From: Polyangium mundeleinium
GTDB taxonomy: Bacteria; Myxococcota_A; Polyangia; Polyangiales; Polyangiaceae
Length of the DNA: 64,000 bases
Direction of reading: 5' to 3'
Assembly: GCF_028369105.1 (NCBI RefSeq)
Contig: NZ_JAQNDO010000001.1
Location: 12,556,501-12,620,500 of the forward strand
Both the position numbers and the translations under genes were made by a program. Below, piece after piece: positions 1 to 64,000 of this stretch (within the stretch, counting starts at the first letter, position 1; each line of letters opens with the position of its first letter). The notes below the pieces were generated by a model that did no database searches, had not been told where the DNA came from, and was given only the letters and a program-made list of their open reading frames with translations.

Positions 1-124
1 CACGGCCCGCAAGCGCGAGCTCCGCGCCCACGGCACGCCGAAGTTTCCGATCCACCTCGAGGGTTACGACCCGAACGCGCCCGATGCCCCCCGCACGGCG
101 GCGAGCGCGGCAGCGAAGAAGTAG
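1..124 (+). CDS. 3' end of an unrecognised gene (partial)
   Basis: The window opens inside a frame whose last 40 codons (from base 2) run to a TAG at 122-124. The visible tail is basic, then rich in Ala and ends in two lysines. It has too little sequence and no motif I recognise, so no function is assigned. It lies 11 nt upstream of the rpsT start on the same strand and could share its transcript. That the frame is real is inferred from high GC at third positions and the tight spacing to rpsT. Confidence 0.5.
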   Translation, partial: TARKRELRAHGTPKFPIHLEGYDPNAPDAPRTAASAAAKK

Positions 125-135
125 GGATTTGCTCC

Positions 136-405
136 ATGGCCAATCACGCATCTGCCGACAAGCGCAACCGCCAGCGCATCAAGAGGACGGCTCGTAACCG
201 GGCCGCCAAGTCCGCCCTCCGCACCGAGCTGAAGAAGGCGCGCGCGAGCATCACGGCCACCCCCGCGGACGCCGCCAAGACCGTTCGTGAGGCCATCGGC
301 GCGCTCGACGGCGCGGCGCACAAGGGCACGATCCCCCGCAAGCGCGCCTCGCGCCTGCAGGGCCGCCTCGCCCGCGCGTTGCACAAGGCCAGCAAGGCCG
401 CGTAG
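136..405 (+). CDS. rpsT: 30S ribosomal protein S20
   Basis: The 89-residue product is the small-subunit protein S20, which binds 16S rRNA early in 30S assembly. It begins MANHASADKRNRQR and is Lys/Arg/Ala-rich and all-helical throughout. The family signatures are visible: NRAAKSALRTELKKA in the first third and GTIPRKRASRLQGRLA near the C-terminus. Length matches the usual 85-90 residues. An AGGGA sequence 8 nt before the ATG is an acceptable ribosome-binding site. The gene stands alone among non-ribosomal neighbours, as rpsT usually does, and converges with polA. Nothing is odd about it. Confidence 0.97.
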   Translation: MANHASADKRNRQRIKRTARNRAAKSALRTELKKARASITATPADAAKTVREAIGALDGAAHKGTIPRKRASRLQGRLARALHKASKAA

Positions 406-443
406 CTGATCTCGGCCTCGGCCGAGTACGCATCGGACCGCTA

Positions 444-480
444 CACACCTCGAAGATTCGAGGCGTGCGGCGGTTTGTTG
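444..480 (+). terminator. Candidate rho-independent terminator after rpsT
   Basis: An 11-bp stem with one mismatch (CACACCTCGAA paired with TTCGAGGCGTG, 444-467) lies 39 nt past the rpsT stop. A moderately T-rich stretch follows (TTTGTTGCATTTT). The loop is short, so the top pairs probably open. It lies in the convergent gap between rpsT and polA (406-602), where I see nothing else. On the minus strand no T-run follows the stem, so it should serve rpsT only. Confidence 0.45.
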
Positions 481-602
481 CATTTTGTCTCCGGAATCCG
501 GCTCCCCTTCCCTCTCCCAGCAGGGGATTTTAGGGGCGTAGCTCGGCTTGTCCGAGCATCGCCCCCAAACGATGAGCGCGGGGTCGGGGGTGAGGGGCTT
601 CG

Positions 603-3299
603 TTAATGCGCGTCGGCCCAGGTCGGCCCCGCGCCTGCGTCCACCACGAGCGGCACATCGAGCGGGAACACCGTCTCCATCACCTCGCGCACCTTCGCCT
701 TCGCCTCCTCCACGCGCTCCGCCGGCACCTCAAACGTGAGCTCGTCGTGCACCGTCAGCACCATGCGCGCGCCCGGCACGACGGGTTCGCCGAGACGAAC
801 CATCGCGAGCTTCAAGAGATCCGCGCTCGAACCCTGGATCGGCGTGTTCTGCGCGATCCGCTCGGCGTACGCGCGGCGACCGCGATCGGAGCTGTGTACG
901 TCCGGGACCATGCGTCGACGACCGAGCATCGTCTGCACGACCTGCGTATGCCGCGCCTCCGTCATCGTGCGCTCCATGAACTCGTGCACGCCGCGGTAGC
1001 GCTGGAAGTACGCGTTGATGAAGCGCGCGGCCTCGACACGCGGGATGTCGAGCCTCCTCGCGAGCGCGGCCTCGCCCATGCCGTAGATCACGCCGAAGTT
1101 GATGGTCTTGCTGCGCCGACGCATTTCGACCGTCACCTCCGCGGCCTCGACGCCGAAGATCTCCATCGCCGTGCGCGTGTGCACGTCCTGCCCCGTGCGG
1201 AAGGCGTCGACGAGCACCGGATCCTTCGACAGATGCGCGAGCACGCGTAGCTCGATCTGCGAGTAGTCGGCGGAGAGCACGACGAACCCCGGCGGCGCAA
1301 CGAACGCGCGCCGGATGAGGCGGCCGAGCTCGGTCCGGATCGGGATGTTCTGCAGGTTCGGATCCTGCGACGAGAGGCGGCCCGTGGCCGCGACCGCCTG
1401 GCTCCAGCGCGTATGGATGCGCCCGGTCTCCGGGTGCACGAGCTTCGGCAGCGCGTCGACGTACGTGCCCTTGAGCTTCGCGATCGCGCGATGTTCAAGC
1501 ACGATGCCCGGCAGCGGGTGATCCTCGGAGAGCTGCTCGAGCACGTCCGCGTCCGTCGAGCGGCCGGTCTTCGTCTTGCGCAGGCTGCGGAGTTTCAGCT
1601 CGTCGAAGAGGATCGTCTCGAGCTGCCGCGGCGACGCGAGGTTCCACTCCTTGCCGGCGGCGTCGTGCGCGCGTTTTTCGAGGACCGCGAGCTCTTTCGC
1701 CATCTCCTCGCCGAGCGAAGCGAGCGCCTTCGGATCGACGAGCACGCCCGTGTACTCCATCTGCGCGAGCACCGACGCGAGGGGCAGCTCGATCTTCGTG
1801 AAGAGGTCGCCGAGGTGCGCGGCTTCGAGGCGCGGCGTCTGCTGCTCGGCGAGTGTGAGAACGACCTCCGGGAAAGCCGCGGCGTACCCCGTCGCCTGCT
1901 CGATCTCGACGTCGTCGAGCGCGCGCTGCGCTTGCCCGCGCTTCTTCGGCGCGAGCTCCTCGAACGGCTGCATCTTCACGCCCGCGTCGCGCTCGGCCAC
2001 GTCGCCGAGCTCGTGCGACGCTTCCGAGTCGAGCAAGTAACTCGCGAGCATCGTGTCGAACGTGACGCCGCGGAGCGAGAGGCCTTGGCGGCGCAAAAGG
2101 ACGTCGACGAACTTCAGATCGTGGCCGAGCTTCGTGATCGCAGGGTCGCTCAGGATCGGTCCGAGCACCGCGGCGACGTCGGCCATGCCGAGCTGCGCGG
2201 GCACGCCGAGGTAGCGGTGGCCGATCGGCACGTAGATGCTCTGGCCACGCTCGTAGGCGAGCGCGAGGCCGCAGACGTGCGCGCGCATGGCCTCGCGTGA
2301 GGTCGCGTGGACCTCGATCGCGAGCTTGCCGGCCTTCTGCACCTCTGCGGCGAACGCAGCGAGCTCGTCGCGCGTGGCGATCGCGCGCCTGCTGCCGCCC
2401 ACGGGCGCCGCGGCGGGCACGGCCTTGATGAAGCGCGTAAAGCCGAGCTCCGTGAAGAGAGCTCGGAGCCGCGCGACGTCCGCGCCGCCGTACCGGAGCG
2501 CCTCGAAGTCGAAGTCGACCGGCGCCTCCATATGCAAGCTGACGAGCTTCTGCGACAGACGCGCGTCCGCCTCGTGCTCGCGCAGGTTGTCGCGGATCTT
2601 CTGGCGCTTGACGCGGTCGAGACCCGCATAGATCCCGTCGAGCGTGGCGAACTCCTTCAAAAGGTCCGCGGCGGTCTTCACGCCGACGCCGGGCACGCCG
2701 GGCACGTTGTCGCTCGTGTCGCCCACAAGCGCGAGCAGGTCGCGGAGCTGCGTGGGCGGCACGCCGAACTTCTCCTCGACCTCGGTCGGGCCGTAGACCT
2801 TGTCGCGGCCGTCCCAGAGCACCACGCGGTCCGCGTCGACGAGCTGCATCAGGTCCTTGTCGCTGCTCACGATCACGACCCGCAGGCCCCGTTCCTTCGC
2901 GCGCGCGACCGCGACCGCGAGCAGATCGTCGGCCTCGAGGCCTTCGGCGATGTAGATCGGGATGCGGTACGCCTCGACGATCTCCTTGCAGCGCGCCATC
3001 TGCACGTGAAGGTCGGGCGGCGCCGGGGGGCGATGCGCCTTGTAGTTCTCGTCGAGATCGTCGCGGAACGTGCGCCCGGGCGAGTCCATCGCGACCGCGA
3101 GGAACGCCGGTTTGCGCTCGTCGACGAGCTTCGACAACATGCTCACGGTGCCGTAGGTGGCATGCGTGGGCTCGCCCGTGGGGCTCGTCAGGGGCGTCTG
3201 GATCGCGTGATACGCGCGGAAGACGTACCCCGACAGGTCGATGATGTAGAGGACATCGGACGCGCCCGGCGGCGGCAGCTCGGCCTTGCGGGTGACCAT
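603..3299 (-). CDS. polA: DNA polymerase I with a degenerate proofreading site
   Basis: Family A DNA polymerase for Okazaki-fragment maturation and repair synthesis; 898 residues from ATG 3299, or 904 from GTG 3317. The N-terminal third is the 5'-3' nuclease (LYIIDLSGYVFRAYHA, VIVSSDKDLMQLV, GDTSDNVPGVPGVG). The C-terminal half has polymerase motif A (LSADYSQIELR), motif B (RRRSKTINFGVIYGM) and motif C (LTVHDELTFEV). The central 3'-5' exonuclease fold remains, but its acidic metal ligands are replaced: ExoI reads AIEVHA where E. coli has AFDTET, ExoII reads LKFVD for LKYDR, and ExoIII reads YAAAF for YAAED. Proofreading is probably absent, as in several other bacterial Pol I proteins. It is the last gene of a likely leftward operon, 33-51 nt after the PDZ gene. 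Confidence 0.96.
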   Translation of the reverse strand: MVTRKAELPPPGASDVLYIIDLSGYVFRAYHAIQTPLTSPTGEPTHATYGTVSMLSKLVDERKPAFLAVAMDSPGRTFRDDLDENYKAHRPPAPPDLHVQMARCKEIVEAYRIPIYIAEGLEADDLLAVAVARAKERGLRVVIVSSDKDLMQLVDADRVVLWDGRDKVYGPTEVEEKFGVPPTQLRDLLALVGDTSDNVPGVPGVGVKTAADLLKEFATLDGIYAGLDRVKRQKIRDNLREHEADARLSQKLVSLHMEAPVDFDFEALRYGGADVARLRALFTELGFTRFIKAVPAAAPVGGSRRAIATRDELAAFAAEVQKAGKLAIEVHATSREAMRAHVCGLALAYERGQSIYVPIGHRYLGVPAQLGMADVAAVLGPILSDPAITKLGHDLKFVDVLLRRQGLSLRGVTFDTMLASYLLDSEASHELGDVAERDAGVKMQPFEELAPKKRGQAQRALDDVEIEQATGYAAAFPEVVLTLAEQQTPRLEAAHLGDLFTKIELPLASVLAQMEYTGVLVDPKALASLGEEMAKELAVLEKRAHDAAGKEWNLASPRQLETILFDELKLRSLRKTKTGRSTDADVLEQLSEDHPLPGIVLEHRAIAKLKGTYVDALPKLVHPETGRIHTRWSQAVAATGRLSSQDPNLQNIPIRTELGRLIRRAFVAPPGFVVLSADYSQIELRVLAHLSKDPVLVDAFRTGQDVHTRTAMEIFGVEAAEVTVEMRRRSKTINFGVIYGMGEAALARRLDIPRVEAARFINAYFQRYRGVHEFMERTMTEARHTQVVQTMLGRRRMVPDVHSSDRGRRAYAERIAQNTPIQGSSADLLKLAMVRLGEPVVPGARMVLTVHDELTFEVPAERVEEAKAKVREVMETVFPLDVPLVVDAGAGPTWADAH

Positions 3300-3350
3300 G
3301 GGGCGAGCATGTAGCACGGCCGCGAGGCGGATTGGTCGAGCAGCCGAGCG

Positions 3351-4667
3351 CTACCGCTCGATGCGCTCGCGCGTCACCGTCACATCAGCGTTGCCCTCGC
3401 CCTCGCGCGCGACCGACACCGTGACGCGTGATCCGGAGGGCCCGCGGAGCCTCTGGATCGCATCGGGGAGCGTCATCTCCAGGGCCGACACACCGTCGAT
3501 GCGCAGGAGTCGATCCCCGCGCCGAAGCCCTGCTCTCGTGCCCGGCCCGTTCTCGACGAGCGACGAGATCACGATCCCGGTCGGCGTGGGCACGAGGATC
3601 GCGCCGATGCCCTCGAACTCGCTCTCGCTGCCGCCGTCGCCGCGCGATCGGAGCGTGATGTCCTCGCGGATGACCGATGCGCCGCGCGTGGTCAAACCCG
3701 GCACGATCCGGCTCTTGTAGCCGTCGCGCTCCACGCGCACCGAGAACGGCCCCGGCGGCACACCCACGAGCGAGAACGCGCCCTCCGCGTCCGTCGTGAC
3801 GGGCGTCGCGATGTCGAAGCCTCCGCCGCCCGCCACCCCGTCGAGCCGCACCGTCGCCCCCGCGATGGGGCTCCGTGTCTCCTCGTCGCGCACCGTGCCC
3901 GAGAGCGTGGCCGTGCGCGGCAGCGCGATCCGCACGTTGCGCGCCGTTTGACCAACCTCGACCTCTACGGTCTCGCTCTTGCCCGGCGGATGCCCCTCCG
4001 CGCTCGCGCCGAGCACGTACTTCCCCGGCGGCAGTTTTTCCAAACGAAACGCGCCTGCCGGATCCTCCACCTTCTTCGGCCGGCCTCGCACGCCGATGTC
4101 GACGCCCTCGGTGTTCGGCAAGAAGAGCTCGATCGTGAGGCGATACGAAGTCACCGCCGCGCCTTGCTCATCGACGACCACGCCCTCGATCGCGCCGCCC
4201 TGGCCGAGCTTCACGATGTTGTCCTTGCCCGCCTCGACACGGACGCGCTCGGACGACGGATGCTGCGAGTGATGCGCGACGACCATGCACCCCGCGGCCT
4301 CCGCAGGCAGCCGGAAATGACCTTCCATGTCGGTCGTCGTCGTGAGCTGCGCGCTTCGATCGTCGCAGCCGACGGCCGCGCGCGGGACGGGTTGTCCCTC
4401 CGCGTCGAGCACGGTCCCGGTCACGTCGTCGTCGGCCGGCGGCTCGTCCTGCTTGGCGATCGCAGGCTTCGACGGCGCGCGTGGCGGCGCACTCGCCTCC
4501 GTCGTCTCCACGGTCGGCGCGAGGGTCGCAGCGGTGGCGCGCGGGCGCGGCGGTCTCGCGGGCGGCGCGCCGGGGCTCGGCAGCACGAGCCACACGAGGA
4601 GCGGCACGACCAGCAGCGCGACGAAGGTCGCGAGCGCGAACGACCAGGCGCGCCGGGGCTCGGTCAC
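3351..4667 (-). CDS. Membrane-anchored protein with carboxypeptidase-regulatory-like repeats and a PDZ domain
   Basis: A 438-residue protein with one membrane helix near residues 9-28 (ATFVALLVVPLLVWLVLP) and a Pro/Ala-rich linker. Three carboxypeptidase-regulatory-like beta-sandwich repeats follow; each starts like VTGTVLDAEGQPVPRA and carries a (D/A)(E/G)G(H/A)F(R/S)L strand. A C-terminal PDZ-like domain has GPGTRAGLRRGDRLLRIDG. It probably displays binding modules in the periplasm, but the ligand is unknown. GTG 4667 is preferred because it overlaps the stop of the small upstream lipoprotein gene (GTGA), implying translational coupling. The frame is open further upstream but there runs through that lipoprotein gene. 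polA follows downstream. Confidence 0.8.
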   Translation of the reverse strand: MTEPRRAWSFALATFVALLVVPLLVWLVLPSPGAPPARPPRPRATAATLAPTVETTEASAPPRAPSKPAIAKQDEPPADDDVTGTVLDAEGQPVPRAAVGCDDRSAQLTTTTDMEGHFRLPAEAAGCMVVAHHSQHPSSERVRVEAGKDNIVKLGQGGAIEGVVVDEQGAAVTSYRLTIELFLPNTEGVDIGVRGRPKKVEDPAGAFRLEKLPPGKYVLGASAEGHPPGKSETVEVEVGQTARNVRIALPRTATLSGTVRDEETRSPIAGATVRLDGVAGGGGFDIATPVTTDAEGAFSLVGVPPGPFSVRVERDGYKSRIVPGLTTRGASVIREDITLRSRGDGGSESEFEGIGAILVPTPTGIVISSLVENGPGTRAGLRRGDRLLRIDGVSALEMTLPDAIQRLRGPSGSRVTVSVAREGEGNADVTVTRERIER

Positions 4668-4852
4668 GGCTCGACGCCCGGCCCGGCGTCGGGCGAGGCG
4701 CTGCGGATGTCGTCGAGCTCGCCGGGCGACGTCTCGCCGGCGGGACCGAGCGCAGGCCCTTCGGGCTCCGCGGGCCACGGCGTCTCACTGGAAGAGCCGC
4801 CGCAGCCGAAGAGCGAGAGGACGCAGAGGACGAGGAGGGATCGCGAACGCAT
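4664..4852 (-). CDS. Small lipoprotein
   Basis: A 62-residue product with a textbook lipoprotein signal: MRSRSLLVLCVLSLFGCGG, lipobox LFGC, Cys at residue 17. The rest is short, acidic and rich in Pro, Glu and Gly, with no domain I recognise. The stop overlaps the GTG of the PDZ-protein gene by 4 nt, and the start is 44 nt downstream of the subtilase stop, so it sits inside the leftward operon. The alternative is that this is simply a leader for coupling. The clean lipobox argues for a real, envelope-anchored peptide. Confidence 0.7.
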   Translation of the reverse strand: MRSRSLLVLCVLSLFGCGGSSSETPWPAEPEGPALGPAGETSPGELDDIRSASPDAGPGVEP

Positions 4853-4896
4853 GCGCGGACTATAACCGAGCCGAGGGAGCCCGGCCGGCGGGGACG

Positions 4897-6732
4897 CTAG
4901 CGCGTTTCGGCGAGGTTCGTACGCGCGATCCAGGCGCAGATCGCCGCGTTCAGGACACACCACGCGACGAGCGCCACGCGGCCGAAGGGCCCGCCCGCGT
5001 CGCCGAGCGCGACGAGCGAGAGCAGGTACGCCCCCGTGCCCACGGAGAACCCCGCGATCGCCGGGCGCAGGCGCTTGATGCCGAAGCCCACCGCCGTGAG
5101 CGCGAAGGGGACGAGCGCGTTCGCGAGCGGCAGGAAGCGATGGAGCGAGACGCCGACGAGCAGATCGAGGTCCGCGATCGGGCGCGCAGCGACGTCGACC
5201 CAGAAGTCCGCGCGCGGCAGGAGCCACGGCGCGAAGAAGAGCAGGCCCGGGCCCGCGGCGAGCGCAGGCAGGAGGAAGTCGAGGCGCAGCGGGCTCTTCG
5301 CGTCCTTGTTCTTCTTGCGCGCCGCGCGCGCGACGAAGGCCGTCATGAGCACGAGCGCGACGAGGCGCGTGAACGCATGTTGCTTCGTCACGGACACGGC
5401 CGCCTCGGCCGCGTCGAGCACGCCCGCGCCGTAGAGGCGCTTTCCGCCGTCGGAGTTGTCGACCACGCGCGCGCTCTTCCGCAGCGCGTCCTCGACCGCG
5501 GCCGGATCGGTCACGCCGAGGCCCATCACGAGCGCGGCTGCGCCGGCGACGTGGGGCGAGGCCATCGACGTGCCGTTCCAGCCGGGGAACTGCTCGCACT
5601 TGTTGCGGCCCTTGTTGCACACCGTCTGCTGCACGACCTTCACGCCCGGCGCGGCGAGGTCCACGCCCTCGCCGCGCGACGAGAACGACGCGAGTTTGTC
5701 GCTCGGATCGGTCGCGCTCACGCCGATGACGCCGTCGGACGCGCCGGGGAACTGCACGCTGCCGCCGGTGTTGCCCGCGGCCGCGACGACCACCGCGCCC
5801 ATGCTCGTCGCGTGGTCGATCGCCTTCTGCAGCACCTTCGCGTTGCGCGGGCCGCCGAGGCTCAGGTTGATCACGTGCGCGCCGTGATCGGCCGCCCAGC
5901 GGATGCCGTCGGCCACGTCCGCCGTCGTGCCCCAGCCGTTCTCGTTCAGCACCTTCACGGGCATGAGCCGCGCGCCGAACGCCACGCCCGACGCGCCGAT
6001 CCCGTTGTTCGTCGACTGCGCGATCGTGCCAGCCACGTGCGTGCCGTGGCCCTGATCGTCGTTCGCGTGTTCGTTGCCCGTCACGAAGTTCCAGCCCTCG
6101 ACGCACTCGGTCGCGGCGAGGTCGGTGCCCTTCATGAACGGGCCGTGGTCCTCGCAGGCGATGCCCGTGTCGACGACGGCGACGGTAACGCCGCGGCCGA
6201 CCGAAAAATCCCACGCCCGCTGCGCGCCGATGCGCTCCATGTGCCACTGCTCGCCTGCGAGCGGGTCGTTCGGGACGAACGACGCACGCACGCGTGCGAG
6301 CGGCTCGGCGAACTCCACACGCGGATCGCGCGAGAGCCGGTCCAGCACGTTCGCCATGTCGCCTGTGGTCACCGTCGCGATCTGGATCTTCGTTGTTGGT
6401 TCGAGCTGCGTCGGCGTGAACGAGAGCCCGAAGTCCGCGGCGAGCGAGAGCAGCGAGGGCGCGTCGAGGTCGTCCCGAGCGTCCACCACGATCTGCCCCT
6501 GCACGTCCCAGCTCGTCTCGCCGAGATCGGAAGGCGTCGACAGGAACCCTTCCGTCGCGATGGCGACGGGCTCGTAGAGCGGACCGAGCCGATCAGCGTA
6601 CGTCGAAGGGGCGCCACTCGCTCGCGAAGGATCCACGAGCGAGCGCTCGGTACCTTGGGCGCTCGCGGCGCTTACGGCAGCGACGAGCGCGGTCGCGACG
6701 AGCGCGGTCGGGAGAGCGGCAGGCGTTCGCAT
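4897..6732 (-). CDS. Subtilisin-family (S8) serine protease with a C-terminal multi-helix membrane domain
   Basis: An exported subtilase of 611 residues. A Sec signal (MRTPAALPTALVATALVAAVSAASAQ) precedes an inhibitor-like propeptide to about residue 150. The catalytic domain has Asp in AVVDTGIA, His in GHGTHVAGT, oxyanion Asn in AAAGNTGG and Ser in NGTSMASPHVAG. The last 160 or so residues are unusual: about five hydrophobic helices (for example LVALVLMTAFVARAA and ALVPFALTAVGFGI), so the protease is probably membrane-tethered with its active site outside the cytoplasm. Typical secreted subtilases lack such a tail. It heads a probable operon with the small lipoprotein, the PDZ protein and polA. 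The start at ATG 6732 fits the signal peptide. Confidence 0.9.
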   Translation of the reverse strand: MRTPAALPTALVATALVAAVSAASAQGTERSLVDPSRASGAPSTYADRLGPLYEPVAIATEGFLSTPSDLGETSWDVQGQIVVDARDDLDAPSLLSLAADFGLSFTPTQLEPTTKIQIATVTTGDMANVLDRLSRDPRVEFAEPLARVRASFVPNDPLAGEQWHMERIGAQRAWDFSVGRGVTVAVVDTGIACEDHGPFMKGTDLAATECVEGWNFVTGNEHANDDQGHGTHVAGTIAQSTNNGIGASGVAFGARLMPVKVLNENGWGTTADVADGIRWAADHGAHVINLSLGGPRNAKVLQKAIDHATSMGAVVVAAAGNTGGSVQFPGASDGVIGVSATDPSDKLASFSSRGEGVDLAAPGVKVVQQTVCNKGRNKCEQFPGWNGTSMASPHVAGAAALVMGLGVTDPAAVEDALRKSARVVDNSDGGKRLYGAGVLDAAEAAVSVTKQHAFTRLVALVLMTAFVARAARKKNKDAKSPLRLDFLLPALAAGPGLLFFAPWLLPRADFWVDVAARPIADLDLLVGVSLHRFLPLANALVPFALTAVGFGIKRLRPAIAGFSVGTGAYLLSLVALGDAGGPFGRVALVAWCVLNAAICAWIARTNLAETR

Positions 6733-6863
6733 GACGTTATCCTAGCGCAGCGCAGAAGCCGGGTCCCGTGCGCATCGAGCCGGCGAGCGGGACGACCTTG
6801 GACGCATCGCGGCGCGTGTCGCGGCTTGGCAGCCCTACCGAAGTCGTGGTAGCGGCCGCTTCC

Positions 6864-8078
6864 ATGGAGTTCTTGATTCCCTCGCGAACCGCGCGCCCCG
6901 CCGACGATCCCATCTTCGCGCTGAATGCGGAAGCGCAGGCGAGAAAGAAGTCCGGTGAGCCGGTCATCAACGCGACCGTCGGCGCGCTGCTCGACGACGA
7001 CGGCAAGCTCGCGGTGATCGGCGCCGTGGTCGAGGCGCTGCGCTCGGTTCCGCCCGAGGTCGGCGCTGCGTACGCGCCGATCGCTGGCCCGCCGGCCTTC
7101 TTGCAGGGCGTGATCGACGACCTCCTCGCCGGCCGCCCCGAGGCCTCCCTCGCGACCGCTGTCGCCACGCCCGGCGGCTCCGGCGCGCTGCGCCACGCGA
7201 TCACCACGTTCCTCGAACCGCAGCAAATGCTGCTCACGACGGGCTTTTACTGGAGCCCGTACAAGACCCTCGCGGACGAGGCGGATCGCACCCTCGCCAC
7301 GTTCCGCATGTTCGACGACAAGGGCCGCCTCGACGTCGCCGACTTCGAGCGCAAGCTCGCCGGCGTCCTCGACGCACAGGGCCGCGCGCTCGTCTTCCTG
7401 AACACGCCTTGCCACAACCCCACGGGGTATTCGCTCGACGAAAAAGACTGGAACGGCATCGTCGACGTCGTCGGGCGCGCCGCCGGGCGCGGGCCCATCA
7501 CCGTGCTGCTCGACGTCGCCTACGGTCGTTACGCGAAGGAGAAGCTCGGCGAGACGTTCGCGCCGGCGCTGCGCCTCGCGGAGAAGGCCATGGTCCTCTT
7601 CGCCTGGTCCGCGTCGAAATCGTTCACGCAGTACGGTCTGCGCGTCGGCGCGCTCGTCGCGCTCTGTCCCGACGCCGGCGAGCGCGCGCGCGTCCAGAAT
7701 GCGCTCACGTACGCGAGCCGCGGCACGTGGTCGAACTGCAACGCGGCCGGCATGAACGCCATCGCCCGGGTCCTCGCCGATCCCGATCTCCGCGCCCGCG
7801 TCGATCAGGAACGCGCCGCGTGGAAGGACCTCCTCGACCGCCGCGTCGAGCGCTGGAACGCCCTCGCGACCGCCGCGGGCCTCGGCTATCCGCGTTACGA
7901 CGGCGGCTTCTTCACCACGGTGTTTTGCGAGGATGCGCCGCGTGCCGCCGCGCGTCTGCGCGAGGACGGCATCTTCGTGGTGCCGGTCCAGGGCGCGCTC
8001 CGCGTTGGCCTTTGCTCGGTCCCCGAGCGAGACATCGAGCGGCTCGTCGACGGGCTCCGGCGGGCGACGAACCCCTGA
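6864..8078 (+). CDS. Class I/II PLP-dependent aminotransferase, aspartate/aromatic type
   Basis: A 404-residue fold-type I aminotransferase, probably transferring the amino group of an aromatic or acidic amino acid to 2-oxoglutarate in the cytoplasm. Visible landmarks are the cofactor loop TPGGSGALRHA, the NPTG motif (HNPTGYS), the Asp contacting the pyridine nitrogen in VLLDVAYGRY, and the Schiff-base Lys in WSASKSFTQYGLRVG. A C-terminal arginine for the substrate carboxylate lies in GALRVGLCS. The start at ATG 6864 (MEFLIPSRTA) is preferred; the frame is open back to 6768, but that stretch is unlike the family. It diverges from the subtilase gene across about 130 nt. Substrate cannot be fixed from sequence alone. 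Confidence 0.88.
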   Translation: MEFLIPSRTARPADDPIFALNAEAQARKKSGEPVINATVGALLDDDGKLAVIGAVVEALRSVPPEVGAAYAPIAGPPAFLQGVIDDLLAGRPEASLATAVATPGGSGALRHAITTFLEPQQMLLTTGFYWSPYKTLADEADRTLATFRMFDDKGRLDVADFERKLAGVLDAQGRALVFLNTPCHNPTGYSLDEKDWNGIVDVVGRAAGRGPITVLLDVAYGRYAKEKLGETFAPALRLAEKAMVLFAWSASKSFTQYGLRVGALVALCPDAGERARVQNALTYASRGTWSNCNAAGMNAIARVLADPDLRARVDQERAAWKDLLDRRVERWNALATAAGLGYPRYDGGFFTTVFCEDAPRAAARLREDGIFVVPVQGALRVGLCSVPERDIERLVDGLRRATNP

Positions 8079-8197
8079 TCCGTCGGGCCGGCCGGACGAC
8101 CGCGACGAAAATCGAGCGTTCTGGTAACGTCTCGAATCCATCGCCGCGCGCGCGGCGCGCGCCTTGGAGGCCGTGAGAATGGGAAGGTTCGAGATGG

Positions 8198-9688
8198 GTG
8201 CTACTCGCCAAAGGCCGTGGGGGCTCGTGGGTGTCCGTCTCGGCAGCGCTCGTGATGCTGCTCGGGGGATGCCCGGATGCGTTGACCCTGGGAACCGGGG
8301 ACCCGACCGGCGCCTCGGGCGGCGCGGGCCCCGGCGGAGGAGGACCGGGCGGCGGCGGCGAAGGCGGCGCTCCGACGAGCTGCATCTCGAACTCCGATTG
8401 CCCCGCGCCCACCGCGGTCTGCGACACGAAGAAGTCGACGTGCGTCGAGTGCCTGGAGATCGTGGACTGCTCGTTCCGGCCGGGCACGATCTGCTCCGAG
8501 GGCGCGTGCGTCTGTCCGGGCGAGGGGGAATCGTTCTGCGGCGCTCCCGCCCGTTGCGTCGATCGGCAGACGAGCAGCCAGGACTGCGGCAAGTGCGGCC
8601 ACGCGTGCTTCGGCGCGTGCACCGAGGGCAAGTGCGCGGACGCCTGGGAGCCGACGCCGACGCAGGACGCGCCCGCCGCGCGCTCCCATCACGTCGGCGT
8701 GTGGACCGGCGCGACGATGATCGTCTGGAGCGGCAACACCCCCAGCGGCAACACGAACACGGGCGGCATGCTCGACCTCGACACGGGCACGTGGACGCCG
8801 ACGAGCACGGCGAACGTCCCGGCGCCGCGATCGCGCGCCCGCGCCGTCTGGACCGGCACGCACATGGTCGCCTGGGGCGGCGAGAACGGCACCCCGGTCA
8901 AAACGGGCGGCGTGTTCAACCCGATCTCGAACACGTGGTCGACGATGACCACGGCCGGCGCGCCCTCGCCGCGCTCCGGCCACACGATGGTGTGGACCGG
9001 CTCGAAGGTCATCGTGTGGGGCGGGTTTGACGGGACGAACTACCTCGGCGACGGCGGCGCGTACGACGTGACCGAGGACCGCTGGGACGCGATCCCCGGG
9101 GGCGGCACGCCGCCGAGCCCGCGCTCGGATCACTCGGCCGTGTGGACCGGCTCGGACATGATCGTGTTCGGCGGCTACGGCTTCAACGGCGTCGAGGTCA
9201 CCTACCTCGGCGACGGGGCCGAGTTCGATCCGGGCACGGGCGTCTGGAGCGCGGTCAAGGACGGCCAGCCGCCGGCGCGCGCGCGTCATGCGGCCGAGTG
9301 GACGGGCACCGAGATGATCGTTTGGGGCGGCTACGATCTGCTCGGGCCGGCGTCGATCGGCGCACGGTACAAGCCGAAGATCGAGTGGAGCTTCATGACG
9401 ACGGAGGCCGCGCCCGAGCTGCGGCAGTTCCACACGGCCGTGTGGATCGCGCCGCGTCTCATCGTGTGGGGCGGCCAGAACGTCGACGGCAGCTACCTCA
9501 ACACGGGCTCACTCTACAACCCGGCGACGAACACCTGGAGCGCGAAGCCCATCCCGACGGCGCCCCTCGGCCGCGCGCATCACACGGCCATCAGCACGGG
9601 CAGCAAGATGGTCGTCTGGGGCGGCGTCACGCCCGGCGGCGGCGTCACGAACACCGGCGGCATCCTCGATCCGTCGCTCCTCCCCTGA
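8198..9688 (+). CDS. Kelch-repeat lipoprotein with a Cys-rich N-terminal module
   Basis: A 496-residue envelope protein. A signal ending ALVMLLGGC gives a lipidated Cys at about residue 24, followed by a Gly-rich linker. Next is a Cys-rich segment with about 14 cysteines (residues 60-145, e.g. CDTKKSTCVEC and DCGKCGHACFGAC). At least six Kelch-like blades each carry an R(S/A)xHxAVWTG(T/S)xMIVWGG-type core, then NTGG and YNPxTNTW strands. Such beta-propellers bind proteins or glycans; the partner is unknown. GTG 8198 is the first start in frame, with GTG 8231 as an alternative. The stop is 3 nt from the next ATG, so it is co-transcribed with the sulfate-binding protein gene. Confidence 0.82.
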   Translation: MLLAKGRGGSWVSVSAALVMLLGGCPDALTLGTGDPTGASGGAGPGGGGPGGGGEGGAPTSCISNSDCPAPTAVCDTKKSTCVECLEIVDCSFRPGTICSEGACVCPGEGESFCGAPARCVDRQTSSQDCGKCGHACFGACTEGKCADAWEPTPTQDAPAARSHHVGVWTGATMIVWSGNTPSGNTNTGGMLDLDTGTWTPTSTANVPAPRSRARAVWTGTHMVAWGGENGTPVKTGGVFNPISNTWSTMTTAGAPSPRSGHTMVWTGSKVIVWGGFDGTNYLGDGGAYDVTEDRWDAIPGGGTPPSPRSDHSAVWTGSDMIVFGGYGFNGVEVTYLGDGAEFDPGTGVWSAVKDGQPPARARHAAEWTGTEMIVWGGYDLLGPASIGARYKPKIEWSFMTTEAAPELRQFHTAVWIAPRLIVWGGQNVDGSYLNTGSLYNPATNTWSAKPIPTAPLGRAHHTAISTGSKMVVWGGVTPGGGVTNTGGILDPSLLP

Positions 9689-9691
9689 TTG

Positions 9692-10720
9692 ATGAGCTGG
9701 GCGCGCTTCGCCCTCGCGCTCGCTTTCCTCGGGCTCGCGTCGTGCGCAAACGAGCGACGCGAACCCGACGCGGACGTCACGCTCGTCCTCGCCTCGTACT
9801 CGGCGCCTCGTGACGCCTTCGAACGCGGCATCCTCCCTGCCTTTCAAGCGCAGCACGAGGCTCGCACCGGCAAGCGCATCCGCGTGCGCGCCTCGTACCT
9901 CGCGAGCGGCGCGCAGTCTCGCGCCGTCGCCTCCGGCTTCCCCGCCGACGTCGTCGTGCTCGCGCTTGCCCCCGACGTCACGCGCCTGGAGAAGGAAAAG
10001 CTCATCACGCACGACTGGCGCAGGCGGGGCCGGCGCGGCTCTTTCACCACCTCGGTCGTGGCCCTCGCGGTGCGTCAGGGCAATCCGAAGGGCGTCACGG
10101 GCTTTTCCGACCTCGCGCGCCCAAGCCTCGACGTGCTCATGCCGAACCCGAAGACGAGCGGCGGCGCGATGTGGAACGTCAGCGCGCTCTGGGTCTCGGC
10201 GCTCCGCGGCCATGCGGGCGTCGCCGCGAACAACGAGGGCGCCGCGCAGGGATATCTCCGCGACGTCCTGAAGAACGTCGCCATCATGGACAAGGGGGCG
10301 CGCGAGAGCCTCATCACGTTCGAGAAGGGCGTCGGCGACGTGGCCGTCACCTACGAGAGCGAGGTCTTCGCGGGCCGCGCCGCGGGCCGCAGCTACGACA
10401 TGGTGATCCCCGCGTCGACGATGGTCGTCGAGGTCATGGCCGCCGTCGTCGACGTGAACGCCACGAAGCACGCCCTCCTGCCCGAGGCCGAGGCCTTCGT
10501 CGACTATTTGAGCTCCAACGAGGCGCAGCACATCCTCGCGAAGTACGGCTTCCGCAGCGACGACCCCGAGGTACGCGCCGCGCACGCCGACGCGTTCCCC
10601 GAGGTCCAAGCGCCTGTGCGCATCGACGCGCTCGGCGGCTGGGACGAGGTCGTGCCCAAGCTCTTCGGCAAGGAAGGCGTCTTTCCGCGCACCTGGGAGA
10701 CCGTGTACGCGACGCCTTGA
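9692..10720 (+). CDS. sbp: Sulfate/thiosulfate ABC transporter substrate-binding lipoprotein
   Basis: A 342-residue member of the Sbp/CysP family, which captures sulfate or thiosulfate outside the inner membrane and delivers it to CysTWA. The signal ends in LGLASC, so the protein is lipid-anchored. Family signatures are clear: the N-terminal strand VTLVLASYSAPRDAF, the anion-binding loop NPKTSGGAMWNVSALW, and GVGDVAVTYESEV. It is preceded at 3 nt by a Kelch lipoprotein gene, but no permease or ATPase genes are nearby, so it either works with a transporter encoded elsewhere or has been re-purposed. It converges with the next gene with only 3 nt between stop codons. Confidence 0.88.
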   Translation: MSWARFALALAFLGLASCANERREPDADVTLVLASYSAPRDAFERGILPAFQAQHEARTGKRIRVRASYLASGAQSRAVASGFPADVVVLALAPDVTRLEKEKLITHDWRRRGRRGSFTTSVVALAVRQGNPKGVTGFSDLARPSLDVLMPNPKTSGGAMWNVSALWVSALRGHAGVAANNEGAAQGYLRDVLKNVAIMDKGARESLITFEKGVGDVAVTYESEVFAGRAAGRSYDMVIPASTMVVEVMAAVVDVNATKHALLPEAEAFVDYLSSNEAQHILAKYGFRSDDPEVRAAHADAFPEVQAPVRIDALGGWDEVVPKLFGKEGVFPRTWETVYATP

Positions 10721-10723
10721 GCG

Positions 10724-11863
10724 TTATTCGAGCGCGCCTTCTTCCACCACGGCGACGGACTTGTCCTGCTTCTTCTGCTGCGCCCACATCACGGCCTGAC
10801 GCGGCCGGATGAACCCCGCGCCTTGCTGGATCTTCGGGTACTGCGGCATGGGCGCCGCCGTCGCGAGCAGGCCCTCGCGGATCTGCGCGGGCGTGAGTTG
10901 CGGGTTCGCTTCGAGCATCTGCGCCGCCACGCTCGCGGCGATTGGCGCGGCGAACGACGTCCCGTCGACGTGCTGGTAGTCGACGCCGATGTACTTCTGC
11001 CGGTTGATCCGCGCGCTGACCGCGTCGATGAGCCCGTTCACGCTGCTGCGCTCGTCGTGGCCCGCGCGTTGCTTCTGCTCGGAGAACCCCTGCTCGACGG
11101 AGAGCTCTTCGAGCACCGAGAGGAGCTGGAAGAGCGCGACCGCTTCCCGTGCGACGAGCGTGCCGGGCAGCATCGGCGCGGGCACCCAGATCGCGGGGGC
11201 CACGAGGTCCGGCTTGTCGAGCCCCTCGCGGATCGTGCCGTAGCTCGACGGCCAGAGGGACGCGTCGCCTTCGCGCTCGCCCTTGTCGTCGAGGCCGCCG
11301 ACGGTGATCGCCTCGGGCGCGGACGCGGGCGGACGCGAGGGCCTGCCGGGCGTGTTGCCTGCGGCGGCGAAGACCGTGATCCCCGCGGCGACGACCTCGG
11401 CGACGGCGGCCTCGACCTCGGCGAGGTCGGGATCACTCGACGGCGCGGCGAGCGACACGTTGAGCACGCGGATGCCGAGGTGCGGGTAACGCAGGGGGAG
11501 ACGGATCGCGTGCGCGACGTTCTTGCCCGTGATCTTGCCCTCGCTGCTCATCGCCTTGACGAGCACGACCTCGGCTTCCGAGGCGAGCCCGCGGTACCGG
11601 CCGCCCGAAACGTAGCCGTTCCCTGCGGCGGTACAGGCGGTCATGGTGCCGTGCCACGACGCGGCGCGCGGGGTGAAGAAGTCGTCGGCGACGGCCTCGT
11701 CACGCGTCGCGTCGGCGTACGCCTTGATGCGGCGCTTCGGACGCATGAGGTCGGGGTGCGGATAGAAGCCGCTGTCGACGAGGGCGATGACGATGCCGCG
11801 GCCGGTGAAGCGGGGGTTGGCGTCGAGGCGCTCGGGGATGGAGAGGAGCTGGGGGCGGGCCAT
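10724..11863 (-). CDS. Subtilisin-like serine protease without signal peptide
   Basis: A 379-residue S8-family protein with the catalytic Asp in IALVDSGFYPHPDL, His in SWHGTMTA, oxyanion Asn in AAAGNTPG and Ser in GTSFAAPIAASVAA. No signal or propeptide is present, so it is probably cytoplasmic or released by another route. Between Asn and Ser lies a charged helical insertion (about residues 240-295, with LLSVLEELSVEQGF and ERSSVNGLIDAVSARINRQ) not usual in secreted subtilases; it may regulate or oligomerise the enzyme. All catalytic residues are present, so activity is expected. It is divergent from the terpene synthase gene. Confidence 0.88.
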   Translation of the reverse strand: MARPQLLSIPERLDANPRFTGRGIVIALVDSGFYPHPDLMRPKRRIKAYADATRDEAVADDFFTPRAASWHGTMTACTAAGNGYVSGGRYRGLASEAEVVLVKAMSSEGKITGKNVAHAIRLPLRYPHLGIRVLNVSLAAPSSDPDLAEVEAAVAEVVAAGITVFAAAGNTPGRPSRPPASAPEAITVGGLDDKGEREGDASLWPSSYGTIREGLDKPDLVAPAIWVPAPMLPGTLVAREAVALFQLLSVLEELSVEQGFSEQKQRAGHDERSSVNGLIDAVSARINRQKYIGVDYQHVDGTSFAAPIAASVAAQMLEANPQLTPAQIREGLLATAAPMPQYPKIQQGAGFIRPRQAVMWAQQKKQDKSVAVVEEGALE

Positions 11864-12144
11864 CGGGGGCGTGGTTGTGACACCGAACGAGGGGGGAGGG
11901 CAATGGATGGCGTGGGATCACGGACGTCTCGCGCGTGGTGTGCCCGCCGTCGAGGTGCGGCCACGAACCGAAACGCGCGAAGCGCAGGCCTCCACGACGT
12001 GGTTGCAATGGTGCCAATGGAGAGCCCGCCATTTCAGTTAAATGAAGCTTTCCCTTTGAAATTCTGGCTCGTCCAATTTTTGCTTGCGTACGAGCCCCAA
12101 GATACGCGCGGCGCCGTGCTGAGCTTCCGTACCGCGTCACACCC

Positions 12145-12173
12145 TTGACTTCGAGGTTTTTCTCGGGTCTACT
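12145..12173 (+). promoter_or_regulatory. Candidate sigma-70-type promoter of the terpene synthase gene
   Basis: TTGACT at 12145-12150 (5 of 6 with the -35 consensus) is followed by a 17-nt spacer and TCTACT at 12168-12173 (4 of 6 with the -10 consensus). Transcription would start near 12180, giving a leader of about 40 nt before ATG 12220. A longer reading from 12145 would put coding sequence inside this promoter, which also argues for the internal start. Confidence 0.45.
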
Positions 12174-12208
12174 CGATGCTGGAATCATTGGCATAACGCC
12201 CACGCGCC

Positions 12209-12214
12209 AGGAGG
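12209..12214 (+). promoter_or_regulatory. Strong Shine-Dalgarno deciding the terpene synthase start
   Basis: A perfect AGGAGG ends 5 nt before ATG 12220. Few genes in the window have so good a site, and it fixes the start at 12220 rather than the open frame beginning at 12145. Confidence 0.75.
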
Positions 12215-12219
12215 GCCTC

Positions 12220-13200
12220 ATGACTCTCATGAGTTCTGCCTTATATTGTCCGCTACCTTCGGCGCTCAATCCCAACGGTGCCGAGGCGCAGGCCGCGAGC
12301 CTCGGATGGGCGCGGCACCACGAGCTTCTTCCAACGGAAGCCCTCTACACGCGGCTCGCAAAAATTCAGCTCGGAACGCTCGGCGCGCGATTCTTCCCTG
12401 ACGCGAGCGCCGATGCCCTACGAATCGCGACGGATTGGCTCGTGCTGTTTTTCCTGACGGACGACCTGAGCGAGCGGCCGGAGGTGCACCCGATCGATAC
12501 CGCGCTATTGCTGGGTCGGCAGGTGAACGTCCTGCGTGGAACCGAAACGCCGCAAAGCGATATCCCGATGGGGAGCGCGTTCGAGGATCTTCGGCTCCGG
12601 ATGACGCGCATGTTCTCGGAGGCCTGGTTCGCACGTTTCGTCGACAAGGTGGCGGATCTGTTCGCCGGTTTTGCGTGGGAGGCGATCAATCGAAAAAACC
12701 GGTTCGTCCCGCACACGGAGCTTTATTTGGAGGCGCGAAAGACCACGATTGGCCTTTCTCCGCTGATCGAGCTCGCCGACGCGGACCGTGCGCGGCCCGC
12801 GGGGTCGGCGGCCCGAATGCGGCCGGACGTCGCGCGGCTCGAAGGCCAGGCTTGCTCGCTCGTGGGAATGGCGAACGACCTGTTCACGTATGCGCGGGAG
12901 CTCGACGAGGGCGATTACCACAACCTCGTCCTCGTGCTCATGCGGGAGAAAGAAATCGGCGCCGCGCAAGCCGAGGAGCTGGTGGTCGGCATGCACAACG
13001 AGCGCATGCGCCAATGGTTCCAGCTCGCGGAGCGTCTACGCCACGACGAGCCGGACGAGGGCACGCGCCGCTTCGTCACCGCGCTCGGGCATCTGCTGCG
13101 TGGCCATCTCGATTGGGCCTACGAAAACGGGCGGTATCAAGTATCTCCCACCTTGCCGCCCAAGGTCGCCGTCTCGCGAGACGAAGGATCGTCGGGCTAG
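12220..13200 (+). CDS. Class I terpene synthase (sesquiterpene cyclase type)
   Basis: A 326-residue bacterial terpene cyclase, which ionises a prenyl diphosphate (probably farnesyl diphosphate) and folds it to a cyclic hydrocarbon or alcohol. The metal-binding acidic motif is DDLSE (residues 81-85, DDxxE form). The NSE triad is NDLFTYARE (Asn219, Thr223, Glu227; Thr in place of Ser is common). A pyrophosphate-sensor Arg lies in YLEARKTTIG, and the C-terminal RY pair is at 305-306. Length is typical, and the N-terminal PxxxNPNGAEAQAASLGWARHH region fits microbial sesquiterpene synthases. The stop overlaps that of the next, opposite-strand gene by 4 nt (CTAG). The product cannot be predicted. 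No P450 or prenyltransferase is adjacent. Confidence 0.92.
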   Translation: MTLMSSALYCPLPSALNPNGAEAQAASLGWARHHELLPTEALYTRLAKIQLGTLGARFFPDASADALRIATDWLVLFFLTDDLSERPEVHPIDTALLLGRQVNVLRGTETPQSDIPMGSAFEDLRLRMTRMFSEAWFARFVDKVADLFAGFAWEAINRKNRFVPHTELYLEARKTTIGLSPLIELADADRARPAGSAARMRPDVARLEGQACSLVGMANDLFTYARELDEGDYHNLVLVLMREKEIGAAQAEELVVGMHNERMRQWFQLAERLRHDEPDEGTRRFVTALGHLLRGHLDWAYENGRYQVSPTLPPKVAVSRDEGSSG

Positions 13201-13646
13201 CTGCTCGCCATCTGCGCGAGGATCGCCGGGGTTTGCATCGCGGTCGTGAGGGCGGAGCCCATCATGTCGCGCAAGAACGACGCAAAATAATCGGCAACCC
13301 AGTCGGAAATGTCGCTCGGCGAGGCGGAGGGGAATCCGTGCATCACATCCATCGAGATGATCAGGCTGACGCTCGCGGCGCCGTAAAGAAGCTTGGGCAG
13401 CGCCTCTCCGTTCGTGACGAGGCCGGGGATGACCGTCTCGAGGTAGAACGTTCGCTTCTCGTTGCTCTTCTCGACCAGGGCCTCGGACATGATCGCGACG
13501 TACCCAGCGATGATCTGCCGCAGATCCTGCCGCTGGTAATCCTTCGCCTGGGTGAGCTCGACGGCACGGACGAGCGCGTCCGTGTACTTCTCGACGTTCG
13601 CTTGGATGAACCGAGCGAGCTGCAGGCGATCGCCTTCGGTGAGCAT
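13197..13646 (-). CDS. Small helical protein of unknown function (paralogue A)
   Basis: A 149-residue soluble, predicted all-alpha protein that I do not recognise. It begins MLTEGDRLQLARFIQANVEK and contains DLRQIIAGYVAIMSEALVEKS and YLETVIPGLVTNGEAL. The same pattern (DxxQIxxGxxAxxxEALVxxS then YxxTVxPxxxxxG) recurs in the frameshifted gene at 14150-14566, so the two are diverged paralogues. The layout of a short helical domain without catalytic motifs resembles sensor or partner-switch domains, but this is only an impression. It is convergent with the terpene synthase gene, stop codons overlapping in CTAG. The start at ATG 13646 gives a natural helical N-terminus. Confidence 0.7.
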   Translation of the reverse strand: MLTEGDRLQLARFIQANVEKYTDALVRAVELTQAKDYQRQDLRQIIAGYVAIMSEALVEKSNEKRTFYLETVIPGLVTNGEALPKLLYGAASVSLIISMDVMHGFPSASPSDISDWVADYFASFLRDMMGSALTTAMQTPAILAQMASS

Positions 13647-14149
13647 GGTGGCATGCTACCACAACGTCCGCGCAGGGTAATACGGCGTTCGCCGGCGGCA
13701 GCGGGGCATCTGGAACAGCCAACGCGATCCATCTCACATGAGACACAAATGTGCGGGATGGTGCGATCGGTCGCGGTCACGTCTGCTCTCTCGCGTTCTT
13801 CGCGACGGCGAGAGCGTTGCACGAGAAAAGCGTTTGTCAGAGGAATTGGCCGCGTCAGGCCCGCGGCGCATGCCTCGCGCCCCGCGCCTCGCAATCCATC
13901 AGCAACCGCGCCTTGCGATCCACCCCACGACTTGATGTGCGCGTCAAGCGGAAACTTTGCCCACGCACCTCCTAATGCAAACCGCGACGTCGGTGAGACG
14001 ACGTACCGTCCACCTGCGCTGCAATACAGCTCCGCGTCTGCAGGGTCGAGCGGCGACGGGGATCTGTTCCGTCACGGCACGCGCGGACGCACAGGCGCCG
14101 CCCCTGCTGCCTCTTGTGGACAGACAAGTGCCATGGTACCAGGGCTTCA
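13647..14149. other. Non-coding gap between the two divergent paralogues
   Basis: About 500 nt with no convincing gene on either strand. It probably holds the promoters of both small helical proteins. A short inverted repeat, TCTCA-CA-TGAGA (13732-13743), lies about 90 nt upstream of paralogue A and could be an operator, but 5-bp arms are easily found by chance. I see nothing else. Confidence 0.4.
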
Positions 14150-14566
14150 TGGAAGCGTGGGCCCGTGAGTTCCTCGACGTGTGGCAGGCAAACCGTGATC
14201 GCATCGCGGACACGATGCCGAGCGATCGCCGACAACCCGCACCTTCCGGTGAAGTACACCCGGGAGGATGTCATGCAGATCTTTGACGGCGTCCGCGCGA
14301 TGGCCGAGGAGGCGCTCGTCGGCCAGAGCACCGAGCTGCGCGAGATGTACATGGACACCGTGCTCCCCTCGATGTTCGCCGGAGGCCAGCCGATCGGCGC
14401 GCTCGCAGGTCAGGTCGTCATCAATGCAATGCTGCTGCAATCGGTCCTCATCCCGGCCATGAGCGCAGAAAACGCTGAAAAGGCCGCCACGTTCTTCCGG
14501 AACTTCTACTGCAAGATCTGCATGGATTCCGTGAGGCTTGGCATCGAGCAGGGCGGGAAGCCCTGA
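14150..14566 (+). pseudogene. Frameshifted paralogue of the small helical protein (paralogue B)
   Basis: Two overlapping frames together match the 149-residue protein at 13197-13646. The first, from ATG 14150 (MEAWAREFLDVWQANRDRIADTM), matches its N-terminal helix. The second, from about 14222 to the stop at 14566, carries YTREDVMQIFDGVRAMAEEALVGQS and YMDTVLPSMFAGGQP. Removing one base near 14217-14222 would join them through DTM-P-AIADN. So either one base was gained (a recent pseudogene), the assembly has an error, or the short frame alone is used from GTG 14249 (105 residues). The C-terminal half is intact and well conserved in pattern. It lies 130 nt upstream of the PKS gene on the same strand. 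Confidence 0.55.
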
Positions 14567-14596
14567 GGCACGTCGCTCAGGTCGAGCGCGCATCAC

Positions 14597-14647
14597 GCGG
14601 CCTCCGTGCAGGCCGCATCCGAGGGTCGATGAAGCATTCGTCGACCC
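14597..14647 (+). promoter_or_regulatory. Two perfect hairpins before the terminal PKS gene
   Basis: GCGGCCT-(6 nt)-AGGCCGC at 14597-14616 and GGGTCGA-(11 nt)-TCGACCC at 14623-14647 lie in the 130-nt gap between paralogue B and the PKS start at 14697. Neither is followed by a T-run, so simple intrinsic termination is unlikely. Operator or leader structures are alternatives. Confidence 0.4.
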
Positions 14648-14696
14648 GCGTTGAGCCCCTCCATCTTCCCAAAGCGCTGCGCGTCGTCGTGACGTC

Positions 14697-17600
14697 GTGA
14701 CCACCCGGCAGCCCACAGGTGGTTCCACGCTCGAGCGGGCCCTCCTAGCGCTCGAGAAGATGGAGGCGAAGCTCCTCGCGGCGGAGCGCGCCAAGACCGA
14801 GCCGCTCGCGATCGTCGGGATCGGTTGCCGTCTCCCCGGGGGCATCCAGGGGACCTCGACGCTGTGGCAAATGCTGCGCGCCGGCGTCGACGCCGTGACC
14901 GAGGTCCCGCCGGACCGCTGGGATCCCTCGACGGTCTCCCCACAATCGCCCGCCCAATGGGCCGGCCTCCTCGACAACGTAGACCATTTCGACGCCGCAT
15001 TCTTCGGCATTGGCCGTAGCGAGGCCGCGGACATGGATCCGCAGCACCGCCTCTTGCTCGAAGTGACCTGGGAGGCCCTCGAAGACGCCGGGATCCCTCC
15101 GGAGCGTCTCCTCGGCACCAAGACGGGCGTGTTCGTCGGAATGACCACGCACGATTACGCAGATCTCGTCACCTCGAAATGGTCCGAGCCGCGCGCGCAC
15201 ATCCCCACAGGGATCGGCGGGTCCTTCGCGGCAGGCCGCATTGCGCACATGCTCGGGCTCCGGGGCCCCACCACCGTCATCGACGCAGCCTGCACATCCG
15301 CGCTCGTCGGCCTGCACATGGCCTGCCAGAGCCTGCGTCGCGGGGAATGCGACATGGCCCTCGTCGGCGGCGTGAACCTGCTGCTCTCCGCGAATACGTC
15401 GAACCTGCTCGCGGCGCTCCAGATCCTCTCTCCGGACGGGCGTTGTCGCACGTTCGACGCGCGTGCGAATGGATATGTTCGCGCCGAGGGTGTGGGGGTC
15501 GTCGTACTCGAGCGCCTCGCCGACGCGCAGCGCCACGCGCGCCGGATCTGGTCCCTCGTCCGCGGCACCGCGATGAACCAGAATGGCCGCGCGACGAGCC
15601 TGACGGCGCCGAACGTGCAAATGCAGGCGGCCGTCATCCGCGCCGCGCTCGACGATGCCCGGGTCGGGCCGGAGCGGGTCGGATACGTCGAGGTCCATAG
15701 CAATGGCTCCCCGCTCGGAGACCCCGTCGAGCTCGATGCGCTTCGCGAAGCGCTGGGGAAGCCGCGCTCCGACGGCTCGAAATGCGTACTCGGCTCGATC
15801 AAGACCCGCATCGGGCACGCCGAGGCTGCGTCCGGGATGGCCTCGCTCATCAAGGCCGTGCTCGTGCTGAACCACGAGACGATCCCGATGAACCTCCACT
15901 TCGAGCGCTTGAATCCGAATGCGTCGCTCGAAGACACGCCGTTCGTCCTGCCGACGTCGGAGCTCCGATGGAAGCGCGGCGCGACGCCCCGAATCGCGGG
16001 TGTCAGCTCGACAGGGCTCAGCGGAGCCAACGCTCACGCCGTGCTCGAGGAGCCCCCCCCGGCACGACGCGCCGAAGACCGGCCGGAGCGGCCGCTGCAC
16101 CTCTTCGTCCTCTCCGCGAAGACGCCGGAAGCGCTGCGGGAACGGGCGCGGCAGATGCTTCACCACGTCGGAGCCCATCCCGACCAGGCGCTCGGCGACG
16201 TATGCCACACGCTCGGCGCCGGGCGGTCACATTTCGAGCACCGCTTCGCGGCCGTCGTCGGCACGGTCGCCGAACTCTCGGGGCAGCTCGCGGATTTCGT
16301 TGAAGGCGCCCCGAGCGCCTACCTGCATGGGCGCGTGGAGGGGTACTCCGCGCGCAAACGCGTGGGGTTCGTCTTAACCGGGCTCGCGGCGCACGCGGCC
16401 TCCGCGCTCGGCGCGCGGGACGGGACGCCACCGACGCTGAGGGCCGCGCTGGAGCGCGCAGACGACGCCGTGCACGCGCAGCTCGGGCGCCGGGTGCTCG
16501 GCCTCCTGCACGACGACGCCGCGCGAGGGCCCGCCTCCGTGGTGGACGCGGAGCTCGCGCTGTTCGTCCTGCAATATGCGCTCGTCGAGCTGTGGAACGC
16601 GTGGGGAATCGAGCCCTCGGTGATCCTCGGCGAGGGCTCCGGCGAATGCGTCGCGGCGTGGGCCGCGGGCGTGCTCGACCTCGACGACGCGGTCTGCCTC
16701 GCCGTCGCGCGAGCGCGCCTCCTTGAGAGCGAATGCAGCGACGTCGAGGCGATGGCGCGAGCGCTCGCGAAGATCAAGCTGGCCGCTCCGAAGCGGACTT
16801 TTGCGCTGAGCCTCGGTGGTGCGTTCACGACAAGCTCGCTCGGGACGGCGACGTACTGGGAGCAGCAGATCCGCGTAGCAGTCCGCGTCGGCCCGTCCGT
16901 AGAAACGCTCGCGTCGCAGGGAACCACCGCTTTCGTCGAGATCGGCCCGGCGCCTGTGCTCGCGGCGCGCCCTGCCGCGGAGAATTCGTCGCCGCTGATC
17001 CTCCCCTCGCTGTGGGCCTCGCGTCCCCCCATTCGCGTGCTCCTCGAAACGCTCGCCGCCCTTTATGTCGACGGTTTGGACGTCCGCTTCGACAGCGTCG
17101 ACGCGCCGCACCCGTACCGTCGGATCGCGCTGCCCACCTATCCATTTCAGCGACAACGTTACTGGTTTGGCAAGACAGCGCCGATCGCAGCGCAGCAGGC
17201 GCCAACAGAGGGCCATCCGCTCCTCGGCCGTGCGCTCGAACCACGCGCGGACCGGCCCGAGACCCGCACATGGCAGGTCGTCCTCGACGAACCAAGCCGG
17301 CGAAGCATTGGCTTGCAGCGCGTCGCCGGGACGACGAGGCTCGCCGCCGGCGGGCTCGTCGAGATCGGATGCGCGGTGGCCCGCGAATTGTTCGGGGACG
17401 CCGCGTGGGAGGTCGAGCTCTCGCTCGCCGACCCGCCCGTGCTCCACGACCACGAGCCGGGAATGCTCCAGGTCATCGCCACGCCCGAGGGCCCGGGCAA
17501 GGCTGCCATGAGCGTTTTCTCCCGGGAACGCGCGGGGAGCCCCTGGAGGCGCATCGCCAATGGTCACATCGCGCCCGCGCCCGAGCTCGACGACGAAAGC

Positions 17601-20600
17601 GCGCCGCCGAGCATGCGGCCCGGGCGACGGCAGGGCGTACCCGCGGCGCTATGGGAGCGGCGATTCGAGGCCTTCGGCGTCGATACCGAGGCTTTTCGTA
17701 TCGACCAGCTCTGGCGCAACGGCCACGAGACATTGGCACGCGTGACGCTCGCCCGTGGCAGCACGGCGCCATCGATCTTTCGCGCGGCGACCGCGATTGC
17801 ATCGATCACGCACCCCGCGGCGCATGGTCGCGCATGGATGATCGAAGCCGTCGAGGGCGTCCACGTGCGGCCCACGTCGCTCGAAGGCCGCGCGTGGCTG
17901 CGCCTCAATTGGACGGCGAACGACGGCTTTGCGGCGCGGCTGAGCATGGAGCTCGTCGGGGAAAGCGGCGAGCTCTCGGGCGTGGCGCGGCGAATCAGCG
18001 TCCGCGCGGAGGATCCGGCCGCCGCGCTTCGCGCCGCAGGGAAGGAGCCGCTCGAAGGCGCCTTCGTCGAGCTCGTTTGGCGCGAAATGCCCCCGCCCAT
18101 CACGCCGCCCCCGGCGACGCGACGGTGGGTCGTCATTGCGGACGCGGGTGGCATGGGCGCTTCCCTCGCGCGACGGCTCGATGCCGCCGGGGACATCGTG
18201 GTCACGCTGCCGGCCGAGGACATCGACACGCGTATCGATGACCTCGCGCTGGTGCTCGCGGTGTCCGGCCCCTTCTTCGGCGTCATTTACCTGGGTGCGC
18301 TCGACGTCCCCCCGGACGACACGCTCTCCGTCGCGTCGCTCGACGATGCGCTGCGACGAGGCCCTTGCGCGCTCCTCTCCATCGTGGATGTCCTCGCTGC
18401 GCAGGTTCAGGTCCCGCGCCTCTTTATCGTCACGCGCGGGGCGCAGGCCGCCGGGGACGCGGCGGGCAGCTTCGCGCAGGCGGGATCCTGGGGCCTCGGG
18501 CGCGTCCTGTCGCTCGAACGCGAGGACATGTGGGGCGGCATGATCGACCTCGATCCCGCGCCGAGCCCCGAGGACGCATCGCGGCTCGCCCAGGCGCTTC
18601 TTTGCGCTGGGTCCGAGGATCACATCGCGCTCCGAGGGGACAAACGTCATGCCGCGCGGCTCGTACGCGCCGCCACGCCCGTGCACGAGCCCCTCGTGGT
18701 CCGCTCGGATCGAACCTATCTCGTGACAGGCGGAGCGTCCAAACTCGGCGTCGAGGCCGCGGACTGGCTCGTCACGCGTGGCGCGCGGTCGTTGCTCCTC
18801 GTAGATTCGGACACCGCTGAGGACAGGCCGGAGCACGCTGCCCTGCGACAAACGCTCGAAGCGCGCGGGGCCAAGGTCCTGTTTGTCAGGGCAGACGTCG
18901 AAAGCGCGGGGGTGATGCGTGAGGCCATGTCGCTCACGCCCCTTCCCCTTGGCGGCGTCGTCCATGCAGCGCACGCCCGCGAAGCTGGCCTCCACCGAAT
19001 GACGAGCCGCGATGCCCTGGACGCGCTGCGGGTTGCGCTGCAGCAAAGATCGCGCGCGCTTTTCGCGCTCCACGCGCTCACGGCGACCCTGCCGCTCGAC
19101 TGTTTCATTGTTTTCTCTCCAGCGCCGGCCGCGCTCGGCTGGGAGGGGCTCGGCGCGGACGCGGTGGCCGCCGAATATGGGAGCGCCCTCGCGCGGCTCC
19201 GCGGCCGGCTCGGTCTGCCGGCGACGATCGTGCATCTTTCGTTGCCCGACGAGACGCGTACCCGACAAACGGATTACGAGGACGCGCTCCTCGCGGCGGG
19301 CCTGCCCGGAATGCCTCCCTCCCTTGCCCTGCAGGCCGCCGAACTCCTGGCGGCGGGGGCCCCCGCTTCGGCCATCGTGGCGTGGGCGGATTGGGACCTG
19401 TTCGAGCAATCGCACCACGCGCGCACCGACCGTCCCCTGCTCCAAACCTTGGGCGAGGCGCGCCGCGCGAGCGCGGGCACGGCGACGCTGCGAAGGCGGG
19501 TCGCGGGCGCCGAAATCGGGAAGGCGCGGTGGCTCGTGGAGAACATCGTTCGGAGCGAGGTCGCGCGTGTGCTCGACCTGAGCCCGACGGAGCTGCCGCC
19601 TGCGGACCGGGATTTGCCGGCGCTCGGGATGGATTCCATCATGGGGGTCCAGCTCCTCACGGGCATCGGCGCTGCCTTCGGCGTCCACCTGCCGACGAGC
19701 GCGCTCCTCGGGCGGACCACGATCGAGGGTTTGTCGAGGCGCATCCTCGGCGCCCTGCGTCCTGGCGACGACGCGGCGGCGACAAGGACTGCGAGCCGCC
19801 GCGGGCTGCTCGTCGAGCTCGCCCGCGAAGGGACGAAGCCCCCGTTTTTCATGGCCCCGCCGTCCACGGGCTCGGCGCTCGTCTTCCAGTCGCTCGCCAA
19901 AGAGCTCGGCCCTGATCAGCCCTTTTATGGCTTCAATGCACCCGGCGTCGATACGGCCGAGCCTCCGTGCGATCGGATCGAGGTGCTCGCCGCCCGGTAC
20001 CTCGAAGATCTACGCAAGGTCCAGCCTCGCGGCCCATACCGGCTCGGCGGGTATTCGTTCGGCGCGTTCGCTGCATTCGAGATGGCGCATGTGCTGACAC
20101 GCGCGGGCGAACGCGTCGACATCCTCGTGCTCGGGGATATGCCTGCGCCGCGCCGCCGGGACGACGGGCTTGCTTCGCTCTTCGAGCTGGCGCGGCTCTT
20201 TGACCTGTCGCTCGACGCCAACGAGGCAGGCTCCCTCTCGCGCGACGAGTTCCTCACGCATATGGCCGCGGCCGTGGGGGAGCGGATCATCTTGCCCTCG
20301 AACGTGGCGGAATCCGAGCGGCATCGGCGCCTCTACCGCGCCCATTTGAGCGCGATCGCGACGTTCGCGCCCACGCCGTACGACGGACCCGTCACGCTGC
20401 TGCGCGCCGAGCAAAGCATCCGCAACCTGACGCGCGCCGATCTCCCGGCGGACGAGGCGTCGTATGGCTGGCAATCCCTCTGCCGACAGCCGGTGCGTGT
20501 CCTCGACGTCCCTGGCGACCATTACACGATGTTCCTCACGCCGTGCGTCGTAGAGACCGCCCGTCAGCTCCGCCAGGTGCTCGACGGTCCCGAAGTCGGC

Positions 20601-20603
20601 TGA
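14697..20603 (+). CDS. Terminal type I PKS module: KS-(dead AT)-(dead DH)-(dead KR)-ACP-TE
   Basis: A 1968-residue polyketide synthase that ends the assembly line. An N-terminal docking coil (LERALLALEKMEAKLLAAE) precedes a KS (about 34-455) with Cys199 (DAACTSALVG), His334 (EVHSNGS, for EAHGTGT) and His374 (RIGHAEA) intact. The AT remnant (about 555-800) lacks GQGSQ, reads GEGSGE where GHSxGE should stand, and has lost the subdomain that carries the specificity motif and catalytic His. The DH region reads LQRVAG (His to Gln, Pro to Ala). The KR keeps a TGGASKLG loop but has Lys to Arg, Ser to Pro, Tyr to Asp and Asn to Ala. The ACP is intact (GMDSI, Ser1647), and the thioesterase has GYSFG (Ser1787) and GDHY. 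Uniquely it runs opposite to the other four PKS genes. GTG 14697 has no clear Shine-Dalgarno; ATG 14760 would cut into the coil. Confidence 0.93.
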   Translation: MTTRQPTGGSTLERALLALEKMEAKLLAAERAKTEPLAIVGIGCRLPGGIQGTSTLWQMLRAGVDAVTEVPPDRWDPSTVSPQSPAQWAGLLDNVDHFDAAFFGIGRSEAADMDPQHRLLLEVTWEALEDAGIPPERLLGTKTGVFVGMTTHDYADLVTSKWSEPRAHIPTGIGGSFAAGRIAHMLGLRGPTTVIDAACTSALVGLHMACQSLRRGECDMALVGGVNLLLSANTSNLLAALQILSPDGRCRTFDARANGYVRAEGVGVVVLERLADAQRHARRIWSLVRGTAMNQNGRATSLTAPNVQMQAAVIRAALDDARVGPERVGYVEVHSNGSPLGDPVELDALREALGKPRSDGSKCVLGSIKTRIGHAEAASGMASLIKAVLVLNHETIPMNLHFERLNPNASLEDTPFVLPTSELRWKRGATPRIAGVSSTGLSGANAHAVLEEPPPARRAEDRPERPLHLFVLSAKTPEALRERARQMLHHVGAHPDQALGDVCHTLGAGRSHFEHRFAAVVGTVAELSGQLADFVEGAPSAYLHGRVEGYSARKRVGFVLTGLAAHAASALGARDGTPPTLRAALERADDAVHAQLGRRVLGLLHDDAARGPASVVDAELALFVLQYALVELWNAWGIEPSVILGEGSGECVAAWAAGVLDLDDAVCLAVARARLLESECSDVEAMARALAKIKLAAPKRTFALSLGGAFTTSSLGTATYWEQQIRVAVRVGPSVETLASQGTTAFVEIGPAPVLAARPAAENSSPLILPSLWASRPPIRVLLETLAALYVDGLDVRFDSVDAPHPYRRIALPTYPFQRQRYWFGKTAPIAAQQAPTEGHPLLGRALEPRADRPETRTWQVVLDEPSRRSIGLQRVAGTTRLAAGGLVEIGCAVARELFGDAAWEVELSLADPPVLHDHEPGMLQVIATPEGPGKAAMSVFSRERAGSPWRRIANGHIAPAPELDDESAPPSMRPGRRQGVPAALWERRFEAFGVDTEAFRIDQLWRNGHETLARVTLARGSTAPSIFRAATAIASITHPAAHGRAWMIEAVEGVHVRPTSLEGRAWLRLNWTANDGFAARLSMELVGESGELSGVARRISVRAEDPAAALRAAGKEPLEGAFVELVWREMPPPITPPPATRRWVVIADAGGMGASLARRLDAAGDIVVTLPAEDIDTRIDDLALVLAVSGPFFGVIYLGALDVPPDDTLSVASLDDALRRGPCALLSIVDVLAAQVQVPRLFIVTRGAQAAGDAAGSFAQAGSWGLGRVLSLEREDMWGGMIDLDPAPSPEDASRLAQALLCAGSEDHIALRGDKRHAARLVRAATPVHEPLVVRSDRTYLVTGGASKLGVEAADWLVTRGARSLLLVDSDTAEDRPEHAALRQTLEARGAKVLFVRADVESAGVMREAMSLTPLPLGGVVHAAHAREAGLHRMTSRDALDALRVALQQRSRALFALHALTATLPLDCFIVFSPAPAALGWEGLGADAVAAEYGSALARLRGRLGLPATIVHLSLPDETRTRQTDYEDALLAAGLPGMPPSLALQAAELLAAGAPASAIVAWADWDLFEQSHHARTDRPLLQTLGEARRASAGTATLRRRVAGAEIGKARWLVENIVRSEVARVLDLSPTELPPADRDLPALGMDSIMGVQLLTGIGAAFGVHLPTSALLGRTTIEGLSRRILGALRPGDDAAATRTASRRGLLVELAREGTKPPFFMAPPSTGSALVFQSLAKELGPDQPFYGFNAPGVDTAEPPCDRIEVLAARYLEDLRKVQPRGPYRLGGYSFGAFAAFEMAHVLTRAGERVDILVLGDMPAPRRRDDGLASLFELARLFDLSLDANEAGSLSRDEFLTHMAAAVGERIILPSNVAESERHRRLYRAHLSAIATFAPTPYDGPVTLLRAEQSIRNLTRADLPADEASYGWQSLCRQPVRVLDVPGDHYTMFLTPCVVETARQLRQVLDGPEVG

Positions 20604-20616
20604 ACCACACCCTCTC

Positions 20617-20632
20617 GCCCGGTGAAACGGGC
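20617..20632. terminator. Weak hairpin between convergent PKS genes
   Basis: GCCCG-GTGAAA-CGGGC lies in the 37-nt gap between the stops of the terminal PKS gene (20603) and the four-gene PKS operon (20641), followed on the plus strand by CTTTCC. With a 5-bp GC stem and a poor T-run, it may be a minimal bidirectional terminator. Confidence 0.35.
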
Positions 20633-20640
20633 CTTTCCGG

Positions 20641-23600
20641 TCAATCCAGCAGTTTGTCGAGGGCCGCGAGCTTGGCCGCGAGACGAGCCTCGATGTCGTC
20701 CTCCGGCAGTTCCGGCGATTCCGGGGCGGGTGTGGGCTCGGGCGTCGCCGGCGGGGTCGGCGCCTGCGTGGCGGCCTTGCCTTCGGTTATCCCGAGCCGC
20801 TCGAGGAGATGCTCCGCGAGCGCCGCGGGGGTCGGATGGGAAAAGATCAACGTCGCGGGCAACTTCAATCCAAAGATGGGCTCCAGCGATTTTCGCAGCT
20901 CCACGCCCGTCAAGGAGTCCATTCCGAGGCTGGAGAACGTCGCCTGACGGTCGATTCGCGCCCCGTCCATGTGCAACACCTTCCCGAGCTGCTCAAGGAC
21001 ACGCTCCTCCAACAGCCGCGCCCGCTCCGCGGAGGGTGCCGATTCGAGCATCCCTCGGATGCCCTCCGCCAAACCCGCAGGCTCGCCGGCTCCTTTTCCT
21101 CCGCCTCCACCAGATAGCTCTGCCCAGAAAGCCGATTTTCCCTGCTCGGGAAAGTATTGCACGAAGTTGTCGATCGAGAGGTCGGCCACGACGACCCCCG
21201 GGCGGGGCATCGCGAGCAGCCCTTCAAGCGCCTGAGCGGCGACACGTGGAGAAAGAGCGCGCAGGAATGGGTTGCCTTTGCCGCTCGTGTCGTGGCGCGC
21301 CGCCATGCCCACGCCCGCGATCGGCCCCCATTGCACGCTCGTCCCCGGCAGCTTCAGGGCCGACATTCGCTGCGCCATCGCGTCGAGGAAGGCGTTCGCC
21401 GCCGTGTAGGCGGCGGCCCCGGCGAGCCCGAGCACGACGGACACGGACGAATACATGAAGAAGAAATCGAGGTTCAGCGATCGGGTCTTCGTGTACAGGT
21501 TCCAGGTGCCCACGACCTTGGGGGCCATGACCTCCAGGAATGCGTCTCGCCCGACGTGAACGGTCGGCGTGAGTTCACCCGTGACGCCGGCTACGTGCAA
21601 GATGCCGCGCAGCGGGGGCATGGAACCACCGACCTCCGCCAGCATTGTGTCCACCTGCTTGGGCCGGGACACGTCCGCCGAGACCACCTGCAGCCGAGCC
21701 CCCATTGCCCCCATGGCAGCAATCGCCTCCATGGCTTCGCTCGTGGGTGCTCGCCGTCCGACGAGCGCGATATGCCGGGCACCTCGCTCCACGAGCCGCC
21801 GCGCAGCCGCGAGACCGAGCCCTCCGAGCCCGCCCGTAATTAAGAAGCTCGCGTCGGCCGGCAAGGGGTTCGTGGCCTTCGAAGGCGCCGTCAGCGTGCC
21901 CTTGCAGAGCCGCGCGCCATAACGTCCCTGTCCACGCAGCGCGATCCGATCCTCCCCTTCCCCTCCGTGCATCTCGTGCAAGAGCGCGCGCACCTCGTCC
22001 ACGCCGCCCGCCGGATCGAGATCAATGCACACGTTCTCCAGCTCGGCGTGCTCCAGCGCGAGCGTACGCGCGAACCCCCATAGCGGCGCCTGCACGGGGG
22101 ACCCCTCTGTTTCCGACGCATCGACCACGTGCGCGCCCCGCGTGACCCATACCGCGCGCGTCGGCGCGCCGCTGCGCTTCGCCAGAAGGAGCGCTTGCGC
22201 CAGGTAAAGCGCCGAGAGCATCCCGTGCCCGAGGTCGTGCTCCAGCGTGGCCGAGGTCGTCGCCCCGAGCGGCGCGGAATCTAGGCTGAGGAGGTGAATC
22301 ACGCCGGTCCATGGCTCTCCCGTCCGCAGGAGCTCGGCGGCCAGCCGCTCATGGTCGTCGCGGCTGGCCGGATCGATCCGGAAGCTCCCGTCGCTCGCAC
22401 GCGCGTACGACGCGGCCGCCTCGACCGTCACACAATCGTCCCCACACTCCCGAAGGAGCCTCGCCAGCGCGCTGCCGAGCCCCTGCCGATCGACGAAGAT
22501 CAGCCATCGCCCGCGCCGCCGTCGGTGCTCTGCGGCCGACGCTGGCTCCAGGCGCCGCCATTGCACCTCGTAAACGACCTCGTCGAGCGGCGTGCCCTCT
22601 TCGTCTCCCGCGGTCGGTCGACCATGCCGTACGTTCTCGACCCAGTAGCGCGACCGCTGCCAGGGATACGCGGGCAAAGCCACAACACGATATGCCTCAG
22701 GGCAAAGGTTTTTCCAGCCAATCTCCACGCCGGCCACGTGAAGCGCGCCCAGCGCCCCTAAAAGCGCGCGCCGCTCCTCTCCGCTTCGCCGGAGCGTCGC
22801 GATCGCTCGGGCATTCGCGCGTTGCGCCTCGAAGCATTGCTCCAGGTTCGACGAGAGCACCGGGTGCGGCCCCACCTCCACGAACGCGCCGTGCCCATCG
22901 GCGAGCGCCGTGCCCACCGCGCCCGCGAAATCCACGGCTTCGCGCACGTTTCGGCCCCAGTACCCCGCGTCGAGAGCGTCCCCGTCCACCCTCGCGCCGG
23001 TCACGGTGCTGTACATCGTCAGAACGGCCGCTCTCCGACCAATCGAGCCAAGCTCGGACACGAGTTCCCGCGCAAAAGGCTCCATCTGCGGACTGTGGAA
23101 AGCGTAATTCACGCGGAGCGGGCGCGTCACCACGCCCCGCGCGCCGATCTCCCGCAGCACCGCCTCCAGGGCGTTCGCCTCTCCCGACAGGACCACGGAG
23201 CCTGGGTCGTTGACGGCGGCAATGGCGACCTCGTGCTCCCGGCCGGCCAACGCCTTTCGCGCTTCCTCCGCCGGAAGCGACGCCCAAACCATTCGTCCGT
23301 GCCCCGACGCCTTTTGCATGGCGCGACTGCGCAGCGCGACGAGCCGCGCGGCCTCGTCGAGCTCAATCGCCCCCGCCACGTGCGCGGCCGCGATCTCCCC
23401 GACGCTATGCCCAATCACAGCGTCCGGAATCACCCCCCACGACCGCAACAGCTCCGCTAGCGCCACTTCCAACGCGAAAAGCGCGGGCTGCGCGATCTCG
23501 GTCTCTCCGAGGCGCGATCGCTCGTCCGCGGCCGAGAGCTCTTCGATCAGGGAAAAGCTCACGTGGCGGCGCAGGGCGCGATCGATCTCGTCGAGCTTGG

Positions 23601-25386
23601 CACGAAAAACCGGCTCTTCCGCGTAGAGCTGGCTCCCCATCCCCGCCCATTGCGAACCTTGCCCAGCGAAGACGAACACGACCTTGGGACGCGCCTGGCC
23701 GGATGCACGGCCATGAATCACCTCGCTCGAATCCCCCGCGCCATACGACGACAAGAGTCGCTGCATCTCTTCTCGCGTCTCACCCACCACCACGAGGCGG
23801 TGATCGTAGTGCGTCCGCCGCAGGCTCGCCGTGTGCACGACGTCGCGCAGCGAGACGTCGCTCGCCTGGGCCAACCACGCGGCGTACGAACGCGCGAGCA
23901 TCACGAGCGCATCGGCCCCCTTCGCCGAGAGCGGCAGCAAGTACGTCGACGGCTGCTTCGTCGGCGACCGCGGCTCCTCGCTGGCCGGCGCCTCCTCCAG
24001 AATGACGTGCGCATTCGTGCCGCTGATCCCGAACGAGCTCACCCCCGCCCGGCGGGGCTTGCTCCCGCGCGGCCACGGCACGGCCTCCACTGGAACGACG
24101 AACGGCGTACCTTCCAGCACGATACGAGGGTTCAGCCGACGGAAATGCAGGTTCTTCGGGATCCTCTCGCGCTTCATCGCGAGGACCGCCTTGATGAGCC
24201 CCGCGATTCCGGCGGCGCCCTCGAGGTGCCCGATGTTCGTCTTCACCGCGCCGAGAACACACGACGAGCCATCCGCGCGCGGCTGCCCGAGCACCTCTCG
24301 CAGCGCCTCCGCCTCGATGGGATCCCCGAGCGACGTCCCTGTCCCGTGCAACTCGACATACCCGATATCAGACGGCGTGAGGCGTGCACGCTCCAGGGCT
24401 TGCCGGAGCATTGCCTGCTGAGAGAGCACGTTCGGCGTCGTCAAGCCTGTGGACCGACCATCCTGATTGACGGCCCAGCCGCGCACGAGGGCGTGAACTC
24501 GATCGCCGTCGCGCAGGGCGTCCGACAGCCGCTTCAGCACCACGACGCCGCACCCCTCGCCTCGAACGAAGCCGTTGGCGCGCGCGTCGAGCGCCTTGCT
24601 CCGCCCGTCCGGCGACATGGCCTGCGTCTCGAGCAGCAGCGACATCTGGATCGGCGACAGAATGGCGTTCACGCCGCCCGCGAGCGCGAGATCGCTCTCG
24701 CCCGCGCGCAGGCTTTGGCACGCCGTCGCCACCGCGACGAGCGACGAGGAGCAGGCCGTGTCCAGCGCAATGGCGGGCCCTTGGAGCCCGAGCACGAAGG
24801 CGATCCGCCCTGCCGCGGCGTTTGGCGCGGTCCCCGTCGCGCAATAGACGTCATAACGCCCGGCCCGCGCCTGCGCCACGATATGCTGATAGTCGTAGCT
24901 GCACGAGCCCACGAACGTGCCCGTTCGGCTCCCGATCAGCGTATCCGGCGGCAGTCCGGCGTCCTCGAGCGCCCAGGAGGCCACTTCGAGCAGCATTCGT
25001 TGCTGCGGATCGAGCGTCGCCGCCTCTCGGGGCGAAATGCCGAAGAACGCCGCGTCGAACCCGGCCACGTCATCGAGGAGCGCGGCCCAACGTGCCTCCG
25101 GCCTCTGGCCGGGAATCGCGTTCGCGGGCCACCTCTCCTCCGGAATCTCGCGCACGGCATCGACGCCACGGTCGAGCGCCTGCCAGAATGCTTCGTACCC
25201 ATCGTCGCCGACAGGGAACCGGCAGCCCATCCCGATGATGGCGATCGGCTCGTTCGACGCGCGTTCCACGGCGTCGAGGCGTGCCTTCATTTTCTCCAGC
25301 GCGGCGATGGCGCGTTGCAGCGGCGTTGCCTCGCTCGCCGCCGGCTCGCGCCGGGCCGGGTTTCCGGGGCCACCGGCATTGCTCAT
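20641..25386 (-). CDS. Type I PKS module 4: KS-AT-KR-ACP
   Basis: A 1581-residue single-module PKS, last gene of the leftward PKS operon. Docking coil (LQRAIAALEKMKARLDAVE), then KS with Cys212 (DTACSSSLV), His in ELHGTGT and NIGHLEG. The AT has GQGSQ, Ser661 (GHSVGE) and the specificity motif YAFHS with ETEIAQPALFA, malonyl-leaning but mixed. A structural sub-domain leads to a KR with GGLGGLG near 1185 and an intact Lys-Ser-Tyr-Asn set (APKVVG, MYSSVS, AAYTAAN). It has no LDD signature. The ACP carries GMDSL (Ser1491), and an acidic C-terminal helix (DDIEARLAAKLAALDKLLD) is the likely docking tail for the terminal PKS protein. It should add one two-carbon unit and leave a hydroxyl. The ATG overlaps the previous stop in ATGA. 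Confidence 0.95.
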   Translation of the reverse strand: MSNAGGPGNPARREPAASEATPLQRAIAALEKMKARLDAVERASNEPIAIIGMGCRFPVGDDGYEAFWQALDRGVDAVREIPEERWPANAIPGQRPEARWAALLDDVAGFDAAFFGISPREAATLDPQQRMLLEVASWALEDAGLPPDTLIGSRTGTFVGSCSYDYQHIVAQARAGRYDVYCATGTAPNAAAGRIAFVLGLQGPAIALDTACSSSLVAVATACQSLRAGESDLALAGGVNAILSPIQMSLLLETQAMSPDGRSKALDARANGFVRGEGCGVVVLKRLSDALRDGDRVHALVRGWAVNQDGRSTGLTTPNVLSQQAMLRQALERARLTPSDIGYVELHGTGTSLGDPIEAEALREVLGQPRADGSSCVLGAVKTNIGHLEGAAGIAGLIKAVLAMKRERIPKNLHFRRLNPRIVLEGTPFVVPVEAVPWPRGSKPRRAGVSSFGISGTNAHVILEEAPASEEPRSPTKQPSTYLLPLSAKGADALVMLARSYAAWLAQASDVSLRDVVHTASLRRTHYDHRLVVVGETREEMQRLLSSYGAGDSSEVIHGRASGQARPKVVFVFAGQGSQWAGMGSQLYAEEPVFRAKLDEIDRALRRHVSFSLIEELSAADERSRLGETEIAQPALFALEVALAELLRSWGVIPDAVIGHSVGEIAAAHVAGAIELDEAARLVALRSRAMQKASGHGRMVWASLPAEEARKALAGREHEVAIAAVNDPGSVVLSGEANALEAVLREIGARGVVTRPLRVNYAFHSPQMEPFARELVSELGSIGRRAAVLTMYSTVTGARVDGDALDAGYWGRNVREAVDFAGAVGTALADGHGAFVEVGPHPVLSSNLEQCFEAQRANARAIATLRRSGEERRALLGALGALHVAGVEIGWKNLCPEAYRVVALPAYPWQRSRYWVENVRHGRPTAGDEEGTPLDEVVYEVQWRRLEPASAAEHRRRRGRWLIFVDRQGLGSALARLLRECGDDCVTVEAAASYARASDGSFRIDPASRDDHERLAAELLRTGEPWTGVIHLLSLDSAPLGATTSATLEHDLGHGMLSALYLAQALLLAKRSGAPTRAVWVTRGAHVVDASETEGSPVQAPLWGFARTLALEHAELENVCIDLDPAGGVDEVRALLHEMHGGEGEDRIALRGQGRYGARLCKGTLTAPSKATNPLPADASFLITGGLGGLGLAAARRLVERGARHIALVGRRAPTSEAMEAIAAMGAMGARLQVVSADVSRPKQVDTMLAEVGGSMPPLRGILHVAGVTGELTPTVHVGRDAFLEVMAPKVVGTWNLYTKTRSLNLDFFFMYSSVSVVLGLAGAAAYTAANAFLDAMAQRMSALKLPGTSVQWGPIAGVGMAARHDTSGKGNPFLRALSPRVAAQALEGLLAMPRPGVVVADLSIDNFVQYFPEQGKSAFWAELSGGGGGKGAGEPAGLAEGIRGMLESAPSAERARLLEERVLEQLGKVLHMDGARIDRQATFSSLGMDSLTGVELRKSLEPIFGLKLPATLIFSHPTPAALAEHLLERLGITEGKAATQAPTPPATPEPTPAPESPELPEDDIEARLAAKLAALDKLLD

Positions 25387-28300
25387 CCGAGATACTCCTC
25401 GAAGGCTTCGAGTTTGTCCACGAGCCCGGCCTCGTCCTCGGCGACTGCGCTGACGTCACCGGCATCGAATGCGACGATGCTCATATCATCGACGAGGGCC
25501 CCAGGGGCCTCGCCCCGCGGCTCGTCGCCCTGCGCCTGCGCGGGAAACATCCGCTCGTAGAGATGGGTCGCGAGCGCCCGCGTCGTGGCATACGTGAAAA
25601 GGAGCGCCGCCGAGAGCTTGATCCCGAGGCTTGCCTCCAGCCTGTTCCGGAGCTCCAAGCTCATCAAGGAATCGATCCCGATGCTCGAAAATGGCGCGGA
25701 CGTGTCGATCCTCCCAGGGTCCTGCCGCAACACACGCCCAAGCTGCTCCGTCAGGTGGGCCTCGATCATCTTCGCCCGCTCCGAGGGCGCTGCCCGCTCC
25801 AGCGTTTCTCGGATCCCGCCCGCGCCGGCGCCGGCCTCGACCGTGCGAGACTTCTCGTCGATCAGCGCAGCGAAGAACGGCGCGCCTGCGAGGTGGGGAT
25901 AGAACTCCACCCATTGCCGCGCATCGAAACGCACGAGCCCCACCACCGCCTGCGGGCGCTGGAGGACCCTGTCGAAGAGAACATTCCCCTCCTCGGACAC
26001 GAACGTCTCGGCGCCGCGCGACGCGACCCGCGTGCCCCGCAGATCCGAGGCCGCCGCGAGCCCCACATCCGCAAAGGCCCCCCATTGAATGCTCACCCCG
26101 GGCAGGCCCTCCGCCGCGCGAGACTGACAAAGACCGTCGAGGAACGTATTCGCGGCCGCATAATTCGATTGTCCCGGCGAACCGAGCAACCCCGCAGCCG
26201 AGGAGTACGCCACGAAGAAATCGAGGACGTGTCCTCGCGTCGCCGCGTGCAAGTTCCATCCCCCGAGCACCTTGGGCTGCATCGGTCGCAGGAGCTGCGC
26301 TTCGCTCATGTTCTCCAGCGTCCCGTCGTCGAGGAGGCCCGCCGCGTGCACGACCCCGCGGAGCGCCGGCATCGCGCGGTCGATCTCTTGAATCACCCGA
26401 TCGACATCGTCACGCCTGGCGACGTCACCTGACAAAACCCGCACGCTCGCACCCTCGGCCTCCATGGCCTGGATCGCAGCCTGGGCCACCTCGCTGGGCG
26501 CGCTTCGACCCATGAGCGCGAGGTGCCGCGCCCCCTGCCCGACGAGCCACCGCGCCAGGGACAAACCGAGGCCGCCGAGCCCACCCGTCATGAGATACGT
26601 CCCGTCCGGCCGCACCTCGGCGCCCGCCCCCTGCCCCGCGATTGCCACGCGCGCCGCCGGATCCCGCATGGACAAGACGAGCTTTCCCGTGTGCTTGCCC
26701 TGCGCCATCCGCACGAATGCATCCAGCGCGCTCGACACCGGAAACACCTGGCACGGAAGCGGCCGCAGCACCCCCGCGCGCAGCCAGCCAATGACCTCTT
26801 CGAGCAGCGACCTCACGTACGCCGGACGGTGCAGCATCATGCCGCGCAGATCCACGAGCGAGAACGACAGATTCTTCAGGAAGGGCTTTAGCCCGAGCCG
26901 GCGATTCTCGTAATAATCGCGCTTGCCTATTTCCACGAACCTGCCGTGGTCGCGCAGCAATCCGAAGCTCGCTTCGAGCAACTCCCCGGAGAGCGAGTTC
27001 AAGACGACATCGACGCCCTCGCCGTTCGTGATCCGCTCGACGTCTCCGACAAACGAGAGGGACCGCGAGTCCATCACGTGCGCGACGCCCATGGAGCGGA
27101 GAAGTTGCCGCTTCTCTTCGCTCCCCGCCGTGGCGAAAATCTCTGCGCCCACGTGCTGAGCCCACTGGATCGCCGCCATGCCGACACCCCCGGTGCCCGC
27201 ATGAACGAGGACGCGCTCGCCCTTTTGCAGCTTCGCGACGTGCGCCAACGCATAATACGCGGTCAGGAACACGACCGGCGTCGCGGCGGCCTCGTGCCAT
27301 TCGAGCTCGGCCGGCTTTGCAACGACCAGCGCGCGGGGCGCTGTCACGTGCGAGGCCATTGCCATCGGCGTCAGCGCGAGGACCTCTTGCCCAATCGTCA
27401 GATCCTCGACCCCGGGTCCCAGGGCGACGATACGACCGGCGCATTCGCCCCCCAATCGAGGACCCTTCTGATCGGCTCCTTCCACGTCGTCCGGCATCAC
27501 GCCGAGCGCCAGGAGCACGTCGAGGAAATTCAATCCTGCCGCCTCGACCTCGATCTCGACCTCGCCGGGCCCCGGGGCCCTGCGGGCCATCGGTCGCAAC
27601 GCGAGCTTTTCGAGCACCCCGGGCGCGCGATTCTCCAGCCGGAAGGGACGTCCCGACGCAGCCTCGAACCGCTCCGCCGCACCCCCGAGATGCCCTCGCA
27701 CGAGGCGCGCCACGTACCTGCCTTCCGACCGCAGAGCGACCTGATCCTCGTCGTCCCCGGAGAGGATCTCGCCGAGCAGCCGATCCGGTTCGTCCGGGCT
27801 TGCCTCCGACGCAAGGTCGATCCGGACGCAGCCGAGGTCGGGTTGCTCGGTCGCGACCGCTCGTCCGAAGCCCCACAGGGTCGTTTGCGCGACCGCGAGC
27901 GGCCCCGCGTCCATGCCCGTCGCCTGCGCTCCGCGGGTCAGGATGTACAACCGCGGTACGTCCCGCCAACCCTGGCGCAGCAATGCTTGGGACAGGCGCA
28001 TCACGCTCGCAATGCCTCGCCGCAAATCCGCGGCGAGCGTCAGGTCCGTCGTCTCTCGGAATCCCGCGCCGTCGAGCGCCCCGCAATGAATCACGCCGCG
28101 GCAGCCGAGCTTGCCGAATGCTTCGCGCAGGACCGCGTCCCAGTGCGCCGGGTTCATCACGTCCACCCGGAATCGCCCCTCGCCGAGGCGCGCATGCCCC
28201 TCGCCTGCCATGACCTCGATGCACGTCCCACCATGGGCGCGGATTCGATCGGCGAGCGCGGCGCCGAGCCCTCGCTCGTCCACAAGCACGAGCCACGCTC

Positions 28301-31300
28301 CCGCGTCGCCCGCGGTCTCGGGCAGCGGCACGAGCTCCTTGCGCTGCCACGCGACCTCGAACACGCAATCGCCGAACGGATCACCGGCGGCCGGCCGCTC
28401 GGCCTCCGCGAGCCTCTGCACACGAAGCTCGTCGATCTCGACCCATGCATGACCCGCATCGTCGAGAATCCTCAGCGAAACGGCGGGCTCGACGCGTGCC
28501 TCCGTCCTCACGACCCGCGCGTGAACCCACGCGGTCGGACCAGGCCGACCGAAGACGCGCAAGCCTTTCACCTCGACGGGGACGTACGTGCCTTCCCCAA
28601 TCAACGATTGCAACGACGCGCCGCCCACCTGAAAACAGGCATCCATCAAGACCGGATGCACGTGATGCGCCGACGCCTCGCTTTGGAGCTCGTCGGGCAA
28701 ATGGACGCGCGCCAGGGCCTCACCCTCGCCGAGCCGAAGGCTCTGGATGCCCTGAAAATGCGCGCCGTACGACAGGCCTCGCGCCTCCATTCGCGCATAC
28801 TGCGCGCGGGCCTCGACGACCTCGGGGCAACGCGCCTCCACCGCTCCGAGGGCGTCGCCCGCACGCGCCGCGGCGGGGGTCGCGACCAAGCGCAACCTGC
28901 CCTGCGCGTGCGTCACCCATTCTTTTGCGCTCGCCTCGCGGCTGGCGATCACCACCGACGCGCCTCCGCCGGACTCCTCCCGGAGCGAGACCTGCACGAG
29001 CCGTTCTCCGCCCTCAGGCAAGGCGAGCATTCGATCGAACGACATCTCGTCGAGGCGCGCCGCGCCCGCACCGTGGACCTCGACCGCCGCCGCGAGCCCG
29101 AGCTCCACGTATCCCGCGCCCGGAAATACGACCTCCCCCTGCACGCGATGGTCTGCGAGGTAAGGGAATGCCTCCACGCTCACCCATCGCTCCCACACGT
29201 GCAGCTTTGGCTCGGCCGCTGGTACAAACCCGGCGCCGAGCAGCGGATGGCCGCCTTCCGCCTGGGTCGCCCGAGGCTTGCGCGTGCCGGCCTGGAGCCA
29301 ATATCGCTCCCGCTGCCACGGATACGCGGGCAACGTGACGAGGGGCCTCGGCTCGGGGTACAGTTTGTCCCAAGCGACGAAAGCCCCGTGCACGTACAAG
29401 CTCCCGAGCGCCTCCAGCATCGAGCGACGCTCGTCCGCGTGCCGCCGCATCGACGCAATCGCGGCCCCCTCGATCTTCGCCGCTTCGAGGTTCTCCTCGA
29501 TGGCAGGCAACAAGATCGGGTGAGGGCTCATCTCCACGAACAGGCCGTGCCCCTCCTTCATGAGCGCCTGCGTCACCTCCGAAAACCGTACGGACTGCCG
29601 AAGGTTGTCCCACCAATACAATGATCCGAGTTCGTCGCCTCGGAGCAATTGCCCGGTCACCGTCGAGCGCATGGGAAGCGCGCCCGACGAGGGACGGACG
29701 TCGTCCAGCAGGGCTAGCAAATCGCCCTGGAGCCCATCGACCTGCGGGCTGTGCGACGCCACGTCCACCTTGACGCGACGACAAAACACGCCCTTCGTCT
29801 CCAGCGCCGCGAGCACCTCCTCGACCGCCGCAGGATCCCCCGACAGCACCGTCGACCGCGGACCATTGCTCACGGCAACGCTCAGGCGATCCTCGCGACC
29901 CGCGATGAACTGCTCCGCCTCCGCCATCGGCAGCTCGACGAGCCCCATCGCTCCCTTGCCGCTGATGCGCCGCAGAAGCCGACTCCGATGGCAGATGATC
30001 CTGACCGCGTCCTCAAGGCCGAGCATCCCCGCCACGTACGCCGCGGCGACCTCGCCCATGCTATGCCCGACCACACAATCGGGCTCGACGCCCCACGACC
30101 GCCACAAGGCCGCGAGCGCGACCTCGATAGCAAACAAAACGGGCTGCACGACGTCGATCTCCGCGAGCCGCGAGCGCCCCTCCTCCGCGCCGAGCTCGTC
30201 GAGCACCGAAAAGCCGGCCTCGCGGGCGATCGCCTCGCTGGTCGTGGTGATCGCAGCCCTGAAGACCGCCTCCTCCGCCAGGAGCTGCCGCCCCATCCCG
30301 CGCCATTGCGATCCTTGCCCAGGAAAAACGAAGACGACCCTCGGACGACCCGAGGCCTTTCCCTCGACCACCCCCGAAGGCTGCTCACCTCGTCCGTACG
30401 ACGCCAGGAGCTCCGCGAGCTCCTCCCGCGTCCCGGCCACGGCCATCAGCCGTCGATCGAGGTGCGTCCGGCGCGCGCTCGCCGTGTACACGACATCGCC
30501 CAGCGACACGTCCTTCTTCGCCGACAACCATTCCGCATAAGAGCGCGCAAGCGCGCCGAGCGCCCCCGTGCTCCGCGCCGAGAGCGGAAGCAGATAACTC
30601 GAAACCGGCTTCCCCTGTGCCTTCGTCCCTCCGGGTGGCGCCTCCTCCAGAATTACGTGCGCGTTTGTTCCGCTAATACCAAATGAGCTCACGCCCGCGA
30701 AGCGAGGCGTCGCTCCTCGCGGCCAGGGCATGTTCTGTCGGGGGATCACGAAGGGCGTCCCCTCGATCTCGATGCGCGGGTTCAGCGCTCGAAAATGGAG
30801 GGTCCGCGGGATCTCCTCGCGCTCCAGCGCGAGCAGGGACTTGATCACACCCGAGACGCCGGCGGCCCCTTCGAGGTGCCCGATGTTCGTCTTGACGGCG
30901 CCGACGACGCACGGAGCCCCATCCTCGCGCGGCGCACCCAGGACCGCCTTCAGCGCGTCCATTTCGATCGGATCCCCGAGCGGGGTGCCCGTCCCGTGCG
31001 CCTCGATGTATCCGATCTGCTCCGGCCTGACGCGCGCGCTCGCCAAAGCCTGCCGCAACACCGCTTTTTGCGAAAGCACGTTCGGCGTCGTCAGACCCGT
31101 GGATCGGCCATCCTGGTTCACCGCGGAGCCGCGGATCAGCCCCCGAATTCGGTCCCCATCGCGCTCGGCATCGGAGAGTCGCTTGAGTATCAGGATGCCA
31201 CAACCCTCGCCGCGAACGTATCCGTTGGCCCGCGCGTCGAACGTCTTGCATCGACCATCCGGCGAAAGAGCGTTTGTCTGGGCCATCATCTGCATGGTGA

Positions 31301-31999
31301 ACGGCGAGACGATCGCGCTCGCGCCGCCGGCGACAGCGAGATCGCTCTCTCCGCTGCGCAGGCTCTGGCACGCGAGGTGAATCGAAACGAGCGAGGACGA
31401 GCACGCCGTGTCGACCGTGACGGCCGGGCCTTGGAACCCGAACACGTAGGAAAGCCGGCCCGCCGCGGTGCTGCCGACGTTCCCCGTCGCCGAATATGCG
31501 TCCACCGCGTCGATGCCACACGAGACAAGCTGGTGCTCGTAATCGATGATTGCGATCCCGACGAAGACGCCCGTCCGCGTACCGACGAGCCGATCGGCGT
31601 CCTGGCCGCCGTCCTCCAGCGCCTCCCACGTGACCTCCAGCAACATCCGCTGCTGCGGATCGAGGCTCATGGCCTCGCGCGGCGAGATCCTGAAGAAGCC
31701 CGCGTCGAACCCATGAACGTCGGACAGGAGCGCGGCCCAGCGCACGTCGGGACGATTCCCCGGAATCGCGTCCTTCGGCCAGCGCGACGACGGGATCTCC
31801 TGGACGGCGTCGACACCTGCACGCAATCCCTCGAAAAACGCGTCCGGTCCCTGGCCGCCTGACGGGAACCGGCAGCCGACGCCGACGATGGCGATCGGTT
31901 CGGTCTTTTCGCGAAGCAGCGCGTCGCGCTCGGCGCGCACCGTCTTCAGAACGACGAGGGTTTCCCGGAGCTTCGCGAGATAATCAGGTGCTCCGCCGC

Positions 32000-32003
<4 letters not shown>
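25383..32003 (-). CDS. Type I PKS module 3: KS-AT-DH-ER-KR-ACP (fully reducing)
   Basis: A 2206-residue module with the full reductive loop. The N-terminal coil (LAKLRETLVVLKTVRAERDA) differs in sequence from the coils of proteins 2, 4 and 5. KS: Cys201 (DTACSSSLV), EAHGTGT, NIGHLEG. AT: Ser648 in GHSMGE, IDVVQPVLFA and VASHS, the methylmalonyl pattern. DH: His952 in ADHRVQGEVVFPG and Asp in HPVLMDACFQ. ER: the NADPH loop HAGTGGVGMAAIQ near 1600. KR: GGLGGLG near 1805, LDD present, YSSAAG and NYAAAN intact. ACP: GIDSL (Ser2112). The acidic tail ends LVDKLEAFEEYLG. It should add a methyl-branched, fully saturated unit. It overlaps both neighbours by 4 nt (ATGA), indicating coupled translation. 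Confidence 0.96.
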
Positions 32004-36762
<4,759 letters not shown>

Positions 36763-36766
<4 letters not shown>

Positions 36767-39700
36767 GACAGGTAGTCCTCCGAGCGGGCCAGCTCCTCCT
36801 CGAGCTCGAGCAGGATCTCGGCCTCCGACTGCGTAATGTGCCTGGGCGACTGCACCCTTATCGGTTCACTCGGCCTCGCGGGCAGGGCCGACGAGCGCTC
36901 CGCCCGCGGCACCGCCATGGACGGGGGCGACGTGTCCGGGCGCCGGCCAGGCGCGAGGCTCATTCGATCGAGCAGGTGATCGGCAAGCGACGCGGGGTTC
37001 GGATAAGTGAAGAGGAGCGTCGCCGAGAGGCGCACGCCAAGGCTCGATTCGAGTCGGTTTCGAAGCTCCAAGCTCAAGAGAGAATCCATGCCGAGGCTCG
37101 TGAACGAGGCCAGCCGGTCGATCCGCGTGATGTCGAGCCGGAGCACCTGGCCCACGTGCTCCAGGATGTGCTTCTCCAGCATGGGGAGGCGCTCCTGCGC
37201 CGGCCTGCGTTCGAGCAGGCTGCGGAACGAGACCCGGCTCGAAGGCGGCCGATCCGTCGCCTTTTGATCCCGCTGGAGCTCCGACCAGAAGGGGATGTCG
37301 CCGACCTGCGGGTAATACTCGACCCATTGGCGCACGGAGAGGCGCAAGACGCCAATCTCGGCGCGCGGATGTTCGAGGAGCTTGCTGAACGCGAGCAGCC
37401 CCTGCGCGGGCGAGAGGCTCTCGATCCCGCGGTGCGAGAGGCGTTTGCCGCGGTTGTCCTGGACCGCCGCGAGGCCGACCTCGGCGAATGGGCCCCAATG
37501 GATGCTCGTGGCCGGGCGGCCCGTGCGCCTCCGCGCGTGGGAGAGCGCGTCGAGGAACGCGTTGGCCGCCGCATAGTTGCCCTGCCCTGGCGCGCCGAGG
37601 AGCGAGGCCGAGGAGGAATACAGGACGAAGAAATCGAGCTTCTGATCGAGCGTGCGCGCGTGCAAATGGAACGCCCCGCGGACCTTCGGCGCCATCACCC
37701 GCGTGAAGCGCTCCTCGTCCATTTCGAGGAGCGTCCGATCGTCGAGGAGACCCGCGGCGTGGACGATGCCGCGGAGCGGCGGCATGTGCTTCTTGATGTC
37801 CGCGAGCATGGCATCGACCTGGTCCTCGCGCGTCACGTCCGCCGCGACGACGTTCACCTCGGCCCCGGCCTTTCCCATGGCCGCAATGGCCTCGCGCGCC
37901 GCCTCGGAGGGGTCGCCGCGCGAGACGAGCGCGACATGCCGCGCGCCGCGCTCGACCATCCACCGGGCGAGGGACAAACCCAGGCCCCCGAGGCCGCCCG
38001 TGATCAAATATGTCGCATTCGCGAGAATGGTCGGCTTCGGGTCCTCCACGGGCAGGATGGGGACGGCGGGATCGTTCATCAAAACGACGATCTTCCCGAC
38101 GTGCTTGGCCTGGGCCATGAGGCGGTAGGCGTCGCGGGCCTCGTCCACGCGGAACTCCTTCACCGGGAGCGGCTGGAAGACGCCCATGTCGAAGAGCTGC
38201 ATCACCTCCTGGAGTAGCGCGCCGAGCAAGGCCGGTCGCTCGACCGACATGCCGGCGAGGTCCACGGCCGCATAGGAGAGGCTCTTGCGGAACGGCGTCA
38301 TCGCGAGCTGGCCGTTGTCGTAGATGTCGCGCTTGCTGAGCTCGACGAATCGGCCATAAGGCGCGAGGATCTCCAGGCTGCGCGTGCGTCCATCCCCGGT
38401 GAGGGTATTGAGGACGACGTCGACGCCCTGGCCGCTGGTCTGCTCCAGGACCTGCCCCGCGAAATCGAGCGATCGGGAATCCATGGCGTGCTCGACGCCG
38501 AGCGAGCGCAGGTACGCGCGTTTGTCCTCGCTGCCCGCCGTCGCGAAAATCTGCGCGCCGAGGAAACGCGCGAGCTGAATGGCCGCGAGCCCGGTGCCGC
38601 CCGTCGCGGTGTGGATCAAGACCCGCTCGTCATGGCCGAGGCGCGCGAGCTTGTTCAGCGCGTAATACACGGTCATGAAGACGACGGGCACGGAGGCGGC
38701 CTCGGCGAAGCTGAGCTTCGAGGGTTTTGGCGCGACGAACTCCGCGAGCGTCGTGACGTGCGAGCTGAACGAGCCCGCAGCAAAGGCGACGACCTCCTGC
38801 CCGACCTTGAACTGCTCGACGCCGCTGCCGACGGCGACCACGCGGCCGGCGCATTCGAGGCCGAGCTGCAAAGGCCCAGGCGACATGCCGGGGTAGACGC
38901 CCATGGCCTTCATGACGTCGATGAAATTGAGGCCCGCCGCCTCGACCTCGATTTCCACCTCGCCAGGGCCCGGAGGACGACGCGCAATTTCGCGCAGGAC
39001 GAGCCGGTCGAGGACGCCGAGCTCCTGGCTCTCGAGCTGGAAGGCCCGGCCATTCGCGGGCTCGGGCGGCGCATTGCCGCCAGCCGCCTCGGCCGCGTCG
39101 AACGAGCTGTGCACGAGCCGCGCGACGAACCGGCCCTCCTTGCGATACGCGATCTGATCCTCGCGATCCCGCACCGAGATCTCGCGGATCAGGAGCGAGG
39201 CCTCATCCGCGCTGCGGCACGGATCGACGTCGATGCGTGTGCATTCGAGCTCGGGGTGCTCCAGCGCGATCGTACGGCCGAGCCCCCATAACGTCGATTG
39301 CGCGACGGAGAGCGGCGTGCCGTTCGAAAGCACGGCCTGGGCGCCGCGCGTGACCAGCCAGAGGCGCGGCATGTCGCGCCACCCCTGCCGAAGCACGGCC
39401 TGGACGAGGTAAAGCGCGCTCAGACAGCCGTGCGCGACGTCGCGCTCGATCGTGTCGGTCGTGGTCCGCTCCCACGGGGTCGCGTCGAGCGCGAAGAGAT
39501 GCAGGATCCCACGGCAATGGACCTCGCGGCCAAACGCCTCACGCAGGACGCGCTGGTAATGCTCCGGGTTCGCCGGGTCGATCTCGAAGAGCCCGGCTTC
39601 GAGGCGGGAAAACCTCGACCCGGAGCGCACGCGCACGCATGTCTCGCCGCGCGCGAGCAGGAGAAACGCCATCGACGCGGCCGTCCCGCCCTCGTCCACG

Positions 39701-42700
39701 AAGCAGAGCCACGCGCCCGGGTTGCCCGTGTGCTTGATCCGCACGGATTCGCCGTCGAGGTCCTTCTTGCGCCACTCGATCGTGTAAATGGCGTCGTCGA
39801 GCGCATTCGCGGACGCCGATTTCCCGCTCTCCAGGCGCTTGATGCGCAGCCCCTGCACCTCGGCCTGCACCCGACCATCCGCGTCGATCACGTAGACGTC
39901 GCCCACGGGGTTCGCCTTGTCGTCGCTCGCGTGGAGTTGCGCGTGGACCCACGCCTCCTGCCCGAGCGAGCGGTGCAGGCGGATTCGATCGATGCCCGAC
40001 AGCACGTACGTGCCGAGCGGCTCCGTCTCCGCGGCGACGTGGACGCCCACGAGGGTCTGGAAACACGCGTCGAGCAGCGCCGGGTGAACCTGATATTGAT
40101 CCGCGTTCACCGCCACGTCGGCCGGCAAGAACACGCGGGCGAGCCCCTCCTCGGAGCCGAGCCACATCTGCTCGAGGCCGCGGAAGCTCCGGCCATAAAA
40201 GAGCCCGCCTTCCTCCATGCGGCGATAGAACGCCTCCGCGTCGACCACCGTCGGACAACGCGCCTGGAGCACGCGAGGACGCTCGCGCGAGATGCGCGCG
40301 CCCGGCGCGCCCACGCCCGTGCGCACCTTGCCCGACGCGTGCCGCGTCCACGTTTTTGCCCCCGCCTCGCGGCTCGAAACCTGAAACGACGCGCGTCCCG
40401 GCTCCTCGTCCACGAGGACGAGCTGGACGCGGCGATCCGGGTCTTTGCCGACCGGGAGCATGCGCTCGAAGGCGACCTCTTCGAGCGCGACGGAGACCTT
40501 GCCGTGCACCTCGACAACGGCGGAGAGGGCCATCTCCACGTAGCCCGCGCCTGGGAAAATCGGCTCGTTCTGCACGCGGTGATGCGCGAGGTAGGGCAGC
40601 GCCGCGATGCTCAGCGATTGCTCCCAAAAATGCAGCGTGGGCTCGACCGAGAGGTGCACCGGCGCGCCAAGCAGCGGGTGCGCCGCGGGATCGGGCGAAG
40701 CGGCATGTACGAGCCACGGCCGCGACGACGGCATCCGCGATTTCACCTCGTCCGCGAGCCAGTACCGGTCACGCTGCCAAGGATAAGCGGGCAGCGAGAT
40801 GCACCGGCCGCCGCGCGGAAAGAGCCTGCCCCACGCGAGCTCGTGGCCCTTCACGTGGAGCGCGCCGAGCGCGTCGACGAGGCAATGGCGCTCGTCCTCG
40901 TTGCGCCGGAGCGACGCAATGGCCGCCCCCTCTTTCGAGAGCATACGCAGCGTCTCCTCGATCGAATGCAAGAGGATCGGGTGCGGGCTGAGCTCCACGA
41001 AGAGAGTTTGTCCCTCCTCGGCGGATTTCGCGACGGCCCTGCCGAAGAGGACGGGCGCGCGGAGGTTTTTCACCCAGTATGACCCATCGAGCTCCACGCC
41101 CGAGACGAGCTCGCCCGTGACGGTCGAGCGCATGGCGACGCTCGCCATTCGCGGCCGGAGCTCGGCGAGCGCGGCCGAGAGGTCCTGCTTCAGCACGTCC
41201 ATCTGCGGGCTGTGCGAGGCGACGTCGACCTTCACCCGGCGGCAAAACACGCCGCTCCCCTCGAGCTTCGCGACGATCTCTTCGAGCGCCGCCGGCTCGC
41301 CCGAAATCACGGTGGAGCGCGGGCCATTGCTCACCGCGACGCTGAGCCGGTCCTCGTACCCCACGAGCGCGCGCTCGGCCTCGTCCATCGCGAGCTCGAC
41401 GAGCGCCATCGCGCCGAGCCCCGCGACACGGCGAAGGAGCTTGCTCCGCCGGCAAATGACCTTCGCCGCGTCCTCGAGGGAAAGCACGCCCGCGACGTGC
41501 GCCGCCGCGATCTCGCCCATGCTGTGGCCAATCACGGCGTCGGGCTCGACGCCCCACGCGCGCCAGAGCGCGGCGAGCGCGACCTCGATCGCGAAGAGCA
41601 TGGGCTGCACGACATCAATGCGCCCGAGCTGCGAGCGCGTCTCGTCCGCGAGGAGCTCCTCAATGACGGAGAAACCCGCCTCGCGCCGGATCACCGCGTC
41701 GCAATCCTCGATCGCCTCGCGGAAGACGGGCTTCTGCACGAAGAGCGAGCGGCCCATGCCGACCCACTGCGAGCCCTGCCCAGGAAACACGAAGACCAGG
41801 CCGCGCCGGCCGCCGATCGGCACCGAGCCCGCGCGCGCGAGGGGATGATCACGCCCCTCGGCGACCGCGCGCAGCCCGTCGAGGACCTCCGCCCGCGTAC
41901 GCGCCGCGACGACGCCGCGCGTGCGGTGGTGCGCGCGGCGAACGCTCATCGTGTAGCAGACGTCCCGCAGCACGATCCCGTTCGCCTTGTCGATGTGCTG
42001 GAAGAGGCGCCGCGCAGCGTCGCGCATCGCCGTCTCGGTCTGGCCCGAGACCGGCACGAGATGCACGTGGCCCGTCTCGGTCGCCTCGGTCTCCGCGCGA
42101 CGATCCAGCACGCTCGCGCCGTGCACGAAGAGCTGACCGACAGCCTCGCGGATCGAGCGGCCCTCGTCCTCGTTGCGCCAGAGCGCCGCCACCGCAGCAG
42201 CCGTGGCTTGCTTGTCCACGTGGCGAATGCACTCGTCGATTGAGTGCTTGACGATGGGGTGCGGCGCAATTTCGAGGAAGACCGCGAGCCCGTCGTCGAG
42301 GAGGCGCTGAATGCCGTTCGCGAACAGAACCGGCTCGCCGAGCTGCCGCGACCAGTACGCGACGTCGAGGTCCTCGCCGCGGATGCGCTCGCCCGTGAGG
42401 CTTGAGACGACAGGGACCCGCGCGCTCATCGGGTGCAGGCCGGTGAGCAAAGGCGGCAGCTCGTCCATCAGGTAGGCCATCTGCGGCCCATGCACGGCGG
42501 CGCCGGTGCTGACCGGGCGGGCGAAGACGCCGCGTGAAGCGAACGACGCCGCGATGCCGGCGAGCGCGCCGCCATCCCCGGAAAAAACCGTGGAGGTCGG
42601 GCTCGCGGCGATGGCCCTGTGAATGCGGCCTCCCGAAGACGCGGCGATCGACTGCGCCTCGTCCCAGCCGACGCCCGCGAGGAGCATCATCCCCTGACCG

Positions 42701-44976
42701 GCCGAGCGCTGCACCAGCGTCGCCTGATGCGCGATGACCCGCGCCGCGTCCTCGAGCGAGAGCACGCCCGCAACGTGGGCCGCCGCGACCTCGCCGATGC
42801 TGTGGCCGATCACCGCGCCCGGTTCGAGGCCGAGGTCGTGCAAGAGCTCCGCGAGCGCGACCTGGAACGCGAAGAGCACGGGCCACATGATGTCGAGGCG
42901 ATCGGCAGCGACGCGCGTCGAGCCGGCCATGATCTCGTCGAGCACCGACCAGCCGAGCAGCGGGCCGAGGACGCGATCACACCGCGTGAGCGCCGCGCGG
43001 AAGCTCGGCTCCGAGAGCACGAGCGATCGGCCCATCCCCGCCCACTGCGATCCCTGCCCCGAGAACACCCACACGACGCGGCGTGATCCGCGGGCCGCGC
43101 CGCGGAAGATCCCGCGTCCTTCGGCGCCGCCGCGCGCCTCGACGAGCCGCGCTTCGAGGCCGCTCTTCGTGCTCGCCACGACCGCGAGCCTCTGGCCGAG
43201 GCCGGCCGGAGGGCCTCGCAAGACCCGCCCGGCGATCACCTCCTCGCCTCGGATCGATTCGAGCGCGAGCCCGATCGAGGCGCCCATCGCCTCCGGCGCG
43301 CCCGCCTCGATCAGCGCGACGCTCGCCGTCGAGCGGGCCATGCTCTCCAGGATCACGTGCGCGTTCGTGCCGCCATACCCGAACGAGCTCACGCCCGCGC
43401 GGCGCAGCGTGCCCTCGGGCGCAGGCCAGGGCTCGACCTTCGTGACGACACGCAAGTTCAGCCGAGGGAAGTCGATGTTCGGGTTCGGCGACTGGTAATG
43501 CAGGCTCGGGGGCAGCGCGTCGTGCTGCATCGCGAGCGCCACCTTCATGAGCCCCGCCATCCCCGCGGCCGCTTCGAGGTGCCCGACGTTCGTCTTGACG
43601 GACCCAATGCGGAGCGGCTGATCGGGCGGGTGCTCGACGCCGATCACCGCCCCGAGCGCGCCCGCCTCGATCGGATCGCCGAGCGGCGTGCCGGTGCCGT
43701 GCGCCTCGACGTACTGGATGTCTGCCGGCGCAATGCCGGCCGCGCGGCACGCGTCCCGCAGCATCGACTGCTGGGCGATCGGGTTCGGCGCGGTGAGGCC
43801 GTTGCTCGCGCCGTCGTTGTTCACGGCGCTGCCGCGCACGACCGCGTAGATGCGGTCGCCGTCGCGCAGCGCGTCCGAGAGGCGCTTCAGGATCACGAGC
43901 CCGGCGCCCTCGCTGCGCACGTAGCCGTTGCTGCGCGCATCGAAGGCGCGGCAGCGGCCGTCGGGGCTCATCGCGTTGAGCCGCGTGAAGCCCATCGTCG
44001 TCTCGGGCACGAGCATCAAGCTCACGCCGCCCGCGATCGCGATGCCCGTCTCGCCGCTGCGCAAGCTCTGCGAGGCGAGGTGGATGGCGACGATCGACGA
44101 CGAGCACGCCGTGTCCACGGTCATGCTCGGCCCCTGGAGGCCAAACGCGTACGAGATGCGGTTCGCGATGATGCACGAGGCGCCGCCCGTGCTCGTGTGC
44201 GCCGTGATCGACTCGCGCCCCGCGCGATCCTGGAGGAGCGCGTGGTCGAGGAAAAGCGCGCCGACGAAGACGCCCGTGCGGCTGCCCTTCAGCGTGGGCG
44301 GCGGGATCCCGGCGTCTTCGAGCGCCTCCAGCGCGAGCTCGAGCGCGAGCCTCTGCTGCGGATCCATCTGCACCGCCTCACGCGGCGAGATGCCGAAGAA
44401 CTGCGGGTCGAAGGTGTCGACGTGGTCGAGGAAGCCGCCCCAGCGCGTGTTGAGCTTGCCCGTGACGGCGGTGTCCGGATCGTAGAGCTCTGCGGCGTCC
44501 CAGCGATCCCGCGGCACCTCGGTGATCGCGTCGATGCCGTCGTGCAAGAGGCGCCAGAACGCGTCGAGGTCCGGCGCCTTGGGGAACCGACACGCCATGC
44601 CCACGATGGCGATGGGCTCGTTCTCCGGCGACCCGGATCGCGGCGACGGCATCGGCGGCGGGCGCGCGGACAGCGTCGGCGCCACGGACGAACCCGCGGA
44701 GCTCGTCAAGAACTTCGCCAGCGACGCGGGGGTCGCGTGCTCCCATACGAGGGTTGGCGAGAGGCTACGGCCGAGGTGCTTGCCCAGATCCGCGATGAGC
44801 TTCGTCGCGCCGAGGGAGTCGAGCCCGTAGCGATGGAACCGCTCGCGTGGGTCGATGGTCCGCGGATCGATCCCCCGAAGCTCGGCGAGGCGGGAGACCA
44901 GCCAGGCCGAGAGGTTCTCTGCGTTGGGTGGAGTCATCGACGCGTAACCCGACCTCGTCTCCTGGGGACCGCCCAT
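36763..44976 (-). CDS. Type I PKS loading and first module: ACP-KS-AT-AT-DH-ER-KR-ACP
   Basis: A 2737-residue protein that starts the assembly line. It opens with an ACP (YGLDSLGA, Ser54) instead of a docking coil. KS: Cys291 (DTACSSSIV), [14 protein letters not shown]. Tandem ATs follow. AT1 (Ser726, GHSIGE) has Gln in AHQATLVQ where extender ATs have the carboxylate-binding Arg, and AVHG in place of VASH/HAFH. AT2 (Ser1152, GHSMGE) has IDVVQP and VASHS, the methylmalonyl pattern. DH: His1466 ([12 protein letters not shown]) and Asp in [23 protein letters not shown] near 2123. KR: GGLGGLG near 2325, LDD, YSSSAS, NYAAAN. ACP: GMDSL (Ser2632). The tail [17 protein letters not shown] is acidic. 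In soraphen-type myxobacterial systems this ACP/KS/tandem-AT layout marks loading. ATG 44937 is an alternative start. Confidence 0.96.
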
Positions 44977-45428
44977 CGGCCTCGTCGCGGTCCATTGTCC
45001 TCACGTGCCGCGAAAAGCCTCGAACCTTCCTCGAACGTTCGAAGCGCGCCGCGCGGCGCGCTCCGGGACGCAGCATATACCCCGAGGAGGCGAAGCGACG
45101 CACCAGGTAGCCCGCATGGCGTGTTTCTCGCCCACCCCGGCGAGGACGCACCTCGAGCCTCACGACGACGAACCTCCCCACCGCGAGGGCGTCGGCACAT
45201 GTGGCCCTCGGTTCCCCGCCGAAGATCGATCGAAGCAGGGAGGACGTCGTGCATACAGTCCCGAGAATCCTAAACGAACCCGAACCGTTTGCCCATCGCA
45301 CGTTCGGGGCTCGACGCTGCGATGCAAGCCAGCCCGCACGGCCACACCGGAAAGAAAGAGCGCTCCGGACGGCCCACATTGTCGCACGACAGAATCACGC
45401 GCTGCGCCGACGTGACGCGGCACGCTTG
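44977..45428. other. Upstream region of the PKS operon
   Basis: About 450 nt between the PKS operon start and the stop of the HTTM gene, which is transcribed towards it from the right. No credible gene is present. It should hold the PKS promoter, but I could not pick convincing -35/-10 boxes. The only clear structure is the repeat cluster at 45018-45061. A short palindrome, TGTCG-CA-CGACA, lies near 45380. Confidence 0.45.
45018..45061 (-). promoter_or_regulatory. Operator-like repeat and palindrome cluster upstream of the PKS operon
   Basis: CCTCGAAC occurs at 45018-45025 and again at 45029-45036, exactly 11 bp apart (one helical turn). The second copy runs into GTTCGAAG, forming the perfect 12-bp palindrome TCGAACGTTCGA (45031-45042). 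The perfect 18-bp palindrome GCGCGCCGCGCGGCGCGC follows at 45044-45061. The cluster ends about 40 nt from the PKS start at 44976. Stacked half-sites of this kind suit a dimeric regulator; the GC palindrome might instead form an RNA hairpin. Confidence 0.5.
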
Positions 45429-47447
45429 TTAGTTGCCCGCGCTCTCGACCTTTGGCTCCGGCGGGAGCGGTGGATTGCCCGGCGGAGACCTGTATCCAGG
45501 CTTTCGATATGTCAGGATCGCAATCTTTTCATGCTTGTAGGGTTGTGTTTGTCCAGGCAGAGGGCACTGATCCCGGAGCCAGTACACATCGAACGCGACG
45601 AGTTCGTCCTCGGGTCGGCCCGTCTCTTCGTGCCAGCGCAGGAGGTACTCCTTGAGCCCATGACGGAACACCTTGTTCCGATCGAGCCGGATGCGGTTGA
45701 AGTAGTCCTGCCAGATCTGGTTCAAGCCGAGGCCACGCGCGTCCGAGAGATTGAGGTCCGGCTCTTCGCCAGTGAACGGATCGACGCGACGACCGCCGAG
45801 CGTGACAGCGTCGACCGAGATCGAGCCGTCGTCGCTGATCGGGTTCGGCGCGAACATACCCCAGCCCTGGTACATGCGCGGATAGCCGAGCGTCGCCTGC
45901 ATGAGCCACGGCTGCTGGTGCTTGAAGGGCGAAGGAACCGACTTGTTCTCGTTCAGCGTCTGGCTCACCGCGCAGACGAAGACCCAGGCCACGAGCGCCT
46001 CGCGCAAGCCCACGCGCACGCGTCCTGCGCGCGCGGCAAGCGGGGACGGGGAAGCACTCACCTCACGGCCGCGGGGCTTCATGCCGAGGCCAAAGGCGCG
46101 GGCGACGGCGTCGCGACGGCGCGCGACGTAGCCGAAGAGCGGCGCGGACAGGCCGAGCGTCAGGACACGGAAGAGCGGCCAGAAAAAGCGGCCCGCCGGG
46201 AGCGATCGCGCGATGGCAGCGAGCGCCACGTGTTCGTCGTGGACCTCGTTCGTCGCAGGATCGCGGACGCGGAGGAGCGCCGGCGTGGTTTCTTCCTCGG
46301 GGCTCTCCTCGAACGTGAGGCGCTCACAGGGATCGAAGCGCGCGAGGAGCCGGCACATGAAAAACGCGAGCGAGGAGCGCCGATCGTAGACCACGACCCA
46401 CGCACGGGCCTTCTTCGTGTACCAGCGGCCGAGGATCTCCCAGTGCACGGGCTGCGGGAACAGGAAGCTCCAGGCGATCATGAACCAGGAGAACGGGCCG
46501 AGGCGCATCATCACGCCGAAGCTCCCGTGCAGGCCGGTCATCAGGAGCATCGCGAGCGGCCGCGTGATGCGGCGGCCGGCGGGGGCGAGGATGAGCGGCA
46601 CGAGGAGCGCCTCGACGACGAGCACGCTCCAGGCGACGGGCCGCATCATCCAGAGCGGCATGTACTCGCGAAACGGCACGGCGAACCCCGTGATCATGCG
46701 ATCGAGGTGGAGCACGTAATGGACCGTGTCGCCCTTGCGCCAGATGTGGCCCGATTTGTTGACGACGTTGAAATAATAAATGACAGCGATGTTCAGGGTC
46801 GTGACGAGCCCGATGAGCGAGACGTAGGGCTTCGTGGCCCACGCGAACGGCGCGCGGGCGTTGAGCTCCGCGGACGAACGCTCCTTGCGCTCGCGGAACG
46901 AGCGCAAGAGCGCGTCGACCGAGAATCGCTGGCCGGTGGGCATGAACATCGCCCAGCCGATGAGCAGGTTTTCCACGACGTACCCGCCGTTCTCGACCAT
47001 GACGAGCCGGTTGTCGAGGCTCGTCACGAAGAAGAACGAGAGGACCGAGAAGATGCGAGTATGCCAGCCGAGGAAAAAACAAAAATGGCAGAACGTCGCG
47101 ATCGCAAAAGCGACGTGGACCTCTTCGACCGTGGAGAACGCGTGGAAGATGCTGAAATTGAAGCCGCTGCTCGGTCGGAAGAGGTGGTAATGGTTCGTGA
47201 GGATGCCCTCGTTCGAGTAGAACAAGCGCGCATCCATCCAGTGCCGGATGCAATCGGCCGTGACCAGGAACCCGATCACGAGCCGGAAAAACCCGAGCGT
47301 GCGCGGATCCATCGTCATGTAATGGTCGCGCAGCCACACGAACGCGGCGCGGAGCGGGGAAAACCACGGGGCTGCGGGGTTGTCCTTCCGCGGCTTCTCC
47401 TCCGGCGTGTCGGCCGTGACCTCGCCCTCGGCGGCTACATCGGCCAC
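45429..47447 (-). CDS. HTTM-domain membrane protein with a degenerate DCC-like domain
   Basis: A 672-residue integral membrane protein. Residues about 35-330 form an HTTM domain (related to the membrane part of vitamin K-dependent gamma-carboxylase): LGFFRLVIGFLVTADCIRHW, FYSNEGILTNH and a series of helices. Near residue 350 a DCC/DUF393-like segment starts (AWVVVYDRRSSLAFFMCRLL), but the usual DxxCxxC cysteines are gone. A C-terminal region shared with the neighbour (YPRMYQGWGMFAPNP, RRVDPFTGEEPDL, IWQDYFNRIR) follows one more membrane helix. It lies 5 nt after the stop of its paralogue and is probably a duplicate. Function unknown; loss of the redox cysteines suggests a structural or partner role. 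Confidence 0.85.
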   Translation of the reverse strand: MADVAAEGEVTADTPEEKPRKDNPAAPWFSPLRAAFVWLRDHYMTMDPRTLGFFRLVIGFLVTADCIRHWMDARLFYSNEGILTNHYHLFRPSSGFNFSIFHAFSTVEEVHVAFAIATFCHFCFFLGWHTRIFSVLSFFFVTSLDNRLVMVENGGYVVENLLIGWAMFMPTGQRFSVDALLRSFRERKERSSAELNARAPFAWATKPYVSLIGLVTTLNIAVIYYFNVVNKSGHIWRKGDTVHYVLHLDRMITGFAVPFREYMPLWMMRPVAWSVLVVEALLVPLILAPAGRRITRPLAMLLMTGLHGSFGVMMRLGPFSWFMIAWSFLFPQPVHWEILGRWYTKKARAWVVVYDRRSSLAFFMCRLLARFDPCERLTFEESPEEETTPALLRVRDPATNEVHDEHVALAAIARSLPAGRFFWPLFRVLTLGLSAPLFGYVARRRDAVARAFGLGMKPRGREVSASPSPLAARAGRVRVGLREALVAWVFVCAVSQTLNENKSVPSPFKHQQPWLMQATLGYPRMYQGWGMFAPNPISDDGSISVDAVTLGGRRVDPFTGEEPDLNLSDARGLGLNQIWQDYFNRIRLDRNKVFRHGLKEYLLRWHEETGRPEDELVAFDVYWLRDQCPLPGQTQPYKHEKIAILTYRKPGYRSPPGNPPLPPEPKVESAGN

Positions 47448-47452
47448 GGCGC

Positions 47453-49474
47453 CTACTCCTGCCGGCGGACGTCGGGCTTGATGATCGGGAGCCTGTCGAT
47501 CGCCAGGCGTCCGCCGCGCGAATGCGTGAAGAGTTTTTCGCGACCCTTCTCGACCCGCGCCGGGCTCTCGCCGGGCTTCGCGATCGCATACTTCACCCAG
47601 TACGCGTCGTAGCCCGAGAGCTGCTCGTCCGGGCTGCGGCCTTCGAGCGCGGGGCCGCCCTTGCCGAGGTAATCACGCAGGGCCTTCTGGTACGGCTCGT
47701 ACTCGCGCTGGCGGACGCGGTTCAAGTAATCGTTCCAGAGCTGGCCGAGCTTGCGCGTGTTGAACGCCGCAGGGTCGATCGCAGGCGGCGCGCCCGTGAG
47801 CGGGTCGATGCTCGCGCCCTTGCGGTTCTGGCCGTCGATCACGAAGACGCCGTCCTCGTCCACGTTCACGACGAGCACGTCCCAGCGCTCCAGCATGCGC
47901 GGCCAAGCGACGGCCGCCGCGAGCACCTTGCCTTGGGGAATCGAGAACGGGAGCGGGTTTTCCTTGGCCGCCTGGGCGAGCGCCGCGACGAAAAGCACGA
48001 GCGCAAACGCGTCGCGGAGGCCGCCCGTCAAGAGACGCTTCGCGCGCACGGCGGACGGGACGTCGAGGGCCTCGGCGGCCTCGGAATCGGATTCGTCTTT
48101 CGGCGCGGGGAGGCCACACGCGTCCATGCCGACGAGCACGCTGATGTTCGCGCGTCGCTTGGCGAAGGCGTCGTAGAAGACGTCGAGCAGGTTCGAGAGG
48201 CCCGGCAGGCGCATGACGAAGGCGAGCGGCTGCCCGAACGGCAAGGCCCGCACGATCTCCGCGATGCCGCGGCTCCGCGTGAAGACCGTGCCCTTCGCGT
48301 CCACGACGACGATGGTGTTCTGCACGAGCTCTTCGGTGATGCCCGCCGGCAGATCGGCCTTCTCGACCGATCCGTCGGCCTTGCCGCGGAGCAGGCCCGA
48401 GAGGTCGCCATTGCCCTGGAACGTGAGGTGGTGGTGTGCATCGAGGCGTCTGGCGAGGCGCGCGAGCCACAAGCAAACGCCGCAATCCTCGTCGTACACG
48501 ACGCTGCGCGCGCGCTCGGGGGAGAAGCGGCGCTCGAAGGCGTCCCAGCTCTCCGCGGGCAGGAGCAGCGCCGCGGCGGCGAGGAGCGTCCAGGCATAAA
48601 GGCCGAGCGAGAACAGGGCGCCGAGCGCGAGCGAATACACGACGAGGAGCCCGACCGCGATCCCACGCAAGGGCCGGCGCGCCACGGGGACGAGCACGAG
48701 GAGCGGCACGGCGCATTCCGTGGCGAGGAGCAGGAACGAGAGGCCCTTCAACACGCCCACCGGCGCATGCTGAAACCGCACGCCGAGGTCGCTCACCCAG
48801 CGCTCGACCTGGAGCGCATAATAAAGCCCGCTGCCGTCCCGCCACGGCCCCGCGAAATGCCAGGCCGCGGACGCGATCAGGATGATCACGATTTGCAGCG
48901 TGACGGCGAGCGCCGCGAACGAGAGGGGCGACCAGCCGGGGCCGCGCGTGGCCGCGAGATCGGCCTCCGTGGGCCGCGTGCGATCGTTCAGATCAGCGTC
49001 GGTCTTCTCGTCGCGATCCGCATACGAGCGGACGAGGGCGTCGACGGAGAAGCGGCTGCCGAGCGGCAAGAAGAGCGTGAAGAAGAGGAGCGCGACGGCC
49101 GCGTAGTTGCCCTGGTTTTCGAGCAGGATGTTCCGCGAGCCGAGGCTGACGAGGCCAAGGAGGGAGAGCGCGTGGAAGACGCGCGTCTTCCAGCCGAGGA
49201 GAAAGCCGAGATAGACGAGGAGGATCAGGGCGAACGCGACGTGATTCTCGCCGACGCTCGAAAAGGCGTGGAGGAAGCTCCAGACCTGGCCTTTGTCGCG
49301 CAGGTTGAAGATGTGGTTGTGGTTCGAGAGGACGCCCTCGTTCGAATAAAACGCGCGCACCCAGGGCCAGCGGCGGAAGAGGTCGCCGCAGAGGACGAGG
49401 GCCATCGTGATGCGGAAGAGCCCAAGGGAGCGAGCGTCGATGGTAAGGAAGCTCGACAGAATTCGTTTGCCCAC
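47453..49474 (-). CDS. HTTM-DCC fusion membrane protein with intact CxxC
   Basis: A 673-residue paralogue of the downstream gene. The HTTM domain begins near residue 12 (ARSLGLFRITMALVLCGDLF, FYSNEGVLSNHNHIF) and spans many helices. Around residue 325 a DCC/DUF393 thiol-disulfide oxidoreductase-like domain starts with VVYDEDCGVCLWLARLARRLD, whose Cys-Gly-Val-Cys pair is the expected redox site. The conserved C-terminal part has WPRMLERWDVLVVNVDEDG, ASIDPLTGAPP and LWNDYLNRVRQ. HTTM and DCC proteins often occur together, so the fusion fits a membrane redox or modification role, but no substrate is known. It starts 1 nt after the dioxygenase stop, so all three genes form one operon. Confidence 0.87.
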   Translation of the reverse strand: MGKRILSSFLTIDARSLGLFRITMALVLCGDLFRRWPWVRAFYSNEGVLSNHNHIFNLRDKGQVWSFLHAFSSVGENHVAFALILLVYLGFLLGWKTRVFHALSLLGLVSLGSRNILLENQGNYAAVALLFFTLFLPLGSRFSVDALVRSYADRDEKTDADLNDRTRPTEADLAATRGPGWSPLSFAALAVTLQIVIILIASAAWHFAGPWRDGSGLYYALQVERWVSDLGVRFQHAPVGVLKGLSFLLLATECAVPLLVLVPVARRPLRGIAVGLLVVYSLALGALFSLGLYAWTLLAAAALLLPAESWDAFERRFSPERARSVVYDEDCGVCLWLARLARRLDAHHHLTFQGNGDLSGLLRGKADGSVEKADLPAGITEELVQNTIVVVDAKGTVFTRSRGIAEIVRALPFGQPLAFVMRLPGLSNLLDVFYDAFAKRRANISVLVGMDACGLPAPKDESDSEAAEALDVPSAVRAKRLLTGGLRDAFALVLFVAALAQAAKENPLPFSIPQGKVLAAAVAWPRMLERWDVLVVNVDEDGVFVIDGQNRKGASIDPLTGAPPAIDPAAFNTRKLGQLWNDYLNRVRQREYEPYQKALRDYLGKGGPALEGRSPDEQLSGYDAYWVKYAIAKPGESPARVEKGREKLFTHSRGGRLAIDRLPIIKPDVRRQE

Positions 49475-49475
49475 G

Positions 49476-50573
49476 TCAATCCTCGACCCGGAATCGGTAC
49501 TCGTCCTCGTGCGAGAGCAAGGGGACGCTCGGCTTGCGGAGCAAGATGGTCCGCACGGCCCAGAGGTCGTTGAAAATGCGATATCGAAGCGCCGTCTGAT
49601 CGAGGTAATCGACGCCCGCGGAGCCGCCCGTGCCCGTGCGGCGGCCGATCACACGCTCGACCATACGCGCGTGGCGCTGGCGCCAGATGATCATCTGCTG
49701 CTCGACCGCGATCACGAGGTCGATGACCTCGCGCGGCCACGCGAGCCGCGGCAGCTCGCGGTAGCTCTCCAGGAACACGATCGCCGCGCGCAGGCGGCGG
49801 CGGAAGGCGCGCGCCTCGTCGTCGAGCCCCTCCTCGTCCTCGGCCTGGAGGAACCGCTCGGCGAACTTGATCTCGGCCCGGTACCGCTGCTCGAGCCGCG
49901 CGATGTCGTCGGGCGTGAGCGCGTTCTGCTTGGCGAGCCGGATGCGGTTCTCGATCTCCTTCTCGTGCCCCGCGATGAACGCCCGCGCGAAACGCTCGGC
50001 CGACTCCTGCGTCGCAGGGCCGTCGATCGGCGTGCGCGCGAGCCACTCGTAGAGCACGGCCTTGAAGCTCGGTCCGCTCTCCCTGCGCTGCTCGACGCGG
50101 GCGAGCGCCGGCGAAGCAGAGCCGTCCGAGGAGCGGAGCGCCGCCATGTAGCTGCCCTCGCGGCCGAGCGGGATGCGCAGGTTGTCATCGAGCCCGAGCA
50201 GGATCTCGATCTCGCGCATCTGCGCCGACTGGAAGCCGCTCGCCGGGATCAGGCGATCCCGGAAGTCGAGGTAGTCGCGCGTGGTGAGCGTCTCCATCAC
50301 GCGGAAGTGCGGCACGGCCTGCTCGAAGAGCGCGACCACGCGGCGGAGCGAGGTCGCCGCGTTCGCGAGCTTCATGTCGGGCACGGGGTTCTGGCAGAAG
50401 AGATCGCGGGCCGTCTCGAGCTCGCGCAGGATGAGCTTGAACCAGAGCTCGTAGACCTGGTGGACGACGATGAAGACGACCTCGTCGTTCGAGAGCTTGC
50501 TCTCGTCGTTGTCGAAGCCTCCCTGTAGCGAAAGGAGCTCTTCGACCTTGATGTAGTCCCAGTAGTTGCGCAT
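49476..50573 (-). CDS. kynA: Tryptophan 2,3-dioxygenase
   Basis: A 365-residue haem enzyme that opens the indole ring of L-tryptophan with O2 to N-formylkynurenine, the first step of the kynurenine route, in the cytoplasm. Signatures: YWDYIKVEELLSLQ at the N-terminus, the substrate-binding HQVYELWFKLI and DYLDFRDRLIPASGFQS, and WRQRHARMVERVIG with the proximal haem His. GRRTGTGGSAG is the mobile loop over the active site. Compared with animal enzymes it is slightly short, typical of bacteria. A GAGGAG about 9 nt before the ATG is a good ribosome-binding site. It is the first gene of an operon with two HTTM membrane proteins; no kynureninase or formamidase gene is near. Confidence 0.96.
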   Translation of the reverse strand: MRNYWDYIKVEELLSLQGGFDNDESKLSNDEVVFIVVHQVYELWFKLILRELETARDLFCQNPVPDMKLANAATSLRRVVALFEQAVPHFRVMETLTTRDYLDFRDRLIPASGFQSAQMREIEILLGLDDNLRIPLGREGSYMAALRSSDGSASPALARVEQRRESGPSFKAVLYEWLARTPIDGPATQESAERFARAFIAGHEKEIENRIRLAKQNALTPDDIARLEQRYRAEIKFAERFLQAEDEEGLDDEARAFRRRLRAAIVFLESYRELPRLAWPREVIDLVIAVEQQMIIWRQRHARMVERVIGRRTGTGGSAGVDYLDQTALRYRIFNDLWAVRTILLRKPSVPLLSHEDEYRFRVED

Positions 50574-50687
50574 GCCTCGGCTCCTCGTCGCGAGGCGAGT
50601 CTACTTCCGACGGGCGAAAACGGAAGCCACGAGCAGCGCGCCCGAAGAGCGCCCGCGGCCGCCGCTAACGTAACGTCTGCCCCGTGA

Positions 50688-51323
50688 TCAGGGCGTCGTG
50701 GTGACGCTCGTGCCTTCGGGTCCGATGTTCACGGGTGGCCCGTAACTCCGGAGTTCCGCTCGCTCGTGGGCCGCGCGCGCCTCGACGTCGAGAACGGTGA
50801 TGCCGACATCGGGACAAAACGTGGTCGTGTACCGGACGGGTACATCGCCGCCGCGCTCTTCGACCGTGACGACACATCCCTCGAAGCGGCCCGCCGGCAC
50901 GGTCACGCTCTGGCCAACCGCCACGATCCTCGTCCCGCCGCCGTGCTCGCCGGTCCAGCTCATGCCAACGGCGACCGGCGCCCGGAGCACGTAAACCGCA
51001 CGGCCGAGCAGCGCGACGCCCTCGCTCGTGAACGCGACGCGGCGCGCGCCCGTGGGCGTGACGAGCTCGCCCTCGAACGCGCTCGTGCGGCGGGCGCGGA
51101 CGAGCAAAAGGCCACGCCCGCCGTGGTCGCTCGTCGTCTCGTAGTGCCAGAGGTTTCCGTGAACGATCGGAAAATACCGCTCGATCGGCGTGCCGGAGGA
51201 GACATCGACGACGCCCTCGCCGGGCGCGGTGAACGAAGGGCGCGGCTCGGGCGTGGCCGGCCCGCACGCGGCGAGCGCGAGGCCCGAAAGGACGAGGGCG
51301 AGGGCGCTCTGCCTCGGCGTCAT
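50688..51323 (-). CDS. Lipoprotein of unknown function
   Basis: A 211-residue product with signal MTPRQSALALVLSGLALAAC (lipobox LAAC, Cys20). The mature part is mostly beta-strand and begins near a YFPIVHGNLWHYET element, a pattern seen in many deltaproteobacterial lipoproteins of unknown role. Two conserved cysteines (FEGCVVTVEE and TTFCPDVG) could form a disulfide. The ATG at 51323 overlaps the preceding stop in ATGA, so translation is coupled; the frame is open back to 51383, but that start would hide the signal peptide. It is the last gene of the MBOAT operon. Confidence 0.75.
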   Translation of the reverse strand: MTPRQSALALVLSGLALAACGPATPEPRPSFTAPGEGVVDVSSGTPIERYFPIVHGNLWHYETTSDHGGRGLLLVRARRTSAFEGELVTPTGARRVAFTSEGVALLGRAVYVLRAPVAVGMSWTGEHGGGTRIVAVGQSVTVPAGRFEGCVVTVEERGGDVPVRYTTTFCPDVGITVLDVEARAAHERAELRSYGPPVNIGPEGTSVTTTP

Positions 51324-51700
51324 GGGGTGGGCGAGAGCCGGTGGGAGAAGTACCAGACCGTAAAAAAGGCGAGGAGCAAACACGCGGCGAAGAGCATGTA
51401 CTTCGCGAGCGGATCGGGCTCGATGCGACGGAGCAGCTCCTCGGCGGCGCGGCGCACGGCCGGGTCGTCGGTGCTCTTCACGAGGCGCGCGCCGTCCTCA
51501 CGGACACGGCCGTAGTCGCCGCGGTCGAAGGCGGCGAGCAGCGCATCGAGGCTCTCGTCCCGCGGGAAACGCTGCGCGAACGAGGGCACGCCTTCGCGCG
51601 GCGCCTTCGCCTTCTTCTTGCGCTTCTTCTTGGGGCGCGCGGCCTCGCTCGGCTCTTCGGCCTCGCCCTGCGGATCCGCGCCCTCTTTCGTCTCGCTCAT
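51320..51700 (-). CDS. Lys-rich single-pass membrane protein
   Basis: A 126-residue protein that I do not recognise. It begins with an acidic stretch (MSETKEGADPQGEAEEPSE), then a strongly basic run with KKKRKKKAK, then a helical repeat-like segment (LDALLAAFDRGDYGRVREDG, VRRAAEELLRRIEPDP). It ends in one membrane helix (YMLFAACLLLAFFTVWYF), so it is tail-anchored with the bulk in the cytoplasm. ATG 51700 has an AGGA 8 nt upstream and is preferred to an open extension to 51775. It sits 34 nt after the small lipoprotein gene and overlaps the next gene by 4 nt. Confidence 0.72.
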   Translation of the reverse strand: MSETKEGADPQGEAEEPSEAARPKKKRKKKAKAPREGVPSFAQRFPRDESLDALLAAFDRGDYGRVREDGARLVKSTDDPAVRRAAEELLRRIEPDPLAKYMLFAACLLLAFFTVWYFSHRLSPTP

Positions 51701-51734
51701 CGTTCGGTCCTGTCGCAAAGCGCTCGCGCGATGT

Positions 51735-52034
51735 CTATCTCGGGAGGACGGGGGGGACCGGATCGGCCCGATCACGCCAGCCGACGGGCCCGTCGCCCTC
51801 GCCCTTCACGTCGCAGGTGAGGCCCTCGCAGAGGGTGCGATAGTACGCCTTCCTGCCGCAGCCGACGGCCTTGTAGACCCCGCCGTACTCCTCCATCACG
51901 CGAACCTCCTCGTCGGGACAATCGAGGTCCTTGGCCGCGTGCACGCGCACGAGCGGTGCGGCCGCGCCGCGTCCGTTGAGCGTGTTGCCGCAACCGACGA
52001 GGCCAACGAGGAGGAGCAGGGCGAGGGGGCGCAT
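51735..52034 (-). CDS. Small Cys-containing lipoprotein
   Basis: A 99-residue product with signal MRPLALLLLVGLVGCGN (lipobox LVGC, Cys15). The mature part has DLDCPDEEVRVMEEYGG, then VGCGRKAYYRTLCEGLTC. The spaced cysteines and the DCPxxxVxV...GGxYxAxGCGR pattern are familiar from many small myxobacterial exported proteins, but the function is not known. It starts 2 nt after the MBOAT stop, so the two are co-transcribed and the lipoprotein may act with it in the envelope. Confidence 0.75.
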   Translation of the reverse strand: MRPLALLLLVGLVGCGNTLNGRGAAAPLVRVHAAKDLDCPDEEVRVMEEYGGVYKAVGCGRKAYYRTLCEGLTCDVKGEGDGPVGWRDRADPVPPVLPR

Positions 52035-52036
52035 GG

Positions 52037-53506
52037 TCAGAACTGGAAGTACACGAACGGAACGGCCTTCACGCTCGCCGCCTCGTGCAGCACGACGGCG
52101 ACGAGGAAGAGCATGGCACCCTGCGCGGGGGCCGGCAGGGCCGCAAACGCGGCGCGCAGCCGATCGTAGATCACGCGCGGCGTGTGATGCACGGCGATCC
52201 CGAGCGCGAGCAGGGCTGCGACGATGGGCGGCAGGTTCGGATGGAAGGTCGTCGCGGTCGAGATCTGCTTGAGGACACGCGTGCCGATGTCGAAGGTCGG
52301 GGCGCGGAAGAAGATCCACGCGAGGCAGACGTAGTGGAACGTAAGGATCACGCCGAGAGGCTTCGGCAGGAGGCGCTTCGGCTTGCCCGCGCTCTTGCCG
52401 CCGGCACGCTCGACGGCGCGCGTCACGGCGAGACCGAGCCCGTGCAAGAAACCCCAGAAGACGAACGTCCACGACGCGCCGTGCCAGAGGCCGCCGAGCA
52501 GCATCGTGAGCATGAGGTTGCGGTACGTGGCGAGGTTCGAACCGCGGTTGCCGCCGAGCGGGATGTAGAGGTAGTCGCGCAGCCAGCTCGACAGCGAGAT
52601 GTGCCAGCGGCGCCAGAACTCGGCAAGGTTCGACGAGGTGTAGGGCGCGTCGAAGTTCGGCGGGAAGCGCACGCCGAGCAGGAGGGCCGAGCCGATGGCG
52701 ATGTCGCTGTAGCCCGAGAAGTCGCAGTAGATCTGGACGGCGTAGCCGTAGACGCCCGCGAGCACCTCGACCGCGGAGTAGTTCTCCGGGCGCTCGAAGA
52801 CACGATCGACGAGGTGGATTGCGAGCTGATCGGCGAAGACGACCTTCTTCAGGAGCCCGACCGCGATGAGGAACAGGGCCTCGGCGCCGACGTGGCTCGG
52901 CAGGGAGGGGACGGCTTCGAGCTGCGGCAAAAGATCCCGCGGGCGAACGATCGGACCGGCGACGAGGTGCGGGAAAAACGAGACGAAGAGCAGGTACCGG
53001 AGGTAGCTGCGGTGGGCCGGGAGATCGCCGCGGTAGACGTCGATGACATAGCTCATCGACTCGAACGTGAAGAACGAGATGCCGACGGGCGGGAGCAGGA
53101 CGCGCATCGCGTCGCGCGTCTGCGGCGTCGTGCCCGTGAACCACGCGCGGAGGAGCTCGACGTTCTCGACGCCGAAGTTCCAGTACTTGAAGAAGCCGAG
53201 GAAGCCGAGGTTGAGGACGACGGTGATCGTCAGGAGCGCCTTGCGGCGCGAGGCGCTCGGCTCGTTCGCGATGATGCGGGCGAGGAAGAAGTCGACGGTC
53301 GACGAGCCGAAGATGAGCGGCAGATACCGCCAGTCCCAGGCGGCGTAGAAGCCGTAACTCATCACAAGGAGGAAGATGATGCGCGGCCACGAGGCGAGGA
53401 GGCGCCCGCCGTCCGTCGCAAACGAGGGGCGGAGGGCCGAAAGGCCCCACCAACCGACGAACGCAACAGCGAAGAAAACCGCGTACTCGATGCTGATGAA
53501 GTTCAC
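52037..53506 (-). CDS. MBOAT-family membrane-bound O-acyltransferase (AlgI-like)
   Basis: A 489-residue polytopic membrane enzyme. It begins MNFISIEYAVFFAVAFVGWW and shows the family's ordered motifs: YLPLIFGSSTVDFFLA, GFFKYWNF, LPPVGISFFTFESMSYVIDVYRG, FFPHLVAGPIVRP, QIYCDFSGYSDIAIGSA, EFWRRWHISLSSWLRDYLYIPLGGN, and the catalytic His in GLWHGASWTFVFWGFLHG. Such proteins move acyl groups across or along the membrane to exported glycans or lipids. A periplasmic AlgJ/AlgX-type partner is not visible; three small envelope proteins follow instead. It is divergent from the membrane protein gene at 53558. Confidence 0.93.
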   Translation of the reverse strand: MNFISIEYAVFFAVAFVGWWGLSALRPSFATDGGRLLASWPRIIFLLVMSYGFYAAWDWRYLPLIFGSSTVDFFLARIIANEPSASRRKALLTITVVLNLGFLGFFKYWNFGVENVELLRAWFTGTTPQTRDAMRVLLPPVGISFFTFESMSYVIDVYRGDLPAHRSYLRYLLFVSFFPHLVAGPIVRPRDLLPQLEAVPSLPSHVGAEALFLIAVGLLKKVVFADQLAIHLVDRVFERPENYSAVEVLAGVYGYAVQIYCDFSGYSDIAIGSALLLGVRFPPNFDAPYTSSNLAEFWRRWHISLSSWLRDYLYIPLGGNRGSNLATYRNLMLTMLLGGLWHGASWTFVFWGFLHGLGLAVTRAVERAGGKSAGKPKRLLPKPLGVILTFHYVCLAWIFFRAPTFDIGTRVLKQISTATTFHPNLPPIVAALLALGIAVHHTPRVIYDRLRAAFAALPAPAQGAMLFLVAVVLHEAASVKAVPFVYFQF

Positions 53507-53557
53507 GAGCGGGCCGCATGTTGAACGGCGCGGGCTGCCGTGCCAAGGATTACGGTG

Positions 53558-54103
53558 ATGCTCGGGCGCCTGATCGTAGGGATCCTCAAAGGCCTCGTCG
53601 TAGGCGGGCTCATCGGGTTCGGGCTTTTGCAGCTCGGATTTGCCGTCCTTCCTGCGTGGCTCGCGTACATCGCCGCCGCGGTGACCGGCGTCGTGATCGG
53701 CCTCATCGCAGGCAAACCCATCTGGGCGAAGGACGCGAAGATCGAGGCCGGGATGAAGGCCGGCGTCGGCGCGCTGCTCGGCGCCGGGCTCATGTTCGCC
53801 GCGCGCAAGTGGCTGACGATGTACCTCCCAACCGATCTGCTGAGCCAGGTCGGCGTGATGGCGAAGAGCGAGACGATCCAGCTCGGCTACTTTCCGATCA
53901 CCTCGCTCGCCGCGATCGCCGCGGTGCTCGGCGGCTTCTACGACGCGGACAACACGCCCGAGCCCGAGGGCGAGGCGAAAGAAGAGGCCAAGGCCCCGCC
54001 CGCGAAGGCCGGGTCACAGAAACGCATCGCGCAGCCGGCCGCGGATGAGCTCGACGAGGATTTCGACGACACGTCGGCGGACGAAAAAAAGGCGAAGAAG
54101 TAG
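53558..54103 (+). CDS. Small membrane protein
   Basis: A 181-residue protein with about four hydrophobic segments in its first 130 residues (LIVGILKGLVVGGLIGFGLL, WLAYIAAAVTGVVIGLIAG, VGALLGAGLMFAA, ITSLAAIAAVLGGFY) and a charged, disordered C-terminus rich in Glu, Ala and Lys. I do not recognise a family. ATG 53558 is preferred because AAGGA lies 8 nt upstream; GTG 53540 is the alternative. The stop is 4 nt before the GTG of the deacetylase gene, so the two are likely co-translated and the protein may work with it at the membrane. Confidence 0.72.
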   Translation: MLGRLIVGILKGLVVGGLIGFGLLQLGFAVLPAWLAYIAAAVTGVVIGLIAGKPIWAKDAKIEAGMKAGVGALLGAGLMFAARKWLTMYLPTDLLSQVGVMAKSETIQLGYFPITSLAAIAAVLGGFYDADNTPEPEGEAKEEAKAPPAKAGSQKRIAQPAADELDEDFDDTSADEKKAKK

Positions 54104-54107
54104 AGCG

Positions 54108-54914
54108 GTGCCGCCCGCGCGGATCCTGTTCTACGCGGCGACGTTCGGGGCCCTCGCGCTCGTCGCGCGTTCGCTCTTGATCGGGCCCGTGCCCACGTGG
54201 ATCACGCTCGCCACGCTCGCCGCGTACACGGCGATCGTCCTCTCCGGCGTGTTCATCCTGCGCCTCCGCATGTTCGTCGACGCCGTTTGCCGCGGGCCCG
54301 ACGACGCGCGCGGCGTGGCCCTGACCTTCGACGACGGGCCGAACCCCACGCACACACCGAAGGTGCTCGACCTGCTCGACCAGGCGAAGGTCAAGGCGAC
54401 GTTTTTCGTGATCGGCGAGAAGGCCGAGGCGCACCCGGAGCTCGTGCGCGACATCGTGGCGCGAGGGCACACGCTCGCCTCGCACGGCTACGCGCACCCG
54501 CGGACGTTCGCCATGTTGCCCACGTCCGCCGTGCGTGCGGACGTCGAGCGATCCCTCGTGGTGCTGGAAAAGATCACGGGCCACCGGCCGACCCTGTTCC
54601 GGCCGCCGATCGGGCACACGAACCCGCGCATCGCGAAGGTCGTGGACGAGCTCGATCTGACCGTGGTCGGCTGGTCGGTTCGGGCGATCGACGGGCTCGC
54701 CTCCGCGGACGCGACGCAGGTGACGGCGCGCGTCATGCGCGGCCTCGAAGACGGGGCGATCGTGCTCCTGCACGACGCGGCCGAGCGCGATGATCACGTG
54801 CCGGCGAGCCTCGCCGCGTTGCCGAAGATCCTCGAAGGCATGCGGGCGAGGAACCTCGCGGGCGTGGCGGTCACGGATTTCGTGGAAGGAAGCCGCGAGG
54901 AAGGTGCGGCCTAG
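54108..54914 (+). CDS. Membrane-anchored polysaccharide deacetylase (NodB fold)
   Basis: A 268-residue carbohydrate esterase family 4 protein that removes N- or O-acetyl groups from a cell-surface polymer. Two N-terminal helices (ILFYAATFGALALVARSL and LATLAAYTAIVLSGVFIL) anchor it. The catalytic domain has all NodB motifs: ALTFDDGPNPTHT (base Asp plus metal Asp), SHGYAHP (metal His pair), FRPPIGHTN, VVGWSVRAIDG and IVLLHDA. The active site is therefore predicted to be functional and outside the cytoplasm. GTG 54108 follows the preceding stop by 4 nt and gives a sensible membrane N-terminus; the frame is open back to ATG 54045, overlapping that gene. Confidence 0.9.
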   Translation: MPPARILFYAATFGALALVARSLLIGPVPTWITLATLAAYTAIVLSGVFILRLRMFVDAVCRGPDDARGVALTFDDGPNPTHTPKVLDLLDQAKVKATFFVIGEKAEAHPELVRDIVARGHTLASHGYAHPRTFAMLPTSAVRADVERSLVVLEKITGHRPTLFRPPIGHTNPRIAKVVDELDLTVVGWSVRAIDGLASADATQVTARVMRGLEDGAIVLLHDAAERDDHVPASLAALPKILEGMRARNLAGVAVTDFVEGSREEGAA

Positions 54915-54950
54915 GGCCCCGAAGAGCGCTACGAACGAAGACAGATCGAC

Positions 54951-55772
54951 ATGGTGCCTTCTCGCCCGAGCCTGACCCTCTTCGCCCACCTCGTCTCGCG
55001 CCCCGAGTCGGAGATCGATCTCGTGCAAGCCTCGCTCGTCTTCGCGGAGAGCGAGTACCCGTCGCTCGACGTCGCGCGGTACGTGGCGACGCTCGAAGCG
55101 CTCGGCCGCGCGGCGGCTCGGCGCATCGCCCAGGCCGCGCCGCACGGGACGACGGAGGAGCGCGTGCGCGTGGTGCTCGAATGGCTCTACGGCTCGCAAG
55201 GCTTCCGCGGCAACGCCGAGGAGTACTACGACCCGCGCAACAGCTACCTGAACGAGGTGCTCGATCGGAAGAAGGGCATCCCGATCACGCTCGCCGTCGT
55301 GCTGCTCGACGTGGCGACACGCGCGGGGATCGACGCGAAGGGGATCTCGTTCCCGGGGCATTTTCTGGTCGGCGCGGGGGAGCGGCAGAAGGAAGCATCG
55401 CGACCGGGGTTCGGAGCGGAGGGCACCGTCAGGCGACCCGGAGCCCCGAGCGTCAACCTTGTGATCGATCCGTTCCACGGGCGGATCCTCGCCGGGCAGG
55501 AGCTCGAAGCCCTGCACGCGCGCGTGACGGGCGCGGGGCCGCGGGTCGATCCACGCCTGCTCGAACCTTGCAGCAAGCGCCAGATCCTCGCCCGCATGCT
55601 CTCGAACCTCCGCAGCATCCACGCGTCGCGCAACGACGACGAACGGCTGCGCAACGTGCTCGAACACCTCGTCGCGATTGCGCCGTCGCCGGAGCTCTCC
55701 CGCGAGCTCGATCGGCTCGGCGGCAGCCGCGCGATCCTCGCCCGGCCCACCCCGAACCGCTCGTTCAACTGA
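54951..55772 (+). CDS. SirB1-family transglutaminase-like protein
   Basis: A 273-residue cytoplasmic protein of the SirB1 family. The N-terminal transglutaminase-like core has the family signature EYYDPRNSYLNEVLDRKKGIP followed by ITLAVVLLDVATRAGI and the GISFPGHFLVG strand. A C-terminal helical part (SNLRSIHASRNDDERLRNVLEHLVAIAPSP) resembles a TPR. The catalytic Cys of true transglutaminases is not obvious in the core, as is usual for this family, whose role is poorly known. The 3' end overlaps the convergent histidine kinase gene by 8 nt. Confidence 0.85.
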   Translation: MVPSRPSLTLFAHLVSRPESEIDLVQASLVFAESEYPSLDVARYVATLEALGRAAARRIAQAAPHGTTEERVRVVLEWLYGSQGFRGNAEEYYDPRNSYLNEVLDRKKGIPITLAVVLLDVATRAGIDAKGISFPGHFLVGAGERQKEASRPGFGAEGTVRRPGAPSVNLVIDPFHGRILAGQELEALHARVTGAGPRVDPRLLEPCSKRQILARMLSNLRSIHASRNDDERLRNVLEHLVAIAPSPELSRELDRLGGSRAILARPTPNRSFN

Positions 55773-56910
55773 GGTCCTTCGCGGCGAGCGGGACCGTGAA
55801 GGAGAAGCGCCCGCCCGCGCCCTCCTCGCCGTGCTCGACGCCGATCGATCCGCCCACGGATTCGAGCAAGCCCCGGCAAACCGCGAGCCCGAGGCCCGTC
55901 CCTTTGCCGACCTCCTTCGTCGTGGTGAAGGGTTCGAAGAGGTGATCGCGGATGGCCGGCGCGACGCCGGGGCCGTTGTCGTGGACCTCGACGCGCACGC
56001 CCTCGGGCGCGCGGCGGGCGACGAGATCGATACGTCCTCCGGGCTTCGGAACGGCATCGGCCGCATTGAGGAGCAGGTTCAAGAGGACCTGCACGAGGCG
56101 CTCCTCGGAGAGCGCGACGAGCGGGAGATGCTTGTCGACGTCGAGCGTGATGGCCACGTCGCGGAGCGCCTTCTGCGGTTTGACGAGGGCGAGCGCGGCG
56201 TCGAGCGCTTGCGCGAGTGATCCGCCGATCTCGGGGGCTCGACCGCCGCGCACGCTCGTCGCGGGACGCGCGAAGTCGAGCAGATCGCGCAGGATGCTGT
56301 GGATGCGCTCGGTCTCGCGCTTCATGCGTTGCAGGAAGTCGCGCTGATCGCCCTCGTCGAGGTCGCCGGCGAGGAGCAGCTCTTCGAAGCCGAGCAGCGC
56401 GGCGATGGGGTTTCCGATCTCGTGCGCGAGCCCGGCCGCGAGTCGTCCCACGGAGGCGAGGCGCTCCGAACGCACGAGCCGCTCCTGCGCGCGTTCGAGC
56501 TCCTTCGCATACCGCGTGGCCTCGTCGATCTTCACGCGCAGGCTCTCCTCGTCGGCGCGCAGGCGCTCGGTCATGCGCGCCACGCTGTCGGCAAGCTCGG
56601 TGAACTCCCGCGCGCCCGCGCGAGGCAACTCGAGCCGCCGCGCGCCCTCCGCCACGCGGCCTGCAGCGCGTGAGAGGCGCTCGATCGGATCGACCACGAG
56701 CCGCGTCATCGCGAGGTACATGAAGACGAGGAGCGCGAGGGCGAAGATGCCCATGTAGAGCGCAAGGAGCCGGACGAGAGGCGCCGTGGGGATGACGCCG
56801 GCCATGCTGGCGCGGTGCAAGCTGACGACGGCGAAGAAGAGCGGCAGGAAGGCGAGGACGAGCAGCGTGCCGAGCGCGACGAGGAGCTGAAGGCGGATGC
56901 CGGGGCGCAC
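55765..56910 (-). CDS. Orphan sensor histidine kinase
   Basis: A 381-residue two-component kinase. Two membrane helices (about 7-30 and 48-70) flank a very short external loop, so it probably senses within or near the membrane. A HAMP-like linker (RLVVDPIERLSRAAGRVAEG) and a coiled helix follow, then the dimerisation domain with the phospho-acceptor His in GLAHEIGNPIAALLGF. The ATPase domain has the N box (LLNLLLNAADAV), G1 (DNGPGV) and G2 (GKGTGLGLAVCRGLLESVGG). All catalytic boxes are intact. No response regulator gene is adjacent, so its partner is elsewhere. The start is a GTG at 56910. Confidence 0.92.
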   Translation of the reverse strand: MRPGIRLQLLVALGTLLVLAFLPLFFAVVSLHRASMAGVIPTAPLVRLLALYMGIFALALLVFMYLAMTRLVVDPIERLSRAAGRVAEGARRLELPRAGAREFTELADSVARMTERLRADEESLRVKIDEATRYAKELERAQERLVRSERLASVGRLAAGLAHEIGNPIAALLGFEELLLAGDLDEGDQRDFLQRMKRETERIHSILRDLLDFARPATSVRGGRAPEIGGSLAQALDAALALVKPQKALRDVAITLDVDKHLPLVALSEERLVQVLLNLLLNAADAVPKPGGRIDLVARRAPEGVRVEVHDNGPGVAPAIRDHLFEPFTTTKEVGKGTGLGLAVCRGLLESVGGSIGVEHGEEGAGGRFSFTVPLAAKDLS

Positions 56911-57042
56911 CTCGTTACGGTGCGGGGCTCCGGTCGGGCCGACCAGAGCGATCTTTCACGATCCGGAAAATCGCCGGACCTGCGCGCGTCTCTCCCCGCG
57001 TGATGCAGCAGGGAGCAGGCCGCGAGGGGTCGAGCGCTCCGC

Positions 57043-57996
57043 TCACTCGGGCGACAACCCGCACACCGGCGCGCCATCCACGCAGGAGGACGTGCAGTCG
57101 TACGACGACAAACACGGTGAGCCCGCGCATAACGAACTGAGGCCGGTGCACTTGGCCTTGCAAACTCCGGTCGTGGTGAAACCATCGTTGTTCGACCACG
57201 ACGTGGTGCTGATCGACGTGTTGCACACCTGGCACTTGTTGCTCAAATTGACCACGCCGTTCGCGTAGGTCGCGCCGCCGATCGTGCAGGTCGCCGCTGG
57301 CTGGACCCACGTCACCACGATCTCGTTGCTGGTGGACACGAAGTTTTGGTGCGTCGAGCGGACTCGATACGTCTCCGTGCCGGGCGTCGAGTTGTTCGCG
57401 GTATACGTTTGCACATTGCTGCTCACGTTCTGCCAGCTGCCATTCCCGAGCTTGACCTGCCAGGCGAAGCTCCCGGATCCGTCGCAGTGCCGCGTGCCGT
57501 GCGGCCCCGGGGCGACGAGGGACACGGCCTGATTCACCGGGACCGTGTGCGAGGACGGGCTGATCGTGAAGGATGCGCGGTGATCGTAAACGATGTGCGC
57601 CTTCGGGTCGGCGGTATTGCCGGTGTGGAAGTCCGAATCGTGGACGACCATCGCGTTCAGGGTGCAGGTCTCCTCGGACAAGGTGCGGCTGATGCAGGGA
57701 CCGCTGGACGGCACTTGGCTCGTGGACCAGGAGACCTGCCATTGGACGGAGGTAGGATTCGAGGTGGTGGGGACATGCGTCGCGTGTCCAGAGCCGAGGC
57801 ACCACGTCACGGTCTTCGGCCACGTATTCACGCCCGACGGGGTCTCGTTCACCGTCAGCATGTCCTTGGTGATCGTGAAAGCGAGCTGCGCCTCGTCCGT
57901 GAACTCCTCGTCCTCGTATACGTCGGGCGCGCCGATACACGCGGCGACGAGCGGGGCGAGAAGCAGCAGCGCGGACCGGAGCCGGTCGAGTCTCAT
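57043..57996 (-). CDS. Secreted Cys-rich lipoprotein
   Basis: A 317-residue product with signal MRLDRLRSALLLLAPLVAAC (lipobox VAAC, Cys20). The mature protein opens with an acidic patch (DVYEDEEFTDEAQ). It continues as beta-rich, Ser/Thr-rich sequence with an Ig-like stretch near SFTISPSSHTVPVNQAVSLV, and ends in a Cys-rich tail (CTIGGATYANG, CQVCNT, CAGSPCLSSYDCTSSC). Such tails are common in exported myxobacterial proteins. No catalytic motif is seen. ATG 57996 is preferred over an open extension to 58092, which would bury the signal. Confidence 0.75.
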   Translation of the reverse strand: MRLDRLRSALLLLAPLVAACIGAPDVYEDEEFTDEAQLAFTITKDMLTVNETPSGVNTWPKTVTWCLGSGHATHVPTTSNPTSVQWQVSWSTSQVPSSGPCISRTLSEETCTLNAMVVHDSDFHTGNTADPKAHIVYDHRASFTISPSSHTVPVNQAVSLVAPGPHGTRHCDGSGSFAWQVKLGNGSWQNVSSNVQTYTANNSTPGTETYRVRSTHQNFVSTSNEIVVTWVQPAATCTIGGATYANGVVNLSNKCQVCNTSISTTSWSNNDGFTTTGVCKAKCTGLSSLCAGSPCLSSYDCTSSCVDGAPVCGLSPE

Positions 57997-58305
57997 CGAG
58001 GTATGTACCGTTCTTTTCTCGGAGGGGTGGTTCTCGGCACGCGAGCACCGACGACTCTGCAAACGGTACGCCTCGACGGAAAAATCAAACAACTTTCGGG
58101 ATCAAACTTTTCGCGTTTTCATTTCGCAACCGGGCAACACGTTCGAGCGCGTGTGGCAATGCCCGTTGACCACCGTCCTCGCATTCGTCTTCACCCAGAC
58201 CGCTGCGCGCCCCCATCCACCCCCCCCGCCTCCGCCGGGGGGGGACCGATGTCCCAAAACTAGGCCCGCTCCTCTGCCCTCTGATACGGGACCGGTCGCA
58301 CCCAA
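57997..58305. other. Divergent intergenic region with a C8/G8 inverted repeat
   Basis: About 310 nt between the Cys-rich lipoprotein gene and the GGDEF gene. It must hold both promoters; A/T-rich patches near 58080-58130 (e.g. AAAAATCAAACAACTTT) are the best places for them. The standout structure is the homopolymer inverted repeat at 58220-58244. Confidence 0.45.
58220..58244. repeat. C8-(9 nt)-G8 inverted repeat
   Basis: Eight C (58220-58227), nine spacer bases and eight G (58237-58244) form a perfect all-GC stem 62 nt upstream of the GGDEF gene. It could be a strong hairpin in the leader RNA or a slippage-prone tract. No T-run follows, so it is not a standard terminator. Confidence 0.6.
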
Positions 58306-60468
58306 ATGGCTCCGCTCGTGGTCCTCGTGCTCAAGCTTCGGCGCCTTGGCCGCGCGGCCTTGCCGCTCCTCTCTGCGATCGGCCTCGGCGCGATCGTCGT
58401 TGCGTCCACGGCGAGCCCGCTCTCGCTCTGGATCGAAGCGCCTGCCTCGGCGCTCCTGCTCGGCATGCTCGCGGCGCGCGCGTCGCGACGTTCCCGGGCG
58501 ATCGAGGGCACGCTCCGCCTCGACCTCGAGGTCGGCGCGCTCTTCACCGTGCTCGTCTACGCGATCGTGACGCGCAGCGACGGCGCGCTCGACGGGCGCC
58601 TCTACCCGCTCGTCTACGTGTGCGTGGGCCTCGTGAGCGCGTTCGCGCGCCCGATCGCCACGGTCCTCCTCCTCGCCTTCGCGCTCGGGCTCGACGCCTC
58701 CGTGCGGCACTGGGCCATGCTCGCGTCGAGCTTCGACCGGCTCGCCTACGCGGGCGCGTTCATGGTCGTGTTCGCCTCGTTCAACGCGCTGCTCCTGCGC
58801 GCCGAGATCGCCCGCGCGAGGAGCGCGCTGAAGGAGCGCATCCAGGCCGAGGTGGAAAAACTTCGCGACGACGCGCGGAGCTATCGGCTGCTCGGCGCGC
58901 CGGCCGGCGGGCGCAACGCGTCGCGGGCGAACGATGAAGAGCGGCTCGTGCGCTCGGGCGTGGAGGAGATCCACCAGTCCGTGCTCTTCGCGCTGCGGCT
59001 GCTCCGGCAGGCGATGAACCTGCACACGGCCGTCCTGCTCTGGCAAAACGACGCCGGGACGCACCTGCGCATCAGCGAGCTGTCGACCGACGATCCGAAC
59101 GTCGCCGAGGGCCCCTTCCTCGCGGGTGACGGCATCTTCGGCGCGGCGATCACGCAACGCGAGGCCGTCGCGCTCCGGGGCCTCGAGCCGCGCCACAAGC
59201 TCCCCTACTACACGGGCCCCTGCCCCGTGCGCGCCGCGCTCGCGCTCCCGGTCTTCGAACACGGCTCCATCCGCGGCGTGCTCGTCCTCGACCGCCTCAC
59301 CGACGAGCCCTTTGGCCTCAAAGAACAGGAGCTCGCCATGGAGGCCTGCCGCTACGCGGTGCGGGCCATCCAGAACGAGCGTGTGTTCGTGCAGCTCGAG
59401 CGCGCCAAGGTGGAGCAGGGCCGGCTCTACCGCGCGGTCGAGAGCCTCAACGCTGCGACGACCGAGGCCGAGGTCGTGGAGTCGGGCCTGCGCACGGCGC
59501 GCGAGATCACGAGTGTCGACTTCGCCGCGGTCACGCTCTACGACGAGTCGCAGAAGGCCCACGAGATCCGCGCCGTCAGCGGCGGCGACGAGGCGAACCT
59601 CGTCGGCCAGCGCTACAAGCAGAACGCTGGCCTCGTCTCGATGGCGCTCGAAAACAAGCACCCGCTGCCCTACCGCGGCGAGTACGACGAGAAGCGCCAG
59701 ATCGTCTTCACGAAGAAGCTCGCGCCGCCGAGCATGCCCTCGATGATCGTCCTGCCGATGCTGGTGCACGACAAGCCCCTCGGCACGCTCGTCCTCGGCT
59801 CACGCCGCCGCGCCGCGTTCGGCGACGCCGCGCGCAGCACGCTCGAAGTGCTCACGAGCCACGTCGCGGTCTCGCTCGCGAACGCGCGCATGATGCGCAG
59901 GCTCGAAGAGATGGCCACGCTCGACAGCATGACGGGCCTCTACAACAAGCGCGCGATGCTGGAGATCGCCGACCAGAAGATCAAGGCGGCCAAGCGCTTC
60001 GGCCGCAAGCTCAGCGTGCTCGTGACGGACATCGACCACTTCAAGAAGGTCAACGACACCTACGGGCACGACGCGGGCGACGTGATCATCAAGGGCCTCG
60101 GCGAGATCCTCCGTCGCGAACGGCGCGCGACCGACGCCACGGCGCGCTTCGGCGGCGAGGAGTTCGTGGTGATCTGCGAGGAGACGGACGCGCGCGGCGC
60201 GATGCTGCTGGCCGAGCGGGTGCGCGAGGAGCTCGGCAAGACGATCTTCCACGCGCCGAAGCCCGGCCCGGACGGTCAGCCCGTGACGATCCGCGTGACC
60301 TGCTCGATCGGCGTGGCGAGCTTCCCCGAGGCCGGCGAGACCTGGGAAGACCTCTTCAAGGCGGCGGACGAGGCCCTCTACGCCTCGAAGCGCGGCGGCC
60401 GGAACCGCGTCACCGCCCACGCGGCCCTGCCTCGGGCCGCGGGCTCGAAAGCGCAACACGCGGCTTGA
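58306..60468 (+). CDS. Membrane-bound GAF-GAF-GGDEF diguanylate cyclase
   Basis: A 720-residue enzyme predicted to make cyclic di-GMP from two GTP. The first 170 or so residues hold about six membrane helices (e.g. ALPLLSAIGLGAIVVAS and LAYAGAFMVVFASFNALLL). A coiled linker and two GAF-like sensory domains follow (about 210-365 and 380-525). The cyclase domain starts near DSMTGLYNKRAM and has the metal Asp in VTDIDHFKKVNDTYGHDAGD, the GGEEF signature and CSIGVASFPE. An RATD motif five residues before GGEEF matches the RxxD inhibitory site, so product feedback is likely. All catalytic residues are present. It stands alone, divergent from the lipoprotein gene. Confidence 0.94.
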   Translation: MAPLVVLVLKLRRLGRAALPLLSAIGLGAIVVASTASPLSLWIEAPASALLLGMLAARASRRSRAIEGTLRLDLEVGALFTVLVYAIVTRSDGALDGRLYPLVYVCVGLVSAFARPIATVLLLAFALGLDASVRHWAMLASSFDRLAYAGAFMVVFASFNALLLRAEIARARSALKERIQAEVEKLRDDARSYRLLGAPAGGRNASRANDEERLVRSGVEEIHQSVLFALRLLRQAMNLHTAVLLWQNDAGTHLRISELSTDDPNVAEGPFLAGDGIFGAAITQREAVALRGLEPRHKLPYYTGPCPVRAALALPVFEHGSIRGVLVLDRLTDEPFGLKEQELAMEACRYAVRAIQNERVFVQLERAKVEQGRLYRAVESLNAATTEAEVVESGLRTAREITSVDFAAVTLYDESQKAHEIRAVSGGDEANLVGQRYKQNAGLVSMALENKHPLPYRGEYDEKRQIVFTKKLAPPSMPSMIVLPMLVHDKPLGTLVLGSRRRAAFGDAARSTLEVLTSHVAVSLANARMMRRLEEMATLDSMTGLYNKRAMLEIADQKIKAAKRFGRKLSVLVTDIDHFKKVNDTYGHDAGDVIIKGLGEILRRERRATDATARFGGEEFVVICEETDARGAMLLAERVREELGKTIFHAPKPGPDGQPVTIRVTCSIGVASFPEAGETWEDLFKAADEALYASKRGGRNRVTAHAALPRAAGSKAQHAA

Positions 60469-60511
60469 TGGTGGCTTGCGAGCGCGCTGACACGACCCAT
60501 ACACTCTAGGC

Positions 60512-60904
60512 ATGAGCGCGAACGACGATCGGGACGACCGCAACGAGCAGTCCGAACGGGCGAAGACGCACCTGGTGCAGGGCCTCGGCCACTTGTTCCG
60601 CGCAGCCACGATGGCGGCGACCGGGATCAAGAAGGAGCTCGATCGGTCGGACGTGGGCAAGCAAGTCGAGGTCGCAGGTCGCGAGATCTACCGCGCCGCG
60701 AACAACGTGGTGAGCCGGCTGGGGACGGAGATCCTGTTCGGGTCGAAGGACAAGGACAAGGACAAGAAGCGCGAGCCCGAGCCGGGGGACGAGCGCAAAG
60801 ACGATCGTGATCCGCCGCGCTACCCGCCGGGGCAAAAGCCGAAGGGGCCGACGGAGGAGGATCCGGGGTTCCGGATCATGACGGACGACGATCAGCCGAA
60901 GTAG
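60512..60904 (+). CDS. Small charged protein of unknown function
   Basis: A 130-residue soluble protein. A helical N-terminal half (AKTHLVQGLGHLFRAATMAATGIKK, VGKQVEVAGREIYRAANNV) is followed by a disordered, highly charged tail with DKDKDKKREPEP and PPRYPPGQKPKGP. I do not recognise a family; the helical part looks like a conserved core and the tail low-complexity. It follows the GGDEF gene by 43 nt on the same strand and may share its transcript. It converges with the helical-repeat gene 6 nt downstream. Confidence 0.65.
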   Translation: MSANDDRDDRNEQSERAKTHLVQGLGHLFRAATMAATGIKKELDRSDVGKQVEVAGREIYRAANNVVSRLGTEILFGSKDKDKDKKREPEPGDERKDDRDPPRYPPGQKPKGPTEEDPGFRIMTDDDQPK

Positions 60905-60910
60905 AGGGGA

Positions 60911-62131
60911 TCAGGCGGCCAGCTGCCGCAGGGATTCCCACGCCTGCGCTTCGTCGATGTCTTCGGCACGCTCGTACTCGTTAACGGGCAGCACGCGCTC
61001 GGCCTGAAGCGCTTCCCTGTATCGCCTTGCGTTCCGACGGATTCTCATGTCCAGCGGCAGCTCTGCCATCGCCTGATCAAACAGGGCGTTCACCTGTCTT
61101 GCTGGCCGCCGGAGCCCGGCCGCGGCGATCGCCCAGCACTCCAGGAGCAAACCGCGTGGCTGTGCCTGCCGCGTGATCGAAAGGCCGGCTTCGCAGAAGC
61201 GCTCCGCATCCGCAATGCGCCCGGATTCGAGCGCGAAGAGCGCGGCATACAAGTAAGGCCACTCGTGTCTCGTGCCCTGTTTGGCGGCTTCCGTAAAGTC
61301 CCACATTGCCCGCGTTCGGTCGACGTGCAACAGCGCGAGTCCGCGTGCGACCAACGTCTCATGGTAGTGGTGAGCCGCCACGGCGCGCTCAAAGGATTGC
61401 AGGGCACGCTCCTTATCGCCTAGCCGGTCGTAAGCGATTCCAGCAGCAACCAGACCAGCCGCGCGAGATAGGGGAAGCGCGGCATCATCGCTCCACGCAC
61501 GCTCCACGAGCCGGACGACGAGCTCGTGGGTATGCTTGCGAGCCGCTTCCTCGGCGGCTCCCACCGCTGCTCGTTCGAGGATGCAAGCCGCTTCGAGCAT
61601 GAGCCTCGCCGATGGATGGTCTCGCAGTTCGATCTCCGCTGCGCGCCGGGAAGTCTCATCGGTCAGGCCGGCTCTAGCGAGTGCATGAAACGCGAGCACC
61701 TCATGCGTATCGTTAGGCTCTATCTCATTCGCAAAATCGTAGAAGCAACTCGCGGCGATGTAGAACCCCTGTCGTTCCCAGCACATCCCAATGGCATCGA
61801 TATGGTGTGCTTCGAGCGTTGGCAACTTCCTCAAAAGCTCCAGCGTTCGGCGGTTCTCATCGGCCCTGAATGCAGACGCAAGCTGCTTCTGTACGTTTTC
61901 GAGGGTCTCCCCCTCGACGAGCGGCTCGACTCGACGCTTCCCTTCGATGATGTAAAGGTCCTCGGAAAGATCGTCGAGGAGCGCTTGCTCCTCCTCGCTC
62001 GCAGCGAGGTAGGGCGCATCCATCTCGTCGCGAAGCCGGTCCGCCCGCTCCCCATCGCTGCGTCCTGCTCGCATTTCTCGGTGCAGCTCGACGAGCAACT
62101 CTTCGTACCTCGAGCACGCAGACGACCGCAT
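60911..62131 (-). CDS. Helical-repeat (TPR-like) protein downstream of a toxin-like gene
   Basis: A 406-residue, cytoplasmic, all-alpha protein. Helix pairs resembling TPR/SEL units recur from about residue 90 to the end (e.g. GFYIAASCFYDFANEIEPND, AAGIAYDRLGDKERALQSFERA, YLYAALFALESGRIADAERF). It has no catalytic motif. Its ATG is 1 nt after the stop of the Tse2-like gene, so the pair is co-expressed and it may be a partner or immunity protein. Base composition is clearly lower in GC than its neighbours (around half GC near 61681-61740), pointing to separate origin. ATG 62131 is preferred to an open extension to 62152, which would overlap the upstream gene. Confidence 0.72.
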   Translation of the reverse strand: MRSSACSRYEELLVELHREMRAGRSDGERADRLRDEMDAPYLAASEEEQALLDDLSEDLYIIEGKRRVEPLVEGETLENVQKQLASAFRADENRRTLELLRKLPTLEAHHIDAIGMCWERQGFYIAASCFYDFANEIEPNDTHEVLAFHALARAGLTDETSRRAAEIELRDHPSARLMLEAACILERAAVGAAEEAARKHTHELVVRLVERAWSDDAALPLSRAAGLVAAGIAYDRLGDKERALQSFERAVAAHHYHETLVARGLALLHVDRTRAMWDFTEAAKQGTRHEWPYLYAALFALESGRIADAERFCEAGLSITRQAQPRGLLLECWAIAAAGLRRPARQVNALFDQAMAELPLDMRIRRNARRYREALQAERVLPVNEYERAEDIDEAQAWESLRQLAA

Positions 62132-62132
62132 G

Positions 62133-62585
62133 TCAGCCCCCCTCATCCACAACCCACAGCCGTTGCGTGGCGGCGAGCTCTCGTTGGTAATTACCGATCG
62201 ACATTCGTTGGAGCGGCTGGATCACTCCGTGTTTGCTGGACGTTGGTATAAGCTCCAGGGAATCGCCCAAGGGTGCCCGCTCGAAGTTCGCTTCCCCGAT
62301 GCGAAACACGCGGTGCGCGTTGTTTCCTCGCGCGCCGTGCCGAAGATGACCGAGTCGCTCGGGGACTCGACTCGGAGGCAGGGCCGTCAGGCGCGGCGCC
62401 ACCGAAAGCCCCTCGCTGCAGGGTCCGACCTTCCCCTCACCGTCCGGATGCACATCTGTGGGCACAGACGGAGGTACGCACGCCCCCAGCATGTTCGCCG
62501 CCGTCCCCACTTTCGGAACCGCAGGCGACACCGACGGATCCTCCGGCACCATCGTCCTGTACATCTTCGGCCAAGCCGCTGACAT
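62133..62585 (-). CDS. Tse2-like ADP-ribosyltransferase toxin-family protein (candidate)
   Basis: A 150-residue protein whose layout matches what I recall of the Tse2 toxin fold (ADP-ribosyltransferase-like). The N-terminal strand is MYRTMVPEDPSVSP, the central block EGKVGPCSEGLSVAPRLTALPPSRVPE, and the C-terminal block SKHGVIQPLQRMSIGNYQ then LAATQRLWVV. The last two are the regions I associate with this family in myxobacteria; the match is from memory, not a search. Tse2 proteins act inside cells and are neutralised by a partner. GC is below the window's norm. The gene is followed at 1 nt by the helical-repeat gene. It has no signal peptide. ATG 62585 is the natural start. Confidence 0.5.
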   Translation of the reverse strand: MSAAWPKMYRTMVPEDPSVSPAVPKVGTAANMLGACVPPSVPTDVHPDGEGKVGPCSEGLSVAPRLTALPPSRVPERLGHLRHGARGNNAHRVFRIGEANFERAPLGDSLELIPTSSKHGVIQPLQRMSIGNYQRELAATQRLWVVDEGG

Positions 62586-62966
62586 GGTGGGCAACCTACC
62601 ACGTCGCGCAGGCCGTCGAGCCCTCCGCTTCCCCATCTTCGCTTTCGCGCCTCACCCCGCCCGCCTCCCGTGCCCCTCTTCAGCCCCGAACCCGCTCGCC
62701 GCCGCCCCCGCCGCGCCTCTCCCGAATCGAAGACCCACCTCGACGCCCTCGCCTCACCCCTCGCCGCTCGAACCCCCACCCCGCCCTCCTCCCCCGCCCT
62801 CCCCGCCGCTGAACCTCGCCTCCCGCCGCCCCCTCCGCCCTCCGCCCCCCCGATCGCCGCGTCCCGTTCGTCCCTGGAGCCCCATCTTCATCTTGAAACT
62901 CCCACCCCGGCCACCTCCGCAATCCCCCTTCCCAAGCTTCCTCCGTTCTTCGGGTATCCATATCCC
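62586..62966. other. C-rich, G-poor intergenic tract
   Basis: About 380 nt between the divergent toxin-like gene and the gene at 62967. From about 62640 to 62945 the plus strand is dominated by C and T, with few G (in 62761-62820, roughly nine G against nearly forty C). A reading frame continues upstream of ATG 62967 through this tract but encodes only Pro/Ser/Ala-rich low complexity, so I treat it as non-coding. Confidence 0.5.
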
Positions 62967-63749
62967 ATGAGCGAAGCCAAAGCCTCCCGCATGGTCTCCG
63001 ACCGCGTCTCGATCACCAACACCGTGGTCGCTGCAATCGACATCCATGGCCCCGAAATCGCGCCCACGCTGGAGATGATCCTTTTCCCCGGCGGCGTCCC
63101 GCAGCACCTCACCCTTGCCAAGGTCCTCGCCGCGTGCGGCGACCACCTTCGCGCGCGCGCCGACCAGCTCGTCACCGCCGACCGCACCCATATGATCGAG
63201 CTCGCCGACGACGACGGCTACCGCGCGAAGCGCGACGATTGCACCGTGGAAACGAGGGACTTCCTCGGCACGCTTCGCTCCGGCCTCGGGCGCAACTATG
63301 GCCAGGTCGTCGCCGGTGCTTATGGCCTCGGCGCCCCCATTCCCGAGGATCCGCACACCGTCCTCGTGCTCGCCGACAACGTCGAGAATCTGCTCCGCAA
63401 TCGCCCGCTCACCGAGCCGCCGAAAAACAAGAGCCTGAAGATCGACCCTATCGCGGCCGCCGACGACCTGAAGGCCAGCGCCTCGGCATTGAAGACGGCC
63501 CTGGGCGATGTGGACCGTGAAAAGCGCGAGGCGCAGCTCACGCAGACCGCCAAGAATGAGGCCATGACCGCCTGGGGAACGTCGTATTCGGGGGTGGCCG
63601 ACGCAGCCGCTGCCTTTTTCCTCCTCGCTGGCCGCCCCGCCCTGGCCGAGCGCGTGCGCCCCACGGCGCGCCGACGCGCGGGAATGCCCGAGCCCGAGGA
63701 CACGGTCGAAGCCGACGCAGACGCCTCGGTCGGAAGCACGACGCCCTGA
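62967..63749 (+). CDS. Hypothetical protein, predicted helical
   Basis: A 260-residue soluble protein that I do not recognise by function. It starts MSEAKASRMVSDRVSITNTV and is mostly helical, with LTLAKVLAACGDHLRARADQL, a charged segment GYRAKRDDCTVETRDFLGTL and a long C-terminal helix pair ending in AFFLLAGRPALAERVRPTARRR. The last block is of a type seen repeatedly in large myxobacterial genomes, usually in uncharacterised proteins. It precedes a Uma2-family gene on the same strand by 46 nt and may be co-transcribed. The start at 62967 is preferred over a Pro-rich upstream extension. Confidence 0.65.
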   Translation: MSEAKASRMVSDRVSITNTVVAAIDIHGPEIAPTLEMILFPGGVPQHLTLAKVLAACGDHLRARADQLVTADRTHMIELADDDGYRAKRDDCTVETRDFLGTLRSGLGRNYGQVVAGAYGLGAPIPEDPHTVLVLADNVENLLRNRPLTEPPKNKSLKIDPIAAADDLKASASALKTALGDVDREKREAQLTQTAKNEAMTAWGTSYSGVADAAAAFFLLAGRPALAERVRPTARRRAGMPEPEDTVEADADASVGSTTP

Positions 63750-63795
63750 ATACGTCCGCTTGCCACGGGGTGCATCGTCATGCAGGGTCCTTGGC

Positions 63796-64000
63796 ATGAC
63801 GTCCCTGGCCATTTCCACGGAGCCCAAAGCCGAGGAGCTGCCGGACGACCTGCCGCCGGACGACCTCTGGAGTGACCAGGCGCCCATGGAGTCCACCGAG
63901 CACCTCGCACAGATCACGCTCCTCCTGGAGAGCATCGAGCTCTTCTGGAAGGATCGGACGGACTTCTTCGCCGCGGGCGACCTGACGATCTACTTCAGCC
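63796..64000 (+). CDS. Uma2-family (DUF820) endonuclease-like protein, 5' end only
   Basis: The window ends after 68 codons of this gene. The visible N-terminus contains DLPPDDLWSDQAPMEST, then HLAQITLLLESIELFWKDR and FFAAGDLTIYFS, the standard opening of Uma2/DUF820 proteins, which have a PD-(D/E)XK nuclease fold. These proteins are multi-copy in cyanobacteria and myxobacteria and their cellular role is unclear. The catalytic residues lie beyond the window edge, so activity cannot be judged. ATG 63796 is the first start in frame with sensible family alignment. Confidence 0.75.
   Translation, partial: MTSLAISTEPKAEELPDDLPPDDLWSDQAPMESTEHLAQITLLLESIELFWKDRTDFFAAGDLTIYFS

Follow-up and report, generated by a model that had tools for sequence, protein, structure and literature searches.

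One gene of a polyketide synthase (PKS) cluster in Polyangium mundeleinium, hereafter M5, probably encodes a non-elongating terminal module that takes over and releases the chain, as judged from its residues and those of its counterparts in other Polyangium genomes. In the window (the whole stretch of 64,000 nucleotides analysed), M5 is an uninterrupted plus-strand frame of 1968 codons (1968 aa) that opens with GTG at 14697 and closes with its stop at 20603, convergent with four other PKS genes on the minus strand. With domains called by Pfam, these were read as M4 (20641..25386, KS-AT-KR-ACP, the last elongating module, with a C-terminal docking helix), M3 (25383..32003, KS-AT-DH-ER-KR-ACP), M2 (32000..36766, KS-AT-KR-ACP) and M1 (36763..44976, ACP-KS-AT-AT-DH-ER-KR-ACP, loading plus first extension), and the gene layout together with the docking ends suggests that M4 precedes M5. 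No TE was detected by Pfam in M1 to M4, so release needs M5. A same-locus M5 gene with the same AT lesion was found in four (G001, G002, G003 and G005) of five other Polyangium genomes. In the open literature on Polyangium polyketides, no paper could be tied to the cluster under a known name.

The domain order of M5 is docking-KS-(AT remnant)-DH0-KR0-ACP-TE; at an E-value of 0.001 Pfam matched the KS, a partial AT (profile positions 23-121 of 319), the KR, ACP and TE, and only the N-terminal half of the DH (PKS_DH_N, 28.9 bits; no PS-DH). An N-terminal docking coiled coil at residues 1-33 (14697..14795) is followed by KS5 (14796..15908, KS match starting at residue 35) and by the KS end and KS-AT linker (15909..16370; Pfam CurL-like_PKS_C/RhiE-like_linker, residues 468-537). 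Catalytic residues are lost in AT, DH and KR alike. The AT remnant (16371..16961) has no GQGSQ and reads GEGSGE, with Gly at the position of the nucleophilic Ser, and model positions ~129-229 of 328, the subdomain with the specificity motif and catalytic His, are absent; the DH remnant (17202..18086), its second half unseen by Pfam, carries Gln874 instead of His; and the tetrad of the dead KR, which lies with the structural KR half at 18087..19376, reads Arg/Pro/Asp/Ala. Because the Ser to Gly change and the missing catalytic-His stretch recur in all five M5 copies, the AT, going by its residues, cannot load. In the structure model the AT remnant has block pLDDT values of 73-95. Fold comparison still paired the KS plus AT remnant with trans-AT ketosynthases and with KS-AT didomains, the top matches being tied. 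ACP5 (19524..19766) retains the phosphopantetheine Ser1647, and the TE (19809..20546), the sole one by Pfam in the five PKS genes, retains Ser1787, whose likely triad partners, assigned by spacing, are Asp1814 and His1942. The open frame, the lesions of the three domains and the retained KS, ACP and TE residues had been described in a sequence-only reading of this DNA and were all borne out, the retained residues by alignment and motif table.

That reading had also called the KS live. Cys199, His334 and His374 are indeed present, as is Lys369, but the main clue was missed: HGTGT is HSNGS in KS5, and the gating-loop Phe is replaced by Thr439, just beyond the coordinates given for KS5. All five M5 copies read xSNGS, whereas HGTGT is intact in all 28 remaining KS of the six clusters and in 140 of 146 KS from other fetched loci; the gating position is T/T/T/T/S in the five copies, while Phe is kept in 28/28 Polyangium KS and 134/146 other KS. 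The KS set comprised 179 of 196 matches, after removal of those below 330 aa and of duplicate loci (L041, L042 and L080, duplicates of G005, G002 and G003). Among 66 columns conserved in at least 95% of the 174 other KS, a definition that favours those KS in any count of broken columns, only Lys272, Gly335, Thr336 and Thr338 are changed in all five M5 copies. The Cys, Lys and second His are retained in 5/5 copies and the full Cys/His/Lys/His set in 4/5, the HGTGT His being Ala (GCC codon) in G001.

In PMC5772238, KS0 domains of trans-AT PKSs are recognised by loss of HGTGT, and the SNGS of 5/5 M5 copies against HGTGT in 28/28 cluster neighbours conforms to this mark, with the nucleophilic Cys of a KS0 retained in all five. 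By the stricter mark, loss of the catalytic His of HGTGT (as in PMC4661987), only the G001 copy agrees; since His334 is retained in the window gene, G005, G002 and G003, KS5 is, on its residues, KS0-like rather than a strict KS0. The same paper reports a KS0 from the terminal region of swinholide SwiF, so that HGTGT loss and terminal placement are shared with M5, and the KS0 of mupirocin MmpA takes the chain from the upstream ACP (PMC10952193). These KS0 differ from KS5 in belonging to trans-AT lines and in that the window copy still has the His, whereas the M5 KS falls among those from its own cis-AT clusters in a tree that left out reference trans-AT KS0.

In this tree of 53 rows the M5 KS formed one clade (100/100) among the KS of the same Polyangium clusters; thus a single origin of the lesion is likely. 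That five species share both the AT lesion and the change in the KS motif at one locus is more than chance. In the five genomes the M5 frames are open at 1930-1982 aa with dS of ~0.8-1.0, and the docking coiled coil is 91-94% identical to that of the window gene in G005 and G002, 70% in G001 and 52% in G003. The fifth other genome, G004, carries a fusion in which an M5-type DH0-KR0-ACP-TE directly follows a live M4-type KS-AT, and neither KS5 nor the AT remnant was found there; this would be expected were KS5 no more than a link between the release unit and the line. The ACP Ser and TE residues are retained in 6/6 genes, the fusion included. That this fusion arose when the convergent genes M4 and M5 underwent an inversion was rejected, since the reciprocal KS5-AT remnant plus KR4-ACP4 was not found in G004:C53:420500-440400. 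A close homologue with an intact AT, which the earlier reading had taken as speaking against itself, thus exists only as the G004 gene fusion, in which no KS5 was found; an assembly artefact, its other reservation, is ruled out by the same gene with the AT lesion at the same locus in five genomes.

Selection was estimated by NG86, whose dN/dS values are rough for GC-rich DNA when dS approaches 1. Whole-protein dN/dS of M5 from the window gene was 0.33 to G005, 0.39 to G002, 0.38 to G001 and 0.60 to G003; over the portion that G004 also has, it was 0.49. Three of the four whole-length pairs resemble the live modules M2-M4 (0.21-0.44, between best matches, which for M2 and M4 are paralogous modules in some genomes). 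In the five of ten possible M5 pairs computed by domain, KS5 (0.24-0.36) and the KS-AT linker (0.21-0.44) were the most constrained parts; KS5 is the most conserved large domain of M5, though slightly less constrained than live KS in most pairs. The AT remnant gave 0.43-0.85 versus 0.22-0.35 for live AT, and DH0 up to 0.93 against G003; dN/dS of the dead domains nevertheless stayed below 1 in these pairs, and they therefore look retained as a scaffold. Selection for KS-ACP-TE, as proposed earlier, is thus supported only in part: it fits the KS with its linker, but ACP5 (0.32-0.88) is looser than its live counterparts (0.17-0.30), and dN/dS is below 1 for the dead domains too. The looser ACP5, the slightly looser KS5 and the G003 copy, which is far diverged (38.6%) and retains the DH His, speak against the transfer-and-release reading.

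Under the transfer-and-release reading, the N-terminal docking helix of M5 would receive the chain from the C-terminal helix of M4, KS5 would take it onto Cys199 by transacylation, with no malonate condensation, and the chain would pass to the phosphopantetheine of ACP5 and be released by the TE; the AT, DH and KR remnants would be structural, holding the KS-linker-AT-DH-KR shell together. As KS5 would not condense, the product would contain four extender units, not five. Live modules number four here and in G002 and G003, five in G005 and G001, and six in G004. The sequence-only reading had left two options, and the module that only transfers and releases is the one supported (SNGS in 5/5, His lost in G001, HGTGT in 28/28 others), while trans loading of ACP5 is disfavoured.

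The strongest alternative, though an unlikely one, is that KS5 still elongates, with a FabD-type or neighbouring-module AT supplying malonate to ACP5 in trans, so that a fifth, unreduced unit is added. Condensation by KS5 could still occur because His334 is present in the window gene and three orthologues. M5 has no working AT of its own, as in trans-AT elongating modules, and the genome contains two AT-like frames that stand alone, of 331 and 516 aa. Truncated-AT modules also occur in cyanobacteria, Burkholderia, Acidobacteriota and Myxococcota, with the AT middle stretch absent and mostly Ser to Gly (12/13 and 9/10 read). The HGTGT His is kept in 26/26 of them and the exact motif in 20/26, and of the eight checked, four have a recognisable DH, two a recognisable KR and two an ACP with a condensation domain after it, so these modules presumably elongate and AT loss alone does not mean loss of elongation. 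They were found with truncated-AT queries, so that their number is no rate; the 26 comprise 16, five of them near-copies from Burkholderia and 13 read by eye, and 10 from nine stretches chosen since the match ran far into the profile end, with four candidates scored per genome in the class-wide search. M5 shares their AT lesion but differs in its KS, with SNGS in 5/5, the His lost in G001 against 26/26 kept, and the gating Phe lost in 5/5. Moreover, no discrete AT is encoded in the cluster of this genome: all AT matches within the window fall inside the five PKS genes, and the nearest stand-alone AT-like frame lies ~100 kb away.

It is less probable still that KS5 itself releases the chain or forms the bond (hydrolysis, amidation or ester), with the TE secondary or editing. 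The model for this is CalA3 of the calcimycin PKS (PMC10006239; PDB 7wvz), a cis-AT release module without Claisen condensation, in which AT Ser is Gly, DH His is Gln and the KR triad is lost, the KS Cys-His-His is kept, the dead domains are called structure-stabilising, and release is ascribed to the KS alone, which performs amidation (C-N bond) or hydrolysis. M5 is likewise a terminal cis-AT module with dead AT, DH and KR and the KS Cys-His-His kept, and CalA3 Ala336 (fifth HGTGT letter) and Leu437 (gating) fall at two sites altered in M5, in a numbering inferred assuming no gaps. However, CalA3 has no ACP, whereas M5 has an ACP (Ser1647) and a TE whose residues are conserved throughout; CalA3 also keeps the AT small subdomain, a stretch missing from M5. 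Descent from or kinship with CalA3 is not claimed, because among solved DH-KR structures listed by sequence similarity DEBS KR1 came nearest and CalA3 did not appear.

A bypass of KS5, in which ACP4 is the direct target of the TE or ACP5 and the remainder of M5 is a tether, would agree with the already dead AT, DH and KR and with the G004 fusion, but is very improbable given that the KS retains its Cys, Lys and second His in 5/5 and is strongly conserved. That M5 is a decaying pseudo-module or artefact with no role, for which its three dead domains and the raised dN/dS of the AT remnant and DH0 could be cited, is scarcely credible against open frames in five genomes, dN/dS mostly like that of live modules (within the roughness of NG86) and the only TE found in the five genes.

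No prior report of such a terminal module was found in the open literature, where PMC5772238 and PMC10006239 are the useful precedents; monensin KSX, considered as another, was left unused as no paper on it was found there. The non-elongating release module is known in outline, with M5 an uncommon variant, and the last unit of a myxobacterial antibiotic-type line seems to have turned from chain extension to hand-over and release. More tentatively, M5 may be the constant, separately encoded, opposite-strand docking-KS0-ACP-TE terminator of a shuffling line, in which M1 and the flanking genes are species-inherited, M2-M4 are exchanged and vary in number and domain content, and the chain of any last module is off-loaded via the kept docking handshake. 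The six genomes at one locus offer a naturally replicated case of a cis-AT module seemingly shifted from elongation to release, with the G004 fusion as a natural control on the role of the KS, and M5 makes the function of dead PKS domains a testable question. If the reading is true, estimates of extender units from module count would be off by one in 5/6 clusters, and if M5 accepts different chains, it would be a candidate for general use as an off-loading part when assembly lines are engineered.

The 13.25-Mb genome of the genus Polyangium carries a cluster of five PKS genes, of which four lie on the minus strand, namely M1 (44976-36763; ACP-KS-AT-AT-DH-ER-KR-ACP), M2 (between M1 and M3; KS-AT-KR-ACP), M3 (between M2 and M4; KS-AT-DH-ER-KR-ACP) and M4 (ending at 20641; KS-AT-KR-ACP), as assigned by Pfam. 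M5 (14697-20603, plus strand) is convergent with these four and comprises a docking helix, KS, AT remnant, DH0, KR0 (0, catalytically dead), ACP and TE; no TE was found in M1, M2, M3 or M4 by the Pfam scan. The opening ACP then KS-AT-AT of M1 (36763-44976, minus strand) is presumably a loading arrangement, as in other myxobacterial PKSs. A terpene synthase gene (12145-13200, plus strand) adjoins M5, with a match in the stretches of the Polyangium genomes G003 and G004 and none in those of G001, G002 and G005.

The sequence-only reading had described M5 as having live KS, ACP and TE but dead AT, DH and KR, and alignment and motif checks bore out every one of its residue claims. The M5 AT matched only about positions 25-128 and 230-325 of the 328-position AT profile, with roughly a hundred positions gone where the neighbouring ATs carry the specificity motif and catalytic His; from AT structure, we take this stretch to be the ferredoxin-like small subdomain. 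The AT subdomain description in PMC10006239 agrees with this assignment.

By searching 59 relatives, an M5 homologue was found in all five other Polyangium genomes (G001-G005). G005, G002, G001 and G003 (62.6%, 56.6%, 55.4% and 38.6% identity to M5, respectively) each encode it as a stand-alone gene that is convergent with the other cluster genes and sits within common flanking genes; every one of the four copies shows the AT lesion (Gly in place of Ser, with the identical stretch missing), together with changes in the DH motif and disruption of the KR tetrad. The DH His is still present in G003, where a Tyr sits one residue ahead of the aligned KR Tyr position, and the KR Lys and Ser are retained in G002 and G001. 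In G004, M5 residues 684-1968 correspond to the C-terminal half of one fused protein. The N-terminal half of this protein is an M4-type KS-AT that carries GHSMGE and HGTGT, and its KS clusters with the M4 KS of other species in the tree; the G004 stretches examined yielded no KS of the M5 type. In a class-wide scan beyond the genus, covering 289 genomes (with four candidates scored in each and the hit list ending at E 1e-100), a KS-AT-remnant profile gave at most 745 bits for any other candidate, versus 1114-1283 bits for the five M5 genes.

The KS itself is altered as well. All 28 remaining KS in the six clusters had the C/HGTGT/K/H reading, as did 140 of the 146 KS taken from other loci; the HGTGT His was never lost among these 146, and Ser replaced Cys in two. 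In all five M5 KS, SNGS follows the His position, which is Ala in G001. Changes common to the five affect 4 of 66 near-invariant KS columns, three of them within the HGTGT motif, and the gating-loop Phe is absent from all five. Each M5 KS breaks 5-8 near-invariant columns versus 0-2 in other Polyangium KS; for KS from other loci the mean is 1.4, although two break 19.

Relative to the window's genome (G000), dS was 0.08-0.37 for four flanking genes, 0.30-0.39 for M1 and 0.5-1.1 for the best matches of M2-M5, so the M5 alleles either predate the species split at this locus or arrived by exchange, and the lesion is as long-lived as they are. Compared with 36763-44976 and the flanks, the PKS middle (20641-36766 and 14697-20603, M2-M5) looks exchanged or shuffled. 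Whole-M5 dN/dS was 0.33 (G005), 0.39 (G002), 0.38 (G001) and 0.60 (G003), and 0.49 over the region in common with G004, against 0.21-0.44 for live M2-M4 (best matches). Per domain, five M5 pairs versus six pairs of live M3/M4 yielded 0.24-0.36 versus 0.13-0.32 for KS, 0.43-0.85 (remnant) versus 0.22-0.35 for AT, 0.33-0.93 versus 0.30-0.40 for DH, 0.37-0.66 versus 0.24-0.51 for KR, and 0.32-0.88 versus 0.17-0.30 for ACP; the M5 KS-AT linker (0.21-0.44) and TE (0.27-0.60) are without live control. Thus, the KS, slightly looser than live KS, and the KS-AT linker are the tightest-constrained parts of M5, and the ACP5 values argue against strong selection on ACP5.

A further 26 KS modules (16 + 10) with truncated AT were found in cyanobacteria, Burkholderia, Acidobacteriota and Myxococcota, with the KS His in 26/26 and exact HGTGT in 20/26; a Pfam scan of eight of them gave DH in four, KR in two, and ACP then a condensation domain in two. 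These modules probably elongate with extender units provided in trans. Since truncated-AT modules with an intact KS motif occur elsewhere, the AT lesion by itself is not special; within the sets examined, only Polyangium combines it with a broken HGTGT, inactive DH and KR domains, and ACP-TE. The lesion (middle stretch lost, mostly plus Ser to Gly) recurs across several phyla in cis-AT type modules (loci L076, L077, L078, L082, L085, L086, L087, L094, L096, L098 and L120-L128). In L125, L126 and L127, from other Polyangiales, truncated-AT modules sit behind ~700 N-terminal residues and their KS have HGVGT or HGVGA, then AD not GD, perhaps another non-canonical KS group. L059:16922-21031 and L124 (KS at frame residue 722) have lost the AT middle stretch and retained the GHSxG-type Ser.

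We take M5 to be, probably, a transfer-and-release station. Among the precedents, HGTGT loss is the recognition mark of non-elongating KS0 domains and swinholide has a KS0 in its terminal protein (PMC5772238), the mupirocin KS0 takes the chain from an upstream ACP in vitro (PMC10952193), and CalA3 releases calcimycin by a live KS, its AT (Ser to Gly), DH (His to Gln) and KR all being dead and judged structural (PMC10006239). By analogy, we take M5 to act as a putative hybrid of the two types, although each comparison misses one defining feature: the window's M5 still has the KS His, unlike KS0, and has ACP and TE, which CalA3 lacks. An AlphaFold2 model of residues 30-830 (alignment of 15 rows; mean pLDDT 82.7, pTM 0.85) gave pLDDT 73-95 for blocks of the AT remnant and <50 for three KS loops. 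KS-AT didomains and trans-AT ketosynthases matched it equally (Z 48-55, many ties among the best 50), so the AT remnant is predicted to fold, although function cannot be read from the model. The docking stretch of M5 (residues 1-33) shows 91-94% identity within G000, G005 and G002, above other parts compared, and 52% with G003, below the KS at 59%. A C-terminal helix motif is common to the final module upstream of M5 in G000, G005, G001 and G002, weaker in that of G003 and absent from M1-M3 of the window.

M1 and the flanks track species, and M2-M4 differ in number and content, with live KS counts of 4 (G000), 5 (G005), 5 (G001), 4 (G002), 4 (G003) and 6 (G004), and the M4 KR seemingly absent in G002 and G003, as inferred from protein length after the AT. 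In G001:C6:523790-531532 (L024) and G005:C110:83140-89841 (L021), an M2-type module has one KS then two full tandem ATs, as though its own AT had gained an M1/M3-like AT-led block behind it. M5, or its DH0-to-TE end, is present in 6/6 genomes. This constancy while M2-M4 vary leads to a bolder reading, offered tentatively and with somewhat less than even confidence, in which M5 would be the constant terminator of a shuffling assembly line.
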